Origin: Treponema sp.
GTDB taxonomy: Bacteria; Spirochaetota; Spirochaetia; Treponematales; Breznakiellaceae
NCBI GenBank assembly: GCA_009777735.1
Contig: WRLF01000002.1
Coordinates: 62,001-126,000 of the forward strand
Length of the DNA stretch: 64,000 nucleotides
Direction of reading: 5' to 3'
Below are positions 1 to 64,000 of this stretch, one piece after another. Made by a program: the position numbers and the translations under genes. Under the pieces are notes generated by a model, which was given only the letters and a program-made list of their open reading frames with translations, made no database searches and was not told where the DNA came from. Positions within the stretch are counted from its first letter, which is position 1, and each line of letters begins with the position of its first letter.

Positions 1-43
1 TGATTTTTTCGTCGTATATATTCGTTATATAAAAGGTATTCCA

Positions 44-261
44 ATGAATTGGTATAAAAAAACAAAGCTGAATTGATTTTGGAATTAAACTCGAACGCAG
101 ATACAGGATTATCGTCGGATTCCATAGAAAAAAGACAACAGAAATACGGAAAAAATCAATTTAAAGAACAAGAGCGTGACAGTATTTTTAAAATGGTTTT
201 ACACCATATGCAAAATATTGCCGCCGTCATTCTATGCATAGCCGCCGCACTTTCCCTATGA
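44..261 (+). pseudogene. P-type cation ATPase, N-terminal remnant
   Basis: The fragment resembles the cytoplasmic N-terminal domain of P-type (calcium-type) ATPases, with a KYGKNQF motif followed by the start of the first membrane helix. An ATG at 44 opens MNWYKKTK, but the rest of the similarity continues in another frame from about position 61. This points to a frameshift in the A-run near 55-61. The second frame stops at 261, right after the first hydrophobic segment, and the actuator, phosphorylation and nucleotide-binding domains are absent downstream. Only about 70 of the usual 850-900 residues remain, so this is a dead gene. The 120 bases that follow carry a short GTGCCTGACACC-type motif and no gene. 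The family call rests on the N-domain pattern only. Confidence 0.6.
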
Positions 262-382
262 TGGGTATAATCGCCGGATACCTGAACGAAGCCAAAAAAT
301 TGCTTAAAAAAGTGCCTGACACCATTTCCCTGCCCACTGCCGGTTTGTTACCAGGCAGAGTAACAGGGTTTGCGGTGACACC

Positions 383-1150
383 TTACAAATCATAAATTTC
401 TCTCAAAAAAAGGGCTGCAACCTGGGATACGTTAAGGCTTTCGATATTGCCGGTCCCCGGGACACGCAGCAGGTATGAACAGTTGTCCTTGACACTTTGC
501 GGCAGGCCGGTTTCTTCATTTCCCAGTACCAATGCAATACCGGGTTTTCCGTCTCCCGGCCGGTTTGCAATTATTTTACGAAGATCGCCGATGCGCTGCC
601 GTGCGCGGACATCAGTACCAATAACAATGATTTTTTTTATTGCGTCTTTGAGAAACGAGACAGGGTTACTGATTTTTCGTACGGTTATGTGTTCCATACC
701 GCCTTCGGCAATCCGGTAGGCGCTCGTGGTCAGCCGCACCTCGCTGTCATTTTCATTCAGGACAAGAAAATGTGAGTCAAAAAACGCCGCCGCTCTTGCA
801 ATGGCGCCAAGGTTGTGATCGTTCCCTATTTCGTGAAGAATTAACCCCGTTTTCCCTTCTTGCGCCCATAAATCAAGGTCTTCCCTGGTTAACGGTTCAA
901 CGGCCGGTTCTCGTATCATCGCCACCACCCCCTGGTGATGAACGCTTTTACTGATACGCTCCAATTCTTCGTTTTCGCATATTTTATAGGGGCGCTTGCG
1001 TTCCGCAAGTTTTTTGCAAGTTTTGGTGAACAAATTAAATCGGTCTTCCCGCAGAAAAAGACGGTTGATTGTTTCAGGGTGGAATTCAACGGCAGCCAAG
1101 ACTGCTTTCAGGCCGCAAATGGCGAGTTCGTCGGTAAGTTTGTTGCGCAT
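383..1150 (-). CDS. SpoU/TrmH-family RNA 2'-O-methyltransferase
   Basis: A 255-residue S-adenosylmethionine-dependent methyltransferase of the SPOUT (SpoU) class, which modifies ribose 2'-OH in rRNA or tRNA. All three SpoU motifs are visible: motif 1 near residues 108-124 (NDHNLGAIARAA), motif 2 near 207-217 (LVLGNEETGLP) and motif 3 near 229-248 (PGTGNIESLNVSQVAA). An N-terminal substrate-binding part ending in HHQGVVA resembles RlmB and TrmH-group proteins. The exact RNA target cannot be read from the sequence. It lies divergently 38 bases from the adenosyltransferase gene, so the two promoters share a very short intergenic region. Confidence 0.9.
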   Translation of the reverse strand: MRNKLTDELAICGLKAVLAAVEFHPETINRLFLREDRFNLFTKTCKKLAERKRPYKICENEELERISKSVHHQGVVAMIREPAVEPLTREDLDLWAQEGKTGLILHEIGNDHNLGAIARAAAFFDSHFLVLNENDSEVRLTTSAYRIAEGGMEHITVRKISNPVSFLKDAIKKIIVIGTDVRARQRIGDLRKIIANRPGDGKPGIALVLGNEETGLPQSVKDNCSYLLRVPGTGNIESLNVSQVAALFLREIYDL

Positions 1151-1188
1151 GGTTAACTATAACCGATATACTGGTGTTAGAAAACAAC

Positions 1189-1692
1189 ATGAGCGTAGTA
1201 ACAAAAACCGGAGACGACGGGTACACAGACATTATCGGGGGAGAACGCCTGCGAAAAGATCACCCGGCAATAGAATGTATGGGAACCATTGATGAGCTAA
1301 CCGCCTTTCTTGGTGATGCAAAAGCGGCATTGCGGATCAGGGATAATGGATCGGAGGATAGTGCAGACATCATTACCGGGATTCAAAAAGACCTTTTCCT
1401 GCTCATGGGAATACTTGCCGGAATGCCTGTCCCCGAAAAAGGCATTTGCGAGGACCATATTGCCGGTTTGATTGAAGAACTGGAATCAAAGCTGCCACCC
1501 TCAAATTCGTTTGCTATTCCCGGTGCAAACCCTGCCTCGGCAAAGCTTCACATTGCCCGGACCGTTTGCCGCCGCGCCGAACGGCAGCTCATTGGATTTG
1601 GTCTTGACGAAAAAATCAGGGCGGCTATAGTGCCGTATATCAACCGCCTGTCAGACCTTTTGTTTTTGCTTGCGCAGGATACGCAGGATTAA
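1189..1692 (+). CDS. PduO-type ATP:cob(I)alamin adenosyltransferase
   Basis: Converts cob(I)alamin plus ATP to adenosylcobalamin in the cytoplasm. The N-terminal ATP-binding signature TKTGDDGYTD...GGERLRKD and the TIDELTAFLG helix are those of the PduO/MMAB family. The later RTVCRRAERQL helix carries the conserved Arg, Cys and Glu residues of the active site. Length is 167 residues from the ATG at 1189, close to a single-domain PduO. A GTG at 1174 in frame is possible but would add five unlike residues. No cobalamin enzyme lies nearby, so the user of the cofactor is unknown. It converges with the V-ATPase A gene. Confidence 0.88.
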   Translation: MSVVTKTGDDGYTDIIGGERLRKDHPAIECMGTIDELTAFLGDAKAALRIRDNGSEDSADIITGIQKDLFLLMGILAGMPVPEKGICEDHIAGLIEELESKLPPSNSFAIPGANPASAKLHIARTVCRRAERQLIGFGLDEKIRAAIVPYINRLSDLLFLLAQDTQD

Positions 1693-1718
1693 AATCGCCT
1701 TTTACCGGATGCCGCATT

Positions 1719-3527
1719 TTACATTAAAGTACTTGTCCGGTAGCTCTGCTCCAGCTCTTCCAGTAAGGAGCGCATTTTTGCTTCGAACATATCAAGTTCA
1801 TCAAGAGAGTCATTTTTCACCGTGCTTTTAAGCCGGGACAACCCTTCCTTCAGGCCTGTGGCGGAAATTTTCGTGAGAGGTGCACCCAGCTTGATGCAGG
1901 CTAAAGAGCGCTCATGGAATTCCATTATCAATTCCAAAAGCCGTATCTGTTTTGCGGGGACACAGTACATGTCAACTTCGTCAAATGAATCCTGTTGTAA
2001 AAAACCATCTTTGATGATTTCCGATGTAACAAGAATGAGCCTCTGTTCGTCGGGGAGGGCATCGGGGCCGATAAGCCGGACAATTTCCGCCAGTCTTTGT
2101 TCCCGTTTAAGCAGTTCGATGCACTGCGTACGGACTACCGGCCAGCGGTGGTTTACCTGCTCCCACCATGGCTGTACTTCTTCGGCATACTCGGAGTAGC
2201 TGTCGATCCAGCTTATTGCCGGGTAATGGCGTGCATTTGCAAGGCTGCGATCAAGCGCCCAGAAGCATCTGATAAAGCGTTTTGTGTGCTGGGTAACCGG
2301 TTCAGAAAAATCGCCGCCCGGCGGGGATACCGCCCCGATAATTGAGATCGAACCTTCGCGTCCGGAAAGGGTTTGGACACGGCCCGCCCGTTCGTAAAAT
2401 TCTGCCAGGCGGGTGGGCAGATAGGCGGGGAACCCTTCTTCGGCGGGCATTTCTTCCATGCGGCCGGAAAGCTCGCGTAATGCCTCCGCCCAGCGGCTGG
2501 TAGAGTCTGCCATGATGGCAACATGATAACCCATGTCGCGGTAAAACTCGGCCAGCGTTATGCCGGTGTATATCGATACTTCCCTTGCTGCAACCGGCAT
2601 GTTTGAAGTGTTGGCGATAAGCAGGGTCCGTTCCATGAGGCTGCGCCCGGTTCGCGGGTCCTGCAGCCGGGGGAATTCATTGAGAACATCGGTCATTTCG
2701 TTGCCGCGTTCGCCGCACCCAATATATACAATGACATCGGCATCACACCATTTTGCAATAGCATGCTGAGTCATGGTTTTCCCTGTACCAAAACCGCCGG
2801 GCAGTGCTGCCGTGCCGCCTTTGGATAAGGGGAAAAAAACATCAATGACCCGCTCTCCCGTGATTAACGGCTGATTCGGAGCAAGCCGTTTAGCAGCAGG
2901 GCGGGGCTGCCGTACCGGCCACCATTGTGCAATGGGGATTTCCTCGCCAAGGCTTGTTACTGCTGCTGCCTCAAGAATCGTGTAATCGTCTTCGGGACTC
3001 AGAGCGGTAATATCACCGCCTTTAACGCCGGGGGGGATCATTATTTTACAGCTAACGCTGCTGGTTTCCTGTACGGTCCCCAGAACCAAACCTGCACCGG
3101 CGGGAACCTTTTCTCCTGACGCCAGTTTTTTAAGCAGTGACGGATCGGGAACGAAGCGCCATTTTTTTTCTGTATTTAGGGGGGTACCCCGTTCGCCGGG
3201 CGCCATGAATGCGACGCCGTGGGCAGACGGCGCGCCCTTGTTGTACAGCATTTCCAGCGGCCGTTGTATACCGTCAAAAATACCGCCCAGCAGACCGGGA
3301 CCCAGCAGCGCCGAAAGCGGCCGTCCGGTAGAAATGGCAGCGGCAGCGGTTTTTAATCCGGTATTGTCTTCGTAGACCTGTATTACTGCTTCTCCGCCTT
3401 CAAGCCTGACTATCTCGCCGATGATGCGGTTATCTCCCACTTCAACCACGTCAAATAATCCTGCGCCTCCCAGTCCTGTTGCACGGATTATGGGGCCGGA
3501 TATCCGCCGTACCCGTCCTTCAAGCAT
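1719..3527 (-). CDS. atpA: V-type ATPase catalytic subunit A
   Basis: Catalytic nucleotide-binding subunit of a bacterial V/A-type ATPase, which couples ATP to H+ or Na+ movement. The P-loop is GGFGTGKT near residues 244-251, followed by TQHAIAKW. Further signatures are [35 protein letters not shown] and [13 protein letters not shown]. The non-homologous region typical of A subunits is present. The ATG at 3527 overlaps the E-subunit stop by 8 bases (ATGCTTGA), indicating translational coupling, so I prefer it to an upstream in-frame start at 3548. Length is 602 residues, slightly above the usual 580-590. The expected B gene does not follow; a convergent gene does. Confidence 0.93.
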
Positions 3528-4140
3528 CGCTGAAACCTTTATCACCAAGCAGCGACTTAATCAACTCGGCACGTTGTTCACTCAACAGTGTATCAACAAC
3601 ATTATTGATTGAGGCGCAAATACGGACTTGGCTGTTTTCGATTATTATCTGCGGATACATGGTGTCTGAGTGTTCTTCTTCGATAATTAAAGACTTGCCG
3701 GGTAAAACCTGTTGCAGCAGCGTTTCCGCCTCGCCCTTTTCGATCCGGTGAATTGCGGCGTGTATGCTTTCAATGCCGTCAAGACATTCGCATACGGCAA
3801 TACGTTGTTCCAGTTCATCATACAATATTGCCAGAACGTGCTGACGGTCCAGGCGGGAATACCATGCGGCGGCGGCGGCATTAAGCAGTTTTTCGATTTT
3901 GGCGGACTTTGCCCGGAGTTTGTCTATGGGCAGGGCAGCCATTACTTCCGCTTCGGCAAGAGCGCAGTTTCGCAGGTATTTTTGCTCAAGCTCTGTTATG
4001 GCGGCGGTTAACTTTTCATCCCATTCGGCTGTCTTTGCAGTTATTGTGTCACCGGCGTTTTTGAGGATTCGCCCGGCTTTTTTGCGGGCGTCTTCAAGTA
4101 TTTCCCGCCCTAATATATCTGCCGGTTGCAGTTCTTCCAT
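3520..4140 (-). CDS. atpE: V-type ATPase subunit E-like stalk protein
   Basis: A 206-residue protein with an Ala/Glu/Lys-rich helical N-terminal half (about 1-110), consistent with the coiled-coil peripheral stalk, and a globular C-terminal half, the layout of V/A-ATPase subunit E. It binds the head of the complex and acts as stator. Identity is weak at the sequence level and rests on the layout plus position directly upstream of the A gene, which it overlaps by 8 bases. The gene upstream on the same strand ends 9 bases before it. No strong ribosome-binding site is visible, so its translation may depend on the upstream gene. Confidence 0.75.
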
Positions 4141-4149
4141 GACGTTTTA

Positions 4150-4608
4150 TTAAAAATCTTCATCAAAAATAACATAATCATGGAAAGATGCCGAGGCATT
4201 ACCGTTTGTAAAAGTAACACCTTCCAGTTCAAATACTGCTATTTCCATTGTATCATCATCAATTAATGCGGTTTCTATGATTATAAACTCAATATCAAAT
4301 GTTTGGCTGCCGGCATATCTTACAATGTCACCGGCTCTTTCAATCCAGACAGGAATGCTCACATTCCCGTTTACGATGCGGGCGCCGGTTCCCGTTTCTG
4401 CTGTCTGATCAAGACTTTGAGCTCCTATAATTTCAAAAGACCAATTTTCGCCTATGAAAAATATATACTTGCCGTTAAATCTTGATGGAATGTCAGTTAC
4501 TGTAAGTGTTCCATTGGGATTTGATTGAGAATAAATATTCTCAATACCAGCCATACCGAATACCAGAGTCATTACCAGTATTCCAAACCAGATTTTTTTT
4601 CCTGTCAT
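4150..4608 (-). CDS. secreted hypothetical protein
   Basis: Unrecognised 152-residue protein. Residues 1-27 form a clear signal peptide (MTGKKIW followed by a hydrophobic core and a likely cut after IYS). The mature part is rich in beta-prone and acidic residues and has no cysteine, which suggests a small periplasmic beta protein. A good ribosome-binding site (AAGGAG) lies 7 bases before the ATG. It is the first gene of a minus-strand run with the V-ATPase E and A genes, ending 9 bases before E. Whether it belongs to the ATPase function or only shares the transcript cannot be said. Confidence 0.7.
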   Translation of the reverse strand: MTGKKIWFGILVMTLVFGMAGIENIYSQSNPNGTLTVTDIPSRFNGKYIFFIGENWSFEIIGAQSLDQTAETGTGARIVNGNVSIPVWIERAGDIVRYAGSQTFDIEFIIIETALIDDDTMEIAVFELEGVTFTNGNASASFHDYVIFDEDF

Positions 4609-4705
4609 TGATTTCTCCTTAATTTTAGATAATGCAATTACTGCCTGTTTAATTATATTCTATTCCGGTGAAATAGGGAACAGGGAGTAAAATACCCTGC
4701 TGCAC

Positions 4706-4735
4706 TTGACAACACATTTTTGGGATATATACAAT
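4706..4735 (+). promoter_or_regulatory. sigma70-type promoter of V-ATPase D gene
   Basis: TTGACA at 4706-4711 is followed, at a spacer of 16 or 18, by TATACA or TACAAT (4728-4735). The predicted start of transcription (about 4741) is within a few bases of the ATG at 4744, and no Shine-Dalgarno is present, so the transcript would have almost no leader. Confidence 0.6.
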
Positions 4736-4743
4736 GCTAACAC

Positions 4744-5376
4744 ATGGCACAGGAACATATAGCTCCAACGAAAAGCAATCTCCTGCGGGTTAAAGAGCGG
4801 CTGGCTTTGGCCGAAGAAGGCCATGATCTTTTGGCGCAAAAACGGGAAATCCTTGTCATGGAGCTTATACAGAAACTGGAGCAGGTTAAAATGCTGGAAC
4901 GGGAACTGGATGCCCGTGTTACAACGGCATATCCCTGCCTCAAGCGGATGCTGGTTGTTGTTGGCCGTGAAAGAGCCGATAAACTGGCGCAAAACATCAA
5001 TTACCGTTTTGATCTGCGGGAAAAACAGGTTACTGCTGCCGGAATGAAGCTGCCGGGGCTGGATTTTCGGCTTCCCAATGCGGAATTAAAATATTCTCCG
5101 ATAAATTCATTTGCGGAATGTGATGAAACTGTGTTAGAATTCTTTGAGATGCTCAAAATTTGCACAGAACTTGCCGCTGTACGAACCATTAGCTGGCGGC
5201 TGGCTCGTGAGGTTCGCAAAACCCAGCGGAGGGTGAATGCACTTGAGAAAATGGTCATACCTGCCGCCAATGAGACAAAAGCATATATTGAAGCATCTCT
5301 TGAAGAACGGGACAGGGATTCATTCTTTGCCAGCAAAATGCTCAAGAAAAAAGGAGTTTCCGGTTTAGTAACATGA
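4744..5376 (+). CDS. atpD: V-type ATPase subunit D
   Basis: Central rotor-stalk subunit of the V/A-type ATPase. The start (IAPTKSNLLRVKERLALAEEGHDLLAQKRE) and the late RKTQRRVNALEKMVIP stretch are the two conserved helical signatures of the ATP-synthase D family. Length of 210 residues is typical. The gene is on the plus strand, divergent from the E-A genes, which is unlike the usual single-operon order E-A-B-D-I-K. It overlaps the following Usp gene by 4 bases (ATGA), so those two are co-translated. B, I and K genes are not in the window. Confidence 0.92.
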   Translation: MAQEHIAPTKSNLLRVKERLALAEEGHDLLAQKREILVMELIQKLEQVKMLERELDARVTTAYPCLKRMLVVVGRERADKLAQNINYRFDLREKQVTAAGMKLPGLDFRLPNAELKYSPINSFAECDETVLEFFEMLKICTELAAVRTISWRLAREVRKTQRRVNALEKMVIPAANETKAYIEASLEERDRDSFFASKMLKKKGVSGLVT

Positions 5377-5855
5377 AACCGCTATTCTCAAACTTAGTTG
5401 TAGCAATCACCGGTTCAGACGCCTCTCTGCTTGCGGCGAAGTACGCCATCGTCATGACCAAGATATATCGCTGCCATTTATCCGCCGTATACGTAGTGGA
5501 TACCGCAACAATCAGACAGCTTACGTTGAGTAAAATATTCATTCAGGCGGAAGGCACCGAGTATGAAAAAAGCCTTGAGGCAAACGGCCGGCGGTATCTT
5601 TCATTTGTTGAAGAACTTGCCCATGCAAAAGGTGTTAAGATCGAAAAAGAGATGCGCAAGGGGGCGGTATACACCGAAATCCTCCATGTCGCCGAAGAAC
5701 GCAAGGCAGACCTGATTGTTATGGGCGGCTGGGAAAAAGACCGCAGCGCACGGGACATTATTGGTCAGACCCATCGTGAAATTATGTTCAACGCAAAATG
5801 TTCGGTACTGATTGTTAAAAATCCGGACGTAGAACAATTATATAAACGCTTGTAA
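5373..5855 (+). CDS. universal stress protein (UspA family)
   Basis: A 160-residue single Usp domain with alpha/beta Rossmann-like pattern: beta1 LVVAITGSDAS, and a C-terminal block ending in AKCSVLIVK. The region that normally holds the ATP-binding GxxGx9G(S/T) motif reads GGWEKDRSARDIIGQTHRE, only partly matching, so ATP binding is uncertain. The start codon overlaps the V-ATPase D stop by 4 bases, so it is co-transcribed with atpD. A link to energy stress sensing is plausible but is only an inference from this coupling. Confidence 0.85.
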   Translation: MKPLFSNLVVAITGSDASLLAAKYAIVMTKIYRCHLSAVYVVDTATIRQLTLSKIFIQAEGTEYEKSLEANGRRYLSFVEELAHAKGVKIEKEMRKGAVYTEILHVAEERKADLIVMGGWEKDRSARDIIGQTHREIMFNAKCSVLIVKNPDVEQLYKRL

Positions 5856-5884
5856 CGGCGAGAATAGTTTAAACAGGAGTAACT

Positions 5885-6292
5885 ATGCGAATAGCGATTG
5901 TAAGCGCACCTGCTCAAAGGCAAGCGCCGCCGGAATATGTGAAGGCTCTTGCTAAAGGAATGGAATTAATGGGCCACCGGGTAGAGCTTGTCGATGCCTA
6001 TACCGATGACGGCATGCGTCTGGGCGGCTGCGAGTACATTGCTGTTGTTTCAGAACCGGTTTCGTTTTTCTCCGGCAAAATCCCCGAAGTACTCCCTAAA
6101 ATCCTCTCCGCAGGCAGCGGCCTTGGCGGAAAAAAAAGCGCTGCTTTTATCAAAAAAGCGGGCTTGCGTTCAAACAAAGCCCTTGCTGTGTTAATGAAGG
6201 CCATGGAAAAAGAAGGGATGATGGTAAACTGGAGCGACATTTTACTGAATGCCCCGCACGCCGAGGCTATGGGGAAGCGTATCGGCGCGTAG
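5885..6292 (+). CDS. hypothetical protein, flavodoxin-like fold pattern
   Basis: Unrecognised 135-residue cytoplasmic protein. It begins with a beta strand (MRIAIVSAP), a helix, a second strand (HRVELVDAY) and a third (YIAVVSEPVSFFSGKIPEVLPK), the order seen in flavodoxin-like domains, but the phosphate-binding loop is not typical. The C-terminal part has a Lys-rich helix. A clear ribosome-binding site (ACAGGAG) lies before the ATG. It follows the Usp gene by 29 bases and probably shares its transcript. It converges with enolase. Confidence 0.6.
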   Translation: MRIAIVSAPAQRQAPPEYVKALAKGMELMGHRVELVDAYTDDGMRLGGCEYIAVVSEPVSFFSGKIPEVLPKILSAGSGLGGKKSAAFIKKAGLRSNKALAVLMKAMEKEGMMVNWSDILLNAPHAEAMGKRIGA

Positions 6293-6302
6293 GGGTAAAA
6301 CC

Positions 6303-7679
<1,377 letters not shown>

Positions 7680-8654
7680 TTACTTTAAAGCTTCTTCGTA
7701 GTGGTTTGCGTCCAGTTCCGGGAAATGTTGTTCGCAGAGAAAATGGCGGATGCGGAAACAGAGACTGCATTTTGAGGGGTAACCTGCTGCATCCGGAATA
7801 AAACCATGCTGCCGGGCCAGTTCCAGTAAAGCCGTCATACCGCCGTGGTAAAGTGTTTCAAAAACGGGGTATTTGCCTGAGGGGATGCCGTTAATTGCTT
7901 CTGACAACGGAATACGCATGCCTGTACAGCGAGGGGGTATAAAATAACCATCCTTGTCCACATGAAAATGGCCGGTTGATAGCAGATTATCACAGGGGGA
8001 GTCACCGGCGGTGAGAGATTCCAATGGCCGGCGGGGAGCGAATTCCTGTTCTATGTTGACTGCCCTGCCGCCGTAGGCAATACCGTAATTTTGGGCGGTT
8101 TTTGGTAAATAATTTCCGGAAAGGGTTTTTTCCATACTTGACCGGGAATGGGTTTTTTGCGGGTCAAGCTGCGAAAGGAAGGGATAATACTCCTGTTTCC
8201 AGAGAAAAAAGTCCATACCGGTTTTTCTGCACAGATTCGCAAGGGTTACCGGTGCACCGTAGGGAACAAATTCGGCATGGAAAGGATCGATAGAAATGCA
8301 CAGGGTACCGGCGCCTTCCGCCAACAGGCAGTGCAGGTATTCCACTGCCTTATTTTCATCAGTGATTGCCCAGAAAGCATTCGTCTCGATATATTCAAGG
8401 GCAATTCCAGCCTGCTTAAGTGCACGGATCATCATCAGCAAGCCTTCAAAATTGAGAAAAGGCTCTCCGCCGCCGATGTGCACTGAATAGCAGCCGCCTT
8501 CATGCAGAAGCCGGCAGATTGCGTCAGCTGTTTCTGCATCAACATACCCCGGCCTTCTGTCCGGAGAGCAACTGTACAAACAATGACGGCAGGCAGCATT
8601 GCACTCGTAATTCACCATGATGCCGCCGTGAAAAAGAGTTCCCGTTTTTATCAT
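7680..8654 (-). CDS. radical SAM protein with C-terminal Cys cluster
   Basis: A radical S-adenosylmethionine enzyme of unknown substrate, 324 residues from the ATG at 8654. The Fe-S motif CNAACRHC sits near residue 20, followed by VHIGGGEPFLN (the GGE motif). The C-terminal region has several Cys residues, including CSLCFRIRHFLC, which could hold a second cluster as in SPASM-like proteins. It follows the PflX-like radical-SAM gene by 8 bases, so the two form an operon. The start region is built of TTACCTT-type heptamers; an in-frame start at 8681 would overlap the upstream gene by 19 bases. Substrate unknown. Confidence 0.8.
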   Translation of the reverse strand: MIKTGTLFHGGIMVNYECNAACRHCLYSCSPDRRPGYVDAETADAICRLLHEGGCYSVHIGGGEPFLNFEGLLMMIRALKQAGIALEYIETNAFWAITDENKAVEYLHCLLAEGAGTLCISIDPFHAEFVPYGAPVTLANLCRKTGMDFFLWKQEYYPFLSQLDPQKTHSRSSMEKTLSGNYLPKTAQNYGIAYGGRAVNIEQEFAPRRPLESLTAGDSPCDNLLSTGHFHVDKDGYFIPPRCTGMRIPLSEAINGIPSGKYPVFETLYHGGMTALLELARQHGFIPDAAGYPSKCSLCFRIRHFLCEQHFPELDANHYEEALK

Positions 8655-8662
8655 CTTACCTT

Positions 8663-9628
8663 TTACCTTGCATAGTGCCACACCGGAACCGACAAAGCCG
8701 ACGAAAAAGGATTGGGGCGGGTAAAATCCGGCAGCCAGTCATTACCGGTTACGAGGTCCTGGCAAAAACCTTCTTCAATGCCAAATTCAGTCAGCCACTC
8801 CAGAACGGTTTCATATTCCCGCATGCTTAGAAAACGCCTTGGTCCGGGATACATATCATTGTCATTTCCAATTTGTGTGTACTGGCTCATTAATGAAAGC
8901 CGGGCACTGCCGGCAATATTATCGGCAAACCAGTGCAGTACGGCCCGCGTGGACTCAAGATGGCCGGGAAGGATGAGGTGGCGGACAATGACATTATGCA
9001 GGTTGTTGTGTGTCATCCACAAAATTGCTCTCGTTGCAGCCTGGGGATAATCCGCCGCATTGAAAAACCGTTCTGCAAGATCATTGTCCAGGGTTTTTAG
9101 GTCAGGCAGCCAGAGCGCAACATGTTCATGCAGCAATTCCAGAGATTCAATGCCGTCATAACCGGATGAGTTCCATAATACCGGTATTCGCAATCCGGCA
9201 GTTTGAGCGGCGCTTAATCCCCGGACAATGGCAGGTACCGCATGGCTGCCGGTAACGATATTAACATTCTCCGCACCCTTGTCCTGCAATGCGCAGCAAA
9301 TTGAGGCAAATTCTTCGGTAGAGACTGCCCGTCCCAAAGTCACGGCACCTCCGGGCGGCGAGCCGCCGGAAATCTGCCAGTTCTGGCACAATGGACAACC
9401 CATATTGCAGCCGCTGATAAAAATCGTTCCCGATCCATTAAAACCGCTCAAAGGCGGTTCTTCACCCGAATGCAGGCCGGCAAACGCAAGCCGTAATTCC
9501 GTACCTTCGCCGCATCTCCCTTTCCCGGTAAACCGGTCAATCCCGCAATCCCGCGGGCATAGTGTACAGTTTTTATATAAATCTAAAATACCCACTCTCC
9601 AACTCCGGCCTGCCGTTATGTTTATCAT
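8663..9628 (-). CDS. PflX-like radical SAM protein (COG1313 type)
   Basis: About 320 residues. The N-terminal CTLCPRDCGIDR...GKGRCG cysteine pattern, followed by the radical-SAM motif CNMGCPLCQN near residue 75, is that of COG1313 proteins, formerly called putative pyruvate formate-lyase activators. The true substrate of the family is not settled. I place the start at the ATG 9628; GTG at 9595, with GGAG upstream, is an alternative. A GC-rich repeat inside the gene encodes a Gly/Pro loop (GGSPPGGA) right after the cluster. It is the first gene of a pair with another radical-SAM protein, divergent from the NYN gene. Confidence 0.8.
   Translation of the reverse strand: MINITAGRSWRVGILDLYKNCTLCPRDCGIDRFTGKGRCGEGTELRLAFAGLHSGEEPPLSGFNGSGTIFISGCNMGCPLCQNWQISGGSPPGGAVTLGRAVSTEEFASICCALQDKGAENVNIVTGSHAVPAIVRGLSAAQTAGLRIPVLWNSSGYDGIESLELLHEHVALWLPDLKTLDNDLAERFFNAADYPQAATRAILWMTHNNLHNVIVRHLILPGHLESTRAVLHWFADNIAGSARLSLMSQYTQIGNDNDMYPGPRRFLSMREYETVLEWLTEFGIEEGFCQDLVTGNDWLPDFTRPNPFSSALSVPVWHYAR
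9345..9369. repeat. GC-rich palindromic insertion in radical-SAM gene
   Basis: CACCTCCGGGCGGCGAG and the flanking GCCGCCGG form an imperfect hairpin inside the coding sequence. The core matches the elements at 27222-27239, 51386-51420 and 52711-52745. It encodes a Gly/Pro-rich loop. Confidence 0.5.
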
Positions 9629-9676
9629 AGACAAAAGCGGTTGTGTTTGCTAGACTTGCCGAATAAAGAGGTAATC

Positions 9677-10642
9677 GTGGATAAAAAAATATTGGATGTA
9701 TTGCGAATAGGAATATTTTACGATGGGTATTATTTTTATAAAATCAGTAATTATTACAAATATGAGCATGACAGAAAAGCACGGATAAGCATAAGCGGAT
9801 TGCATGAATTTATCAGAAACGAAATTGCAAACTTTGTCGGCATGGACAAACGCAGATGTCAGATAATTGATTCGCATTATTTCAAAGGGCGCTCGCTGGC
9901 AAAAGATGTGGGGGAAAAAGTCCAGAGCGAAAGAGTCTTTGAAGACATACTGATGAGGGAAAACATCGTCAGCCATTATCTGCCTCTGCGTTTTGCCGGA
10001 GAAGGCAATGTTGGGCAGGAAAAAGGCATTGATGTCTGGCTGGCCCTTGAAGCCTACGAGCTTGCCATTTACAAGCATTTTGACATTCTCGTACTAATAG
10101 CCGGTGACGGTGATTACGTCCCGCTCGTCCGCAAACTCCATACGCTTGGTACGCAAGTAATGCTCGTTTGCTGGGATTTTTCCTACCATAATGAAAGCGG
10201 CCATATGGTTGAAACAAAAACTTCCCGCCAGCTTTTGTCCGAAGTTTTCTTTCATGTGCAAATGCACCAAAAAATCGAACAAAATGACAATGAGTACATC
10301 AAAGATCTGTTTGTGCCGGAAAAACCCCAGGAATATATTTTTAATTTCAGTCCGTCAGCGGAATCATCCCCTGCAATATCAGAAAAATACACAGAACCGG
10401 CTGTAAAGGCAGCGGAAGAATTCATATCAACGATTTTTAGCATCAATCCCAACGGCTACGGTTTTATCAAGGACGATGTTAAAAACAATATTTTCTTTCA
10501 CTACAGCAGACTGACAAACTGTGATTTTGCCGAGTTGAAACAGGGCATGAAAGTCCGGTACACGGTAGAAGAAGATGCTGAACGCAGTAAACGGGAAGAA
10601 ATGCCCTGTTACCGGGCTACGAAGGTAACGCTGGTTGAATAA
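9677..10642 (+). CDS. NYN-domain (LabA-like) protein with cold-shock domain
   Basis: A 321-residue fusion. Residues 1-190 form an NYN/PIN-like nuclease-type domain: IGIFYDGYYFYK with an early Asp, and the acidic core ILVLIAGDGDYVPLVRKL. Residues about 255-320 form a cold-shock/S1-like OB domain (NGYGFIKDDVKNNIFFHYSRL) that binds single-stranded nucleic acid. A ribosome-binding site (AAAGAGG) precedes the GTG at 9677, preferred to an upstream TTG. The architecture suggests an RNA-binding ribonuclease or RNA regulator; the substrate is unknown. It precedes murA with its own promoter in between. Confidence 0.85.
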   Translation: MDKKILDVLRIGIFYDGYYFYKISNYYKYEHDRKARISISGLHEFIRNEIANFVGMDKRRCQIIDSHYFKGRSLAKDVGEKVQSERVFEDILMRENIVSHYLPLRFAGEGNVGQEKGIDVWLALEAYELAIYKHFDILVLIAGDGDYVPLVRKLHTLGTQVMLVCWDFSYHNESGHMVETKTSRQLLSEVFFHVQMHQKIEQNDNEYIKDLFVPEKPQEYIFNFSPSAESSPAISEKYTEPAVKAAEEFISTIFSINPNGYGFIKDDVKNNIFFHYSRLTNCDFAELKQGMKVRYTVEEDAERSKREEMPCYRATKVTLVE

Positions 10643-10664
10643 CAGCAGGTGTATTAAACATCAA

Positions 10665-10693
10665 TTGACACATTCACAGTACATCTTTATATT
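10665..10693 (+). promoter_or_regulatory. consensus sigma70 promoter of murA
   Basis: TTGACA at 10665-10670, a 17-base spacer and TATATT at 10688-10693. The murA ATG is at 10700, seven bases after the -10 box, and there is no Shine-Dalgarno, so a leaderless transcript is predicted. Confidence 0.75.
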
Positions 10694-10699
10694 CATTTT

Positions 10700-11989
10700 A
10701 TGAGTGAATACATAATCAATGGCGGTGCTCCTCTGAACGGCACAATAAAGGCAAGCGGCAATAAAAACGCTGCCCTGCCCTGTATTGCGGCGGCGCTGCT
10801 GACTGACGAACCGGTTGTACTGAGGAATATTCCCGAAATTGAAGACGTACAGGTGATGCTTGAAATATATGCTGCTCTTGGAGGAAGTGTTGAGTCTCCG
10901 GAACCAAATATTATCAGTTTACGGCTGGATAATATCACCACTTCAACAATACCTGTTGATCTGGCAAAAAAGATTAGGGCATCTATTTTATTTGCAGGCT
11001 CGCTGCTTGCCAGAACAGGCAAAGCAGTGCTGCCGCCCCCCGGCGGTGATGTCATCGGCAGACGGCGGCTGGATACTCATCTGCTCGCCCTCACCGAATT
11101 GGGAGCAAAAGTAAAAACGAATGATACATTTTCTTTTACGGCAAAGTCGCTTATTGGCGCTGACATTTTTCTCGATGAAGCTTCCGTTACCGGCACCGAA
11201 AATGCCGTAATGGCGGCCGTGCTTGCACGCGGAACAACGATTCTCACGAATGCCGCCAGCGAGCCGCATGTGCAGGACTTTTGCCGTATGCTTGTTTCCA
11301 TGGGGGCAAAGATAGAAGGCATTGGTTCAAACATACTGACCATTACCGGGGTTAAAAAACTCGGGGGCTGCGACTTTACCATTGGCGCAGATTTTATGGA
11401 AGTGGGTTCCTTTATCGGCCTTGCCGCAGCGACCGGCGGTGATCTGCACATTGAGGGAACGCGCCCCCAGGACCTGCGCCCCGCAAAAGTTGCCTTTGGC
11501 AAACTGGGCATTCACTGGGCGCAGGAAGGAACGGTCATCCATGTTCCCAAAAACCAGCCCATGGAAGTCAACTGCGACCTCGGCGGCATGATACCCAAAA
11601 TCGACGATGCTCCCTGGCCGGGTTTTCCCCCCGATCTGACAAGCATCATTACCGTTGTTGCCACACAGGTAAAAGGAACAGTGTTAATCCATGAAAAAAT
11701 GTTTGAATCGCGGATGTTCTTTGTGGACAAGCTCATCGGAATGGGTGCGCGAATTGTATTATGCGATCCCCACCGGGCGGTGGTTTCCGGCCCGACAAAA
11801 CTCCGCGGTTCAGAGCTGACAAGCCCCGATGTCCGCGCCGGCATGGCAATGCTTATAGCCGCCCTCTGCGCCGAGGGGAAAAGCGTTATACGCAATGTTT
11901 ACCAGATTGAACGCGGTTACGAAAACCTTGTGGACAGGCTTTCTTCGCTTGGAGCGCGGATTGTGAAGAAAACCCCGTTCCTGGGCTGA
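10700..11989 (+). CDS. murA: UDP-N-acetylglucosamine 1-carboxyvinyltransferase
   Basis: Catalyses the first committed step of peptidoglycan synthesis, transfer of enolpyruvate from PEP to UDP-GlcNAc in the cytoplasm. Family signatures: K22 in [10 protein letters not shown], the active-site loop [31 protein letters not shown] and [17 protein letters not shown]. The loop position held by the reactive Cys (Cys115 in E. coli) is Asp117 here. In Borrelia, Chlamydia and mycobacteria the same exchange gives a working enzyme not inhibited by fosfomycin. Length of 429 residues is normal. The start is set by the family alignment, since no ribosome-binding site is present. Confidence 0.95.
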
Positions 11990-12017
11990 CGGTTTTACGA
12001 GATTAAGGTTGTTCGCC

Positions 12018-12046
12018 TTGTAAGCGTGGCAGGTATATAGTAAAAT
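12018..12046 (+). promoter_or_regulatory. promoter of clan-AA protease gene
   Basis: TTGTAA at 12018-12023, 17-base spacer, TAAAAT at 12041-12046. A ribosome-binding site (CAGGAG) lies between it and the ATG at 12067. Confidence 0.5.
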
Positions 12047-12066
12047 GGGAAACAGGAGAAAAACGC

Positions 12067-12429
12067 ATGAGCAGATTCATGGTAAACCTGGTGGCAATAA
12101 ACCCAAAAGAAGAGCACCGCTGCACGCCGCCTGTGGAAGTATTGGTTGATACAGGATCAGAATTGTCATGGCTGCCGAAGCAGTTGCTGCTGGAAGCCGG
12201 CATAACGCCGCGCGGGAAAAAACGATTCAAACTCGCCGACAATCAGGTAGTAGAGCGCGACTACGGCTACGCGATACTGACAGCCGAAGGCTACACAACA
12301 AACGATGAAATAATATTAGCAGAATCCGGCGATATGTCGCTGTTAGGCGTGCGGACGCTCGAAGGCTTTAGCGTAATGGTAGATAACATAGGGCATCGCT
12401 TTGTCGCCACCGCGACTTTAGCTTGTTGA
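12067..12429 (+). CDS. retropepsin-like clan-AA aspartic protease domain protein
   Basis: A 120-residue single-domain protein. VEVLVDTGSELSWLP holds the DTGS catalytic motif of retropepsin-like folds, and SLLGVRTLEGFSVMVD is the conserved LLG strand plus flap region of bacterial homologues. Such proteins act as homodimers if active. There is no signal peptide, so it is cytoplasmic. A good AGGAG lies 8 bases before the ATG. A paralogue-like protein with DTGAGT lies at 58632-59045. The bacterial role of the family is unknown, and the gene lies next to an accessory ATPase. Confidence 0.7.
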   Translation: MSRFMVNLVAINPKEEHRCTPPVEVLVDTGSELSWLPKQLLLEAGITPRGKKRFKLADNQVVERDYGYAILTAEGYTTNDEIILAESGDMSLLGVRTLEGFSVMVDNIGHRFVATATLAC

Positions 12430-12431
12430 GA

Positions 12432-12459
12432 TGCTGTTGCAGGAACAGGCATTTTTTTT
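12432..12459 (+). terminator. intrinsic terminator after clan-AA protease gene
   Basis: A stem TGCTGTT / AACAGGCA with one bulge and loop GCAGG, followed by eight T residues at 12452-12459, just after the stop at 12429. Confidence 0.5.
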
Positions 12460-12474
12460 CCTCGGGTTGCAGGG

Positions 12475-13701
12475 CTATATCTCCCACACAGGAACAGCAA
12501 TAACATTTTTGCCAATAGAAATGGTTTTGTCTGAAAGGCAAATAACCGCTCCGGTTCCTATCGGCTTTTTAAATACTGACAAAGTTTTAAAGGCACTGTA
12601 ATCTTTTGTGTTTGGAGCTGCTGTTTTTTTGACTTCTATGGGATAAATGGTCATGTTTTTTTCTATAATAAAATCAATTTCCTTTTGATCGGTATCACGA
12701 TAGAAAAAAATGTTGGGTACATCTCCATTGTGCCAATAGGATTTCATTATTTCCGTAAAAACGTATGTTTCAAGCATGGCTCCGCTTTGCGCTCCGTTCA
12801 TGAGAGATGCCGGTGAATCCCATGAACAAAGAAATGATGCAAGGCCTGTATCAAGAAAATAAATTTTGGGAGTTTTTATCGTGCGCTTTGCAACATTTGA
12901 GCTGTATGGATATAACAGATGTATTATTCCCGACCTTTCCAGAATTTCCAGCCATATTTTTGCTGTTCGTAAATCAATGTGAGCATCTTGAGCCAGATTT
13001 GAATAATTTAGAAGCTGGCCGGTTCTTGCCGCAATAGCGACAAGAAAGTTGAAAAAATTTATTTCATTTTCTATATTGTAAAAATCTTTAACATCTCTCG
13101 CTATATAGGTTTGTATATAAGAATCGTAAAATATTTTTCGCATATTCCTGGCGTTTTTATTTGTTATGATACGGGGAAATGATCCTGTCCATATTTTTTC
13201 GAATATTTCGGGCGATGTAAGCATATTGCCCATTTGAGCTTTTTTTACAAGGCTGAGCGAGGGTAGAAAAGGCCTTGAATCTTTTGGTCTGCCGTTTATT
13301 TCCTTTTGAGAAAAACCCAGCATATTGAGTATAGCTACACGACCAGCCAAGCTTTCTTTTATTCCCTGCATAAGGTGATATTTTTGAGAGCCTGTCAGCC
13401 AGAACAATCCGTTTTTCCTGGCTTTATCCGCATGGATTTTTATATAGGTAAAAAGTTCCGGGGCATACTGTGCTTCGTCAATTATTACCGGCGGGGGATT
13501 TTCTTCAATAAATCTTTGCGGGTCTGATTTTGCCAAAGCTCTTGCCTTAATATCGTCCAGAGAAACATACCGTCGGTTTTTACCCCCAAGCCGTTCCATA
13601 ACCCAACTTTTTCCGATCTGCCTCATTCCGGTCAGAAGCAAAACAGGGAAACCTTTGCTTGATTTTTGAATGGTTGATTGAATAGTCCTTTCAAGTTCCA
13701 T
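12475..13701 (-). CDS. AAA ATPase with DUF4143 domain
   Basis: A 408-residue predicted ATPase. Residues 20-140 form an AAA_14-type ATPase with Walker A GMRQIGKS near 25-32 and Walker B PVIIDEAQ; WLTGSQ follows as sensor 1. The C-terminal half (about 190-390) is DUF4143, with LQTYIARD-like YIQTYIARDV and a late IDFIIEKN...IEVK segment that resembles a nuclease-like fold. The family is widespread and patchy in prokaryotes, without a settled role. It stands alone on the minus strand behind a 10-base inverted repeat that could be an operator. Probably horizontally mobile. Confidence 0.85.
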   Translation of the reverse strand: MELERTIQSTIQKSSKGFPVLLLTGMRQIGKSWVMERLGGKNRRYVSLDDIKARALAKSDPQRFIEENPPPVIIDEAQYAPELFTYIKIHADKARKNGLFWLTGSQKYHLMQGIKESLAGRVAILNMLGFSQKEINGRPKDSRPFLPSLSLVKKAQMGNMLTSPEIFEKIWTGSFPRIITNKNARNMRKIFYDSYIQTYIARDVKDFYNIENEINFFNFLVAIAARTGQLLNYSNLAQDAHIDLRTAKIWLEILERSGIIHLLYPYSSNVAKRTIKTPKIYFLDTGLASFLCSWDSPASLMNGAQSGAMLETYVFTEIMKSYWHNGDVPNIFFYRDTDQKEIDFIIEKNMTIYPIEVKKTAAPNTKDYSAFKTLSVFKKPIGTGAVICLSDKTISIGKNVIAVPVWEI

Positions 13702-13712
13702 TTTGTACCGTC

Positions 13713-13746
13713 CGTTTAATTTAGCATATATATGTAAAATTAAACG
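13713..13746. promoter_or_regulatory. inverted repeat, possible operator of the DUF4143 gene
   Basis: Perfect 10-base arms CGTTTAATTT and AAATTAAACG separated by 14 bases that contain CATATATATG. It starts 12 bases upstream of the DUF4143 start codon, in the expected promoter region. No regulator gene lies next to it. Confidence 0.4.
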
Positions 13747-13811
13747 AACCCATGAAAAATGTCAAGGGGGATACCCAAAAACACAACTAATTACTATTTT
13801 TATGATTTTTA

Positions 13812-13840
13812 TTGACTATCAATTTTTACTGTGATATATT
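13812..13840 (+). promoter_or_regulatory. sigma70 promoter of lipoprotein cluster, copy 1
   Basis: TTGACT at 13812-13817, 17-base spacer, TATATT at 13835-13840. The segment is nearly the same as that at 15548-15576, down to TTTTTACTGTGA before the -10 box and TCAC after it. Confidence 0.7.
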
Positions 13841-13845
13841 AATCA

Positions 13846-13946
13846 CACGGAGGCACGGAGTTCACAAAGGACACGGAGGAAGAGATAATGAGGGTTTCCT
13901 TCTTCTTCTTCTTTGTGTTCTTCGTGCCTTTGCGCCTTTGTGAGAG
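13846..13946. repeat. imperfect palindrome of CACGGAGG units in a 5' leader
   Basis: The left arm repeats CACGGAG-like units; the right arm holds the complementary CTTTGTG/TTCGTGCC units. Together they could fold into a hairpin of about 100 bases between the promoter and the lipoprotein start at 13964. Similar CACAGAGG/CACGGAGG repeats are dispersed in many bacterial genomes. Confidence 0.6.
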
Positions 13947-13963
13947 AATATTAAGGGAAATGT

Positions 13964-14488
13964 ATGGAGACCGCTATGGCAATGGTTAAAAGCAAAAAAG
14001 ACTGTGCATGGCACATAGTTCTGGCAGCATTACTAATTGCAGTGGTATGTATTGGTTGTGCTGAAGAACAGGGAAGTTTTGAGATGGATAATTATCCCCA
14101 TGAACTTGGGAGATTCAAGGGTTTAAGTGCTGATACAGAATGGCGGATTTTACAGGATTGCTATAGGCAATATATACAGCCTAACCAAGAACTTTACATG
14201 CAGTCTATCAATGATCTTGAGATCATTCAACATGGCGGCAATTATAATGGTTCTGTCGTGGTTACCTTGCTGGGAAGGTGGCCGCAAGTCACCGAATATC
14301 CGCCTTCAAACACAATACGTGATGAGATTTTTAACATTTACTCACTGGCTCCCCTGGTCTGGAATGACGGGATATTTTATACCGCACGAGAGGCTTATGA
14401 TTCGGCTCTGCTGAAAAAAGAAGACTTGCAGACTATTGCCGGCTTATTAGAAATTGATGATACCATTGATCTTGATGATTTATATTAA
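13964..14488 (+). CDS. lipoprotein of unknown function
   Basis: A 174-residue predicted lipoprotein. After a short charged start the hydrophobic stretch ends in VCIGC, giving a lipidated Cys32. The mature part is acidic and has no domain I recognise; it ends in a D-rich tail (IDDTIDLDDLY). A ribosome-binding site (AAGGGA) lies 6 bases before the ATG. It is followed after 12 bases by another lipoprotein gene and shares its promoter. A remnant of its last codons also lies before the second lipoprotein copy near 15610. Confidence 0.65.
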   Translation: METAMAMVKSKKDCAWHIVLAALLIAVVCIGCAEEQGSFEMDNYPHELGRFKGLSADTEWRILQDCYRQYIQPNQELYMQSINDLEIIQHGGNYNGSVVVTLLGRWPQVTEYPPSNTIRDEIFNIYSLAPLVWNDGIFYTAREAYDSALLKKEDLQTIAGLLEIDDTIDLDDLY

Positions 14489-14500
14489 AGGAGAAAGAAA

Positions 14501-15019
14501 ATGAAAAAATCAAATGTTTTAGGACTGGCTATCCTGTTCTTTGCAGGATTGTTTACGGTGGCCTGCGCAAATGATAACAGTGGAACAGCAAATAACATTG
14601 ATCCCAGGGGGGTAACCATGGGTGATTTTAGTTTATCGGTAACATTGGATAAAACCGAGGCTCGAATCGGAGATACGATCACGGCAATCGTTGTTTTCAA
14701 AAACTTGAGCGGCAGGGATATTGAAGCGGAATTGCCGGATTGGATTGCTGCAAAAGGCGGTCAGGGAATAGAGGATATTTTGCAATCAATTTTAGTACCT
14801 GAAGGGGTTGAATGGTTTTTTCCAAGTATTAAATTTGAGCCAAGACCAATAATTTTAATTGAAAGCGGGGCCGTAATTGAGCGGCTGTTTGAACACACCG
14901 TAACAGAATCGGGAGATTTGGAAATTCTTGGCGGAGCTTTTTTTAACACAGCTGATGATACTGCAAACCCTTATGGCATACAGATTGTTCGGAACTCAAT
15001 AATAATAAAAGTTCAATAA
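14501..15019 (+). CDS. lipoprotein with Ig-like fold pattern, copy 1
   Basis: A 172-residue predicted lipoprotein; signal peptide with lipobox FTVAC (Cys22). The segment FSLSVTLDKTEARIGDTITA resembles the opening strands of a bacterial Ig-like or transglutaminase-adjacent beta domain (intracellular proteinase inhibitor BsuPI-like fold is possible). Function unknown. It differs from copy 2 (15659-16198) in the linker after the lipobox and at a few residues. AAAGGAG precedes the ATG. It follows the 13964 lipoprotein by 12 bases and is likely on the same transcript. Confidence 0.7.
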   Translation: MKKSNVLGLAILFFAGLFTVACANDNSGTANNIDPRGVTMGDFSLSVTLDKTEARIGDTITAIVVFKNLSGRDIEAELPDWIAAKGGQGIEDILQSILVPEGVEWFFPSIKFEPRPIILIESGAVIERLFEHTVTESGDLEILGGAFFNTADDTANPYGIQIVRNSIIIKVQ

Positions 15020-15250
15020 AGACTACTGCGGGCCGTTGGCCTATACTTGACCCACAGAATCTTAATCTAACATTTTGCTTTGATTCTTCTCGCTCGTCTT
15101 CTCCAGCAGAGATGCCTGCAAATGTTTTGCCGTCCCGCCACCCCGCCCGCCGCCGCCTTGCTTCCAGGTATGACGGATTAAGTTTCAAGAGCAAAAGATA
15201 CGGATAATATTGGCCCATTTACCGGAAAACAACATAAAAACTACCGTTGA

Positions 15251-15361
15251 CTAGCTGATGATTTTATACATCTTACTGACATTGCCCAGCTCGTTTGCCA
15301 GATCCAGAAGATTGAGTTTGCGGCTTTTTGTGATACTGTGGAATTGGTGATCAAAACATTA
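15251..15361 (-). pseudogene. transposase N-terminal remnant
   Basis: A minus-strand frame reads KSRKLNLLDLANELGNVSK before a stop, which resembles the helix-turn-helix start of integrase-core (IS481-like) transposases. The start seems shifted by one base (ATG TTT then GATCAC in another frame) and the catalytic domain is missing. The rest of the 15020-15650 gap is AT-rich and holds no gene I can support beyond the promoter at 15548-15576. Confidence 0.4.
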
Positions 15362-15547
15362 TACCATTCGGAGGTTTTTATGATCGCTATTTTTTAGAGA
15401 TGTCAGGTAAATACTTTACTTATGCAAATAAATATCAATAACTTCGTAATTCTTTTACCAAATATATTTCAAATGAAACTGTAAAAGTTACTAATGAAAA
15501 TATTGCAATAATGTAATTAATATTTTTAAAATATTTATGATTTTTTA

Positions 15548-15576
15548 TTGACAATATTTTTTTACTGTGATATATT
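15548..15576 (+). promoter_or_regulatory. sigma70 promoter of lipoprotein copy 2
   Basis: TTGACA at 15548-15553, 17-base spacer, TATATT at 15571-15576; near copy of the promoter at 13812-13840. Here it drives the lipoprotein directly, without the palindrome and extra gene found in copy 1. Confidence 0.7.
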
Positions 15577-15658
15577 ATTCACTAGAGATTGTTTTGCTAG
15601 ATTATTTGATCTTGATGATACCATTGATCTTGATGATTTATGTTAAAGGAGAATGAAA

Positions 15659-16198
15659 ATGAAAAAATCAAATGTTTTAGTTCTGGCTATCCTGTTCTTT
15701 ACAGGATTGTTTACGGTGGCCTGCGCAAATGATAACAGTGGAACAAATATTGACCCCCGAACCTTTGCAGATGATCCAAAGGAGGCAGAAGTAGTCGTGG
15801 GTGATTTTAGTTTATCGGTAACATTGGATAAAACCGAGGCTCGAATCGGAGATACGATCACGGCAACCGTTGTTTTCAAAAACTTGAGCGGCAGGGATAT
15901 TGAAGCGGAATTGCCGGATTGGATTGCTGCAAAAGGCGGTCAGGGAATAGAGGATATTTTGCAATCAATTTTAATACCTGAAGGGATGAAATGGTTTTTT
16001 CCAAGTATTAAATTTGAGCCAAGACCAATAATTTTAATTGAAAGCGGGGCCGTAATTGAGCGGCTGTTTGAACACACCGTAACAGAATCGGGAGATTTGG
16101 AAATTCGTGGTGGAGCTTTTTTTATCACAGCTGATGATACTGCAAACCCTTATGGCATACAGATTGTTCGGAACTCAATAATAATAAAAGTTCAATAA
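15659..16198 (+). CDS. lipoprotein with Ig-like fold pattern, copy 2
   Basis: Near-identical paralogue of the 14501-15019 product, with an extra stretch after the lipobox (Cys22 in FTVAC) that includes RTFADDPKEAEVVV. The ATG at 15659 matches the start of copy 1 and is 8 bases from GGAG; an ATG six bases earlier would be too close to the ribosome-binding site. The gene for a protease/LRR lipoprotein follows after 25 bases and has its own ribosome-binding site, so the two are probably co-transcribed. Function unknown; an Ig-like or protease-inhibitor-like beta fold is one possibility given the protease next door. Confidence 0.7.
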   Translation: MKKSNVLVLAILFFTGLFTVACANDNSGTNIDPRTFADDPKEAEVVVGDFSLSVTLDKTEARIGDTITATVVFKNLSGRDIEAELPDWIAAKGGQGIEDILQSILIPEGMKWFFPSIKFEPRPIILIESGAVIERLFEHTVTESGDLEIRGGAFFITADDTANPYGIQIVRNSIIIKVQ

Positions 16199-16223
16199 AG
16201 ACTACATAAAGGAGAATACCGCA

Positions 16224-19088
16224 ATGAAAAAGAAATCATATATGACAATGGTGTATACAGTCGGGCTATGCCTCTTGATGGCTTGTAGTGTGGATATTGA
16301 CACAACAACAGCACATTCAGCAAGGAATTTTAATACTGGTATTACAGAAAGCGAGCATCAGTTTTTTAGAAATCAGGAAAAAAGCTTAAATATATTGGAT
16401 GAAGCAATGAGTCCGTTTAGAAAAGGATTTGATGAGGCAACAGGAATGCCAGTATATAACGAAAGTTTTGCAGGCGTATTTATAGACGAGAACGGTCATT
16501 TAAACATAGGCATAATCCAAGACTCTATTACAGAACAAACAGAAATTTCAATGAATAGATTGAGAGGGCAAGTTATATATAGACAAGATGATTATAGTTA
16601 CAATTTTTTGTTAAAAAAAATGGAAGTGATATCTGAGGCGGCGTATGACTTTGGAATCCACAGGGTCAGCTTAAGGGAGGATCAGAATCGATTATATATT
16701 TACCTCTTCGATATAAATCGTGCAGGAGATATAAAGAATTTATTTCATGTTCAAGGCGCTTTTGATGAAAATGCAATTGTTTTTATTGATGACCCAAAAA
16801 ATATTTTGTTTTTTCAGCAGGCATATTCAGGCGAGGGAATTACACGAACAACAAGTGGTACTGGAACAATTGGTGTGAACGCTTATGACAACACAACGGG
16901 AAGAATAGGTGTTATTACCAATGAGCACGTTGCAAGATTAGGCGACACTATGATTCATGGAGGAAGTATCATAGGTCCTGTTTTAAAAGCGCAATTAGGT
17001 GGAGATGTTGATGCCTCTTTTATACCTTTTCAAAATCAAAATGAATGGAATATGACTCCAAATGCACGAAACAGCGGGATTACACATACAAATATAAGAT
17101 TAGGAAACGAGTCGCAAATTGTGAATGGCAGAAGTATTATGAAAATAGGATTGACAACCGGCACTGCTTTTGGAACGATTAGGAGTGCTAACACCAGAAC
17201 AATTATGGATAATCCGCACGGAAGTGGCAGAATAACAATTAATAATACCATCGAATTAAATATTGCAAATGCACTTGGAGATAGCGGCGGCCCTGTTTAC
17301 TTTAATGACACTCAAACAGATACTTTATGGCTAATAGGTATTCATTTTGCAGGCAATGGATCACCAGGGACAATAGGTTCTGCGTGCCGAATATCAAACG
17401 TAATGTCGGTTTTGAATGTAACACCGATAACAAACGATACATATCAGTTTACCAATGTTGGAGACAATGTCAGGGTTGACGGATTAAATATAGCACGAAT
17501 TGATTATCCTGTAGGCAGACTGACAATTCCAAGTCAATTCAATGGCATAAATGTAACGCAATTAGGTGTGTCAGCTTTTTCAGGACGAACGGGTATTACA
17601 AGTGTTACCTTACCCAACACTCTGCAAAATATTGGGTGGGGTTCATTTGCAAGTACAAGTATTAGCAATATAATAATTCCAACTACGGTAACAAGGATAG
17701 AGGAAAATGCGTTTTTAAATACTGGAATTTGGAATAATACACCAGATAACAGCGTGGTTTATGCGGACAAATGGGCGATAGGATATAAGGGAAATACTGC
17801 TAATATTGTATCAATAAGACCTGACACTATCGGGATTGGTGATTTTGCATTTAATCAAAAAAACGTCTTAAATAGTGTAAATTTACCTTTCGCCACCATA
17901 ATTGGCAACAATGCTTTTTATTATTGTACAAACCTTGTTAGTGTTAATTTACCTTCTGCCACAATCATAGGCGAAAATGCTTTCAGTAATTGCACCAACC
18001 TTGAAAGTATCAATTTACCTGTGGCAACCACCATAAACACTTATGCCTTCTACTACTGTACCAGCCTTGTTAGTGTGAATTTCCCTGAAGCAACCAGCAT
18101 TGGATACGGCGCTTTTAATTTATGTACCAGCCTTGAAAGTGTGGATTTTCCAAAAGCAACCAACATCATCTACGGGGCTTTCAGTAATTGTTCCAGTCTT
18201 GAAAGTGTGAATTTGCCTTTGGCGGCTAGCATTGGATACGGCGCTTTCAGTTACTGTTACAGCCTTGAAAGTATATATTTACCTGCGGCAACCAGTATAG
18301 GTTTGTATGCCTTCTATTACAGCAACAATCTTGAAAGTGTGGATTTACCTTTGGCAACCAGCATTGGCACCGATGCCTTCATGGGTTGTTCCAGCTTGAC
18401 CAGCGTGAAATTACCTAAAGCACCTAACACTTCCAATATTCCCGTAAGCCAGTTGAAACATCTGACAATAGGGCAGACCAGCATTGGTAGTAATACCTTT
18501 GCCAACCGAATCAAACTTATTAGTTTAGATTTTCCTGAAGCTATCAGTATTGGCAGTAATGCTTTCACAGGCAGTTCCAATTTGATCAGTTTAAAAATAC
18601 CAAAAGTAACCAGCGCCTCCAATATCCCCTTAAACCAACTGGAACACTTAACTATAGGGCTAACCAGCGTTGAAAATTCTGCCTTTGCCAACCTCACAAA
18701 TCTGATAAGTTTGGATTTACCTGAAGCTACCATAACTTACCACTATGCCTTCAGCGGTTGCACTAACTTAACTAGTATAAATTTACCCAAGGTATTTGCC
18801 ATTGGGCCATATTCCTTTTCAGGTACAGGGACACAAGCGCTTACTGTTACTTTGAGAGATACGGCGCCTGCAGTAGGGAATTTCCTATTTGACAACATAC
18901 ATTCGCCCAAAAATGTTATAGTCAGGATTCCCGATGGGGCCACCGGTTATGGTACAATACCTTTTAATAATGCGGACACCAATACAGTTAACTGGGGAAA
19001 TGGCTTCAGAGGCAGAGGGTGGATGCCGCCTGGTTCCCCGCCTGGTACGGTGAACCCCAACATCGACCTTACATTTGCTTCTATTTAA
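16224..19088 (+). CDS. lipoprotein: trypsin-like serine protease fused to BspA-type LRRs
   Basis: A 954-residue surface protein. Signal peptide with lipobox LMAC (Cys21). Residues about 205-395 look like a chymotrypsin-fold protease: His235 in ITNEHVA, a candidate Asp263 in DVDASFIPF and Ser354 in LGDSGGPVYF; the late GIHFAG strand fits too. From about residue 430 the protein carries BspA-type LRRs of about 23 residues with the pattern IGxxAFxxCxxLxSVxLPxAT. It ends in a Gly-rich strand and N-rich tail shared with the other LRR proteins here. AAAGGAG precedes the ATG. LRRs of this class bind host or polymer surfaces, so a surface-tethered protease is plausible. Confidence 0.85.
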   Translation: MKKKSYMTMVYTVGLCLLMACSVDIDTTTAHSARNFNTGITESEHQFFRNQEKSLNILDEAMSPFRKGFDEATGMPVYNESFAGVFIDENGHLNIGIIQDSITEQTEISMNRLRGQVIYRQDDYSYNFLLKKMEVISEAAYDFGIHRVSLREDQNRLYIYLFDINRAGDIKNLFHVQGAFDENAIVFIDDPKNILFFQQAYSGEGITRTTSGTGTIGVNAYDNTTGRIGVITNEHVARLGDTMIHGGSIIGPVLKAQLGGDVDASFIPFQNQNEWNMTPNARNSGITHTNIRLGNESQIVNGRSIMKIGLTTGTAFGTIRSANTRTIMDNPHGSGRITINNTIELNIANALGDSGGPVYFNDTQTDTLWLIGIHFAGNGSPGTIGSACRISNVMSVLNVTPITNDTYQFTNVGDNVRVDGLNIARIDYPVGRLTIPSQFNGINVTQLGVSAFSGRTGITSVTLPNTLQNIGWGSFASTSISNIIIPTTVTRIEENAFLNTGIWNNTPDNSVVYADKWAIGYKGNTANIVSIRPDTIGIGDFAFNQKNVLNSVNLPFATIIGNNAFYYCTNLVSVNLPSATIIGENAFSNCTNLESINLPVATTINTYAFYYCTSLVSVNFPEATSIGYGAFNLCTSLESVDFPKATNIIYGAFSNCSSLESVNLPLAASIGYGAFSYCYSLESIYLPAATSIGLYAFYYSNNLESVDLPLATSIGTDAFMGCSSLTSVKLPKAPNTSNIPVSQLKHLTIGQTSIGSNTFANRIKLISLDFPEAISIGSNAFTGSSNLISLKIPKVTSASNIPLNQLEHLTIGLTSVENSAFANLTNLISLDLPEATITYHYAFSGCTNLTSINLPKVFAIGPYSFSGTGTQALTVTLRDTAPAVGNFLFDNIHSPKNVIVRIPDGATGYGTIPFNNADTNTVNWGNGFRGRGWMPPGSPPGTVNPNIDLTFASI

Positions 19089-20215
19089 TATGTTTCCAGA
19101 ATCAAATTAATGTTCAAATTCGGTATACCGTTATTGCTTGACCCAAAGCCGCGGAAATGATTTTCCCAGGTTGATGACCATATATTCTCAGACGGAAATC
19201 CGGTATAACCCGTTGCACCGGCAGGTACCCGCACCGTAACATTTTTAACTGTATTTATATTTTGAAACATAGTTACTCCAATTAGTGGATCAACCGGCCC
19301 CAGGGTGACAATAAGTGAAGTGGCTGCGGTCTCGCTGAAGGCACCGGCGCCGATTGAGTCAGCCGCCGGGAAAGATACACTGGTCAGGCTGGAGCAGCCC
19401 CTGAATGCAGTGCCGCCGATTTCGGTAGCTGCCGGGAAAGACACGCTGGTCAGGCTCGTGCAGCCCTGGAAGGCGCCGCCGCCGATTAATGTAGCTGCCG
19501 GGAAGGACACGTTGGTCAGGCTGATGTTATCAAGGAAGGCGCCGTCGCCGATGGCAGCAGCTGCCGGGATGTTTACATTGGTCAGGTTAGTGCAGCCCAT
19601 AAAGGCAAGATGGCCGATGGCAGTAGCCGCTGGGAAAGGCGGAGTTGTCTTATGGCTGGTAACCCGTACTAAGTTTATACAACCATAGAAAGCACTGTTG
19701 CCAATGGAAGTAATATTCACCGGCAGCGTGATTTGGGTTAACCCCGTACAACCCTGGAAGGCATTGTTATCAATGGAAGTAATGCTTGCAGGCAGTTCGG
19801 GCATGTTAAGCTTTTTGTTATCAGTAAAAGCATAAGCACCGATAGTTGAGAGCATCGCTCCGCTAAACGATTCCAGATTGGTGAAAAATCTAAATAATGG
19901 AATAGCGCTTGTGCCGCCTGCAATTCCGGTTGCCGTATCCGGCAGGATGAGCAATACTATTTTTTTCTTTCCTGTTGAGCTGCTGCTTACAGGGTCAAAT
20001 GTCCCATTGGAGCGTAAACCGCCGCCGATTGCGCTGTCAGAACGGGTGTAGCCGGAAAGGTCAAGTGTGCCGTTAAATGTACTGTTGGCTGCAATGCCCC
20101 GGAGTAACTCCAGCCATCGCACTTCAGTCAATGGTCCTTTTGGTTCCGATTTAGGCTCCTGTTCGCAAGGATCTAGCATAAGTGAATATATGCCGGTAAA
20201 AATGGCGGCATCCAT
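19085..20215 (-). CDS. BspA-type LRR surface protein, possibly frameshifted at its start
   Basis: At least 376 residues with about eight LRR_5 repeats (AFxGCTxLTxVxFPAATxIGGG) from residue 130 to 320 and a C-terminal NLNINLILETY segment shared with its paralogues. The N-terminus is odd. The ATG at 20215 has no good ribosome-binding site and encodes a Cys (LMLDPC) after a hydrophobic stretch lacking basic residues. An AAGGAG 6 bases before another ATG lies 23 bases upstream but in a different frame (MYRNSLV). Joining the two would give a normal lipoprotein signal peptide, so a one- or two-base change may have broken the start. It converges with the protease/LRR gene (4-base overlap). Confidence 0.8.
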   Translation of the reverse strand: MDAAIFTGIYSLMLDPCEQEPKSEPKGPLTEVRWLELLRGIAANSTFNGTLDLSGYTRSDSAIGGGLRSNGTFDPVSSSSTGKKKIVLLILPDTATGIAGGTSAIPLFRFFTNLESFSGAMLSTIGAYAFTDNKKLNMPELPASITSIDNNAFQGCTGLTQITLPVNITSIGNSAFYGCINLVRVTSHKTTPPFPAATAIGHLAFMGCTNLTNVNIPAAAAIGDGAFLDNISLTNVSFPAATLIGGGAFQGCTSLTSVSFPAATEIGGTAFRGCSSLTSVSFPAADSIGAGAFSETAATSLIVTLGPVDPLIGVTMFQNINTVKNVTVRVPAGATGYTGFPSENIWSSTWENHFRGFGSSNNGIPNLNINLILETY

Positions 20216-20345
20216 GAAACCAAACTGTTCCTGTACATGTAATACTCCTTTTTTAACTTGATTTTACAATTCTGATCCTGCATTAAAAAATACACATATA
20301 TGCCATATAGTCATATATTTCTCAATTTATATGTCTATATACTTG

Positions 20346-20373
20346 TTGTCAATGCCTAAAAAGTGAATATCAT
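20346..20373 (+). promoter_or_regulatory. promoter of XRE regulator gene
   Basis: TTGTCA at 20346-20351, 16-base spacer, TATCAT at 20368-20373. The 186-base gap between the divergent LRR gene and the regulator is AT-rich and holds nothing else clear. Confidence 0.4.
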
Positions 20374-20401
20374 CATCTTTGTATGACATAAAGGATAACA
20401 A

Positions 20402-20752
20402 ATGACAGATCTTAGGCAATTATTGGGAAAAAATATTAAGATTTATAGAAAATCCTGTAATATTTCTCAATCAAAACTTGCCGAAAATGTTGATACAGCG
20501 ACTAATTACATTTCGGCGATTGAAGCTGGAAGACGTTTTCCTTCTGTTAAAATGCTCGAAAAGATAGCTGCTGCATTGGGAATAGATATAATTGAATTAT
20601 TTTCTGTAAAACCCATACAATTTGAGAGAGAAAAAAAGGAACTGGAAGAGCAAATTTGGCAAGATATTGGACAAAACCTCTCATGGTATATTTCAAAAAA
20701 ACTGACAGATATTCAATCAAAGACTGCACACAGAACCAAAAGCACAAAGTAA
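20402..20752 (+). CDS. XRE-family helix-turn-helix regulator
   Basis: A 116-residue protein with a Cro/CI-type helix-turn-helix at residues 8-62 (SQSKLAENVDTATNYISAIEAGRRFPS). A charged helical tail follows. AAAGGA lies 7 bases before the ATG. It is divergent from the LRR gene at 19085-20215. A related regulator at 59240-59611 is likewise divergent from an LRR gene, so control of the LRR proteins is likely. It is followed after 9 bases by the isomerase gene, probably on one transcript. Confidence 0.88.
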   Translation: MTDLRQLLGKNIKIYRKSCNISQSKLAENVDTATNYISAIEAGRRFPSVKMLEKIAAALGIDIIELFSVKPIQFEREKKELEEQIWQDIGQNLSWYISKKLTDIQSKTAHRTKSTK

Positions 20753-20761
20753 GGGGGAAAA

Positions 20762-21583
20762 ATGCTGCCAGTTATGCTGCAACTGTATACCGTTAGGGAA
20801 GAATTACAAAATGATTTTGACGGGTCGCTTGAGGAAGTAGCCCGAATCGGCTACCAGTATGTGGAACTGGCGCTCGCCCGGTCATTTGGTAAAACCGCAG
20901 ATCAATTTAAGGCATCTTTGGATAAAGCGGGGCTGAGCGCCGTTTCCGCCCATGTCCCCTACAGAGACATGATTGCTGATCCTGAAAATAATATTGATTT
21001 TCATATCGCTGTTGGCTGTAAATACATTGTTATCCCTTATTTGGATGATGCAGACCGAAGCACCGGACCGCATTACGATGAAGTTAAAAAGGGTATTGCA
21101 CGATTGGGTGAAACAATAAACAAAAAAGGCGCTACCCTGCTGTATCATAACCACGAATTTGAATTTGCTGATTACAATGGAAAATATGCCCTGGATGATC
21201 TTTTTGACAGTATTCCCGCCGAACTGCTCCAGACCGAAATTGACGTATGCTGGGTAAAAGCAGGCGGAGTTGACCCGGCGGACTATATTCTTAAATATAC
21301 CGGACGTTCTCCGGTGATCCATTTAAAAGATTTCGATCCTTCTGCGGAGAAATCAGTTAAAGCCGAATATGATCTCATTGGAGAAGAAAAAAAAGCAAAT
21401 GCGCCGGGCTCTTTCCCTTTCCGGTCTCTGGGTCAGGGAATAGTGGATATTCCGGGCATCATCAAAGCAGCCGAAAAAGCCGGGACTCAATGGCTTGTGG
21501 TGGAACAGGACCTTCCTTCTCCCGGAAAAACCCCGATGGAATGCGCCAGGGAAAGTTTTGATTATCTGATGAGTTGCATGTGA
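20762..21583 (+). CDS. sugar phosphate isomerase/epimerase (AP endonuclease-2 TIM barrel)
   Basis: A 273-residue protein of the xylose-isomerase-like TIM-barrel superfamily. Visible metal-ligand segments are YHNHEFEF (about residue 127), EIDVCWVKAGG (about 160), VIHLKDFD (about 184) and WLVVEQD near the end. Family members interconvert sugars or act on inositols; the precise substrate cannot be assigned. The start has a strong GGGGGA ribosome-binding site. It sits 9 bases after the XRE gene, so it may be co-transcribed with the regulator. Confidence 0.85.
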   Translation: MLPVMLQLYTVREELQNDFDGSLEEVARIGYQYVELALARSFGKTADQFKASLDKAGLSAVSAHVPYRDMIADPENNIDFHIAVGCKYIVIPYLDDADRSTGPHYDEVKKGIARLGETINKKGATLLYHNHEFEFADYNGKYALDDLFDSIPAELLQTEIDVCWVKAGGVDPADYILKYTGRSPVIHLKDFDPSAEKSVKAEYDLIGEEKKANAPGSFPFRSLGQGIVDIPGIIKAAEKAGTQWLVVEQDLPSPGKTPMECARESFDYLMSCM

Positions 21584-21620
21584 TAAAAATAATGAAAGTC
21601 AAAACCGCGGCTGATACCTG

Positions 21621-22874
21621 TTATTTGTTACTTACTTTTATCCTGTCAATGCGGTTGCCATCCATGTCAAGAACAGTGAGACAGTAGTCGTGATAATCAA
21701 AACTGTCGCCAATGCGGGGCAGTTCGCCGGCAAGGGAAAGGAGAAAGCCGGCAAGGGTGTGGTAATCGCCGGAGGCGGCAAGATCGGGTATGGACAGAAG
21801 CGCGGCGGCATCATCAATATTAAGTGCGCCGCTGACATTCCATGAGCCGTCTTCCTGCCGGACTACTTCTTCCTCTCCTGATGCGGAGGCGGTTAACTCC
21901 CCGACAATTTCTTCCATGAGGTCGCGGACTGAAACCATCCCGGCAAAACCGCCGTATTCGTCCATGACAAAAAGATACTGCGCTTTACCCCGTTTGAACG
22001 ATTCAAAGGCCTGCAGCGCCGGCATTGTTTCGGGGACCAGTTCAGCGTTTTTTATGATGGAGTGCAGACCGGAAGGTGTGTTGGAGTTAAAATCGAGGAT
22101 GATATCTTCCAGGTAGGCGGCGCCAACGATTGAATCAAGGGTGCCGTCAGCGACAGGGAAACAACGCTGTTCCCGGTGTTCCAGGGCTTTTGCACGTACT
22201 TCTTCGGGAGGAGTTTTAATATCAAACCATTGTATTTCGGAACGATGGGTCATAAACGCACCCAGAGGTTTATCTCCCAGATAAAACACCCCCTCTACCA
22301 TTGTCCGTTCTTTACTTGCAACAATACCGGATTTTTCTCCTTCTTCGAGCGCAAGGCGCAGTTCATCTTCAGTCATGGTTCCCTGTCCTGTTTCACCGTG
22401 GGCTGCCAGACGCATCCGTTCCGCTGCCGCCTGGGTCAGGCGAAACAGCGGACTCAACGGGACGGTCAATGCCCGGAACAGGGGAAACAACGCCATGGCG
22501 GCAGGTTCCGGTGCAGCGCGGGCTATCAGTCTGGGAATTAGTTCGCCGGGGAGCAGGAAAGCACAGATAAGCGCTGCGGCGCAGCCGGCAGCATGGATGG
22601 GGGATGATTGCCCAACACTCATTCCGCCAAGAACAGCGGCAATGGTTCTCAGGGTGCAGACCAAAAAACGGACAGCCATAAAGTAAATTCCCGGGTTTCC
22701 CGCTGCCTCAATGACACGGCGGTATTTTTGCGCTTTCGCATAGTGCCTGGTGCCCTGGCTGCCGGCGTCTGCTGCCGCTTTCTGCATGCGGGGTATTCGT
22801 ACCGACTGTAATGCCTGCATAAAAAGAACAAAAAAACCGCTTGTCAGGATTAATACGATTATTATAACTATCAT
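21621..22874 (-). CDS. CNNM/CorC-family membrane protein with CBS pair
   Basis: A 417-residue membrane protein of the HlyC/CorC type, linked in the family to Mg2+/Co2+ handling. Residues 1-150 form the DUF21 membrane domain with about four segments. A CBS pair (about 195-320) includes FMTHRSEIQWFDI and YLFVMDEYGGFAGMVSVRDLMEEIVGE, a family signature. The C-terminal transporter-associated domain ends ELPRIGDSFDYHDYCLTVLDMDGNRIDRIKV. Its start codon shares one base with the stop of the preceding HD-GYP-like gene (TAATG), so translation is coupled. Confidence 0.88.
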   Translation of the reverse strand: MIVIIIVLILTSGFFVLFMQALQSVRIPRMQKAAADAGSQGTRHYAKAQKYRRVIEAAGNPGIYFMAVRFLVCTLRTIAAVLGGMSVGQSSPIHAAGCAAALICAFLLPGELIPRLIARAAPEPAAMALFPLFRALTVPLSPLFRLTQAAAERMRLAAHGETGQGTMTEDELRLALEEGEKSGIVASKERTMVEGVFYLGDKPLGAFMTHRSEIQWFDIKTPPEEVRAKALEHREQRCFPVADGTLDSIVGAAYLEDIILDFNSNTPSGLHSIIKNAELVPETMPALQAFESFKRGKAQYLFVMDEYGGFAGMVSVRDLMEEIVGELTASASGEEEVVRQEDGSWNVSGALNIDDAAALLSIPDLAASGDYHTLAGFLLSLAGELPRIGDSFDYHDYCLTVLDMDGNRIDRIKVSNK

Positions 22875-24007
22875 TAAATCTCTTCACGGGCGAGGGGGCG
22901 GACAATGTACAGTTCGTCCTGGGAAGTACGCATAACTTTATTGTTCCCGTCGGGCATTACTTCACCGAAAATTTGCACGATTGGGTAGCGGGGATTTTCC
23001 GGAACAACATCTATTACCTGGCCTTTTTTCCCGCTGGATAACAGCACATACAGTCCGATGGGGTAAATTGATAATGAGTTCACCAGTGCGCGGATAACCG
23101 TTTCATCGTATTGCTTCCCTTCGTTTCTTAATAATTCCAGCATCCCGGTATAACCGTCTTTTGCTTCCTTATGGGGACGTTTTGATAAAATAGCCTCATA
23201 GGAACAGGCAACAGCAATGATTTTCGCATACAGACTGATTTGATTGCCTTTTATTTTTTGAGGGTAACCCGTTCCATTTTCCCGTTCATGGTGTTCAAGT
23301 ACCGCATTGCAAATCATCAGGGGAAAATTCATTGACTTGAGAAGATTGCAACCAAGAATAGTGTGGGTGGATAATAGTTTTTTCTCCTGATCCGTTAGCG
23401 GCCGTGCACCCTGGTACAACTGCGGGGGCAGCTTGATCATTCCAATTTCATGAAACAGCGCTGCAACGCCCAGTTCTATGAGTTTGTGGTTTGGCATTTT
23501 CATGGCAAGCCCGATGATGATGGTAAAAACAGTAGAACGTGCCGAGTGTACAACGAGATAATCCTTTGAATTTTCCGGTTCTGCCTTATGTTCAACCCGC
23601 ATTAGGTAACGGTGGTTTTCGCGAACAAAATCACAGGCGGTTTTTATGCTTTCCGCTGCCTGTGTGTAGTTAAGGGCTCCTTTTTTTTCCGCCAGGGTAA
23701 AAAGCGTTTCGACATTCTTTTGGAATGATTCATAAAATTGTTCTGCCTGCTGGATCTTGTCTTGATCGCCTATGGTCCCGTGAGATCCTGAGGCGCTTCC
23801 CGTATCGGTGTGTATTGAGTCAGAAATATAATGATCTTTTGGTTCACCGTCACTGTACACCAGGTTGAAACCCCATTTGCTTAGTGTTTTTTCGAGGTCT
23901 GCGGAGAATGGGAGCTGGGGTACTGTCAGGATAAATTCTTTGTCAAGATACACAGGCTTGGAAAAGTAGCTTGACGGTGAAATCTCCTTAACCGGAAATT
24001 CGTTCAT
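22874..24007 (-). CDS. HD-GYP-like domain protein with altered HD motif
   Basis: A 377-residue protein. The N-terminal 100 residues are unassigned. Residues about 145-300 are an HD-GYP domain by the HHERENGTGYP motif and surrounding helices. The normal HDxGK metal site reads HEIGM, so one metal ligand and the Lys are changed. The protein may be an inactive c-di-GMP binder or have altered activity. A short beta region follows (VLLSSGKKGQVIDVVPENPRYPIVQIF), a common tail of this group. It is translationally coupled to the CorC-like gene. Compare the intact HDVGK of the 33277-34368 product. Confidence 0.82.
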   Translation of the reverse strand: MNEFPVKEISPSSYFSKPVYLDKEFILTVPQLPFSADLEKTLSKWGFNLVYSDGEPKDHYISDSIHTDTGSASGSHGTIGDQDKIQQAEQFYESFQKNVETLFTLAEKKGALNYTQAAESIKTACDFVRENHRYLMRVEHKAEPENSKDYLVVHSARSTVFTIIIGLAMKMPNHKLIELGVAALFHEIGMIKLPPQLYQGARPLTDQEKKLLSTHTILGCNLLKSMNFPLMICNAVLEHHERENGTGYPQKIKGNQISLYAKIIAVACSYEAILSKRPHKEAKDGYTGMLELLRNEGKQYDETVIRALVNSLSIYPIGLYVLLSSGKKGQVIDVVPENPRYPIVQIFGEVMPDGNNKVMRTSQDELYIVRPLAREEI

Positions 24008-24009
24008 TA

Positions 24010-24038
24010 TTGACTTGCCTCTTTTTTTTCATTAATAT
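24010..24038 (+). promoter_or_regulatory. promoter of aminotransferase operon
   Basis: TTGACT at 24010-24015, 17-base spacer, TAATAT at 24033-24038; a ribosome-binding site (AGGAG) lies before the ATG at 24103. Confidence 0.55.
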
Positions 24039-24102
24039 GAATCTGTATACGCACTCATACTAATTTTAATACATTTTCCGCTTAATTGCTAGGAGCAGGA
24101 GC

Positions 24103-25335
24103 ATGAAAGACATTAATAAATCGGTAAAACTTGACAATGTGTGTTATGATATCCGCGGAACAGTTCTCAAAGAGGCAAAACGGCTTGAAGAAGACGGGTT
24201 TAAAGTAATAAAGCTCAATATTGGCAACCCCGCCGCTTTTGGTTTTAACGCCCCCGATGAAATTCTCCACGACATGATTATCAATCTGCATAATGCCCAG
24301 GGTTATGGCGATTCCCGCGGGCTGTTTGCTGCCCGTAAAGCCATTATGCACGATTTTCAGAACAAGGGCGTAATGGATGTCGGCATTGATGACATTTTCA
24401 TCGGGAACGGGGTAAGCGAGCTGATAATGACGGCAATGCAGGGGCTGCTGAACCTGGGTGACGAAGTACTCGTTCCCATGCCCGATTACCCCCTGTGGAC
24501 TGCGGCGGTTACCATTGCAGGAGGCAAGGCTGTACATTATCTGTGCGACGAATCGGCAGATTGGAACCCGGACATTGACGACATCCGCTCAAAAGTGAGC
24601 TCCCGAACAAGAGCCATTGTGGTCATCAATCCCAATAACCCCACCGGCGCGGTCTACGACCGTTCCATCCTTGAAAGCATAGCTGCCATAGCCCGTGAAC
24701 ACGAACTGATTGTATACGCTGACGAGATCTACAGCCGGATGACTTATGAAGATGCTGTTTTTATCCCCATGTCTACCATCGCCCCTGACATCCTCACTAT
24801 CAGCTTTGACGGTTTATCAAAGTCGTGGCGTTCTGCGGGTTTCCGTGCCGGCTGGATGGTTCTTTCGGGAAATAAAAAATCCGCCGCAGGCTATGTTGAG
24901 GGTCTTGAGATACTTTCCAATATGCGGTTATGTTCCAACATGCCTGCGCAATTCGGCATTCAAACCGCTCTTGGCGGTTTCCAAAGCGTAAAAGAACTGC
25001 TCCTTCCCGGCGGACGCTTACGTGAGCAGCGCGACATCGCAGTAAGCATTGTTAACTCCATTCCTGGTCTATCGGTAGTTAAACCAAAAGGCGCCCTGTA
25101 CTGCTTCCCAAAAGTTGACATCAAGCGTTTTAACATCACCAATGACGAACAATTAATGCTCGACTTGCTGCGCGATCAGCATCTGCTGCTGGTACACGGC
25201 ACCGGTTTTAACTGGCAAGTACCCGATCACTTCCGTATTGTGTTCCTCCCCGACAAAGACACCCTTGCCGATGCACTCCGCCGGCTGGGCAATTTTTTTG
25301 CAGAATACAGGCAAATACCGGAAGGGAACCGGTAA
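24103..25335 (+). CDS. PLP-dependent aminotransferase, AlaA-like
   Basis: Class I/II aminotransferase of 410 residues. Signatures: NIGNPAAFGF at the start, VPMPDYPLW, VINPNNPTGAVY, YADEIYSRM and the PLP-binding Lys240 in SFDGLSKSWRSAGFRAGW. The closest pattern is the glutamate-pyruvate aminotransferase AlaA, so alanine synthesis from pyruvate is a likely role. The ribosome-binding site AGGAG is well spaced. It starts an operon with a phosphoesterase (37-base gap) and the HrpB helicase (19-base gap). Confidence 0.9.
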   Translation: MKDINKSVKLDNVCYDIRGTVLKEAKRLEEDGFKVIKLNIGNPAAFGFNAPDEILHDMIINLHNAQGYGDSRGLFAARKAIMHDFQNKGVMDVGIDDIFIGNGVSELIMTAMQGLLNLGDEVLVPMPDYPLWTAAVTIAGGKAVHYLCDESADWNPDIDDIRSKVSSRTRAIVVINPNNPTGAVYDRSILESIAAIAREHELIVYADEIYSRMTYEDAVFIPMSTIAPDILTISFDGLSKSWRSAGFRAGWMVLSGNKKSAAGYVEGLEILSNMRLCSNMPAQFGIQTALGGFQSVKELLLPGGRLREQRDIAVSIVNSIPGLSVVKPKGALYCFPKVDIKRFNITNDEQLMLDLLRDQHLLLVHGTGFNWQVPDHFRIVFLPDKDTLADALRRLGNFFAEYRQIPEGNR

Positions 25336-25372
25336 TTGACTAAAAATCCATTTAATACAGAGTCGGCTTAGT

Positions 25373-26431
25373 ATGGCGGAAACAAATTTTTTCAACGACC
25401 TCAGCAGCCGCCATCTTACACCCGATGCGGTACTTGATATTTCCGGCGGAGGCAAAGCGTTCATAATCAGTGATTTGCATATGGGTGCGGGCAGACGGGA
25501 TGATCTGGCGGAAAACGGCGGATTGCTCATCAGCCTGCTGGAACATTACTACTTCGCTAATGACTGGCATTTGATTTTGAACGGTGACATCGAAGAGCTG
25601 CACCGTCACCCCCTTGAACATATTGAGAAACGCTGGAAGGATCTTTTTAGGGTATTCAATCTTTTTAATAAATATAACCGCCTGTATAAACTTGTCGGCA
25701 ATCATGACGATGAATTGCTGCTTAAACGAGCATACCATTATCCCCTGTACAGCGTGATCCAAATTGACACCGGAGTGATTCCGGCCTATGTTTACCACGG
25801 TCATCAATCATCGGTCATTTACCGCAATTTTAACAAACTCATGGGCGCGGGTATCCGTTATGTGCTTAAACCGTTTGGGATAAAAAACATTTCATCGGGA
25901 CGAAGCCCCCACCGGCGTTATTTTGTAGAAAAAGCCGCTTATAATTTTTCATTAAACAATGATTGCATATCAATAATCGGGCATACCCACCGGCCGTTGT
26001 TTGAATCTCTTGGCCGCTTTGATTATATTAAGTTTGAGATAGAGCGGCTCTGTCTGGATTATCCGGCAGCAGCGGCTGAAGACAGGGAGCGCATAGAGGC
26101 GGAAGTTAAAATGCTCAGGCGTGAATTGAGTAAGCTCAAACGGAAAGAGCGCAGGGATGTGCTGAGGCACAGCCTGTACGGAGATGAATTGCCGGTACCC
26201 TGCCTGTTCAACTCCGGTTGTGCCATCGGTAAAAAAGGTCTTACCGCCATTGAAATCGGCAGCGAGGACATTGCTCTTGTGTATTGGTACACCGACGACC
26301 GGGGGCGATCCTTTGTCAGCAGGGGCGGATTTACAACCGAAAAACTTCCCGGCACAACATGTAACCGCGTTGTCCTGAATCACAACCGCCTTGACTATAT
26401 CAGATCGAAAATAAAGCTGCTGGGTAAATGA
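25373..26431 (+). CDS. calcineurin-like metallophosphoesterase
   Basis: A 352-residue metallophosphoesterase. All five metal blocks are visible: IISDLHMGAG, LNGDIEEL, VGNHDDELL, YHGHQSS and IIGHTHRP. A helical, Lys/Arg/Glu-rich insertion (about 215-265) precedes the end. The UDP-2,3-diacylglucosamine hydrolase branch shares SDLH and GNHD blocks, but the substrate is not clear and treponemes of this kind do not all make lipid A. No signal peptide. It lies in an operon between the aminotransferase and hrpB. Confidence 0.82.
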   Translation: MAETNFFNDLSSRHLTPDAVLDISGGGKAFIISDLHMGAGRRDDLAENGGLLISLLEHYYFANDWHLILNGDIEELHRHPLEHIEKRWKDLFRVFNLFNKYNRLYKLVGNHDDELLLKRAYHYPLYSVIQIDTGVIPAYVYHGHQSSVIYRNFNKLMGAGIRYVLKPFGIKNISSGRSPHRRYFVEKAAYNFSLNNDCISIIGHTHRPLFESLGRFDYIKFEIERLCLDYPAAAAEDRERIEAEVKMLRRELSKLKRKERRDVLRHSLYGDELPVPCLFNSGCAIGKKGLTAIEIGSEDIALVYWYTDDRGRSFVSRGGFTTEKLPGTTCNRVVLNHNRLDYIRSKIKLLGK

Positions 26432-26450
26432 ACAGGGTAATGCAAAAACA

Positions 26451-28982
26451 ATGACTGACATTGCGCATCGTATCGCCGCAACCGCACTACCCCTTGTTGA
26501 GCATTTACCCGCACTGTGCAAAGCTCTGGATGAAAATGAATCGGTAATACTGCGCGCCGATCCGGGCAGCGGCAAATCCACGCTTGTCCCTCTTGCCTTG
26601 ATGGATTACTTCGGCGGAAAAATCATCATGCTGGAACCGCGCAGAGCAGCCGTACTGAGTATTGCCTCGCGGCTTGCGGAACTGTTAGGTGAAGATATAG
26701 GCGCTCGTGTTGGCTATGCGGTACGGCTGGAGCGGAAAACTTCAGAGCAGACCCAAATCGAAGTAGTCACCGAGGGGCTGTTGGTACGGCGCATGCAGGA
26801 AAACCCATCAATGTTTGACAGAGGCGATGAACCGAGGATACTTATTTTTGATGAATTTCATGAGCGGTCAATCCATACCGATCTGGCCTTTGCTTTTGCC
26901 CTCGACCTGCGGCGCATGGGCACAAAAATTAAACTGGTGATCATGTCGGCCACCATGGATGCCGATAAAACCGCCGCCTGCATCGAAAGCAATGATAAAA
27001 AAACATCGGTCATTACCTGCCCGGGCAGGCAATTTCCTGTGGCAATCAGCTACCGGCCTTTGCCGCAGAACCGGGAAGCCCCTGCCCGGCAAGTAATTGG
27101 GCGCGAATGCGCTGCGGCAGTGACTGCCATTTTACTTGAAGAAAGTAAAAAGCATGGCAGCGGAACGGCAGGTGATGTGCTGATTTTTCTCCCCGGCCGC
27201 AGGGAAATTGCAGCCTGTATGCGCCACCTCCGGGTGGCGAGGCGTTTGAAAGAACATGGGCTTGATGCTGATTTTATCATTGAAGAACTCCACGGATCGC
27301 TTCCGCTGGCACAACAGCGAAATATTATCGCTCCTAAAGAGAGTCACAAACGCAGGGTGATACTGGCAACTAATGTTGCTGAAACGGGGCTGACTATACC
27401 GGGAATTACCACGGTCATTGATTCCGGTTATGCGCGGATACAGCGGTTCCACATCCCCAGCGGCATGAACCGGCTTTCACTTGAACAGATCAGCTGTTAT
27501 TCGGCAGAGCAGCGTGCGGGCAGGGCAGGGCGCCTTGGACCGGGCCGCTGTATCAGGTTGTGGGCGCCGGAAGAACAACTGCTGCGGGAAACCCCGGCAG
27601 AAGTAAACCGCATTGATATTGCGGCGGCAGTTCTTGAATGTCTGATCTGGGGGGTAAAACATCCCGCCGGCCTGCCCTGGTTGGAGCCGCCGCCGGAAGC
27701 GGCATGGAACCGCGCTCTGGAACTGCTGCGGGAACTGGGCGCCGCCGATTCCGCCGGCAACCCTACCGAAACAGGCAGGCAGATTGCCCGGCTGGGCCTT
27801 GACCCCCGGCTTGGCAGGCTCTGTATTGCGGGGACACACATTAATTTTCCTCTTGCCTGTACCGCCGCCGCCCTGCTCGCCGAAAGAAGCGATTCCGGAA
27901 GCAGTGATCCCGATTTTCTCAACAGGCTTTCTGAATTGCATGCCAATGCCGGCGCTCCCTGGACACGGCGCATTATTGATAACGCCGGAGATCTGCTCAG
28001 ACGGCTGGGAGTACGCGGGACTACGGCTGTTGCATGGACAGCGTTTGCGGAACTTGGCAAAATGATCATCACCGCTTTTCCTGATCGTATCGCAAAAGTA
28101 AAAACAGGGGACACACATTCCGGCGAGAGGGTTTACCGTTTCCCCTCCGGCAGAGAAGCGAAGATAGCCGCCTCGTTTGCTCCTACTGACTGGCTGTGTG
28201 CTCTTGAGGTTGACTCAGGCGAGCGCATGGGGTTTATCCGGCTTGCCGTCGCCGTTTCCGAAGATACCGCCCTGCAAGCGCTGGAAAAACAGATCGTTAC
28301 CGAAAAAATCATAACATGGAATAAGCTCAAACCCCGCTTGATTGAAACAAAAAAAGCAGGCCACATTCTGCTCGGTGAACACCACAGGCCGTGCAGCCGG
28401 GATGAATTGCTTCCCGCTCTTTCTTCCATGCTGGCAGAACAAGGGCTAAAGATATTACCCTGGGATGAAAATAAATCCGCAGCCCGGAATTTATTGTACC
28501 GGATACGGTTTTTTGCAGGCAAAGGGGACAGAGATAGTGCTCATTGGGACGATGCAGCCCTCATTGCCGGTGCTGAACGCTGGCTTGGTCCCTATATCAT
28601 TGACGGAGACATCATTACCGGTGAAGGGCTGTGCAGCGCCCTGTGTGACCGTCTGGGCTGGGGACACACACAGGAAATGGACAAGTTGGTTCCTATGCAA
28701 TTTCTTCTGCCAAGCGGCAGGAAACGCCCCATCGACTACAGCTCCGGTGAGCCGTGTATCCGCCTTCGTTTACAGGAAGCATTTGGCATTAGCGGCGGCG
28801 GTTCCGGGCAGCATCTCTGTATAATGGGAATGCCCGTAGTCTTTCACTTGTTATCACCGGCGGATCGTCCCATTCAAATCACCCGCGATCTTGGCGGTTT
28901 TTGGGCAGGCTCCTATGCAGAGGTTCGCAAGGAAATGCGAGGGCGTTACCCCAAGCACAAGTGGCCGGAGAATCCGGTGTAA
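26451..28982 (+). CDS. hrpB: ATP-dependent helicase HrpB
   Basis: DEAH-box-type helicase of 843 residues, matching HrpB length. Walker A ADPGSGKST near residues 37-45, DEFHERS, SATMDA, VILATNVAETGLTIPG and EQRAGRAGRLGPG identify superfamily 2 motifs I, II, III, V and VI; motif II is DEFH rather than DEAH, as in other HrpB. The C-terminal HrpB domain reads KLVPMQFLLPSGRKRPIDYS and HKWPENP at the end. RNA processing is assumed but not proven for the family. A palindrome at 27222-27239 adds RHLRVARRL in the spacer after motif Ia/IV (LIFLPGRREI). Confidence 0.93.
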   Translation: MTDIAHRIAATALPLVEHLPALCKALDENESVILRADPGSGKSTLVPLALMDYFGGKIIMLEPRRAAVLSIASRLAELLGEDIGARVGYAVRLERKTSEQTQIEVVTEGLLVRRMQENPSMFDRGDEPRILIFDEFHERSIHTDLAFAFALDLRRMGTKIKLVIMSATMDADKTAACIESNDKKTSVITCPGRQFPVAISYRPLPQNREAPARQVIGRECAAAVTAILLEESKKHGSGTAGDVLIFLPGRREIAACMRHLRVARRLKEHGLDADFIIEELHGSLPLAQQRNIIAPKESHKRRVILATNVAETGLTIPGITTVIDSGYARIQRFHIPSGMNRLSLEQISCYSAEQRAGRAGRLGPGRCIRLWAPEEQLLRETPAEVNRIDIAAAVLECLIWGVKHPAGLPWLEPPPEAAWNRALELLRELGAADSAGNPTETGRQIARLGLDPRLGRLCIAGTHINFPLACTAAALLAERSDSGSSDPDFLNRLSELHANAGAPWTRRIIDNAGDLLRRLGVRGTTAVAWTAFAELGKMIITAFPDRIAKVKTGDTHSGERVYRFPSGREAKIAASFAPTDWLCALEVDSGERMGFIRLAVAVSEDTALQALEKQIVTEKIITWNKLKPRLIETKKAGHILLGEHHRPCSRDELLPALSSMLAEQGLKILPWDENKSAARNLLYRIRFFAGKGDRDSAHWDDAALIAGAERWLGPYIIDGDIITGEGLCSALCDRLGWGHTQEMDKLVPMQFLLPSGRKRPIDYSSGEPCIRLRLQEAFGISGGGSGQHLCIMGMPVVFHLLSPADRPIQITRDLGGFWAGSYAEVRKEMRGRYPKHKWPENPV
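27222..27239. repeat. GC-rich hairpin inserted in hrpB
   Basis: Perfect 7-base stem CGCCACC / GGTGGCG around a TCCG tetraloop, in coding sequence; same core as the elements at 51386-51420 and 52711-52745. Confidence 0.65.
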
Positions 28983-28989
28983 TTGCTGT

Positions 28990-29583
28990 TTACAATGTAA
29001 TTTCTTCGCCTGCGGCAACGATGAGCTTACCGGGTGCATTAAAAGCTTCTGCGCGTTCCCTGTCAAATAATTCTCCCGGCTTCATGTGAACGGGAATAGT
29101 AACCCGGGCGCCGATCAGCCGGGAGCATTCGGCAGCTTCGGTTAAGTCCATATTGTAATAACCGTCGAGGGGCAGCAAAGCATAATCGAGTTTTCGGGAG
29201 GCAAAGGATTCCATGGACTTTGTTTTTGAAGTATCCGATGCGATATAAATTTTTATACCGTCGATCGTAATAATAAAACCCACGCACTGCTTCGGATCGT
29301 GGTTCGTATTGCAGGCCTCGACAGCCTCAATGACTATACCGCCGACATAAAAAGTGTTATGTTTTCCGCCTGCAAGGGCCTCGACATTTGTAATCACGGT
29401 ACAGCCTGGTTTTTGCGTCACAAGGCCGATTTGATTATGATCATCGTGCTGATGAGACACCAGAAGAATGTCAGCGGGTTTGTCATATCCCTCCCCCGCA
29501 TAAGGGTCGATGAAGATGACCCTGCCGTCTGCAGCCGTTATTCTATAACTGCCGTGTCCCTGGTACAGTAATGTGGTTGCCAT
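28990..29583 (-). CDS. metallo-beta-lactamase fold hydrolase
   Basis: A 197-residue MBL-fold protein of the small UPF0173/UlaG-like type. The zinc motif is SHQHDDHN near residues 44-51, with further ligands in NTNHDPKQ and ASDTSKT and a late IPVHMKPGE. It lacks a signal peptide and is cytoplasmic. The substrate is unknown; relatives act on small phosphoesters or lactones. GAAGGAG precedes the ATG and a promoter lies at 29624-29651. It converges with hrpB (7-base gap). Confidence 0.85.
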   Translation of the reverse strand: MATTLLYQGHGSYRITAADGRVIFIDPYAGEGYDKPADILLVSHQHDDHNQIGLVTQKPGCTVITNVEALAGGKHNTFYVGGIVIEAVEACNTNHDPKQCVGFIITIDGIKIYIASDTSKTKSMESFASRKLDYALLPLDGYYNMDLTEAAECSRLIGARVTIPVHMKPGELFDRERAEAFNAPGKLIVAAGEEITL

Positions 29584-29623
29584 GTTTGCTCCTTCTTTTG
29601 TTAATTTAGCCTGATATCCTATG

Positions 29624-29651
29624 ATTATATCACGTTTTTTTTATTTGTCTA
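29624..29651 (-). promoter_or_regulatory. promoter of the MBL-fold gene
   Basis: On the minus strand, TAGACA (29651-29646), 16-base spacer, TATAAT (29629-29624), about 40 bases before the ATG. Confidence 0.6.
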
Positions 29652-29660
29652 TTCCACGAC

Positions 29661-31811
29661 TCATGGCTGTAGATATTTTTTCAGCATTGCCAGCATCTCG
29701 TTATAGTCAATCGGTTTCCCGATATGATCGTTCATTCCGGCATCCATGCACCGATCAACATCTTCTTTAAATACATTCGCCGTCATGGCAATTATGGGGA
29801 TTTGCCTGGGCAAATTTTCTGTTATAGCACGGATTCGCCGTGTTGCTTCAAGACCGTCCATAACAGGCATCTGCACATCCATGAAAATCAAATCATACAA
29901 CTGCGGCGCGGCGCTTATAATCCTGACAGCCTCGCTGCCGTTAACCGCGCAGTCAATCGTAATTCCGGTGGGTTCCAGCAGTGTCAGCACAATTTCACGG
30001 TTGATATCCACATCCTCTGCCAGCAGGATGCGGCGTTCCGGAAATGATTCCGCCTGTTCATGCACATCTGAAACATCGCTCTGCGGGCTTGTTGAGAGTT
30101 CTCTTATGCCGGGTTCAGTGTTGTTTTTTGCGGCAATATAATTGCTTATACATTCCATCACATCGGATGCAAATAAGGGCTTGAGCAGAAAACCGCGGAC
30201 ACCGGCTGCTTTTGCATCCTGTTCTATCGAATTCCAGTCTCGTGCGGAAATGATTATGATTACCGGCTTTGTGTCCCATATCGTCATTATGGTGCCGGCA
30301 AGCTCAATGCCGTCCATAACCGGTATATGCAGATCGATAAAACATATATCATAGGGAATATCACGATCCAGCATTTCAAGCGCTTCCCGGCTGCCAACGG
30401 CAGTGTCACAGACAAGATTCATCCGCCGGGCAAGAACTTCGAAAAATTCCAGTGTATCAGGGTCGTCGTCCACAACAAGCATCCGGGCATTTTCTGTATG
30501 CTTTTCGAAAACAGGCGTGCTTTCTTCATCCGGTATATAACCCAATTTTGCGGTAAAAATAAATGTTGCTCCTGCGCCGAGTTCGGATTCAATCCATATA
30601 TCGCCGTTCATCAACTCGACAATGCGTTTGGAAATGGCCAGTCCCAGCCCTGTTCCTCCGTATTTTCGGGTTGTGTCATTTTCGGCTTGCTCAAAAGAGG
30701 AGAACAGCCTTTCCTGTTGATCAGGGCTGATCCCTATTCCCGTGTCTGTCACCTTAACCTGGATAGTACAGGTATTATTTTTATCCTTTGTGAACTGTAC
30801 AGACATGGAAACAGAACCCGATTTGGGGGTAAATTTCACCGCATTGGACAGAAGATTGGTAATGATCTGCGCCAGCCGCTGGTCATCACCGATCATTTTT
30901 TTCGGTATATCCGGATCGAGCCTGAGTTTGAAATTGAGCTCTTTTTCATTGATGCGGAATGCGATGACACTTACCACTTTTTTGATCATCGTCTCAAAGT
31001 CGAATTCCACATTGGACAATTCAAACTTATTGGCTTCGATTTTTGACATATCAAGGACATCATTGATAACGCCAAGCAGATGAGTGGAAGCGATCTCGAT
31101 TTTTTCAAAAGCATAATCCTTTTTCTCGATGCCGGACGCGGATTTGCCAATCATCGTCATGCCAACGATTGCATTGATGGGCGTTCTTATTTCATGGCTC
31201 ATGCTGGAGAGAAACTGACTCTTGGCCTGGTTTGCCGCAGAAGCCTTGTCAAGCGCCGCAGTAAGTTCCTGTGTCATCACATTCCGTAACAGCGCGTTCG
31301 TTATCAACAGGCTTGCGGAGCGTAAAATGGATTCTTCGTTCGCGGTAAACAGCCGTTCCCGGTGACAGTCATTAAAGCCTACAAAACCCCAGAATTCGTT
31401 TCGGAGAAAAACCGGTACAATCAGGAGGGAAAGAATACCTTGAGATGCAAAACGCTTGTTTCCGGGCATTTCTCTGACGATTTTATTTATACATTCGTTT
31501 TTGGTGAGCGTCTCTTCCCAGCCCGGAAGGTCGTCGTCGTATGACACATTAATTGCGATTTTTGTACCCTGTGACGGCTCGGCGCCTTCTGACCATTCAT
31601 ACAGTTGTGTGCAATACAGCTTGCCATTTATACGATGGTTTTGCCATAAACGCACACGGTCAGCATCGACGGCTTCCGCCAATACGCCCATACTGTGCCA
31701 TAAAGCACTTCCAAATTGATCAACTTCGGCCTGAAGCAGATAGGTCACTGCGGTATTAACCGCAGTTAATAAAATATCACGTTGTTGTGTATCTGACGTT
31801 TCTGTTGTCAC
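29661..31811 (-). CDS. hybrid histidine kinase, GAF-HisKA-HATPase-REC-REC
   Basis: A 716-residue cytoplasmic kinase. A GAF-type domain (about 15-185) precedes the phospho-acceptor box [16 protein letters not shown] (about residue 210) and the ATPase with DTGIGISPDQQ and [16 protein letters not shown]. Two receivers follow: MLVVDDDPDT...CFIDLHIPVMDG and ILLAEDVDINRE...IFMDVQMPVMDG, both with intact Asp. No HPt domain is present, so the phosphate must leave through a separate protein. The GTG start is 2 bases after the stop of a small membrane-protein gene, so the two are co-translated; the membrane protein might supply the signal. Confidence 0.92.
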   Translation of the reverse strand: MTTETSDTQQRDILLTAVNTAVTYLLQAEVDQFGSALWHSMGVLAEAVDADRVRLWQNHRINGKLYCTQLYEWSEGAEPSQGTKIAINVSYDDDLPGWEETLTKNECINKIVREMPGNKRFASQGILSLLIVPVFLRNEFWGFVGFNDCHRERLFTANEESILRSASLLITNALLRNVMTQELTAALDKASAANQAKSQFLSSMSHEIRTPINAIVGMTMIGKSASGIEKKDYAFEKIEIASTHLLGVINDVLDMSKIEANKFELSNVEFDFETMIKKVVSVIAFRINEKELNFKLRLDPDIPKKMIGDDQRLAQIITNLLSNAVKFTPKSGSVSMSVQFTKDKNNTCTIQVKVTDTGIGISPDQQERLFSSFEQAENDTTRKYGGTGLGLAISKRIVELMNGDIWIESELGAGATFIFTAKLGYIPDEESTPVFEKHTENARMLVVDDDPDTLEFFEVLARRMNLVCDTAVGSREALEMLDRDIPYDICFIDLHIPVMDGIELAGTIMTIWDTKPVIIIISARDWNSIEQDAKAAGVRGFLLKPLFASDVMECISNYIAAKNNTEPGIRELSTSPQSDVSDVHEQAESFPERRILLAEDVDINREIVLTLLEPTGITIDCAVNGSEAVRIISAAPQLYDLIFMDVQMPVMDGLEATRRIRAITENLPRQIPIIAMTANVFKEDVDRCMDAGMNDHIGKPIDYNEMLAMLKKYLQP

Positions 31812-31813
31812 TA

Positions 31814-32086
31814 TTATATTCCGCTGATAACCTTGTTTCTGTAGTATAAAGCGATATCAATACTGACCATGGTAATATTCAGGACATAAAGCCAGAGTAC
31901 AAAATCAGGGTTAGGTGAAAGCGCTTTAAATAAAATGCCCATCAGATACCCTGTCCAGATCACGATTAAAAACAGCAGGCTTTTCCCTGTGTTTGTCCGG
32001 GCTTTATATGATTTATAGATGTTGAACGGCCAGGCAAAGCCGAAGCAAAAAAGCATTCCTGCTTCCAGAATTCCCAATAAAGTCAT
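31814..32086 (-). CDS. small membrane protein, SemiSWEET/PQ-loop-like
   Basis: A 90-residue protein with three hydrophobic segments (about 5-25, 35-55, 62-80) and a PFNIYKSYKARTNTGKS loop that resembles half-SWEET/PQ-loop proteins. Known SemiSWEETs transport small sugars as dimers; here that is only an analogy. It is the first gene of a two-gene unit with the GAF hybrid kinase (2-base gap). A TATACT element ends 6 bases before the ATG and there is no ribosome-binding site, again suggesting little or no leader. Confidence 0.55.
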   Translation of the reverse strand: MTLLGILEAGMLFCFGFAWPFNIYKSYKARTNTGKSLLFLIVIWTGYLMGILFKALSPNPDFVLWLYVLNITMVSIDIALYYRNKVISGI

Positions 32087-32160
32087 ACTCTAAGTATAAT
32101 TCCATTCGCTCTATTTGTATATAACAGGCTATATAATTGAAAAATAGCAGGTAAAGCATA

Positions 32161-32250
32161 ATGATCGATGAACCGATACAAATAGAGAAAGCCGGTTTTC
32201 CGTTGGCAGCAACTCTCAAACAGGTTTATCAATTAGGAGGCGTTTTATGA
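32161..32250 (+). CDS. possible 29-residue leader peptide
   Basis: A small frame from ATG 32161 (weak GCAGG upstream) ends with TGA overlapping the ATG of the next gene (ATGA, 32247-32250). The overlap and the AGGAGG inside its last codons would permit translational coupling. Nothing in the peptide is recognisable, and it may be chance. Confidence 0.25.
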   Translation: MIDEPIQIEKAGFPLAATLKQVYQLGGVL

Positions 32251-33266
32251 AGAAAGTACTGGTTGTCATTTTTGGATTTGTAGTAGTTATGGGAGCTTTT
32301 GCTGAATTTACTGTAAATGGCGGTTTAAGAATGAATTTTGGCACATTGTTTAATTTGGCGGATGAGGATATAGATCCAATGTGGCGGTATGACCTGCGGA
32401 ACACCGGCACGTTCATTCAAACCGGATATAGGGGAAATAATGTGAATGCCTGGGCCAGATGGAGAGGCGATGGGTCAATTTGGGGCAATGCAACGGCTTC
32501 CTTTGGGGCTTTCCGTCTTTCACTCGGTCATAGCTGGCTTCCCTGGACGCAGTTAAGCAGTTATGAACTTTATGGAGTCCAGAATAATAATTTTGGAGCA
32601 AGTGCCGTCAATGATCTGTTTATCCAGATTGGTTATATGAAAGATGGTGATCACCTTTATGCCGGTATCAGCGAAGGAAGAGGCGTTAACGGCAGTTTTA
32701 TCGGAACTAAAGAAGATGACGCGAGCTACAGGCCTTTCCCCGCTTTATATGCAGGGTATGACTATGTACAAACCGATGTATTTTCTGCAGGCGGGGCTTT
32801 TACCATCGTACCGCGCGGGAAAGCATATGAAGAAGGAAATTTGCCCTTCCTGTTCAATGTCCACGGCAAGCTTTTTAGCCTAAATCCCGTCACACTTGGG
32901 CTTAACATTGGTTTTTACAGCGCTCCTGCAAATGCTTTAGGCTATTTCAATATTACAGGCGGGGCGGCTTCAGGTATAATTCAAGGCGGTGAAGCTCTGG
33001 TTCTGGAAACGATGCTTGATCTGAGACTGGCTATCCCTGAATTTACCGTTTTGGGTTTTTCGGGAGCTTTTATCACAAATCTTGCAGATGAAGACAAAGG
33101 CGGTGGAGATTCAGCTCTTCAGTTTGGTTTGAGCGCTGCCATTAATCTTGGCGGTACCGGTTTTTCCCTTGTACCCGGCATTGGTTTTAATGTTGTTTTA
33201 ACCGACAATGAGGACAGAGAACGATCCGGAATGGATATAGGAATTACTCTTCGTTACAGCTTCTAA
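32247..33266 (+). CDS. outer-membrane-like beta-barrel protein
   Basis: A 339-residue exported protein. Signal peptide MKKVLVVIFGFVVVMGAFA, likely cut before EF. The mature protein is rich in Gly and aromatic residues with alternating beta strands (NAWARWRGDGSIWGN, FRLSLGHSWLPW) and ends in ITLRYSF, the C-terminal aromatic pattern read by the outer-membrane insertion machinery. No homologue can be named. AGGAGG precedes the ATG. It stands alone, converging with the HD-GYP gene (10-base gap). Confidence 0.75.
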   Translation: MKKVLVVIFGFVVVMGAFAEFTVNGGLRMNFGTLFNLADEDIDPMWRYDLRNTGTFIQTGYRGNNVNAWARWRGDGSIWGNATASFGAFRLSLGHSWLPWTQLSSYELYGVQNNNFGASAVNDLFIQIGYMKDGDHLYAGISEGRGVNGSFIGTKEDDASYRPFPALYAGYDYVQTDVFSAGGAFTIVPRGKAYEEGNLPFLFNVHGKLFSLNPVTLGLNIGFYSAPANALGYFNITGGAASGIIQGGEALVLETMLDLRLAIPEFTVLGFSGAFITNLADEDKGGGDSALQFGLSAAINLGGTGFSLVPGIGFNVVLTDNEDRERSGMDIGITLRYSF

Positions 33267-33276
33267 TTTAGCATGA

Positions 33277-34368
33277 TTAGTGGCTCATTGGTTTTCTGAA
33301 TTGTTCCGCTCTTGTATTAAACACTTCTACAAGAGCGGGATCAAAATGTTTTCCGCTGCCTTCGGTAATAATTCGTACCGCTTCTTCGTGTGTAAAGGCT
33401 TTTTTGTAGGGACGTTCCGAAATGAGTGCGTCGTACACATCGACGATTGCCATGACACGGCCCAGCAGAGGTATATCATACCCTTTAAGTCCGCGAGGAT
33501 AACCTGAGCCGTCCCATTTTTCATGGTGGTTGGCGGCAAATATTTTCGCGTATTTAAGGAAATCGCTTTCTTTTGCAAGCGTTTGAATCTTTTCTATTAT
33601 TCCTTCACCATAAGAAGCGTGTTTTTTCATTAACTCAAATTCCTCATCATTAAGTTTTTCTGTTTTTTTGAGGATATTGTCATTAATGGATATTTTTCCA
33701 ACATCATGAAGCTGACATGATTGGAGTAATAAATCTACATCCCAGCCATTTATTTCTTCTGAGTAAATACTGCTTTTTTCAAGTTCTTCCAGTATTATTT
33801 TTATCCCCTGCTGGGTACGGGTAATGTGGCCGCCGGTAATATCATCACGGCATTCAACCATATCGGCCATGGTTTTCAATAAAGCGTTCTGCAAATCCAA
33901 AACACCCTGGGTTTTTTCCCTCACCATTTCCTGCAGGTTTTCATTAAAATATTTTAATTCAACTGTCTGCCTTTCTAAAACTTTACGCTGTGCTTCAACG
34001 AGGAGATGTACTTCAATGCGTTTTAGGAGCAGTGACGGCTGAAAAGGCTTCGTGATGTAGTCGATGGCTCCCAGTGACAAGCCTTCAAGCTCATCATCTG
34101 AGTCAATGCGGGCAGTAACAAAGATAACCGGAATGTCTTTTGTTTCCGGTTTTTCCTTAAGAATTTTTATTGCATCATAACCGGTCATTACAGGCATATC
34201 AATGTCCAGCAGAATCATTGCGGGGTGGATGTTTTCCAGAAGGCTGAACATTTTTGCCGCCGAAGGGGCTGTAGCGACATCATAGTGATCTTCCAGTACA
34301 TTTATTCCAACCTTGAGATTAGTAGGGTTATCATCTACCAGTAAAACCAGCTTTTTTTCAACTGCCAT
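33277..34368 (-). CDS. response regulator: REC-HD-GYP (RpfG-like)
   Basis: A 363-residue output protein. Receiver at 5-125 with VDDNPTNL, the phospho-acceptor in ILLDIDMPVMTG and ITKPF. A coiled-coil helix (125-165) leads to an HD-GYP domain (170-355) with intact metal motif QLHDVGKI and HHEKWDGSGYP. It should hydrolyse c-di-GMP under phosphorelay control. It is the last gene of an eight-gene operon, 11 bases after the HPt-bearing kinase. Its receiver is the closest relative of the decayed receivers in three upstream kinases (APSAAKMFSLLE versus [12 protein letters not shown]). Confidence 0.93.
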   Translation of the reverse strand: MAVEKKLVLLVDDNPTNLKVGINVLEDHYDVATAPSAAKMFSLLENIHPAMILLDIDMPVMTGYDAIKILKEKPETKDIPVIFVTARIDSDDELEGLSLGAIDYITKPFQPSLLLKRIEVHLLVEAQRKVLERQTVELKYFNENLQEMVREKTQGVLDLQNALLKTMADMVECRDDITGGHITRTQQGIKIILEELEKSSIYSEEINGWDVDLLLQSCQLHDVGKISINDNILKKTEKLNDEEFELMKKHASYGEGIIEKIQTLAKESDFLKYAKIFAANHHEKWDGSGYPRGLKGYDIPLLGRVMAIVDVYDALISERPYKKAFTHEEAVRIITEGSGKHFDPALVEVFNTRAEQFRKPMSH

Positions 34369-34379
34369 TTATGTCCATC

Positions 34380-37301
34380 TTATTGAATTGCATTGTAAGT
34401 GGCAAGTAATTCCTCAACAATTTTTCTTGCATTGTCGTACTCAACCATCATCACTTCATCGGATATTTGTTCAAAGGCCTCTTTGCTTGCTGCATCCAAA
34501 GGCCGCTCACGGGATGCTTCTTTTATTTCTTTCACAATCCGGCTAATGTCATTTGCTTTATGAGATTCCAGCGCAGCTGCAAGATCTTTTAGTAATTGAG
34601 AGTTGAGAGTGGAGAATTGAGAGTTGGGAGTTGGGAGTTGAGAGTTGAGAGACTCTTGTTTTTCCAGGGCGGATGTAATGTTCTTTACGAGTTCTGCAAG
34701 CTGTTCTGTAAACACCGGGAGCTTGTCCTGAATTACCGCTATGTTTTCGGTCTTGGCAGCGCTTTCCAGTTCTGCGGCAAGGGCAGAAACAGCGGCTGCT
34801 CCGATAGAACCTGAGGCGCTTTTGAGGGCGTGTACCTGAGTGGCAAATTGCACAAGAGCGTCAGTCTGCGGAACCGTTTGAAAAAAGCTCATCCGGTCTT
34901 CTGCATCTTTGCAGAACATGGTCAACACGGCAATGTAGCCCGCTTCTGTTCCCCCCGTCATGGCAATCCCGCGTTGGGTGTCCAGTCCGGAAATAGCAGA
35001 GACTAGGGACTGGGGGTTGGGGGTTGGGGGATGGGAATTATTCATTGTTCTCTCCTTTTTTGCTTGTTGTACGGTTTCTTGGTTCTGCTTGTCCCGTATC
35101 CATATTTTTAATGTATCATCAAGTTGTCCTATGTCGATGGGTTTGGGGATAAAACCGTTAAAACCTTTTGACAGGAACATTTCCATGTTTCCCGCTAATG
35201 CGTTAGCGGTTAAGGCTATTATAGGGATCGGGGATTGGGGATTTTCCCATGAACGGATTATTCTGACCGCTTCAATGCCGTCCATACCCGGCATCATGTG
35301 GTCCATGAACACGATGTCATATTTATTTCCGCCCTGAATGAGGTAAATGGCTTCCTGCCCCGATTCTGCGGTATCTATCGATAAACCATAAGGTTCAAGC
35401 AGCCCGCGGGCTACCTGAAGGTTCACCGGTAAATCATCCACTACCAGTACTTTACCGTAGGGCATCCAGGAATGGTCAAATTCTTTTTCTTTTGCCGGAT
35501 TTGTATATTCAAAAAACTTTAATTTTTCTGCGGTTTCTTCTCCGATACTCTCGGTATCCGGAAGCCCCTGCATGAGGCTTACGGTAAAAACCGAACCTTT
35601 ACCGAATTCGCTTTCTGCGGTGATTGTACCGCCCATCATCTCCACCAGTTTTTTTGTTATGGCAAGCCCCAGCCCTGTTCCTTCAACCTTGCGGTTTTGT
35701 TTTATGTTAAGCTGCGTGTATTCTGAAAACAGTTTCCCCAGATCTTCAGGACGTATTCCCGCGCCGGTATCAGCTACCGTAAAGCTGATAAGAGAACAGG
35801 GAACAAAGTACTGATAATAATCCCTGTTTGCCATTGTTGCCTGCTGTTTTAATGTTTTAAATTCATACAGCTTCTCCGTTAATAGTTCACTGTTAACGGT
35901 TAACTTTATCGTACCGGTTTTCGTGTATTTAATCGCATTGGAAAGTATATTGTTCAGAACCTGTCTGACACGCAGTTCATCACCCAAAAGTCTGGCAGGA
36001 AAGTCTCCGTTTATTTCCAGTAAAAATATTATGGGTTTCGATCCGATTCGTACTTTGTTAAGATTAACCGTATCGTTTATTAAAGATGCAGTACAGTATT
36101 CTACCGGTACAAGTTCAAAACCGCCTGCTTCTATTTTGGAAATATCCAGAATGTCATTGATAATCCCTAACAGTGATGCACCTGATTGATGAATCTGCTG
36201 TAAGTCATTGGCGCTTTCCGACGGCAGCTTGCCTCGGTTAAGCACAATCTCCGAAAGGCCAATCACCGCATTTAGGGGGGTGCGAATCTCATGGCTCATT
36301 CTGGCAAGGAATGAGGACTTTGCCCTGCTTTCTTCGTCTGAACGCTCTTTAGCCGCAGAAAGACTTATCAGGACAAAGCAGAGTGCCAGAGAAAGGATAA
36401 ATCCCAGTATGATCATAATCAGAGCGGAGTACCGGAGGTCATGATAAAACCGGGAAGCGGGAGTGATAAGACCCACATACCAGTGGTTAAAAATTTGATT
36501 GATAAATACGATAACCGTGCCGCGGTCAGGATCAATTATCTGGCGAGCAAACACATTCCCGCCTGAGCGTAATGTCCTGGCCAAATCATCATACACACCG
36601 CCCAGTTCCTGAAGCTGCATACCCAGAAAATTTTTGTCTGGGTATGCCATGAAGGATAAATTCTGGCTGAGGAGCATGCCGAAGCCATCCTCGGTCAATG
36701 CCAGAGAGCCGACATATTCCGTCAGCCAGTTGATGTTAATGTCTACAACAAGAATACCAACCGGTGAATTATTAATAAAAATATTTCTGACTGCGGAAAC
36801 GATAGTGTCGCCGGTATGCCAGTCTATGTAAGGTGCGGTGTAAGCCACGTGAGTACCGCTCCGTATCGCAGTTTGATACCAGGGCCTCGTCTGCGGAATA
36901 TAATCTTCCCCGGGATTCATACCGATGCCGTCGTAAAATTCACCGTAAATAAAACCGTATATGCCATAAAAATCAATTAAACCCGCATCCCGATGCTGCA
37001 TCCAGCCGGTGGTAATGATAAAGTAATCGAGAATTTCCTGTTTGGAAGCGTCCCGCTCCAGCATGCCCTGCACAATATAATAAGAATTAAGGAGGGTCAC
37101 TTCTGTTTCTGAAAGTGCGGCCTTGACATTGGCCTCTGCGGACAAGAGCAATTCCTGCGCCCCATTTAACAGATGATTTCGCAGCATGCGGCTGTTAAAC
37201 AGATACGCCGCACCTGCCATAAGCGCAAAGGCTGCAAAAACAAACAGCAGTTGGAGATATTTACTTTGTTTGTTCTTCATTAATCCAGCCATAAATTTCA
37301 A
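34380..37301 (-). CDS. hybrid histidine kinase: Cache-HisKA-HATPase-REC-HPt
   Basis: A membrane kinase of up to 973 residues. Membrane segments near 18-36 and 291-314 flank a periplasmic Cache-like sensor with RPWYQTAIRSGTHVAYTAPY. The His box is [16 protein letters not shown] (His337), then an ATPase with ADTGAGIRPEDLGKLF and [18 protein letters not shown], and a receiver with VVDDLPVNLQ and FMDHMMPGMDG. The HPt domain near 800-890 has HALKSASGSIGA and is the only one in the cluster. Start is uncertain: TTG 37301, ATG 37292 or ATG 37280. It directly follows a BMP lipoprotein gene, its likely partner. Four heptanucleotide arrays lie in its loops and linkers. Confidence 0.93.
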   Translation of the reverse strand: MKFMAGLMKNKQSKYLQLLFVFAAFALMAGAAYLFNSRMLRNHLLNGAQELLLSAEANVKAALSETEVTLLNSYYIVQGMLERDASKQEILDYFIITTGWMQHRDAGLIDFYGIYGFIYGEFYDGIGMNPGEDYIPQTRPWYQTAIRSGTHVAYTAPYIDWHTGDTIVSAVRNIFINNSPVGILVVDININWLTEYVGSLALTEDGFGMLLSQNLSFMAYPDKNFLGMQLQELGGVYDDLARTLRSGGNVFARQIIDPDRGTVIVFINQIFNHWYVGLITPASRFYHDLRYSALIMIILGFILSLALCFVLISLSAAKERSDEESRAKSSFLARMSHEIRTPLNAVIGLSEIVLNRGKLPSESANDLQQIHQSGASLLGIINDILDISKIEAGGFELVPVEYCTASLINDTVNLNKVRIGSKPIIFLLEINGDFPARLLGDELRVRQVLNNILSNAIKYTKTGTIKLTVNSELLTEKLYEFKTLKQQATMANRDYYQYFVPCSLISFTVADTGAGIRPEDLGKLFSEYTQLNIKQNRKVEGTGLGLAITKKLVEMMGGTITAESEFGKGSVFTVSLMQGLPDTESIGEETAEKLKFFEYTNPAKEKEFDHSWMPYGKVLVVDDLPVNLQVARGLLEPYGLSIDTAESGQEAIYLIQGGNKYDIVFMDHMMPGMDGIEAVRIIRSWENPQSPIPIIALTANALAGNMEMFLSKGFNGFIPKPIDIGQLDDTLKIWIRDKQNQETVQQAKKERTMNNSHPPTPNPQSLVSAISGLDTQRGIAMTGGTEAGYIAVLTMFCKDAEDRMSFFQTVPQTDALVQFATQVHALKSASGSIGAAAVSALAAELESAAKTENIAVIQDKLPVFTEQLAELVKNITSALEKQESLNSQLPTPNSQFSTLNSQLLKDLAAALESHKANDISRIVKEIKEASRERPLDAASKEAFEQISDEVMMVEYDNARKIVEELLATYNAIQ
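34596..34651 (-). repeat. heptanucleotide array, 8 units, after HPt
   Basis: Eight tandem 7-base units (TTGAGAG, TTGGGAG and variants on the plus strand) inside the kinase gene, encoding an N/S/Q/L-rich linker behind the HPt domain. Confidence 0.9.
35006..35033 (-). repeat. heptanucleotide array, 4 units, before HPt
   Basis: GGGACTG, GGGGTTG, GGGGTTG, GGGGATG. It encodes a Pro/Asn-rich linker between the receiver and the HPt domain. Confidence 0.85.
35224..35244 (-). repeat. heptanucleotide array, 3 units, in receiver
   Basis: GGGATCG, GGGATTG, GGGATTT, encoding the ENPQSPIP loop before the IIALTA strand of the receiver. Confidence 0.6.
35878..35905 (-). repeat. heptanucleotide array, 4 units, in ATPase loop
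   Basis: GTTAATA, GTTCACT, GTTAACG, GTTAACT. It encodes LTVNSELLT in the ATPase region of the same kinase. Confidence 0.65.
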
Positions 37302-38441
37302 CTATAATTCCACTACATTTCGGTAATACCAATCAATGCCGCTGAGAATAACATCATCAGAAAGGGTTTTCCCTTCTTCTCCCACATATCTACCGTCGTT
37401 CGTTTCCAATACGTCACCAAAGACATTAAAACCATCATGCATAATACTCTGCCGTGCCGCTTCTACTGCCGCTTCTGCTCCCTGCGGGGCAAGGTCTCTA
37501 TTCAAGGGAGTAATATCAATGGCGTTTTCCGCAATGCCGTATAAATTTGTTCGCGGGACAAATGTTCCGTCTATGATGCTTTGCACGAACCGGGTATACA
37601 GGGCTTCCCAATTAAGTACCACCGAAGTAATCACTGCGTCCGGCGCTTCGCCGCTCATGTCAGCATTATAACCAATTGCCCAGACCCTGTTTCTTTCGGC
37701 TGCTATCTGCGCTGCCGGGGTGTTTGCATGAGCTGTAATAACATCACACCCTGCGGCGATAAGGGCATTAGCCGCATTGGTTTCTCCCATGGGATCATAC
37801 CAGCTATGGGTTACAGCTACATATATCTGAGCATCGGGGTTTACCGATGCGACACCCAGAGCAAAGGCATTTACTGCACCCGTTACTTCGCTGTTGTCTT
37901 TTCCCCGTGCAGCCACAAAGCCTATCCTGTTCGTTTGTGTTTTAAGCCCTGCGACAATGCCGGAAAGATACCGCCCCTGGTAGAGCCGAATGGAATAATT
38001 GGTAAAATTACGGTCATTGAATTTAATACCCGTAGCATGAGCAAACACGACAGACGGGAATTCCAGCGCCAGTCGTTCGCATGTGTCCATATATCCCCAA
38101 CTCATGGCGATAATAATATTTGCCCCTTCTGCGATACAGTCCCTTATGGCCCCCTCTGCTGCTACGGGGTCTCCGGTAAATATATTAGTTTTGCGGATAA
38201 TCTGGGAATCTGCAAGGCCGATTTTCCTTTGCATTTCCACCGTTCCCCTGTACTGCGCCTGATCAAACAGGGAATCGCTGTCAATTTCATTTGGATGAAT
38301 AACACCGATAACGATCCTTTCTTTCGGAAAAGGCTGTCCAAACTCCCATTCAGTAGCCTGCTGTTCCCCGCACCCTGTAAAACAAATAACAAGTAACAAA
38401 TAGCAAATAGCAAAAATTATTCTCCATTCCCCATTTTTCAT
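37302..38441 (-). CDS. BMP-family substrate-binding lipoprotein
   Basis: A 379-residue lipoprotein of the basic-membrane-protein (Med/PnrA) class, periplasmic-binding fold. Lipobox ICFTGC gives Cys24. Family segments include VIGVIHPNEID, IIIAMSWGYMD, SVVFAHATG, RYLSGIVAGLKT and VWAIGYNADMS. Members bind nucleosides or other small ligands, usually for an ABC importer. No importer gene lies here, and the gene lies directly before a Cache-sensor kinase, so a role as a ligand receptor for signalling is likely. The first 25 codons are built of heptamer repeats. ATGA overlap with the upstream BMP gene. Confidence 0.9.
   Translation of the reverse strand: MKNGEWRIIFAICYLLLVICFTGCGEQQATEWEFGQPFPKERIVIGVIHPNEIDSDSLFDQAQYRGTVEMQRKIGLADSQIIRKTNIFTGDPVAAEGAIRDCIAEGANIIIAMSWGYMDTCERLALEFPSVVFAHATGIKFNDRNFTNYSIRLYQGRYLSGIVAGLKTQTNRIGFVAARGKDNSEVTGAVNAFALGVASVNPDAQIYVAVTHSWYDPMGETNAANALIAAGCDVITAHANTPAAQIAAERNRVWAIGYNADMSGEAPDAVITSVVLNWEALYTRFVQSIIDGTFVPRTNLYGIAENAIDITPLNRDLAPQGAEAAVEAARQSIMHDGFNVFGDVLETNDGRYVGEEGKTLSDDVILSGIDWYYRNVVEL
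38382..38439 (-). repeat. heptanucleotide repeats forming a signal peptide
   Basis: Five units of the ACAAATA/GCAAATA type (38382-38416), then three units of the ATTCTCC/ATTCCCC/ATTTTTC type (38419-38439). Together they encode almost the whole signal peptide of the BMP lipoprotein. Confidence 0.8.
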
Positions 38442-39556
38442 AATTCCTCCACCGTGCGGTAATACCAGTCGATACCAAATTGAATTTCCCTGTCCGGAAG
38501 GGACTCTCCTTCACTGCCGATTAACCTGCCTTCATTGGTTTCCATAATCCTCTCAAACACATCAAAAGCGCCTGACTCAATACGTTGCCGTTCTTCATCC
38601 AGTATACGGACGGTTTCAGGTTCCAATGCGACGATTTCGCTTAAGGGAGTTAGGCCGACAATGCCATCCGCCAGCGAGCCGTACCAGGGCGTAGTGGTGA
38701 AACTGCCGTCTATTACGCTGTGCACAAGGTACGTATAGTACGCACCCCAATGCCACAGTACCGAAGTAAGAACTGCGGCGGGGGCATCAATGCTCATATC
38801 GGTGTTGTAACCGATACCCCAGACATTGGCTCTTTCCGCTTCAAGCTGGGGATTGGCAGTGTCTACATGTTGGGCAATAACATCACAGCCGGTATCAATG
38901 AGATCTCTGGCCGCCATTGCTTCTCCCATGGGGTCAAACCAGCTATGGGTTACCTTGACATAGACTCTCGCCTGGGGGTTTACTTTTTCCACTCCCAGGG
39001 CAAAAGCGTTAATTCCCCCGGTTACTTCGCTGTTGCCGGTTCCCCATGCCGCCACATATCCAATCCTGTTCGTTTGGGTTTGTGCGCCTGCGATAATGCC
39101 GGAAAGATACCGTGCCTGGTAGATCCTGCCGAAATAGTTGGTAAAATTGCTGTCATTGTTTCGGTAACCCGATGCATGGGCAAAAACAACCGATGGATAT
39201 TCTTCAGCCATTTTTTCAACAGCATCCATATACCCCCAGCTTGTCGCAATAATGATGTTGGCCCCTCTGGCAATTAGTTCCCGTATGGCGTTTTCAACCG
39301 CCTGGGGGTCAGAATAGTCCACATGGTTTCTGTAGAGCATCTGGCTGTCTTCAAGACCAAGACGCAGTTGCATCTCTGCAATGCCCGTTTGATGGGCATA
39401 GGCATAGCCGGAGTTTTCGATGAAAGGGTCGGTAATATGGAGTACCCCTACCATTACATTCTCTTTTGCCAGGGGCATTCCCGGCTTCCATTCCTTCTCA
39501 CATGAGGGGAAAATCAGAGCCACGATAACTGTTAAAACGATTACACAATACTTCAT
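38438..39556 (-). CDS. BMP-family substrate-binding lipoprotein, second paralogue
   Basis: A 372-residue paralogue of the downstream BMP protein. Lipobox IFPSC gives Cys19. It shares MVGVLHITDPF, IIIATSWGYMDAVEKM, SVVFAHASGYR, RYLSGIIAGAQTQTNRIGYVAAW and VWGIGYNTDMS with its neighbour, and the same LxxIDWYYRTVEEL end. Divergence across the ligand pocket suggests a different ligand. It overlaps the upstream kinase stop and the downstream BMP start by 4 bases each (ATGA), so all three are translationally coupled. Its signal peptide is not repeat-derived. Confidence 0.9.
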   Translation of the reverse strand: MKYCVIVLTVIVALIFPSCEKEWKPGMPLAKENVMVGVLHITDPFIENSGYAYAHQTGIAEMQLRLGLEDSQMLYRNHVDYSDPQAVENAIRELIARGANIIIATSWGYMDAVEKMAEEYPSVVFAHASGYRNNDSNFTNYFGRIYQARYLSGIIAGAQTQTNRIGYVAAWGTGNSEVTGGINAFALGVEKVNPQARVYVKVTHSWFDPMGEAMAARDLIDTGCDVIAQHVDTANPQLEAERANVWGIGYNTDMSIDAPAAVLTSVLWHWGAYYTYLVHSVIDGSFTTTPWYGSLADGIVGLTPLSEIVALEPETVRILDEERQRIESGAFDVFERIMETNEGRLIGSEGESLPDREIQFGIDWYYRTVEEL

Positions 39557-42249
39557 GTGTTTCCTCCCTTAAAATAATTTTCAACACAGGTGATGAGTGT
39601 TGATGGATCTTCTATTATTACCACTGGTATTTCGTTAATTACCGGCGGATCGCCGGAATTGTGCAGAGCGGCATTCATCACAATCAATGCAGGGCGGTCG
39701 TTTTCCAGAATCGTGAACATTTTTTCCGCCGAAGGAGCAGTAATAACATCATATATTTCTTCCAGTATATTTTTACTCTGCTTCAGATTCGCAAGATTGT
39801 TGTCAACAAGCAAAATAAGCTTCTTCTTAATTCTCAATTCTCCATTTTCAATTTTAACTTCTCTCTTCTCTTTCGGTATCCAGCGGTCAAGCGATTCGTA
39901 AAGTTTGGAAACATCAATGGGTTTGGCAAGAAAATCGTTAAAACCTTTTTCCAAAAACATCTCCCGCATTCCCGAAACGGCGTTAGCTGTCAGCGCAATA
40001 ATAGGGACTTCACTTCTCCCTTGTTCCCAGGCTCTTATAGCGGCGGTTGCTTCAATGCCGTCCATTTCGGGCATCATGTGATCCATGAACACGAGGTCGT
40101 ACCCTTCACCGCTGCCGGCACGTGACTTTATCAGTTCGATTGCTTCCGCGCCGCTGAGGCAGGTTTCAACAACTGCCCCGTAAGGAGCAAGGAGGCCCTC
40201 GGCAACTTTGAGGTTCGTGGCAAGATCGTCCACTACCAGAAGCCGGGCGGTTGGAATGGTAAAGCGGTCCTCGTTCATTGCCCGGGAACCGTTTAAATAA
40301 TCCGGCCTGTCATTTTTGCAGTTTAATGTATTCGCGATGGAAAGGGACTGCACCGGCAGGGACACAAAGCGTACATTGGGGACATAGGCTTCAGTCCCCC
40401 ATTCCACCATGAGGGCAACAGGTGGCGGCTTCCCATTGGGATAGACTGCTTTATCCATTATGGGCTTGATACGTTCGTAGAGTCCGTAACCGGAGAACAC
40501 AAAATACCATTCTTCACGTGCAAGAGCTTCGGCAAAATCTTCCAGGCTTGCTGCCATGACATAGGGAACGCCCAGGTTTTTCAGAGTCCAGCTTAGGGAT
40601 TGTGCATAAACAAGACGGCGTTCATAGATCAGCACCTTTCTGGAACCTGCGTTTTCTACCTCGGCAAAGGGTGTATGTGAAACAATCTCCTGTGGTATGA
40701 TCACTGTAAACGTACTGCCTTTGCCGTATTCGCTGGATATGTTGATATCCCCGCCCATGGCAAGGCAGAGCTGCTTGGTGATGGCAAGACCAAGTCCGGT
40801 CCCTTCAATGCCCCGATTCCTGGTGGTATCAACCTGCATAAAGCTCGAAAAGAGTTTTTCCTGATCTTCCGGTTTTATGCCCTGCCCGGTGTCGCTAATT
40901 TCAATCTTTAATAAAATGTGTGTATCTGTCCGGCTTTCGCCGGTTTCTGGAAGAAGCCGAGTAATAGACATGCTGACATGTCCCTTCTCGGTGAACTTAG
41001 CTGCATTGGAAAGAAGATTAATGATGATCTGCCGCAGCCGCACTTCGTCACCAAAAAGTGTGTTGGGGATTTTGCTGTCGATGTTGGTATAAAACCGGAC
41101 AGGTTTCTCCATGAGCCGTATACGGATAATATTAACCGTGTCGTTAACGAGAGACAAAAGCATATACCTGGCAGGGTTGATCTCAAGCTTGCCCGCCTCG
41201 ATTTTGGAGAAATCCAGAATGTCGTTGATTATGGAAATAAGGCTGATTGCCGCATGTTTTATATCCTGCACATCAGAACGGGCATCCTCCGGCAGATTCT
41301 TCATCAACAGCAGTTCCGACATTCCGGTAATGGCGTTCATGGGGGTGCGAATCTCATGGCTCATGTTGGCAAGAAAGTCACTTTTGGATTTCGAGGCAGC
41401 TTCTGCTTTTTCTTTCTCATAGTGAGCTTCAACAGCTTCAAGTTTTAACTTTTGAACCTGTTTCAAATTTTGCAGCATCTCGCTTAATCTGAGCGACAGG
41501 AGTGAAATCTCATCATTGTTTTCGGATTGTTCAAATTGAACCTCAAGTTCGCCGCCGGCTACTTTCTCTGCCACTGCGCCCAATCCTGAGAGCGGAATTG
41601 CAATAGACCTTGTGACAAGAAGCGCAAATATTACGGATACAATCAACGACAGTAATACAAGCGTCAGCATTAGCAGTGAGTTAAATATTGCGCTCTCGTT
41701 GTTTCTTGCAGCCATTATTTCCGATTGTTCCAGATTTTTATTGAATGCAACATTGATGAAGTAAATAATTGTATTGGATATTGGTTCGCGCCGGTTTATT
41801 GATAATGCAAGCGCTTCCTCCCGGCGAGCCTGTTCCACCAAATCAAAAATTTCATTTAATACAGGAATGTATGTTTCTTCATACAATTCCAGCAAATTTA
41901 CCATGTCCTGCATTTCCCCGGGTGTAAAAACATCGCTGAATTGATCCTGCATTGTAATATAATCGTTAAGGCGTGATAAAAAATTTTCCGTGTGTTCTCT
42001 TGTTGTCAGTACAACATAATTAGTTAACGTAACATCATTGATATACAGCATATTATATACACCGGCATCAATATATGCATTGTAATCGTATATATCATTT
42101 AAAATGGTAACATTATGTATTGTCCTCACCGCAGAGTTTGCAATGGAGGTAAGGCTAATATAACCTGTTAAACCAACAGTTAGTGTAAAAAAAACAACAA
42201 TGAAAAAAGAGATCAACAGCCTTGTTTTAATCCGGAATTTTCGCAGCAT
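39553..42249 (-). CDS. hybrid histidine kinase: helical sensor-HAMP-HisKA-HATPase-REC-pseudoREC
   Basis: An 898-residue membrane kinase. Two membrane segments (about 12-32 and 190-212) flank a mostly helical periplasmic region resembling the four-helix bundle of chemoreceptors, followed by HAMP. His box [16 protein letters not shown], ATPase with [24 protein letters not shown] decayed receiver-like domain (VLIYERRLVYAQ) precedes the true receiver ([21 protein letters not shown]). The last 90 residues are a second decayed receiver with VDNNLANLKQ and VMNAAL, Asn replacing the phospho-acceptor Asp. It lies 2 bases after the LivK-type lipoprotein gene and overlaps a BMP gene. Confidence 0.92.
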   Translation of the reverse strand: MLRKFRIKTRLLISFFIVVFFTLTVGLTGYISLTSIANSAVRTIHNVTILNDIYDYNAYIDAGVYNMLYINDVTLTNYVVLTTREHTENFLSRLNDYITMQDQFSDVFTPGEMQDMVNLLELYEETYIPVLNEIFDLVEQARREEALALSINRREPISNTIIYFINVAFNKNLEQSEIMAARNNESAIFNSLLMLTLVLLSLIVSVIFALLVTRSIAIPLSGLGAVAEKVAGGELEVQFEQSENNDEISLLSLRLSEMLQNLKQVQKLKLEAVEAHYEKEKAEAASKSKSDFLANMSHEIRTPMNAITGMSELLLMKNLPEDARSDVQDIKHAAISLISIINDILDFSKIEAGKLEINPARYMLLSLVNDTVNIIRIRLMEKPVRFYTNIDSKIPNTLFGDEVRLRQIIINLLSNAAKFTEKGHVSMSITRLLPETGESRTDTHILLKIEISDTGQGIKPEDQEKLFSSFMQVDTTRNRGIEGTGLGLAITKQLCLAMGGDINISSEYGKGSTFTVIIPQEIVSHTPFAEVENAGSRKVLIYERRLVYAQSLSWTLKNLGVPYVMAASLEDFAEALAREEWYFVFSGYGLYERIKPIMDKAVYPNGKPPPVALMVEWGTEAYVPNVRFVSLPVQSLSIANTLNCKNDRPDYLNGSRAMNEDRFTIPTARLLVVDDLATNLKVAEGLLAPYGAVVETCLSGAEAIELIKSRAGSGEGYDLVFMDHMMPEMDGIEATAAIRAWEQGRSEVPIIALTANAVSGMREMFLEKGFNDFLAKPIDVSKLYESLDRWIPKEKREVKIENGELRIKKKLILLVDNNLANLKQSKNILEEIYDVITAPSAEKMFTILENDRPALIVMNAALHNSGDPPVINEIPVVIIEDPSTLITCVENYFKGGNT
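39829..39863 (-). repeat. heptanucleotide array before pseudo-receiver
   Basis: AATTCTC, AATTCTC, CATTTTC, AATTTTA, ACTTCTC. It encodes the charged linker between receiver and C-terminal pseudo-receiver. Confidence 0.8.
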
Positions 42250-42251
42250 TG

Positions 42252-43439
42252 TTATCTCCGGCTCTGCTCACGCAGAGTTCTCTGCTCACGCAGAGATTGC
42301 AGACTCATTTTCTCAAAAGTTGAGTATTGACCGTCTCTTATTTGAATGGCATACACATTTATCTGAGGGTTATTGTTCTCGTCAAAACGTATTTTCCCCA
42401 ATAATGTTTCCAGTTCCATTGTTTTCATGGCGGAGACTATATCATCCCGGTTTGTACTGCCTGCTATAGCAATTGCTTCTGCCAGTATGTACACACAGGT
42501 ATAAGCGGTCGCGGAACCGGTGAGGGGCATTTGAGAAAAGGAGCTAAAATAATCTCTGACAAATTGCACCACCTGTGGAGTTTCATCATCGAAAGAAAAT
42601 GGAGCAGAATAAAAAACCCTCTCCATGGCTTCGGGATTGTATACATAAGTCAAAAGCCCGTCCCAGGCATCAGATCCCAATAAATATGTATCGCTCAGGC
42701 CTAACTCGTGGGCTGAATTAACCAGTATTGCCGCAGGAATAAAATCTTCCGGACAAAATATAACGGCAGGAGGGTTCTCGGCATATTTACTCAAAAGCGA
42801 GGGAAATTCTTCTTCCGATGAAAAAAACTCTCTGGCAATAACGTGCCCGCCCAGTGATGAAAATGATTCGGTAAAAACTCCGGCTGCCTGTATGTATGTA
42901 TTAAAGTCCCGGTTAATAAAAACAACTGCTGTTTCTGCGCCAAGGGACAGGTATGCGAAATACGCCATTACCTCTGCCTGGTAATCGTCAATAAAAATAG
43001 ACCTGAAAATATTTCTGCGGCCCACTGTTACCAGGGGATTTGAAGCAGTAGGCGAAATGATCGGTATGCCGTCTTTTTCAGAAGCTTCGGCAAGTGCCAT
43101 GGTCGGCCCCGAATAACTTGAGCCGATGATGGCAGCCACTCCTCTTTCTTTTAATTCGTTATACTGCTGCACAATATATTCTTCATCTCCCCGGTCATTT
43201 AATACAATGATGTCCAGCATCTTTCCCAATATGCCGCCCCTTGCATTGATCTCTTCCTTGGCAAGCTGCAGTCCATTGAGAGCACGCAGACCCTCGTCGG
43301 AGCCGCCGCCGGTAAGCGGAAGAAGCGCACCTATGGTGATGTACTCCTCTTGCTGCGGTCTGGCTGAACAGCCTGCGGCTGAAAAGCCGAAAATTGGTAA
43401 AATGGCCAGACATAAAGCGCAGATAGTAAATATCTTCAT
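42252..43439 (-). CDS. LivK-type (Peripla_BP_6) substrate-binding lipoprotein
   Basis: A 395-residue lipoprotein of the branched-chain amino-acid-binding type. Lipobox FSAAGC gives Cys24. Fold segments: YITIGALLPLTGGG, GLQLAKEEINARGGILGK, AIIGSSYSGPTMALA, GIPIISPTASNP and YLLGSDAWD. The ligand is probably an amino acid or small amide. No permease genes follow; it is set between two kinase genes, sharing one base with the upstream stop (TAATG). The C-terminal REQRTLREQ is encoded by a doubled 16-base palindrome. Confidence 0.9.
   Translation of the reverse strand: MKIFTICALCLAILPIFGFSAAGCSARPQQEEYITIGALLPLTGGGSDEGLRALNGLQLAKEEINARGGILGKMLDIIVLNDRGDEEYIVQQYNELKERGVAAIIGSSYSGPTMALAEASEKDGIPIISPTASNPLVTVGRRNIFRSIFIDDYQAEVMAYFAYLSLGAETAVVFINRDFNTYIQAAGVFTESFSSLGGHVIAREFFSSEEEFPSLLSKYAENPPAVIFCPEDFIPAAILVNSAHELGLSDTYLLGSDAWDGLLTYVYNPEAMERVFYSAPFSFDDETPQVVQFVRDYFSSFSQMPLTGSATAYTCVYILAEAIAIAGSTNRDDIVSAMKTMELETLLGKIRFDENNNPQINVYAIQIRDGQYSTFEKMSLQSLREQRTLREQSRR
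42262..42295. repeat. duplicated 16-base palindrome CTCTGCTCACGCAGAG
   Basis: Two exact copies (42262-42277 and 42280-42295) separated by 2 bases, each with 6-base arms and a TCAC loop, at the 3' end of the LivK-type gene. Confidence 0.85.
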
Positions 43440-45961
43440 TATTTATCGCCTCTCTGTAAATGGTTCTCAACAGCGGCAAGGAGTGTTGCAGAATCATATG
43501 GTTCTGCTATCAAGACCACCGGCACATCTTCTGGTGCTTGAGAAGAATCGCGCATACTTTCATTCATCAGAATAATATCTGGCCTTGTGTTTTCTAAAAG
43601 CTTGAACATCTTCTCCGCCGAAGGAGCAGTTATCACAACATATTTTTCCTCCAGCATATTTTTACCGGCCCTGAGGTTCGCTGGGCTGCTATCAATCAAT
43701 AAAATAAGCTTCTTCTCTTTTTTCTCTTTACTTTTTTCTTTTTTCTCTTGCATAATCCAGCGGTCAAGCACTTCGTCAAGTTTGGAAACATCTATTGGCT
43801 TCGTAAGAAAATCATTAAAGCCTTTTTCCAGAAACATTTCCCGCATTCCCGATACGGCGTTGGCCGTTAACGCAATAATAGGTACATTCTCTACGCTCGC
43901 TCTTTCACTTCTCCCTTGTTCCCAGGCCCTTATAGCGGCGGTTGCTTCAATGCCGTCCATTTCGGGCATCATGTGATCCATGAACACCAGATCATACCCT
44001 TTGCCTTGTATTGCATGACGCATTACCAGTTCTATGGCTTTCGCTCCGTCCAGGCAGGTGTCAACTACTGCCATGTAAGGGGCAAGCAGGCCCTCGGTTA
44101 CTCTTAGATTTGTGGGAAGGTCATCTACCACCAGAATCCGTGCACCGGGAATGGTAAACCGTATTACGTTTTCTGCTTCGGAATTGTTAATATAATCCTG
44201 TTTACTATCAGAATCTCCCACTGCAGATAAAGGCGCATCCGTATCAATATCCTGGGGGATAATCACGGTAAATTCACTGCCATAGCCGTACTTGCTCGTT
44301 ACACTGATTTCCCCGTCCATGGCATTACACAACTGCCTGGTAATGGCAAGACCCAGACCGGTTCCTTCAATGCCGTAGTTCTTTTTCGTGTTAACCTGCA
44401 TAAAGTCTGAAAAAAGTTTTTCCTGATCTTCGGGTTTTATTCCCTGCCCGGTATCGCTGATAATTATTTTTAGAAATATCTTTTTTTCTTCCCGGTTTTC
44501 TGTGTTAATAGTCATGCTGATATGACCCTTGTCGGTAAATTTTACCGCATTGGAAAGAAGGTTAAGGATAATCTGCCGCAGCCGTACCTCGTCTCCAAAA
44601 AGGTTATTGGGGATAGTGCTGTCGATATTGGTATAAAATTGAACACGTTTTTCCACGAGTTTCATACGGATGATATTGACCGTGTCATTTACCAGGGATG
44701 AAAGCTTGTACCTTGCGGGAATAATTTCCAGCTTGCCAGCTTCGATTTTGGAAAAATCCAGAATATCGTTGATAATGGAAATGAGGTTTGATGCTGCTTG
44801 TTTGATATCCTGTGCATCATGCCGGGAATCATCCGGAAGTTCTCTCCGTAACAACAGTTCCGACATCCCGACAATTGCGTTCATGGGAGTGCGGATTTCA
44901 TGGCTCATGTTGGCCAGAAAATTGCTTTTTGCCTGCGAAGCAGCCGATGCCTGCCGGTTTGCCTCCAGTAATAGTTTATTCTGTTCTGCCAGTACGTTTT
45001 CAGATCGTGCAACAAATATATTTATTACAACAAACATGCTCATTACAAGAAATAACATTCCAAAGAATACCATATTTAATGATTGATTAAGCGCCAAGAA
45101 ACCGGGCAGCGGATAACTCACTGCCAGATACCATTCCATTGCAGGGATGGAGCTTACGAGATACATGCTGCTGTCGTAGATAAAGGTTTGGCTTTCCGCA
45201 TCAGAAAGCATGCCGGCAATTCTAATTAATTCCACCCCAGAACCGCCAAGATGATCGTCAAGACGGACTTTATTGTGAACCAGTTCATAATCTATAGCCG
45301 AAGTAATTTCATCAAACTTGTTAAACATATATTGTGTGATATTTCTGTCGAATTCCCTGTAGCCGGAAGCGACAAAATCAGAAAATTCAGTAAGGTTAAT
45401 ACCTGTACCAAGCATTCCCACCGGGGTTTTGCCGCGATCCTCTGTGATAACAAATACAGGAACATTGACCCAAAGATTGATTTGCTGTAAATCAGGATTG
45501 TAATTTATATTTAAATTATGCGTTTCCGTATTAAAAAGCGTTAAATTATACCAATAAGATTCCGGATCATCGGGATCCACAACATAGGGTTCGTTGCCGG
45601 TGGAATAAAATATTTTATCTACATCATTAATCCAGAACACCAGCTTATCCTTAAAATGTTCCTGATAAAGGGCAAATTCAATATGCGCCAATGCTGCAAG
45701 ATCCGGATCAGCCGGATTCACAAAATGCTCCCGAATAACCGGAGTATCCGCCATTTTCAGCACAAGGGATAATTCGCTGTTTACCGTTGTTGCCAAACGT
45801 AATCTCATTGTTTCTGATGCTATAGAGAGCTGCTGTTCAATATAAGACCGGTTGATTTGGCGTGCTGAGATTATATATGCCGTAGCGGCTATCAAAAATA
45901 TAATTAAAAAAAAGATACAGGAAAAAACCAGAAACTTTTTATTGAAAATATATTTTTTCAA
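43439..45961 (-). CDS. hybrid histidine kinase: dCache-like-HisKA-HATPase-REC-pseudoREC
   Basis: An 840-residue membrane kinase. Membrane segments near 12-33 and 297-322 flank a large periplasmic double-Cache-like sensor ([27 protein letters not shown]). His box [16 protein letters not shown], ATPase [20 protein letters not shown] and [12 protein letters not shown], receiver [11 protein letters not shown] with [11 protein letters not shown]. The C-terminal pseudo-receiver has [10 protein letters not shown] and IILMNESM, lacking the acidic pair and the phospho-Asp. It overlaps the 45958 kinase stop by 4 bases and the LivK-type gene by 1. Confidence 0.92.
43713..43747 (-). repeat. heptanucleotide array before pseudo-receiver
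   Basis: Five 7-base units TTCTCTT, TTTTCTC, TTTACTT, TTTTCTT, TTTTCTC, encoding the Lys/Glu-rich linker [14 protein letters not shown]. Confidence 0.8.
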
Positions 45962-48900
45962 TTGTTTTCTCCCTCAAAATACTTTTCAACACAGCTGATG
46001 AGTGTTGATGGATCATCTATAATTACCACTGGTATTTCGTTAATTACCAGCGGATCGCCGGAATTGTGCAGAACGGCATTCATCACAATCAATGCAGGGC
46101 GGTTGTTATCCAGCAGCTTGATCATTTTTTCCGCCGAAGGCGCAGTTGCCACAATATATTTTTCCTCCAACATTTTTTTTCCAGCCCTGAGATTCGCAGG
46201 ACTGCTATCCACCAGCAACACCAATTTCTTCTCACTTTTACCTTTTACCTTTTCCTTTTTACCGTGTACAATCCAGCGGTCAAGCGTTTCGTCCAGTTTG
46301 GAAACATCAATGGGTTTGGCAAGAAAGTCGCTAAAACCTTTTTCCAGAAACATTTCCCGCATACCCGATACTGCGTTGGCAGTCAGGGCTATGATAGGGA
46401 GTGAGGTTTGACCACTAAAATCTTTATTTGGTATTTTTGTGGTCAGGTTCGCTTCCCAGGCCCTTATGGCGGCGGTTGTTTCAATGCCGTCCATTTCGGG
46501 CATCATGTGATCCATGAACACCATGTCGTACCCTTGGCCATCCTTTGCACGCGACTTTACCAGTTCAATTGCTTCGGCGCCGCTCAGGCAAGTTTCAACT
46601 GTTGCCTTGTAGGCAGCAAGCAGCCCTTCGGCGACTTTAAGGTTCGTGGCAAGGTCGTCTACTACCAGAATACGTGCCTGTGGTATGGCAAATTGAACGG
46701 CGCCAACTGCAGAACTGTTAATGCTGTTTTGTATAGTAATCGAATCTCCAACTGTTGAGAAAGGCGAAGCCTGGTCAAGGTACTGCGGAATGATCACGGT
46801 AAACTCACTGCCTTTACCGTACTCGCTCGTTACGGTAATATCTCCGTTCATGGCAACACAGAGCTGCTTGGTAATGGCAAGACCCAACCCCGTCCCCTCA
46901 AGACTCCGGTTTCTTTTTGTATCCACCTGCATAAATGCCGAGAAGAGTTTTTCCTGATCCTCGGGTTTAATGCCCTGTCCGGTATCGCTTACGGTGATAC
47001 GTAAATATATGGGCTGGGGGGAAGAAAGAGACCGGGTACCGGGTACCGGGGAACGGGCTGGTACCTGATCCCCGATCCCTTCTATTTTCATGGTGATTTT
47101 CCCTTTGTCGGTAAACTTTGCCGCATTGGAGAGCAAGTTGAGGATAATCTGCCGCAGACGTACCTCGTCTCCCAAAAGATTATTGGGAATGGCGTTATCA
47201 ATGTCACTGGTAAACTCAATGGGTTTCTCCATAATCCGCAGACGGATGATATTGACTACATCGTTGACGAGAGACAAAAGCATATACCTTACGGGAATGA
47301 TTTCCAGTTTTCCGGCTTCAATTTTGGAAAAATCCAGAATATCGTTGATAATGGAGATAAGGTTTGACGATGCCTTCTTAATATCCCGTACTTCACTCTG
47401 GGCGTCATCGGGAAGATTTCTTCTCAGCAGCAGTTCCGCCATTCCGGTGATTGCGTTCATGGGGGTACGGATCTCGTGACTCATGTTCGCAAGAAAATCG
47501 CTCTTTGCCCGGGATGCCTGAACGGCAATTTCAGTCTGTTCTTCCAGTTCCAGGGTTCGTTCATGTACCGCCGTTTCCAGTGCGATATTGGACAGCTCCA
47601 GCCGTTTCTTTCCCTGATAGGTTCTTTGAAATAAGATAACCAGAAGGATAATAACCATTACAAGCAGAAAAGAAGAGCCGATGAGCCAGGGGCGCTGCTG
47701 CCGCGCCGCTAATCCCTGATAATCAAATGTTCTATGCAGCCATCTGCCGGCGATCCATGGCACATCAACCAAACTTAACGCTTTATCAATTATTAAAGCA
47801 AGGGCGGCATGGTCTTTATGAATACCCATTGTGGTTCCGGTAGTAAAGTCAAAAATAAAATTTGCCTTGTATTCGGTAACTTCATGGAGGTTTATCAGGG
47901 TAAGCAGCCGCCGCTCGTTGGACATCACCATATCAACTTCACCGCGGAATAATGCCTCGAAAGCGGCATCGGAACTTTCAAATTCTCGTGCATTTTCATG
48001 GTTTGGATACCACCGGTGAAACTGTTCGGCAAAGGCCGTATTCCTGCCATAACCTACTGTTATGTCCCATATCTCGCTTGCGGTGACATTATGGTATCCC
48101 GAGCTTGAAATAAGCGCATAACGATCGTAAAGAAGGATTGTTTCCGGCCACAGAAAACGATCTTCACGATCCGCAGAGCGCAGAAGTTCCGAGACTATCA
48201 ACGCTTCTCCGCTTTCAAGCTTTTGATACAGAACAGGCCAATTCGTGTGTTCGTCATTGGCAATCTCAAAACTCAGCCCGGTAACGGATCCAATTTCACT
48301 CAATACATCAAAGAAAATTCCCTGCCACTCTTTATCATATCTGTTATAAAAACTGAGTGGGTAATTGTAATGTTCCGCCGCATAGCGGACAACAGCGGTA
48401 TTTTTAACATATGTTTTTTCATCATCATCGAGCTTGCTAAAGAATTTATGTCTTCGGTACCTTTGAAATCCCTGATAGTACAGTATATTCAGATGATCTG
48501 CACCGCCGCTTAAGAGCACTTTTTGTACGATTGATATAACGGGAGCAAGTTCCGGTTTTTGTGTTGTCAAGGAAACCGGGCTGATAATATTTGGAAAAAA
48601 ATCCTTTGCGATAACATCGCCGTAGGAGTCAAATATTGACTCGGTGGGGTTCTCGTGAATGAAAGCATCTATCTCGCCGCTATGGAGCATGTCATGCACC
48701 ACACTGTTGCTTTCGATATACACCGCTTCAAATGTACCTGGAACAAGGGAAGAAATTACATTGGCGGCGACCGAGCTTCCCGCCATCAGTGCAAACCGGG
48801 CAGGGCGTGATGCCTGAATTTCAATCAGGGGTGTGCTGCCTTCAAGGCGGAAGTATTTTAAGGTGCGCCGTGCAATGGGGGTGGTCATAAAATAGATCAG

Positions 48901-49290
48901 CCGCCTTTCTTCGGTAGGCGTCATGGTGCCGGTAAAGTCAATTTCACCGGATTCAAGTCCGGTAAGCACTTCGGCAAAGGGGTGTATGGCAGGGATAAAA
49001 GGGATACCGAAGATCCCGGTCAGCCATTCGCAGGCCAGAGCAGAAAACCCATTAATCTCTCCGTTTTCATCGATAAACGCTTCGGTGCTTGCCGGCATTG
49101 CGTACACAAAAAAGCGGTATTGTTCCTGCAGCGCTTCAATTGCATTTATCTCGTCCTGTGTTATTCCGCGAACATCCCGAAACGAGATAGCATGAACCGG
49201 ATTGCCGCCTTGGTTCGCAAGCCTCATTTCACAGCTTGAAACCACAACGAGACTGATAACCAATAAAACTACCGCTTTCAAGCGCTGCAC
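45958..49290 (-). CDS. BvgS-like hybrid kinase: 2xSBP_bac_3-HisKA-HATPase-REC-pseudoREC
   Basis: An 1110-residue membrane kinase, first gene of the operon. A signal peptide with VVVSSC, possibly lipidated, precedes two SBP_bac_3 Venus-flytrap domains (about 55-285 and 300-535; [16 protein letters not shown] and [12 protein letters not shown] are typical). A membrane segment near 553-575 leads to [16 protein letters not shown], an ATPase with [12 protein letters not shown] and a receiver with [10 protein letters not shown] and [11 protein letters not shown]. The C-terminal pseudo-receiver has [10 protein letters not shown] and VMNAVL. Such kinases sense ligands directly. GTG 49290 is used here; a TTG at 49281, 8 bases after GGGG, may be better. 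Confidence 0.92.
46234..46261 (-). repeat. heptanucleotide array before pseudo-receiver
   Basis: ACTTTTA, CCTTTTA, CCTTTTC, CTTTTTA. It encodes the Lys/Gly-rich linker [13 protein letters not shown]. Confidence 0.8.
47031..47079 (-). repeat. heptanucleotide arrays in ATPase loop
   Basis: Four ACCGGGT-type units (47031-47058) followed by TGGTACC, TGATCCC, CGATCCC (47059-47079). They encode a Pro/Gly/Arg-rich insertion ([15 protein letters not shown]) in the ATPase that the sister kinases lack. Confidence 0.75.
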
Positions 49291-49307
49291 CCCTTTTTCT
49301 TATGAGG

Positions 49308-49336
49308 ATTATAGCATTTTTTTTGAGTTTAATTAA
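49308..49336 (-). promoter_or_regulatory. probable promoter of the kinase operon
   Basis: On the minus strand, a perfect TATAAT (49313-49308) with a weak TTAATT at a 17-base spacer, about 20 bases before the first start codon. No strong promoter is evident between later genes, which are all coupled or within 12 bases. Confidence 0.5.
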
Positions 49337-49343
49337 GGTATTG

Positions 49344-50318
49344 TCAATCCATAGAAAACGGCACAACAGAATCAATGGTTGATCGCCCCAGAAGCGCCAT
49401 GATGAGCCGGTCGAGACCCAAAGCAACACCGGAGCATGCGGGGAATCCCTGAAAAATCTTCCAGTAATCGTGATCAACATGGTGCTGTACCAGAGATTGC
49501 TGCTGCTTTGCCTTGGTCTCATGTTCAAAAAAATCCCGCACACGCTGCGGATCTGTTTCTTCGGAAAAACAGTTTGCCAGCTCTATGCCGTTGTAATACA
49601 ATTCCCAGCGTTCAACCGTTGTGCCGTCCTGTCCCCGTTTTGCCAGCGTGGAGACAAAGGCCGGGTAGTCAAGCAAAAAGACAGGCTGCTGTTGTTTAAG
49701 ATGCGGCTCCACTGCATGGATAAAAATTAAATCGTTCAAATTGGCGGTTGTTACACTGTCCCCGGATGGGGGCTCCAGCCCCAGCCTGCGGGCTTCATCT
49801 GCAAGCCCGTAGGGTTTTTCGGCAGCGGCAAACAGGTCAAATCCAGCATACCGGGAAAAAGCTTCCGCTACGGTGAGGCGCTCGAAAGGCGGGTTAAAGC
49901 GGGTTCTCGCATACGCCGAATCCTGCTGTTGGGAAAGGCAGGCGAATAACGCTTCGGTCAGCTCAAGGGAGTCCAGGTAGTTTGCCCCTACGGTGTAATA
50001 TTCCAGCATGGTAAATTCGGGGTTGTGGAGAAAGCCGGCAGATTCCCCGTTACGAAAACACTTACAGATCTGGTAGACGCTGACCCGGTGCTGCGCGATA
50101 ATTTTTTTCATCCATAGTTCAGGTGATGGAATAAGCCAGTACGGTTTGGATAATCCGCCCGGCAGAATTCGGCTGGTCGCAAACACTTCAAGGCAGGATT
50201 CGGGAATGAGATCGGGGGAGAGCAGGGGGGTGTCGAGTTCCAGATAACCTCTGGTATCAAAAAAAGAACGTGTTTGCCGGATAATCCGCGCCCGTTCATG
50301 CAACAATTCTAGGTCCAC
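49344..50318 (-). CDS. epmA: EF-P lysine ligase-like class II synthetase (EpmA/GenX)
   Basis: A 324-residue lysyl-tRNA synthetase-like protein without the anticodon-binding domain, the EpmA layout. Motif 2 region CKCFRNGESAGFLHNPEFTMLEYY and motif 3 GVALGLDRLIMALLG are class II signatures. EpmA attaches beta-lysine to elongation factor P; EpmB is not visible in the window. The GTG start has GAGGA about 8 bases upstream. Family length of about 325 residues agrees. It ends 53 bases before the kinase operon start. Confidence 0.9.
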   Translation of the reverse strand: MDLELLHERARIIRQTRSFFDTRGYLELDTPLLSPDLIPESCLEVFATSRILPGGLSKPYWLIPSPELWMKKIIAQHRVSVYQICKCFRNGESAGFLHNPEFTMLEYYTVGANYLDSLELTEALFACLSQQQDSAYARTRFNPPFERLTVAEAFSRYAGFDLFAAAEKPYGLADEARRLGLEPPSGDSVTTANLNDLIFIHAVEPHLKQQQPVFLLDYPAFVSTLAKRGQDGTTVERWELYYNGIELANCFSEETDPQRVRDFFEHETKAKQQQSLVQHHVDHDYWKIFQGFPACSGVALGLDRLIMALLGRSTIDSVVPFSMD

Positions 50319-50533
50319 TGGTGTCCTCGAATTTTGGGTATGCCTGAATCATCAAAGTCATTTCCTATGCGCAGTAGATTGGTAAAATTAAAGTCGTCTC
50401 CTGCTTTTAAAGATACATCTATATCAGAACCTAAGTATATACATCTTAATGCTTTTTTCGCAACATAGGAGTCGCAGGATTCAGAGTTGCAGGCTCCCTT
50501 TAGCCAGCCAATCTTCTCACCATTTCTTTCCAC
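50309..50533 (-). CDS. small hypothetical frame between murD and epmA
   Basis: A 74-codon frame that overlaps the murD end by 34 bases and the epmA start by 10. No ribosome-binding site, domain or signal is visible. It contains a few hydrophobic-acidic stretches (YLGSDIDVSLKAGDDFNF) that look coding-like, so it may be a gene remnant. Low confidence. Without it, the 180-base gap holds nothing recognised. Confidence 0.2.
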   Translation of the reverse strand: MERNGEKIGWLKGACNSESCDSYVAKKALRCIYLGSDIDVSLKAGDDFNFTNLLRIGNDFDDSGIPKIRGHQWT

Positions 50534-51975
50534 CTATTGCCGCGGTCAAATTCATTGAGGAACATGCCGAAAGAAGCGCAGCCGGGGGATAAAACCACAC
50601 AGTCACCGGGGGCGGCGGTTTCCAGAGCGGCGGTTACTGCCTTGTCCAGTGAATCAAATGGGCCGTGACAGCCGATGTGCGCGCCGGTAAGCAAGGTGCG
50701 GAGTTTTTCGCTGCCCGAACCGGCAAGGAGGATAATGGCTTTTGCCTTCCCTGCCGCAGCAACCAAAGGCGAAAAATCAAGGTTTTTGTCCGTACCGCCG
50801 GTGACTAAAACTACCTGCCTTTTGCCTTCATCGCTTAACGCTTCAAGCGCCGCCGCAGCAGCCTGGGGAATGGTTGCCGCGCTGTCGTTGTAAAAATCTA
50901 TGCCCTTAGCCTTGTGAAAATGTTCCAGCCTGTGCGCAATGCCGGGATACGAGGCAATGCCTTCCCAGACAATTTCGTGGGGCAGGCCCAGGCCAAGCAA
51001 CGCCAGACCGGCGGCGAGGAGGTTTTGTTTTTGATGACGGCCCGGCACAAGCGGCTGTGCGGGAACTATTTCAACAGCAGCACCGTTTATTCGGGCAAAA
51101 CCGGGGCTGTCATGGTTGTTAAACCAGCCCCCGCAAACTCCATCTGGTAAGCCGGCAGATGAGTAAACCAGAGGCTGGGCCTTGCTTTCGGAAAGAAAAC
51201 TTTTTCCCCAACTATCGTCTCCGGCAACGGTGAGATCGCCCGAATCTTGCCCCTGGTAGATAACCCGTTTATCATTAATATAGTTTTCCATTGAGCCGTA
51301 ACGATCCAAATGATCTTCCATGATGGCTGTAAGCACTGCGGCTTTTGGCTTGAGTAACATTTTGCCGCCGGCTGTGTGCCGGTCTCGCCGCCTCCGGGCG
51401 GCGTGCCACCCGGTGGTGGCGCGGAGATCTCCCAGTTGGAAACTTGACAATTCCAGTACTACATCGTCGGATTCACTAAGATCATCAAGAAAAACGAGAG
51501 GCGATACGGTAATATTGCCGCCCAAATACGCTTGTCCGCTATCCTTCATTTTTTTCTTTGCATGCGTTAACACCCAATGCAGAGCAGATGCGGTACTGGA
51601 TTTACCTTTTGTTCCGGTGACCGCTGTAAGCCGGACTTCGCCAATGGTGGTGCCCATAGCGGCGAGAAACAGGGATATATCGGTTTCAATATTTTTCGCA
51701 ACTTGCAGAAAAGGAGAATCGGGATGTACCCCGGGATTTTTTATCACCATGTCGGCGTTTTTAAAATCGGCAATCTCATGTTTACCCAAGACATAACGGA
51801 TAGCGGTTTTTTTGGTGTTAATTTCACAAGCTGCTTCAAGCTGCCTGATGGTTGGAGCAAGGGTTTGTTCGTCCCGCAGGTCGGTTACTGTTAATTCAGC
51901 GCCCTGTCTGAGCAGGTGTTTTGCCGATTCCAGTCCGCCGCCGTGCAGCCCAAGCCCCATGATGAGGACTTTCAT
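50500..51975 (-). CDS. murD: UDP-N-acetylmuramoylalanine--D-glutamate ligase
   Basis: Adds D-Glu to UDP-MurNAc-L-Ala in peptidoglycan synthesis. Starts MKVLIMGLGLHGGG (nucleotide-binding fold); TGTKGKSS is the ATP-binding loop; MEDHLDRYGSMENY and YNDSAATIPQAAAAAL follow; VLVTGGTDKNLDFSPL and LSPGCASFGMFLNEFDRGNRWKE close the protein. From the ATG at 51975 it has 491 residues, longer than the usual 450-470. The excess is mainly ATTGWHAARRRRDRHTAGG, inserted after ELSSFQLGDLR and encoded by GC-rich hairpins at 51386-51420. It is divergent from the DUF2804 gene. Confidence 0.92.
   Translation of the reverse strand: MKVLIMGLGLHGGGLESAKHLLRQGAELTVTDLRDEQTLAPTIRQLEAACEINTKKTAIRYVLGKHEIADFKNADMVIKNPGVHPDSPFLQVAKNIETDISLFLAAMGTTIGEVRLTAVTGTKGKSSTASALHWVLTHAKKKMKDSGQAYLGGNITVSPLVFLDDLSESDDVVLELSSFQLGDLRATTGWHAARRRRDRHTAGGKMLLKPKAAVLTAIMEDHLDRYGSMENYINDKRVIYQGQDSGDLTVAGDDSWGKSFLSESKAQPLVYSSAGLPDGVCGGWFNNHDSPGFARINGAAVEIVPAQPLVPGRHQKQNLLAAGLALLGLGLPHEIVWEGIASYPGIAHRLEHFHKAKGIDFYNDSAATIPQAAAAALEALSDEGKRQVVLVTGGTDKNLDFSPLVAAAGKAKAIILLAGSGSEKLRTLLTGAHIGCHGPFDSLDKAVTAALETAAPGDCVVLSPGCASFGMFLNEFDRGNRWKEMVRRLAG
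51386..51420. repeat. GC-rich double hairpin inserted in murD
   Basis: Two hairpins: CGCCGCC / GGCGGCG around TCCG (51386-51403), and GCCACC / GGTGGC around CGGT (51405-51420). A third weaker one (GCCGGC / GCCGGT) lies at about 51368-51382. All sit in frame in a poorly conserved loop. Confidence 0.7.
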
Positions 51976-52036
51976 TCCGCTATAATCCATGATATGGTAT
52001 ATACCATGCACAAGAGCCGTTGTAAACGGGGGTACA

Positions 52037-53101
52037 GTGCCGCAAATTGAAATAACCGCTCCCGTGTCGGTTTTAACTGAAATGGGAAAACCGGACAATT
52101 TTGGATGGTCACGCCAACCCGTTTTTTTTTATGATCCGGCGCTTGCATGGGCGCCCAGGAGAAAATTTTCCGAATCGGACCGGTATTTTGTTTTTAACCC
52201 CACTCATACGCTGATTTTTGAGGTACGAGATGATGGTTATTTAGGCCACATGGGAATAACCGTTATTTTCAACAGGGAAAAAAAGCGCTTAACCCATATT
52301 TCCCAGACATTGCTGCCTCTTGGTTCTTATGAAATGCAGCCGGGAAGCGAGAGCGGCAGTATCCGGTATCGGAGAAAAAAAAATGATCTGGACTTTGTTC
52401 TGATGGATAGCGGAGTCAGAATTATTAAGGTTGACATTCCAAAGTTCTCCAATAACCGCAGTCTGAGGGGCAAATTGGTGCTGACTGAACCGGCAATGGC
52501 AGAGTCGCTGGTAACTAACCTGTCATGGCGAAATGAGAAAAATGCTTTCAGGTATTCCCGTGTTTCTCCATGGTTTACCGTAGAAGGAGTTGTGCAATAC
52601 GGTACCACAGAGATTATTTTCTCCGGCGGGAGCGCATGGGGTATTTTTGACTGGAACCGGGGGGTTCGTCCCGCTGCCGATATTCGGTATTGGGCTGCTT
52701 CATGCGGCTCGCTACCCGGAGATGGCTCGCCACCCGGGGGTGGCGCGCACAATGGCCGCCTTATTGGGTTCTGTGTCGGTCACGGTTCGGTTGATTCGGC
52801 TGCCGGTACGGAAAATGCATTTTTTGCCGATGGGAAACTTCACAAACTTGATCAGGTGACTTTTCATATACCTCAGTCAAACTGGCTTACTCCCTGGCAT
52901 TTTACCAGCAACGACAAGCGTCTCGAAATGACTTTTAACCCCCAGCAGGAACAGCTTGATCGCAGCCGGATCCTGTTTCATGCGGTTAACCGCCGTCAGG
53001 TGTACGGTTTTTTCTCCGGCAAAGCTGTTCTTGATGACGGTTCAGAAATTAACTTTAATAACATTACCGGTTTTGTCGAACGGTGCAAGACACGGTTTTA
53101 A
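52037..53101 (+). CDS. DUF2804 family protein
   Basis: A 354-residue protein of the DUF2804 family, without a known role. Family-like segments are GKPDNFGWSRQPVFFYD near the start, RVSPWFTVEGVVQYG and the GIFDWNRGV block in the middle, and GRLIGFCVGHGS. No signal peptide. GTG 52037 is preferred over ATG 51989 because GGGGG lies about 6 bases before it and conserved sequence begins there. A GC-rich palindrome inserts GSLPGDGSPPGGGAHN between WAASC and GRLIG. It is followed after 18 bases by the beta-galactosidase gene. Confidence 0.8.
   Translation: MPQIEITAPVSVLTEMGKPDNFGWSRQPVFFYDPALAWAPRRKFSESDRYFVFNPTHTLIFEVRDDGYLGHMGITVIFNREKKRLTHISQTLLPLGSYEMQPGSESGSIRYRRKKNDLDFVLMDSGVRIIKVDIPKFSNNRSLRGKLVLTEPAMAESLVTNLSWRNEKNAFRYSRVSPWFTVEGVVQYGTTEIIFSGGSAWGIFDWNRGVRPAADIRYWAASCGSLPGDGSPPGGGAHNGRLIGFCVGHGSVDSAAGTENAFFADGKLHKLDQVTFHIPQSNWLTPWHFTSNDKRLEMTFNPQQEQLDRSRILFHAVNRRQVYGFFSGKAVLDDGSEINFNNITGFVERCKTRF
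52711..52745. repeat. GC-rich double palindrome in DUF2804 gene
   Basis: An imperfect GCTACC...GATGGC hairpin (52711-52726) and a perfect CGCCACC / GGTGGCG stem around CGGG (52728-52745), in frame. Same family as the elements in murD, hrpB and the radical-SAM gene. Confidence 0.7.
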
Positions 53102-53104
53102 TAA

Positions 53105-56206
<3,102 letters not shown>

Positions 56207-56222
56207 GGGCTCATGAGGGCTA

Positions 56223-56251
56223 TTGACAGATGCTTTTGTTTTTGGCATATT
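56223..56251 (+). promoter_or_regulatory. promoter of tRNA-Thr/tRNA-Tyr
   Basis: TTGACA at 56223-56228, 17-base spacer, CATATT at 56246-56251; transcription would start near 56258, ten bases before the first tRNA. Confidence 0.6.
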
Positions 56252-56267
56252 TTCAGTGAAGAAGTAC

Positions 56268-56340
56268 GCCGTCTTAGCTCAGCTGGCAGAGCACTTGACT
56301 TGTAATCATGAGGTCTCCGGTTCAATTCCGGAAGACGGCT
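56268..56340 (+). tRNA. tRNA-Thr (anticodon TGT)
   Basis: 73 bases. Acceptor GCCGTCT pairs with AGACGGC; D-arm TTAGCTCAGCTGGCAGAG; anticodon loop CTTGTAA gives TGT; T-arm CCGGTTCAATTCCGG. CCA is not encoded. Confidence 0.95.
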
Positions 56341-56372
56341 CTACCGGTTGTTTGGCAGCGGATAATTTTTCT

Positions 56373-56454
56373 GGGGAGTTTCCCGAGTGGTCAAAGGGGG
56401 CAGACTGTAAATCTGTTGGCTCAGCCTTCGAAGGTTCAAATCCTCCACTCCCCA
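56373..56454 (+). tRNA. tRNA-Tyr (anticodon GTA)
   Basis: 82 bases with a long variable arm. Acceptor GGGGAGT pairs with ACTCCCC; anticodon stem-loop CAGACTGTAAATCTG gives GTA; T-arm GAAGGTTCAAATCCTCC. CCA not encoded. Confidence 0.95.
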
Positions 56455-56459
56455 TTCGC

Positions 56460-56497
56460 CCCTAAGTCGTTAGTACATAATGACTTAGGGTTTTTTT
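56460..56497 (+). terminator. intrinsic terminator of the tRNA unit
   Basis: A 13-base stem CCCTAAGTCGTTA / TAATGACTTAGGG (one G-T pair) with loop GTACA, followed by seven T residues, six bases after tRNA-Tyr. Confidence 0.9.
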
Positions 56498-56525
56498 ATT
56501 GATATAATGAGAAGCGGTATAGTAA

Positions 56526-57608
56526 GTGAATAAAAAAAATACGCTTTTTTTTGTGATGCTATTTATTGTCATCTCTTGCTCTGCTTCCGATCCCGGTCGC
56601 CTGGCTGCGTTTTCTGACCCGGCAGCTATCTGGGGCAACGGCAAAGAACGCTTCATCGAAGAAGCATATCGTTCCGGTTTCAGAACACGAATCATCGGCG
56701 GCAGGATAATGAACATACGTATACCTTTTGCCCAAAACAATGAGCGTGATGTGATCAGCGATATTAAATGGGATTTCATCGGCGGCGGCAAAGGAAATCC
56801 CGATACTCTCTGGCCTGTTATTGACAGGTTATTAAATTCCGATGATTTCGCCCGGTATGTCGAAACATTATCCGGTGGAAACGAACAGGTGATTATTTTT
56901 GACATCCCCAATAAAACATGGCGCAGTTCCCGGGATTTATTTGACCTTGCCCACATGAAAGCGGGATCGTACCGGGGTTTGCCTCATCGTCCGTATTTTT
57001 TGGTGACAGGCAAGGGAATTACCGAGGCTGATGTATATAATTACCTGTACTGCGTCGGTCATATAGGAATGGACTGCTCCGGCTTTGTCTGGTATGTGCT
57101 ATCCTATGCGGCGCAGAGGGGTGGGGTGGATCTGGGCAGTAGTATAGGTCCGTCCATGGGAATTCCAAGAGGCGCTGACCCTGCATGGTACGCAGGAACG
57201 GCATTCTTCAATTCGCAAAATTCCAATATTGTCGCTGTAGAAGACACTATCAGCAATCTGCGCCCTGCCGATATTATCCTGTTTCGGGATGAAACCGGGG
57301 CTATGTCTCATTCGGTGATTATTCAGTCTGTCAACATGACGCAAGGTGTTATCCGTTATGTGCAAAACACCTCTGTCGCGCCCCTGCATGAACGGGGCGT
57401 GCATGAATCCTTTATTTACTTTAACCCGGCTAATCCCAATGTTTCCTTGCGTGATCCCAGTCTCAGGTGGACACAGCGGCGGGAAGCACCCTTCCCCGGG
57501 GAAATGGCCGTTCCTTTTGCTGATGACGGAGAACGCTACCGCGCTTCCCGGGGGCTTGGCGGCGGCAGGGTTGTGCGGATCAGGCAGATGAGCCTGCTTA
57601 CATTTTAA
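56526..57608 (+). CDS. NlpC/P60-like secreted lipoprotein
   Basis: A 360-residue exported protein. The signal peptide ends in FIVISC, so Cys18 is probably lipidated. The C-terminal half looks like a Cys-His papain-fold (NlpC/P60) domain: catalytic Cys184 in GMDCSGFVWYVL and His262 in AMSHSVII, with LRPADIILFRD between. Such enzymes cut peptidoglycan peptides. The N-terminal half is not recognised. GTG start; two -10-like boxes (TATAAT 56503-56508, TATAGT 56518-56523) lie directly upstream. It follows the tRNA terminator. Confidence 0.8.
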   Translation: MNKKNTLFFVMLFIVISCSASDPGRLAAFSDPAAIWGNGKERFIEEAYRSGFRTRIIGGRIMNIRIPFAQNNERDVISDIKWDFIGGGKGNPDTLWPVIDRLLNSDDFARYVETLSGGNEQVIIFDIPNKTWRSSRDLFDLAHMKAGSYRGLPHRPYFLVTGKGITEADVYNYLYCVGHIGMDCSGFVWYVLSYAAQRGGVDLGSSIGPSMGIPRGADPAWYAGTAFFNSQNSNIVAVEDTISNLRPADIILFRDETGAMSHSVIIQSVNMTQGVIRYVQNTSVAPLHERGVHESFIYFNPANPNVSLRDPSLRWTQRREAPFPGEMAVPFADDGERYRASRGLGGGRVVRIRQMSLLTF

Positions 57609-57663
57609 GGCAATTTGTAACCTATACTCAGCATATGGACTTCCCATTAAGCGGTTTTTCTGT

Positions 57664-57669
57664 TATAAT
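57664..57669 (+). promoter_or_regulatory. -10 box of the PilZ gene
   Basis: Perfect TATAAT ending 6 bases before the ATG at 57676, no ribosome-binding site. The -35 region is weak. A leaderless transcript is suggested. Confidence 0.45.
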
Positions 57670-57675
57670 TGAGAT

Positions 57676-58518
57676 ATGGGAAATTTAACGGCACAAAAAA
57701 TAGCATCTTTTTACGAGAGATATAAGGGAATTGACGTTACCTTTACCAAAGATATGCTCCAGGTTACCGGCCTTGTTACCGAGCAGGTACATTTGAAATG
57801 CGGAAGCGATTTTTGGCCCTGTGTTCTTTATACTACTTCATTTGAGGGCGCTAAAGTTATTGCAAATGTAAAATCCGGACTCATTGATAAACTCCAGCGT
57901 GCCAATAACCTTGTAAGTCTGCGTCTTTGTTTTAAAAATTCGGAAATGGAAAAGGGAAACCCCGTTACTTTTTTCGTGTCAGGCCGGGTACTTGGGACTG
58001 CTCCCTACAAACATTCTGATGAAGTGTGTATGTTTACCATCCAGTATACCCAGCGTCCCCCCGATGATCTGATTGAAATTGTCGGCCGAATACTGGATGC
58101 CAATGTTAATTCCACAAAACGCAGAGGTGAAAGGATCGTCCTGACCACAGACAACCAGAAAAAGCTCAAGCTGCTGTCAAAAGAGACAGTGGTATTTATC
58201 CAGGAAGTACCCCGGCGCTGCATTTTACGGGAAATATCATTTTCCAATGCCAAACTTATTATGATGGGCGTAGCCAGATTTATTGTTGAAAAGGAAGCCG
58301 CCCTGCGTTTTGATTTTGATGACCCAAGGGAAAGTTTTCTGGTAAGGGGTACATTTACCCGTTCTGAAGATGTTGAAGGAAAAAAAGAAATGGCAGCGCT
58401 TGCCATGAAATTTGATGAAGAACAAATCCCCATGGGTTATAAAATACGGATAAATGATTACTATAGCAACGTATCGGCCGCCGACCGTAACGGCGGTGAA
58501 GCCGATGCAGCGGGATAA
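57676..58518 (+). CDS. PilZ-domain c-di-GMP-binding protein
   Basis: A 280-residue cytoplasmic protein. The N-terminal 130 residues form a YcgR_N-like beta domain. The C-terminal half is PilZ-like: an STKRRGERIVL stretch, then PRRCILREISFSNAKLIM, where the Arg pair and the D/NxSxxG-like position (ISFSNAKL) should contact c-di-GMP, though the motif is not perfect. With the HD-GYP proteins nearby it fits c-di-GMP control of motility or surface properties. The start has no Shine-Dalgarno and lies 6 bases after TATAAT. Confidence 0.7.
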   Translation: MGNLTAQKIASFYERYKGIDVTFTKDMLQVTGLVTEQVHLKCGSDFWPCVLYTTSFEGAKVIANVKSGLIDKLQRANNLVSLRLCFKNSEMEKGNPVTFFVSGRVLGTAPYKHSDEVCMFTIQYTQRPPDDLIEIVGRILDANVNSTKRRGERIVLTTDNQKKLKLLSKETVVFIQEVPRRCILREISFSNAKLIMMGVARFIVEKEAALRFDFDDPRESFLVRGTFTRSEDVEGKKEMAALAMKFDEEQIPMGYKIRINDYYSNVSAADRNGGEADAAG

Positions 58519-58631
58519 TGCAGCAAGTAAATCCCCTGTCGAACAACAACCCCGCCAAAGCCGCCGAATGAGGAATGGGCAAAGGGAAATGTTTCCTTCA
58601 TTGCAACCTTTTAACTACCTGCTCACTTTTT

Positions 58632-59045
58632 TTACCGCACCATGTATGCTACTTCATCGCCATGCGCGCCGGTAAGTGTTTGGCGGACAGGGTCGACCAT
58701 GAGATCCATGTCTTCGAGGGGAATGACACCGAGGAGGATTTCTTCGTTGTCTTGCAGGACTACGGGATGGCAGGTAGTGGAGCGGTTTTGCCACAAAATC
58801 TCTACCGGATCGGCTCTTTGGCATGCGACCCTTGAATTGTCTCCGAGTGTTGCATATCCCTCGCTTTTGATTGAAAGACCCAGTTTTTGCCTTGTTTCTT
58901 CGTTGATGACCAGTGTCCCCGCTCCGGTATCAACAACTGCTTCTACGACTAACTGCCTGATTTCCTGTTCTTTTATATAAGCGCTTGCGGCTTTGGCAAT
59001 ATCACCAGCGTTCTTCAAGGTTATTTCTACACTTACTTGTCCCAC
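58632..59045 (-). CDS. clan-AA aspartic protease-like protein
   Basis: A 137-residue protein with the retropepsin-like pattern VVDTGAGTLVI (DTG catalytic motif) and LLGVIPLEDMDLMVDPV (the LLG motif). No signal peptide. GTG start with AAGGAG 6 bases upstream. It resembles the 12067-12429 product in size and motifs but little elsewhere. The family is common in mobile or accessory regions of bacteria, with unknown substrates. The 110 bases between the PilZ gene and this one hold nothing clear. Confidence 0.7.
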   Translation of the reverse strand: MGQVSVEITLKNAGDIAKAASAYIKEQEIRQLVVEAVVDTGAGTLVINEETRQKLGLSIKSEGYATLGDNSRVACQRADPVEILWQNRSTTCHPVVLQDNEEILLGVIPLEDMDLMVDPVRQTLTGAHGDEVAYMVR

Positions 59046-59092
59046 GGAATTCTCCTTAGCTTCAATGATACCATGTTTTTTAGTTAACGCCT

Positions 59093-59290
59093 ATGGTGAC
59101 ATTTCCCTTGAATGGCGGTTGGAATTTATCGGAAGTAGAGGCTGAATTTTGACATTCCTGGCTTAATAAGTAATATCACCAATGCCGTAATACATATTGA
59201 TCCTGGCCGTAAAGGTTTTGCCATTGAAGGAAAAGAGGTTTATTCTCCATACAATTTCAAAATGTCTAAAATCAGGTTATCCATAACTTC
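59093..59290 (+). pseudogene. broken small coding segment
   Basis: A plus-strand stretch reads MVTFPLNGGWNLSEVEAEF and then, one base out of frame, DIPGLISNITNAVIHIDPG onwards up to the regulator gene. It looks coding-like but has a frameshift near 59150 and no homologue that I recognise. It may also be chance. Confidence 0.2.
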
Positions 59291-59611
59291 ATCTGAATTT
59301 TTTCTTATTTCTTTTTTCTTTATCTTAATCAGTTCTGCTGTTTTCTGTAGAATTTTGTTTTCTTTCTTCATTTTTATTTTTTTTTCATTATTATCGGGGA
59401 TTAACAGTTCGTAAGCCTCCATATTCAAAGCACGTGCAATTCCACACAAGGTTTTTTCACTGACCCACGTTTTACAATATTCTATATCCAGCATATGCGG
59501 AACAGAAATCCCTGCAAATTCTGCCAGTTTCGCCTGGCTTATATATAGTGATAAACGGGCATTTCTTATGTTTTGGGAAAGAATTTTACGTAAATTTTGT
59601 GAATCAGTCAT
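59240..59611 (-). CDS. XRE-family helix-turn-helix regulator
   Basis: A 123-residue regulator from the ATG at 59611 (an upstream in-frame ATG at 59635 would add eight residues). The start MTDSQNLRKIL aligns with MTDLRQLLGKN of the 20402-20752 regulator, favouring this site. HTH region at 13-65 (SQAKLAEFAGISVPHMLDIEYCKTWVS). The Lys-rich C-terminus (KIKKKEIRKNSDEVMDNLI) is helical. It is divergent from the LRR lipoprotein gene 59746-63531, as its relative is from 19085-20215. Confidence 0.85.
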   Translation of the reverse strand: MTDSQNLRKILSQNIRNARLSLYISQAKLAEFAGISVPHMLDIEYCKTWVSEKTLCGIARALNMEAYELLIPDNNEKKIKMKKENKILQKTAELIKIKKKEIRKNSDEVMDNLILDILKLYGE

Positions 59612-59654
59612 ACTGTGATGATATGGTGTTACCATTAGATTTTTAAATATGAAA

Positions 59655-59684
59655 TTGACATTATATTATAATTTATGGTATTAT
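59655..59684 (+). promoter_or_regulatory. promoter of the giant LRR lipoprotein gene
   Basis: TTGACA at 59655-59660, 18-base spacer, TATTAT at 59679-59684, with GGAG before the ATG at 59746. The AT-rich region shared with the divergent XRE gene is a likely operator site. Confidence 0.65.
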
Positions 59685-59745
59685 CATAAGTACACATTGC
59701 TTATTAGGGCAGTAAATCACTCAATATTAACTGGAGAAAAAACAA

Positions 59746-62700
59746 ATGAAAAACAGTACAAAAAAAACCGTACTTTTTGCTGTGGCAGCTATCACGCTCG
59801 CTCTTACGGGTTGTTCGCAGCCAAATTCCGGTATACCAGGACAGGAACTGGGTTCTATCAGCGGAACAGCGAGGTTCAGCAGCGGCGCTAACCATGCGGG
59901 TATCGTTGTAACTCTGGAAAAAACAGACGGTTTGCGTTCACTTGCCGCTGTATCCGCCTCCCGGAGCATCGTAACCGGAGCTGATCCGGCCCGCAGTCTT
60001 GACGCAGCGCGTTCAGTGCAGGCACAGACCAGTACGAACAGCGACGGTAGTTATATATTTTCCCATGTGGCACCCGGCTTTTATACCGTCTACGCTTCCT
60101 CACAAAATTCCTCGGAGCGGGCTGTTGCGGTTAATGTTCAGGTATCGGCAACAATGCTGAACAGCACCGCTCCTGCCTTGCAATTAACCCCGATAGGCTT
60201 CATAACCGGGAGGATCAGCCTGGACAACAGCACTACCGGCAACTTTGGCTTTTTGATAAGTATTGCCGGAACATCTTACATGGCCATAACCGATGACACA
60301 GGTAATTTTACCATTAATGGCATACCTGCTGCCGAGAATGCCTATTATATCCTTATCATGAGGGGTAATTACGCTGCTTTCTGGAATGACACACCGCTGA
60401 CTGTCCGGGGCGGCGAAGGCACCTCTCTGGGAACAAAAAACCTTACCGGCGCGGAACTCATAGACAGTTTCATCACCATAGGCACAAACGGCAACTGGTT
60501 TATCAACGGCATAGACACCGGCGTACCGGCACAGGGACCAAAAGGCGATCCCGGCACCCCCGGCAGCATTGTTACCATCTGTGATGTAACCGGCAATTGG
60601 CTAATCGACGGCATAAACACCGGCATAAAAGCCCAGGGCGATCCGGGCAAAGACGGCAGTGTCGTAACCATTGTCGGCGGCTACTGGCATATAGACGGCG
60701 TTAACACCGGCGTTTCGGCAATCGGACAAAAAGGCGCAGACGGCACAGACGGCAGTGTGGTCACCATTGTTGGCGGCTACTGGTACATAGACGGTGTGAA
60801 TACCGGTGTATCGGCTATTGGCCAAACCGGCGCTGACGGCCACACCCCTGTTATCACCATTGTAGGCGGCTTTTGGCATGTTGACGATGTAAGTACCGGC
60901 GTTTCAGCTATCGGCCAAACCGGCGCTGATGGGCACACTCCTGTTATCACCATTGTAGGCGGCTTCTGGCACGTGGACGGCGTGAGTACCGGTGTTTTGG
61001 CGCAGGGGCAGAATGGAGAGACCCCGCACATTGGAACCAATGGCAACTGGTGGGTGGGCAGTACTGATACCGGTGTTAAGGCAGAAGGCGGAACTGGGCA
61101 GCCGGGGCTTAACTCATACTTGGTTATCTTTGATGGCAATGGCGGGACACCGCACATTAACGCCGTGAGCGTACTCCATGGCAATCCAGTGCAGAAGCCG
61201 ACAGATCCGGTTAGAAAAGGATATCCTTTCATTGACTGGTATACAGAAGCACAAGACGGAACATTGTGGAACTTTGTAAACCCAATAACAAGTAATCTTA
61301 CCCTGTATGCGCAGTGGGAAGAATATAATGGTCAGGTAGATTTGATTTATAGTACTGCTGAAGTAACTGCCTTCCTGAACAGTCTGCCATTCAATAATCC
61401 AGGTAACCCGTACTCTCTGCCTCTTGCCTTAGCACTTGGAAATATGACTGCCGCTGACAGCGGCTGGCGGAATCTGCTTACGGCAATCGAAGCATCAGGC
61501 AGGTTTGTCAACCTTGATCTTACCGCCTGTACCATGACCGGCACAGCATTTAATGCTGATACCAGTGTTGCTGCCGGAAAATATTACATTGTGTCCCTGA
61601 CTCTGCCCGAGGTCGCAAGAAGTGTAAGCGGAATTGGTTCAACTACACCTGCTACCAGGCATTTCACTAATCTTACGGCCGCAAGCAGTACGGGGGTTAC
61701 CTCCATTGATAGCAATGCTTTCTATGGCTGCACCAGCCTGGCCAGCATATCCTTTTCGGCGGCTGCAACAATCAATACCGGAGCCTTCAGGGACTGCACC
61801 AATTTGACTATTTTTAACCTGACTGGAACTGGTGACTTAAGTGTTATCGAAGAAGGAAGGGCAATAGTTCGAAATGGCACAGAACTGGTTGTGTACCCCT
61901 CTGCTTCAGGTGCCATCATCATGGACACCATAACTGCCATCAGTGATAGGGTCTTCCAAGGCAACACCAGCCTGACCAGTGTGTCATTCCCGGCGGTAAC
62001 ATCCATTGGCAGCGAAGTTTTCAATGACTGTACCAGCTTGGCTTGGGTGGACTTCCCGGTGGCTACTTCCATCGGCAACCAAGCTTTCATTAGAAATACC
62101 AGCCTGACAAGCGTGACCTTCCCGGCGGCTACCGAAATTGGCGGCATTGCATTCTCTGGCTGCACTAGCCTGATCAGCGCAGACTTCCCGGCAGCTACCT
62201 CCATCGGCAGCAGTGCATTCTCTGGCTGCACTAGCCTGATCAGCGCAGACTTCCCGGTAGCTACCTCCATCGGCAGCAGTGCATTCTCTGGCTGCACCAG
62301 CCTGATCAACGCAGACTTCCCGCTAGTTATCTCAATTGAAGGTGTCTCCTGGTTGACTGGCGCCTTCGAGGGCTGTACTAGCCTAAACAATGTGTCCTTC
62401 CCGATGGCTACCAGTATCGGCAACCGCGCTTTCTTTGGTTGCACCAGTCTGGCCAGCGTATCTTTTCCGGCATCCACTTCCATCGGCAGCCAAGCTTTCT
62501 CTGGCTGCACCAGCCTGACCAGCGTGTCTTTCCCAGCGGCTACTGAAATCGGTGGCAATGCCTTCCGTGGCTGCACCAGCCTGACCAACGTGTCCTTCCC
62601 ATTGGTTACATCCATCGGCGAACAAACCTTCCATAGCTGCACCAGCCTAGCCAACGTGTCTTTTCCGGCAGCTACATTCATCAGCCACGGAGCCTTCGAT

Positions 62701-63531
62701 GGTTGCAGCAGCTTAGTTTGGGCAGATTTTTCATTGGTTACCATCATTGGCCAAGAGGTCTTCTCAAATACTGGTACTATCGCTCTCACTGTAACTCTGG
62801 GGCTGACAACTCCATCAGTTGGCACAGCAATATTTTCTGGCATTAGTGCAGCCAAAGATGTTACAGTGTGGGTTCCAGCTGAAGCAACAGGTTATACCGG
62901 TTTCCCGCCAGAAAATACTACTTCCAATACTTGGGCAAATGCTTTTAGAGGCAGGGGGTGGAATGGGACAAGTTATCAAAACGGTTCGGTAAATGCAAAC
63001 ATTAATCTGATGCTAAAGTCTTATTACTACATTATTACATTCAATGCTAACGGTGGAACAGTCACCCCGGCAAACGCTGAAACAGACACAAACGGCAGAC
63101 TTGCATCCCTGCCAACGCCGGCAAGAGACGGATGGATTTTTACCGGCTGGTGGACAGCGGTAACAGACGGGGCGCAAATATTTACGAATACAGTATTCAC
63201 AGAAAACACTATTGTTTATGCACATTGGGAACCCGCCTCGATACCTTCTCCGCCTGCTAATTTAACTGCATCCAATGTCACGGTCAATGGCATGATAACC
63301 AATGTAGCAAGATTGAGATGGGATGCTGTTAATAATGCTACATCGTACAGAATCTACCGTAGGTTGCTCGTAACCGGTAGTAATTTTGAACTTATTTATA
63401 CGGTTGCTGGCGACAGAACAGAAAACACTGTACAATCAGCATCATACTCATATAACTATATTTATGGAGTAACAGCAGTAAATTCTTTGGGTGAAAGCGC
63501 TATGTCAACAGCGCAAACACCACTGCAGTAA
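59746..63531 (+). CDS. giant multi-domain LRR surface lipoprotein
   Basis: A 1261-residue lipoprotein; lipobox TLALTGC gives Cys23. Domains in order: a carboxypeptidase-regulatory-like beta domain (30-150), another such domain (150-240), tandem GxWxIDGVxTGVxAxG units of about 31 residues (244-448), an InlB/Listeria-Bacteroides-type repeat (about 458-525, VIFDGNGGTPH...LYAQW), BspA-type LRRs (about 560-1020), a second InlB-type repeat (about 1090-1165, TFNANGGTVTP...YAHWEP) and a fibronectin-III-like domain (1170-1261). All are adhesion-type modules, so it is probably an adhesin or polymer-binding surface protein, controlled by the divergent XRE gene. Confidence 0.88.
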   Translation: MKNSTKKTVLFAVAAITLALTGCSQPNSGIPGQELGSISGTARFSSGANHAGIVVTLEKTDGLRSLAAVSASRSIVTGADPARSLDAARSVQAQTSTNSDGSYIFSHVAPGFYTVYASSQNSSERAVAVNVQVSATMLNSTAPALQLTPIGFITGRISLDNSTTGNFGFLISIAGTSYMAITDDTGNFTINGIPAAENAYYILIMRGNYAAFWNDTPLTVRGGEGTSLGTKNLTGAELIDSFITIGTNGNWFINGIDTGVPAQGPKGDPGTPGSIVTICDVTGNWLIDGINTGIKAQGDPGKDGSVVTIVGGYWHIDGVNTGVSAIGQKGADGTDGSVVTIVGGYWYIDGVNTGVSAIGQTGADGHTPVITIVGGFWHVDDVSTGVSAIGQTGADGHTPVITIVGGFWHVDGVSTGVLAQGQNGETPHIGTNGNWWVGSTDTGVKAEGGTGQPGLNSYLVIFDGNGGTPHINAVSVLHGNPVQKPTDPVRKGYPFIDWYTEAQDGTLWNFVNPITSNLTLYAQWEEYNGQVDLIYSTAEVTAFLNSLPFNNPGNPYSLPLALALGNMTAADSGWRNLLTAIEASGRFVNLDLTACTMTGTAFNADTSVAAGKYYIVSLTLPEVARSVSGIGSTTPATRHFTNLTAASSTGVTSIDSNAFYGCTSLASISFSAAATINTGAFRDCTNLTIFNLTGTGDLSVIEEGRAIVRNGTELVVYPSASGAIIMDTITAISDRVFQGNTSLTSVSFPAVTSIGSEVFNDCTSLAWVDFPVATSIGNQAFIRNTSLTSVTFPAATEIGGIAFSGCTSLISADFPAATSIGSSAFSGCTSLISADFPVATSIGSSAFSGCTSLINADFPLVISIEGVSWLTGAFEGCTSLNNVSFPMATSIGNRAFFGCTSLASVSFPASTSIGSQAFSGCTSLTSVSFPAATEIGGNAFRGCTSLTNVSFPLVTSIGEQTFHSCTSLANVSFPAATFISHGAFDGCSSLVWADFSLVTIIGQEVFSNTGTIALTVTLGLTTPSVGTAIFSGISAAKDVTVWVPAEATGYTGFPPENTTSNTWANAFRGRGWNGTSYQNGSVNANINLMLKSYYYIITFNANGGTVTPANAETDTNGRLASLPTPARDGWIFTGWWTAVTDGAQIFTNTVFTENTIVYAHWEPASIPSPPANLTASNVTVNGMITNVARLRWDAVNNATSYRIYRRLLVTGSNFELIYTVAGDRTENTVQSASYSYNYIYGVTAVNSLGESAMSTAQTPLQ
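60475..61090 (+). repeat. tandem coding repeats of 93-96 bases
   Basis: Close repeats start at 60661, 60757, 60850 and 60943, with more diverged units at both ends. They encode VxTIVGGxWxxDxVxTGVxAxGQxGADG blocks. The last two close units differ at few bases, indicating recent copying. Confidence 0.8.
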
Positions 63532-63572
63532 GTGGCGAGCGCAAATGAAGTACACGAGTGACACCGTTTTCT

Positions 63573-63603
63573 TCTGGTGTACCTTCAAGTAAGGTACGCC
63601 AGA
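63573..63603. other. strong hairpin between LRR genes
   Basis: A 13-base stem TCTGGTGTACCTT / AAGGTACGCCAGA with loop CAAGT. No T-run follows, so it is not a standard terminator. A direct repeat CACGAGTGACA(GA)CACCG flanks the region (about 63554 and 63660). Confidence 0.6.
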
Positions 63604-63711
63604 TATGTGGCGTGGAGGTATAACAGTACGGCAAAGGTGTCATTTGAATTATGGTAACGCACGAGTGACAGACACCGGTTTATTCTGATAAATTATATAA
63701 GGGAGTTTGTT

Positions 63712-64000
63712 ATGAACAAAAAAACAGCAGCGTGGCTTGCAATGGCATTGACAGTTGGCTTTACGGCCTGCGGACAGTACAACGATGCAAGTGATTTTCG
63801 ATTCAGGCAGATACAAAACGAAAAGGCTGTGGAAATTAACGAATATACAGGGAGCAGGCAAGTTGTCCGTATCCCCCGGCGTATACAGAAGCTGCCCGTT
63901 ACGTCCATTGGGCGCAGAGCTTTTAGAGGCACTAACATTGTCAGTGTAACCATACCCAGCAGTGTTACCTCCATTGAGGAGGAAGCCTTCGAAAACTGCG
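63712..64000 (+). CDS. BspA-type LRR lipoprotein, cut by window end
   Basis: The first 96 codons of a lipoprotein gene. Signal peptide MNKKTAAWLAMALTVGFTAC gives lipidated Cys20. After a short lead (YTGSRQVVRIPRRIQKLPV) come BspA repeats (VTSIGRRAFRGTNIVSVTIP, SSVTSIEEEAFENC). GGGAG is well placed before the ATG. It is transcribed in the same direction as the giant LRR gene. The 180-base gap between them holds a hairpin but no T-run terminator. The 3' end lies beyond the window. Confidence 0.85.
   Translation, partial: MNKKTAAWLAMALTVGFTACGQYNDASDFRFRQIQNEKAVEINEYTGSRQVVRIPRRIQKLPVTSIGRRAFRGTNIVSVTIPSSVTSIEEEAFENC

Follow-up and report, generated by a model that had tools for sequence, protein, structure and literature searches.

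Eight tightly packed genes in the window (the whole stretch of 64,000 nucleotides from a Treponema sp. contig that was analysed) may encode a multi-input phosphorelay controlling c-di-GMP breakdown, an interpretation to which we assign roughly an even chance. In this relay, lipoprotein receptors would report to sensor kinases, the HPt domain of the last of four hybrid kinases (K1 to K4) would pass phosphate to an HD-GYP enzyme, and K1-K3 would converge on that same HPt. The domains, the intact residues, the gene order and their comparative conservation were observed; the contacts, the phosphotransfer, the direction of control and the ligands are what we infer from them.

The run occupies positions 33277-49290 of the minus strand, on which all features given with coordinates below lie, and consists of eight intact open reading frames with junctions of -4, -1, +2, -4, -4, 0 and +11 bases. 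These coordinates bear out the tight eight-gene run proposed in a preliminary description of this DNA, and Pfam analysis likewise recovered its two BMP lipoproteins (Bmp, PF02608), its LivK-type lipoprotein (Peripla_BP_6) and its terminal REC-HD-GYP protein, as well as the claimed absence of ABC permease genes (Pfam names neither an ABC ATPase nor a permease in the run). An NCBIfam search gave no match above its cut-off among the matches listed, at most 25 for each protein. A sequence scan of the run for promoters and terminators against shuffled sequence demonstrated 43 promoter-like sites versus 32.0 +/- 5.4 in the shuffles; such sites are not depleted, which we count against the preferred reading, and a single transcript is at most presumed. 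The arrangement itself is not a product of chance, because a search for the same gene order in relatives revealed a five-gene version in another genus and, within the genus itself, a related run of seven genes. The former (L065/G222) has the order kinase(pREC)-BMP-BMP-K4(HPt)-HD-GYP, and the latter (G009) unites LivK, an MCP and an HD-GYP with kinases of the 4HB, SENS2 and dCache kinds in one run; the window and G009 have in common LivK, HD-GYP and kinases of types K2, K3 and K4. The host is a relative of termite-gut spirochaetes. Searches of the open-licence literature found no description of this gene layout in titles and abstract beginnings, and no paper that brings termite Treponema together with histidine kinases and two-component systems.

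The final two genes resemble a known signaling pair. K4 (34380..37301) is a dCache hybrid kinase with a divergent core that combines HisKA, HATPase, REC and HPt in one protein; its HPt domain (34689..34928; HALKSASGSIGA) is the only PF01627 match among the four kinases, in agreement with the earlier claim that the HPt is confined to the last of them. The adjoining REC-HD-GYP protein (33277..34368; REC at 34012..34347) retains intact HDVGK and HHEKWDGSGYP motifs and is a predicted phosphorylation-controlled c-di-GMP phosphodiesterase. In the cited passages on RpfC/RpfG of Xanthomonas, the gene for a hybrid kinase with a REC and a C-terminal HPt likewise accompanies that of a REC-HD-GYP c-di-GMP phosphodiesterase (PMC3749722), and the domain content of K4 together with the intact catalytic motif of its neighbor makes the window pair a candidate of this type. 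RpfC, however, senses the fatty-acid signal DSF, whereas the window has a dCache domain, BMP lipoproteins and three extra kinases without HPt. Among 17 loci from 16 same-genus genomes, chosen for the similarity of their HD-GYP receiver, an HPt hybrid kinase lies directly upstream on the same strand in 15. Of the relay through a single HPt that had been proposed, these loci support the leg leading from K4 through its HPt to the HD-GYP protein, and such a leg fits the gene adjacency in related loci. Elsewhere in the source genome, on contig C14 (L222), the gene for a kinase with an SBP3-like sensor and an HPt overlaps an HD-GYP gene; in L070, an intact HD-GYP-type receiver follows the HPt within a dCache kinase; and in L080, a BMP is followed by a dCache fused directly to HD-GYP. 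K4 would autophosphorylate and move phosphate from His to the Asp of its own REC, then to the His of its own HPt and finally to the Asp in the REC of the HD-GYP protein, which would switch the phosphodiesterase.

In each of the four hybrid kinases the receiver is intact, and the H-box is present together with the N, G1 and G2 boxes. The preliminary description had credited them with near-identical cores, which does not hold: the catalytic cores of K1-K3 are 68-75% identical among themselves, and that of K4 is ~46% identical to theirs (50-59% for the receivers). In K1 (45958..49290), two SBP_bac_3 stretches form the sensor, and HisKA, HATPase, REC and a pREC tail complete the protein; it has a lipobox-like VVSSC, read from the sequence, close to its N-terminus and would take ligand through its own SBP_bac_3 domains. 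K2 (43439..45961) carries REC and pREC behind an N-terminal sensor (SENS2) that has no match in Pfam and is 72% identical to a G009 kinase. K3 (39553..42249) carries a 4HB_MCP sensor (HAMP below cut-off) that is 68% identical to its G009 counterpart, followed by REC and pREC; its 145-aa region between ATPase and receiver (40246..40689) had no Pfam match and no match below E 0.2 in a PDB profile search. Counterparts of this region (nine sequences from six loci) are 42-61% identical, and by its position we read it as pseudo-receiver-like. In Borrelia, according to the cited passages on Hk1/Rrp1, SBP_3 periplasmic sensors, kinase, REC and HPt occur beside a REC c-di-GMP enzyme (PMC4013479). That system shares with the window a spirochaete host and the presence of SBP_bac_3 sensors in a hybrid kinase (K1); however, K1 has no HPt, Rrp1 is a GGDEF cyclase of opposite chemistry whereas the window regulator is an HD-GYP and not a REC-GGDEF protein, and a single kinase there compares with four here.

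A feature overlooked in the preliminary description is an extra, shortened and degenerate receiver (pREC) at the C-terminus of K1, K2 and K3 (45961..46236, 43442..43717 and 39556..39828, respectively), which scores below Pfam's cut-off. Sequence comparison reveals a resemblance to the receiver domain in the HD-GYP protein that ends the run, the likely source of pREC. The phosphorylatable Asp is replaced by Asn in six of six copies from two genera and alpha3 and alpha4-beta5 are absent. With receiver homology and no phosphotransfer residues, pREC resembles a pseudo-receiver (PsR). An AlphaFold model of the K1 copy (pLDDT 89.8) is confident and compact, consisting of beta1-alpha1-beta2-alpha2-beta3-beta4 and one final helix only, and not of a complete receiver fold with an alpha4-beta5-alpha5 face. 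ShkA and CikA are described as hybrid kinases in which a receiver-like domain cannot accept phosphate, and the ShkA pseudo-receiver binds c-di-GMP on alpha4-beta5-alpha5 (cited passages of PMC12632262). The domain in K1-K3 differs in its missing segments, its C-terminal position and its resemblance to the output protein's receiver; ShkA-type c-di-GMP feedback at the same site is ruled out, since pREC has neither alpha4 nor beta5.

It is possible, if unlikely, that pREC has no function and is a remnant in decay, which would be compatible with the other readings considered here. Its dN/dS (0.34-0.60) exceeds that of the core (0.10-0.14) and REC (0.14-0.23), with a K1-K3 interval reaching 1.17, and it is rare, being full length in 2/390 genomes of the order. 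The K1-K2 and K2-K3 intervals, however, lie below 1, as do all 21 unsaturated pairs among 28 of pREC and HD-type receivers (pairs that are not independent). In two genera, all six copies lie in open reading frames and agree in the Asp to Asn change and in the segments they lack; this led us to reject a frameshift or assembly artefact and argues against decay as well, as does the confidently predicted fold. The domain seems loosely constrained.

Being hybrid kinases with an intact REC and no HPt, K1-K3 have the composition expected for LadS-type borrowing, and their use of K4's HPt is plausible by analogy: their receivers would hand phosphate to this HPt, and the inputs would thereby converge. 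The LadS, GacS and GacA genes are scattered in the genome, whereas the window genes, for which borrowing is presumed, abut and end in an enzyme. Precedent exists in Pseudomonas, where the cited passages describe one hybrid kinase using the HPt of another, with control of small-RNA levels as the output (PMC4866733). All four G009 kinases carry an HPt of their own, which makes HPt sharing unnecessary for convergence in that run; since these kinases include the K2-, K3- and K4-types, sharing in the window would be at most a derived state. Nor is HPt loss tied to this operon, because the K3-type kinase of G019 (L217) lacks both HPt and pREC and that of G021 falls just under the Pfam HPt cut-off (24.2 vs 24.6).

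K4, its HPt and the HD-GYP protein could instead form one RpfC/RpfG-type relay, with K1-K3 using HPt proteins or regulators elsewhere and being neighbors because related ligands are sensed. The source genome has 17 HPt matches, three of them in short ORFs (119-204 aa) that could be rival partners for K1-K3; on contig C37, where no HD-GYP comes into view, pREC kinases adjoin NarL-like regulators, which counts against our preferred reading; and K4 is set apart by the divergence of its core and receiver. We nevertheless regard this explanation as rather unlikely, as the three short-ORF HPts sit on other contigs, HD-GYP is the last gene of the run in L065 and G009 as in the window, and G009 also shares LivK and three kinase types with the window. 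An improbable variant of HPt sharing is a hub-and-spoke phosphorelay made by domain swap, in which pREC would replace the HPt in K1-K3 and dock on K4's HPt. There it would tether the spokes to the hub or compete with the receiver of the enzyme, and the availability of the shared HPt would depend on sensor input. Receivers face an HPt with alpha1, a helix that pREC retains. We hold it distinctly improbable that K1-K3 act on K4 by contact, as RetS-like heterodimers or through pREC-mediated inhibition, with no phosphate passed. K1-K3 do combine a missing HPt with a dead receiver, and the cited passages report that the ShkA and CikA pseudo-receiver inhibits autophosphorylation (PMC12632262) and that RetS blocks GacS via a heterodimer (PMC4866733); the checked kinase and receiver residues kept in K1-K3 would, however, be superfluous for pure contact partners, and the low core identity with K4 argues against heterodimers.

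On the input side of the preferred multi-input relay, BMP1 (38438..39556), BMP2 (37302..38441, 0 bases from K4) and the LivK-type lipoprotein (42252..43439) look like receptors. They would capture solutes on the outer side of the inner membrane and contact the sensor domains of kinases, a BMP docking on the dCache of K4 and LivK on the 4HB of K3; the BMP1/BMP2 ligand is perhaps purine-like. The receptor role suggested earlier gains support from the BMP tree, in which the window proteins fall into one 100/100 branch of 30 kinase-linked and 10 unlabelled rows, and from the source genome's two other BMPs, which have permeases and an ATPase-like ORF (named from sequence only) alongside. The ATPase and permease genes of an ABC-transporter BMP (PnrA-like) are absent from the run. 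Records in the clade are labelled as several phyla, and at least 8 of the 28 loci fetched from it carry termite-gut sample codes. Among these 28, some ending at contig edges, HD-GYP is in view in only six (L065, L067, L080, L081, L089, L104), and in other loci the output is a cyclase or SpoIIE; both observations count against the preferred reading. No paper joining PnrA, histidine kinase and basic membrane protein was found in the open-licence literature.

In the window, LivK is immediately followed by a 4HB kinase, and so are its three closest orthologues, which are 59-65% identical (hits above 37% identity were covered); gene order points to K3 as its partner and makes a pairing with K2 less likely. 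In L049, a distant LivK relative stands beside a dCache kinase on the opposite strand. Periplasmic binding proteins are co-receptors of hybrid kinases in LuxP/LuxQ, TorT/TorS and ChvE/VirA; the window differs in pairing a BMP-family putative receptor with a dCache kinase. That the window BMPs are a piece of a split ABC operon was rejected on the basis of the permease pairs on C3 and C5, each of which has its own BMP. For ordinary transport proteins using permeases elsewhere, a highly improbable reading, speak the genome's seven BPD_transp_2 permease matches, among them those on C7 and C13, and against it stand the BMPs of C3 and C5, the 0/40 ABC-linked rows in the window's BMP clade and the abutment of BMP2 and K4.

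In the preferred reading, the logic would be that of RpfC/RpfG for K4 and that of LadS/GacS for K1-K3. The window suggests how a bacterium might connect a number of nutrient receptors with a single c-di-GMP phosphodiesterase, and its comparison with G009 (HPt in one versus four of four kinases) offers a natural view of how a shared HPt may evolve. The analysis also identifies a BMP subclade located beside sensor kinases, not transporters, and a receiver reduced to a mini-domain for which the model predicts a confident fold. If the hub-and-spoke arrangement were true, pREC would be a receiver mimic serving as an address tag.

On the minus strand, from 49290 to 33277, eight intact open reading frames (ORFs) follow one another with junctions of -4, -1, +2, -4, -4, 0 and +11 bases, in agreement with the eight-gene run of the preliminary description. 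In order they encode K1, a hybrid kinase with two Pfam SBP_bac_3 stretches; K2, whose sensor (SENS2) has no Pfam match; a LivK-type protein; K3, with a Pfam 4HB_MCP domain and a HAMP under its cut-off; BMP1 and BMP2; K4, with dCache and HPt domains; and a REC-HD-GYP protein. The H-box, N, G1, G2 and checked receiver residues are intact in all four kinases, and the HPt motif, claimed for the last kinase only, was indeed present in K4 and absent from K1-K3. The HD-GYP end was likewise confirmed, as the last protein retains both HDVGK and HHEKWDGSGYP; its best structure alignments are to the solved HD-GYP enzymes 4r8z and 4mcw. Outside the run, a further minus-strand hybrid kinase (GAF, two receiver stretches) occupies 29661-31811, and a gene without a Pfam match (32247-33266) lies between the two. 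The window's own assembly (2.69 Mb, 39 contigs, completeness 83%) has a large kinase repertoire: K2 as query at E 1e-10 gives 51 matches, some being pieces of one gene.

The kinase cores proved less alike than the near-identity initially described, since K1-K3 share 68-75% identity among themselves and K4 only about 46% with them. The divergent core is common to K4 and its counterpart in L065, a five-gene relative (68% identity), and the dCache kinases of genomes G009 and G016 resemble K1-K3 in their cores (62-70%). For this reason the catalytic part of K4 was probably exchanged and its sensor retained.

A check of gene order in relatives recovered the five-gene version in another genus of the family and a related run in the same genus. 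The former, L065 (WRKT01000030.1, Treponema sp. Th196P3bin120), reads kinase(pREC)-BMP1-BMP2-K4(HPt)-HD-GYP, where pREC is a short receiver, and matches genome G222 exactly over both stretches that were compared. The L065 BMPs share 75-76% identity with those of the window, whereas BMP2 reaches 50-59% against BMPs of its own genus, a difference suggestive of inter-genus transfer. The latter, in G009, reads kinase-HPt, LivK, 4HB kinase-HPt, SENS2 kinase-HPt, MCP, dCache kinase-HPt, HD-GYP, with an HPt above the Pfam cut-off in all four kinases. Its chemoreceptor (L215:4729-6909) shares its sensor type with the adjacent SENS2 kinase, a hint that chemotaxis and c-di-GMP control may have a ligand in common. 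At the four places with LivK identity of at least 59% (window, G009, G019, G021), a 4HB kinase comes directly after LivK; the HPt of the G021 kinase falls just short of its cut-off (24.2, with 24.6 required), and the G019 kinase has neither HPt nor pREC. This G019 kinase (L217:1669-4706) precedes a lone 120-aa HD-GYP-type receiver ORF. The HD-GYP-type receiver served to select 17 loci in 16 genomes of the genus; in 15 of them an HPt kinase lies directly upstream on the same strand, counting L176 (kinase cut by the contig end) and L178 (kinase in two ORFs); L175 ends at a contig edge and the L180 kinase is on the other strand. In L179-L182 and L184-L188 the HPt kinase and REC-HD-GYP pair lies near ORFs of 128, about 162, 320 and 750 aa, a cluster that appears chemotaxis-like from ORF sizes and a CheY-like ORF.

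K1, K2 and K3 each end in pREC, a domain of about 90 aa scoring under the Pfam receiver cut-off. Other pRECs set aside, nothing in the run matches it better than the HD-GYP receiver (60%, 44% and 43% over 52, 87 and 84 aa, respectively). Contig C37 of this genome carries two further copies and L065 one, which brings the known total to six. Every copy has Asn where a receiver has its phosphorylatable Asp, and none aligns over alpha3, alpha4, beta5 or the conserved Lys. An AlphaFold model built from the six sequences is a compact beta1-alpha1-beta2-alpha2-beta3-beta4-helix (pLDDT 89.8, pTM 0.81), with ordinary receivers as top Foldseek matches. Among K1-K3, dN/dS is 0.34-0.60 for pREC, 0.14-0.23 for the intact receiver and 0.10-0.14 for the core; with intervals of 0.31-1.17 for the K1/K3 pair and below 1 for the other two, pREC seems to be under constraint, though a loose one. 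When 390 genomes of the order were searched with a profile at E 1e-24, scoring 13 candidates in each, two yielded full-length pREC (five in the window's own genome, one in G222); a third match, in G009, covers positions 2-60 only, in a 355-aa ORF. With the threshold at E 1e-12, the remaining matches in 39 genomes of the genus mostly end near position 60; two extend further (G012, 3-86; G033, 4-76), within ORFs 131 and 134 aa long. Of 83 distinct hybrid-kinase C-termini from the window and loci fetched for other reasons, ORFs cut by contig or locus ends left out, 56 carry HPt, six pREC (mutually non-independent), 21 neither and none both. On C37 (L050, 8,805 bases) the two pREC kinases, one of which shares 84% core identity with K4, are neighbours of two NarL-like regulator genes. 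The domain may be a tether or mimic at the HPt; it may inhibit the kinase, as pseudo-receivers do in ShkA and CikA (PMC12632262); it may recruit a regulator, as proposed for the VirA receiver (PMC4705274); or it may be a remnant.

The view of the binding proteins as receptors rather than transport proteins gained support from the BMP phylogeny. A BMP-alignment scan gave 78 loci, with BMP ORFs called in 69; of the 79 ORFs, 29 have a kinase and 28 an ABC ATPase as the closer same-strand neighbour, and 22 have neither within 1500 bases. The tree has 88 rows, without nine duplicates (L054-L058, L016, L019, L023, L063), unlabelled loci L025 and L026 and the short L139. One 100/100 branch gathers the 30 kinase rows in full, including the window's two, together with ten unlabelled rows and no ABC row, and the other 48 comprise 36 ABC and 12 unlabelled rows. 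Long branches call for caution at L104, L092 and one L090 row, among others, and the unlabelled rows may include miscalls (the same G050 place is ABC in L021 and unlabelled in L063). Because unlabelled rows were treated as not kinase, the kinase label changes ten times despite the single branch, versus 25.2 in shuffles. Two other BMPs of the genome, on C3 and C5, adjoin permeases and an ATPase-like ORF. Among solved structures the window BMPs come closest to 6pi5 (atrazine-binding protein) and 3s99, with TmpC/PnrA 2fqw well behind; a purine-like ligand is presumed from what is known of the family. At least eight of 28 fetched BMP-clade loci (L065, L066, L071, L079, L086, L089, L091, L092) bear termite sample codes listed in PMC7024585.

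Beside BMP and dCache genes the outputs vary: REC-HD-GYP in L065, L067 and L104 (upstream in L104), HPt then an intact HD-GYP-type receiver in one protein in L070, REC-cyclase in L078:8646-9950 and L085:14294-15607, and REC-SpoIIE in L090:14413-15567. The front end therefore resembles a module to which different outputs can be attached. In L080:10001-12705, labelled Candidatus Fibrimonadaceae, dCache is fused straight to HD-GYP and overlapped by a BMP gene, a putative relay-free version of the window circuit. HD-GYP is in view in six of 28 BMP-clade loci (L065, L067, L080, L081, L089, L104); many others have no output in view, for some because the contig ends. Output decay is possible at two loci: in L055:2900-8381 (G020) a two-core kinase of 1608 aa accompanies an HD-GYP ORF just 213 aa long, and in L056:8004-8375 (G005) an HD-GYP-type receiver ORF stands alone on the opposite strand. 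On C14 of the window's genome (L222:4251-10159) an HD-GYP gene overlaps a 1609-aa kinase with an SBP3-like sensor and HPt, apparently a second Hk1-like pair, with chemistry opposite to Rrp1.

In the proposed mechanism, K4 would signal through its own HPt to HD-GYP, following the RpfC/RpfG scheme (PMC3749722), a step we consider highly probable. That a BMP docks and acts on the K4 dCache is likely, though held with somewhat less assurance. K1-K3 might also signal through K4's HPt, since K2 and K3 lack the HPt of their G009 counterparts, their receivers are intact and LadS borrows the HPt of another kinase (PMC4866733). Against such sharing, the genome has 17 HPt matches, three in short ORFs, the C37 pREC kinases adjoin NarL-like genes, and the G019 4HB kinase lacks an HPt. 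The G019 result and the count of six in 28 lowered our confidence, leaving this step tentative, a little short of an even chance, and the whole reading evenly balanced.

The predicted output is c-di-GMP breakdown, and given three GGDEF matches and 12 HD_5 matches above cut-off in the genome (two in one ORF), the messenger should be available in this organism. No description of this layout was found in the open-licence literature searched. The run is real and conserved: a sensory operon of a kind already known, though unusually elaborate, in which only one of four kinases has an HPt and the other three bear an odd mini-receiver.
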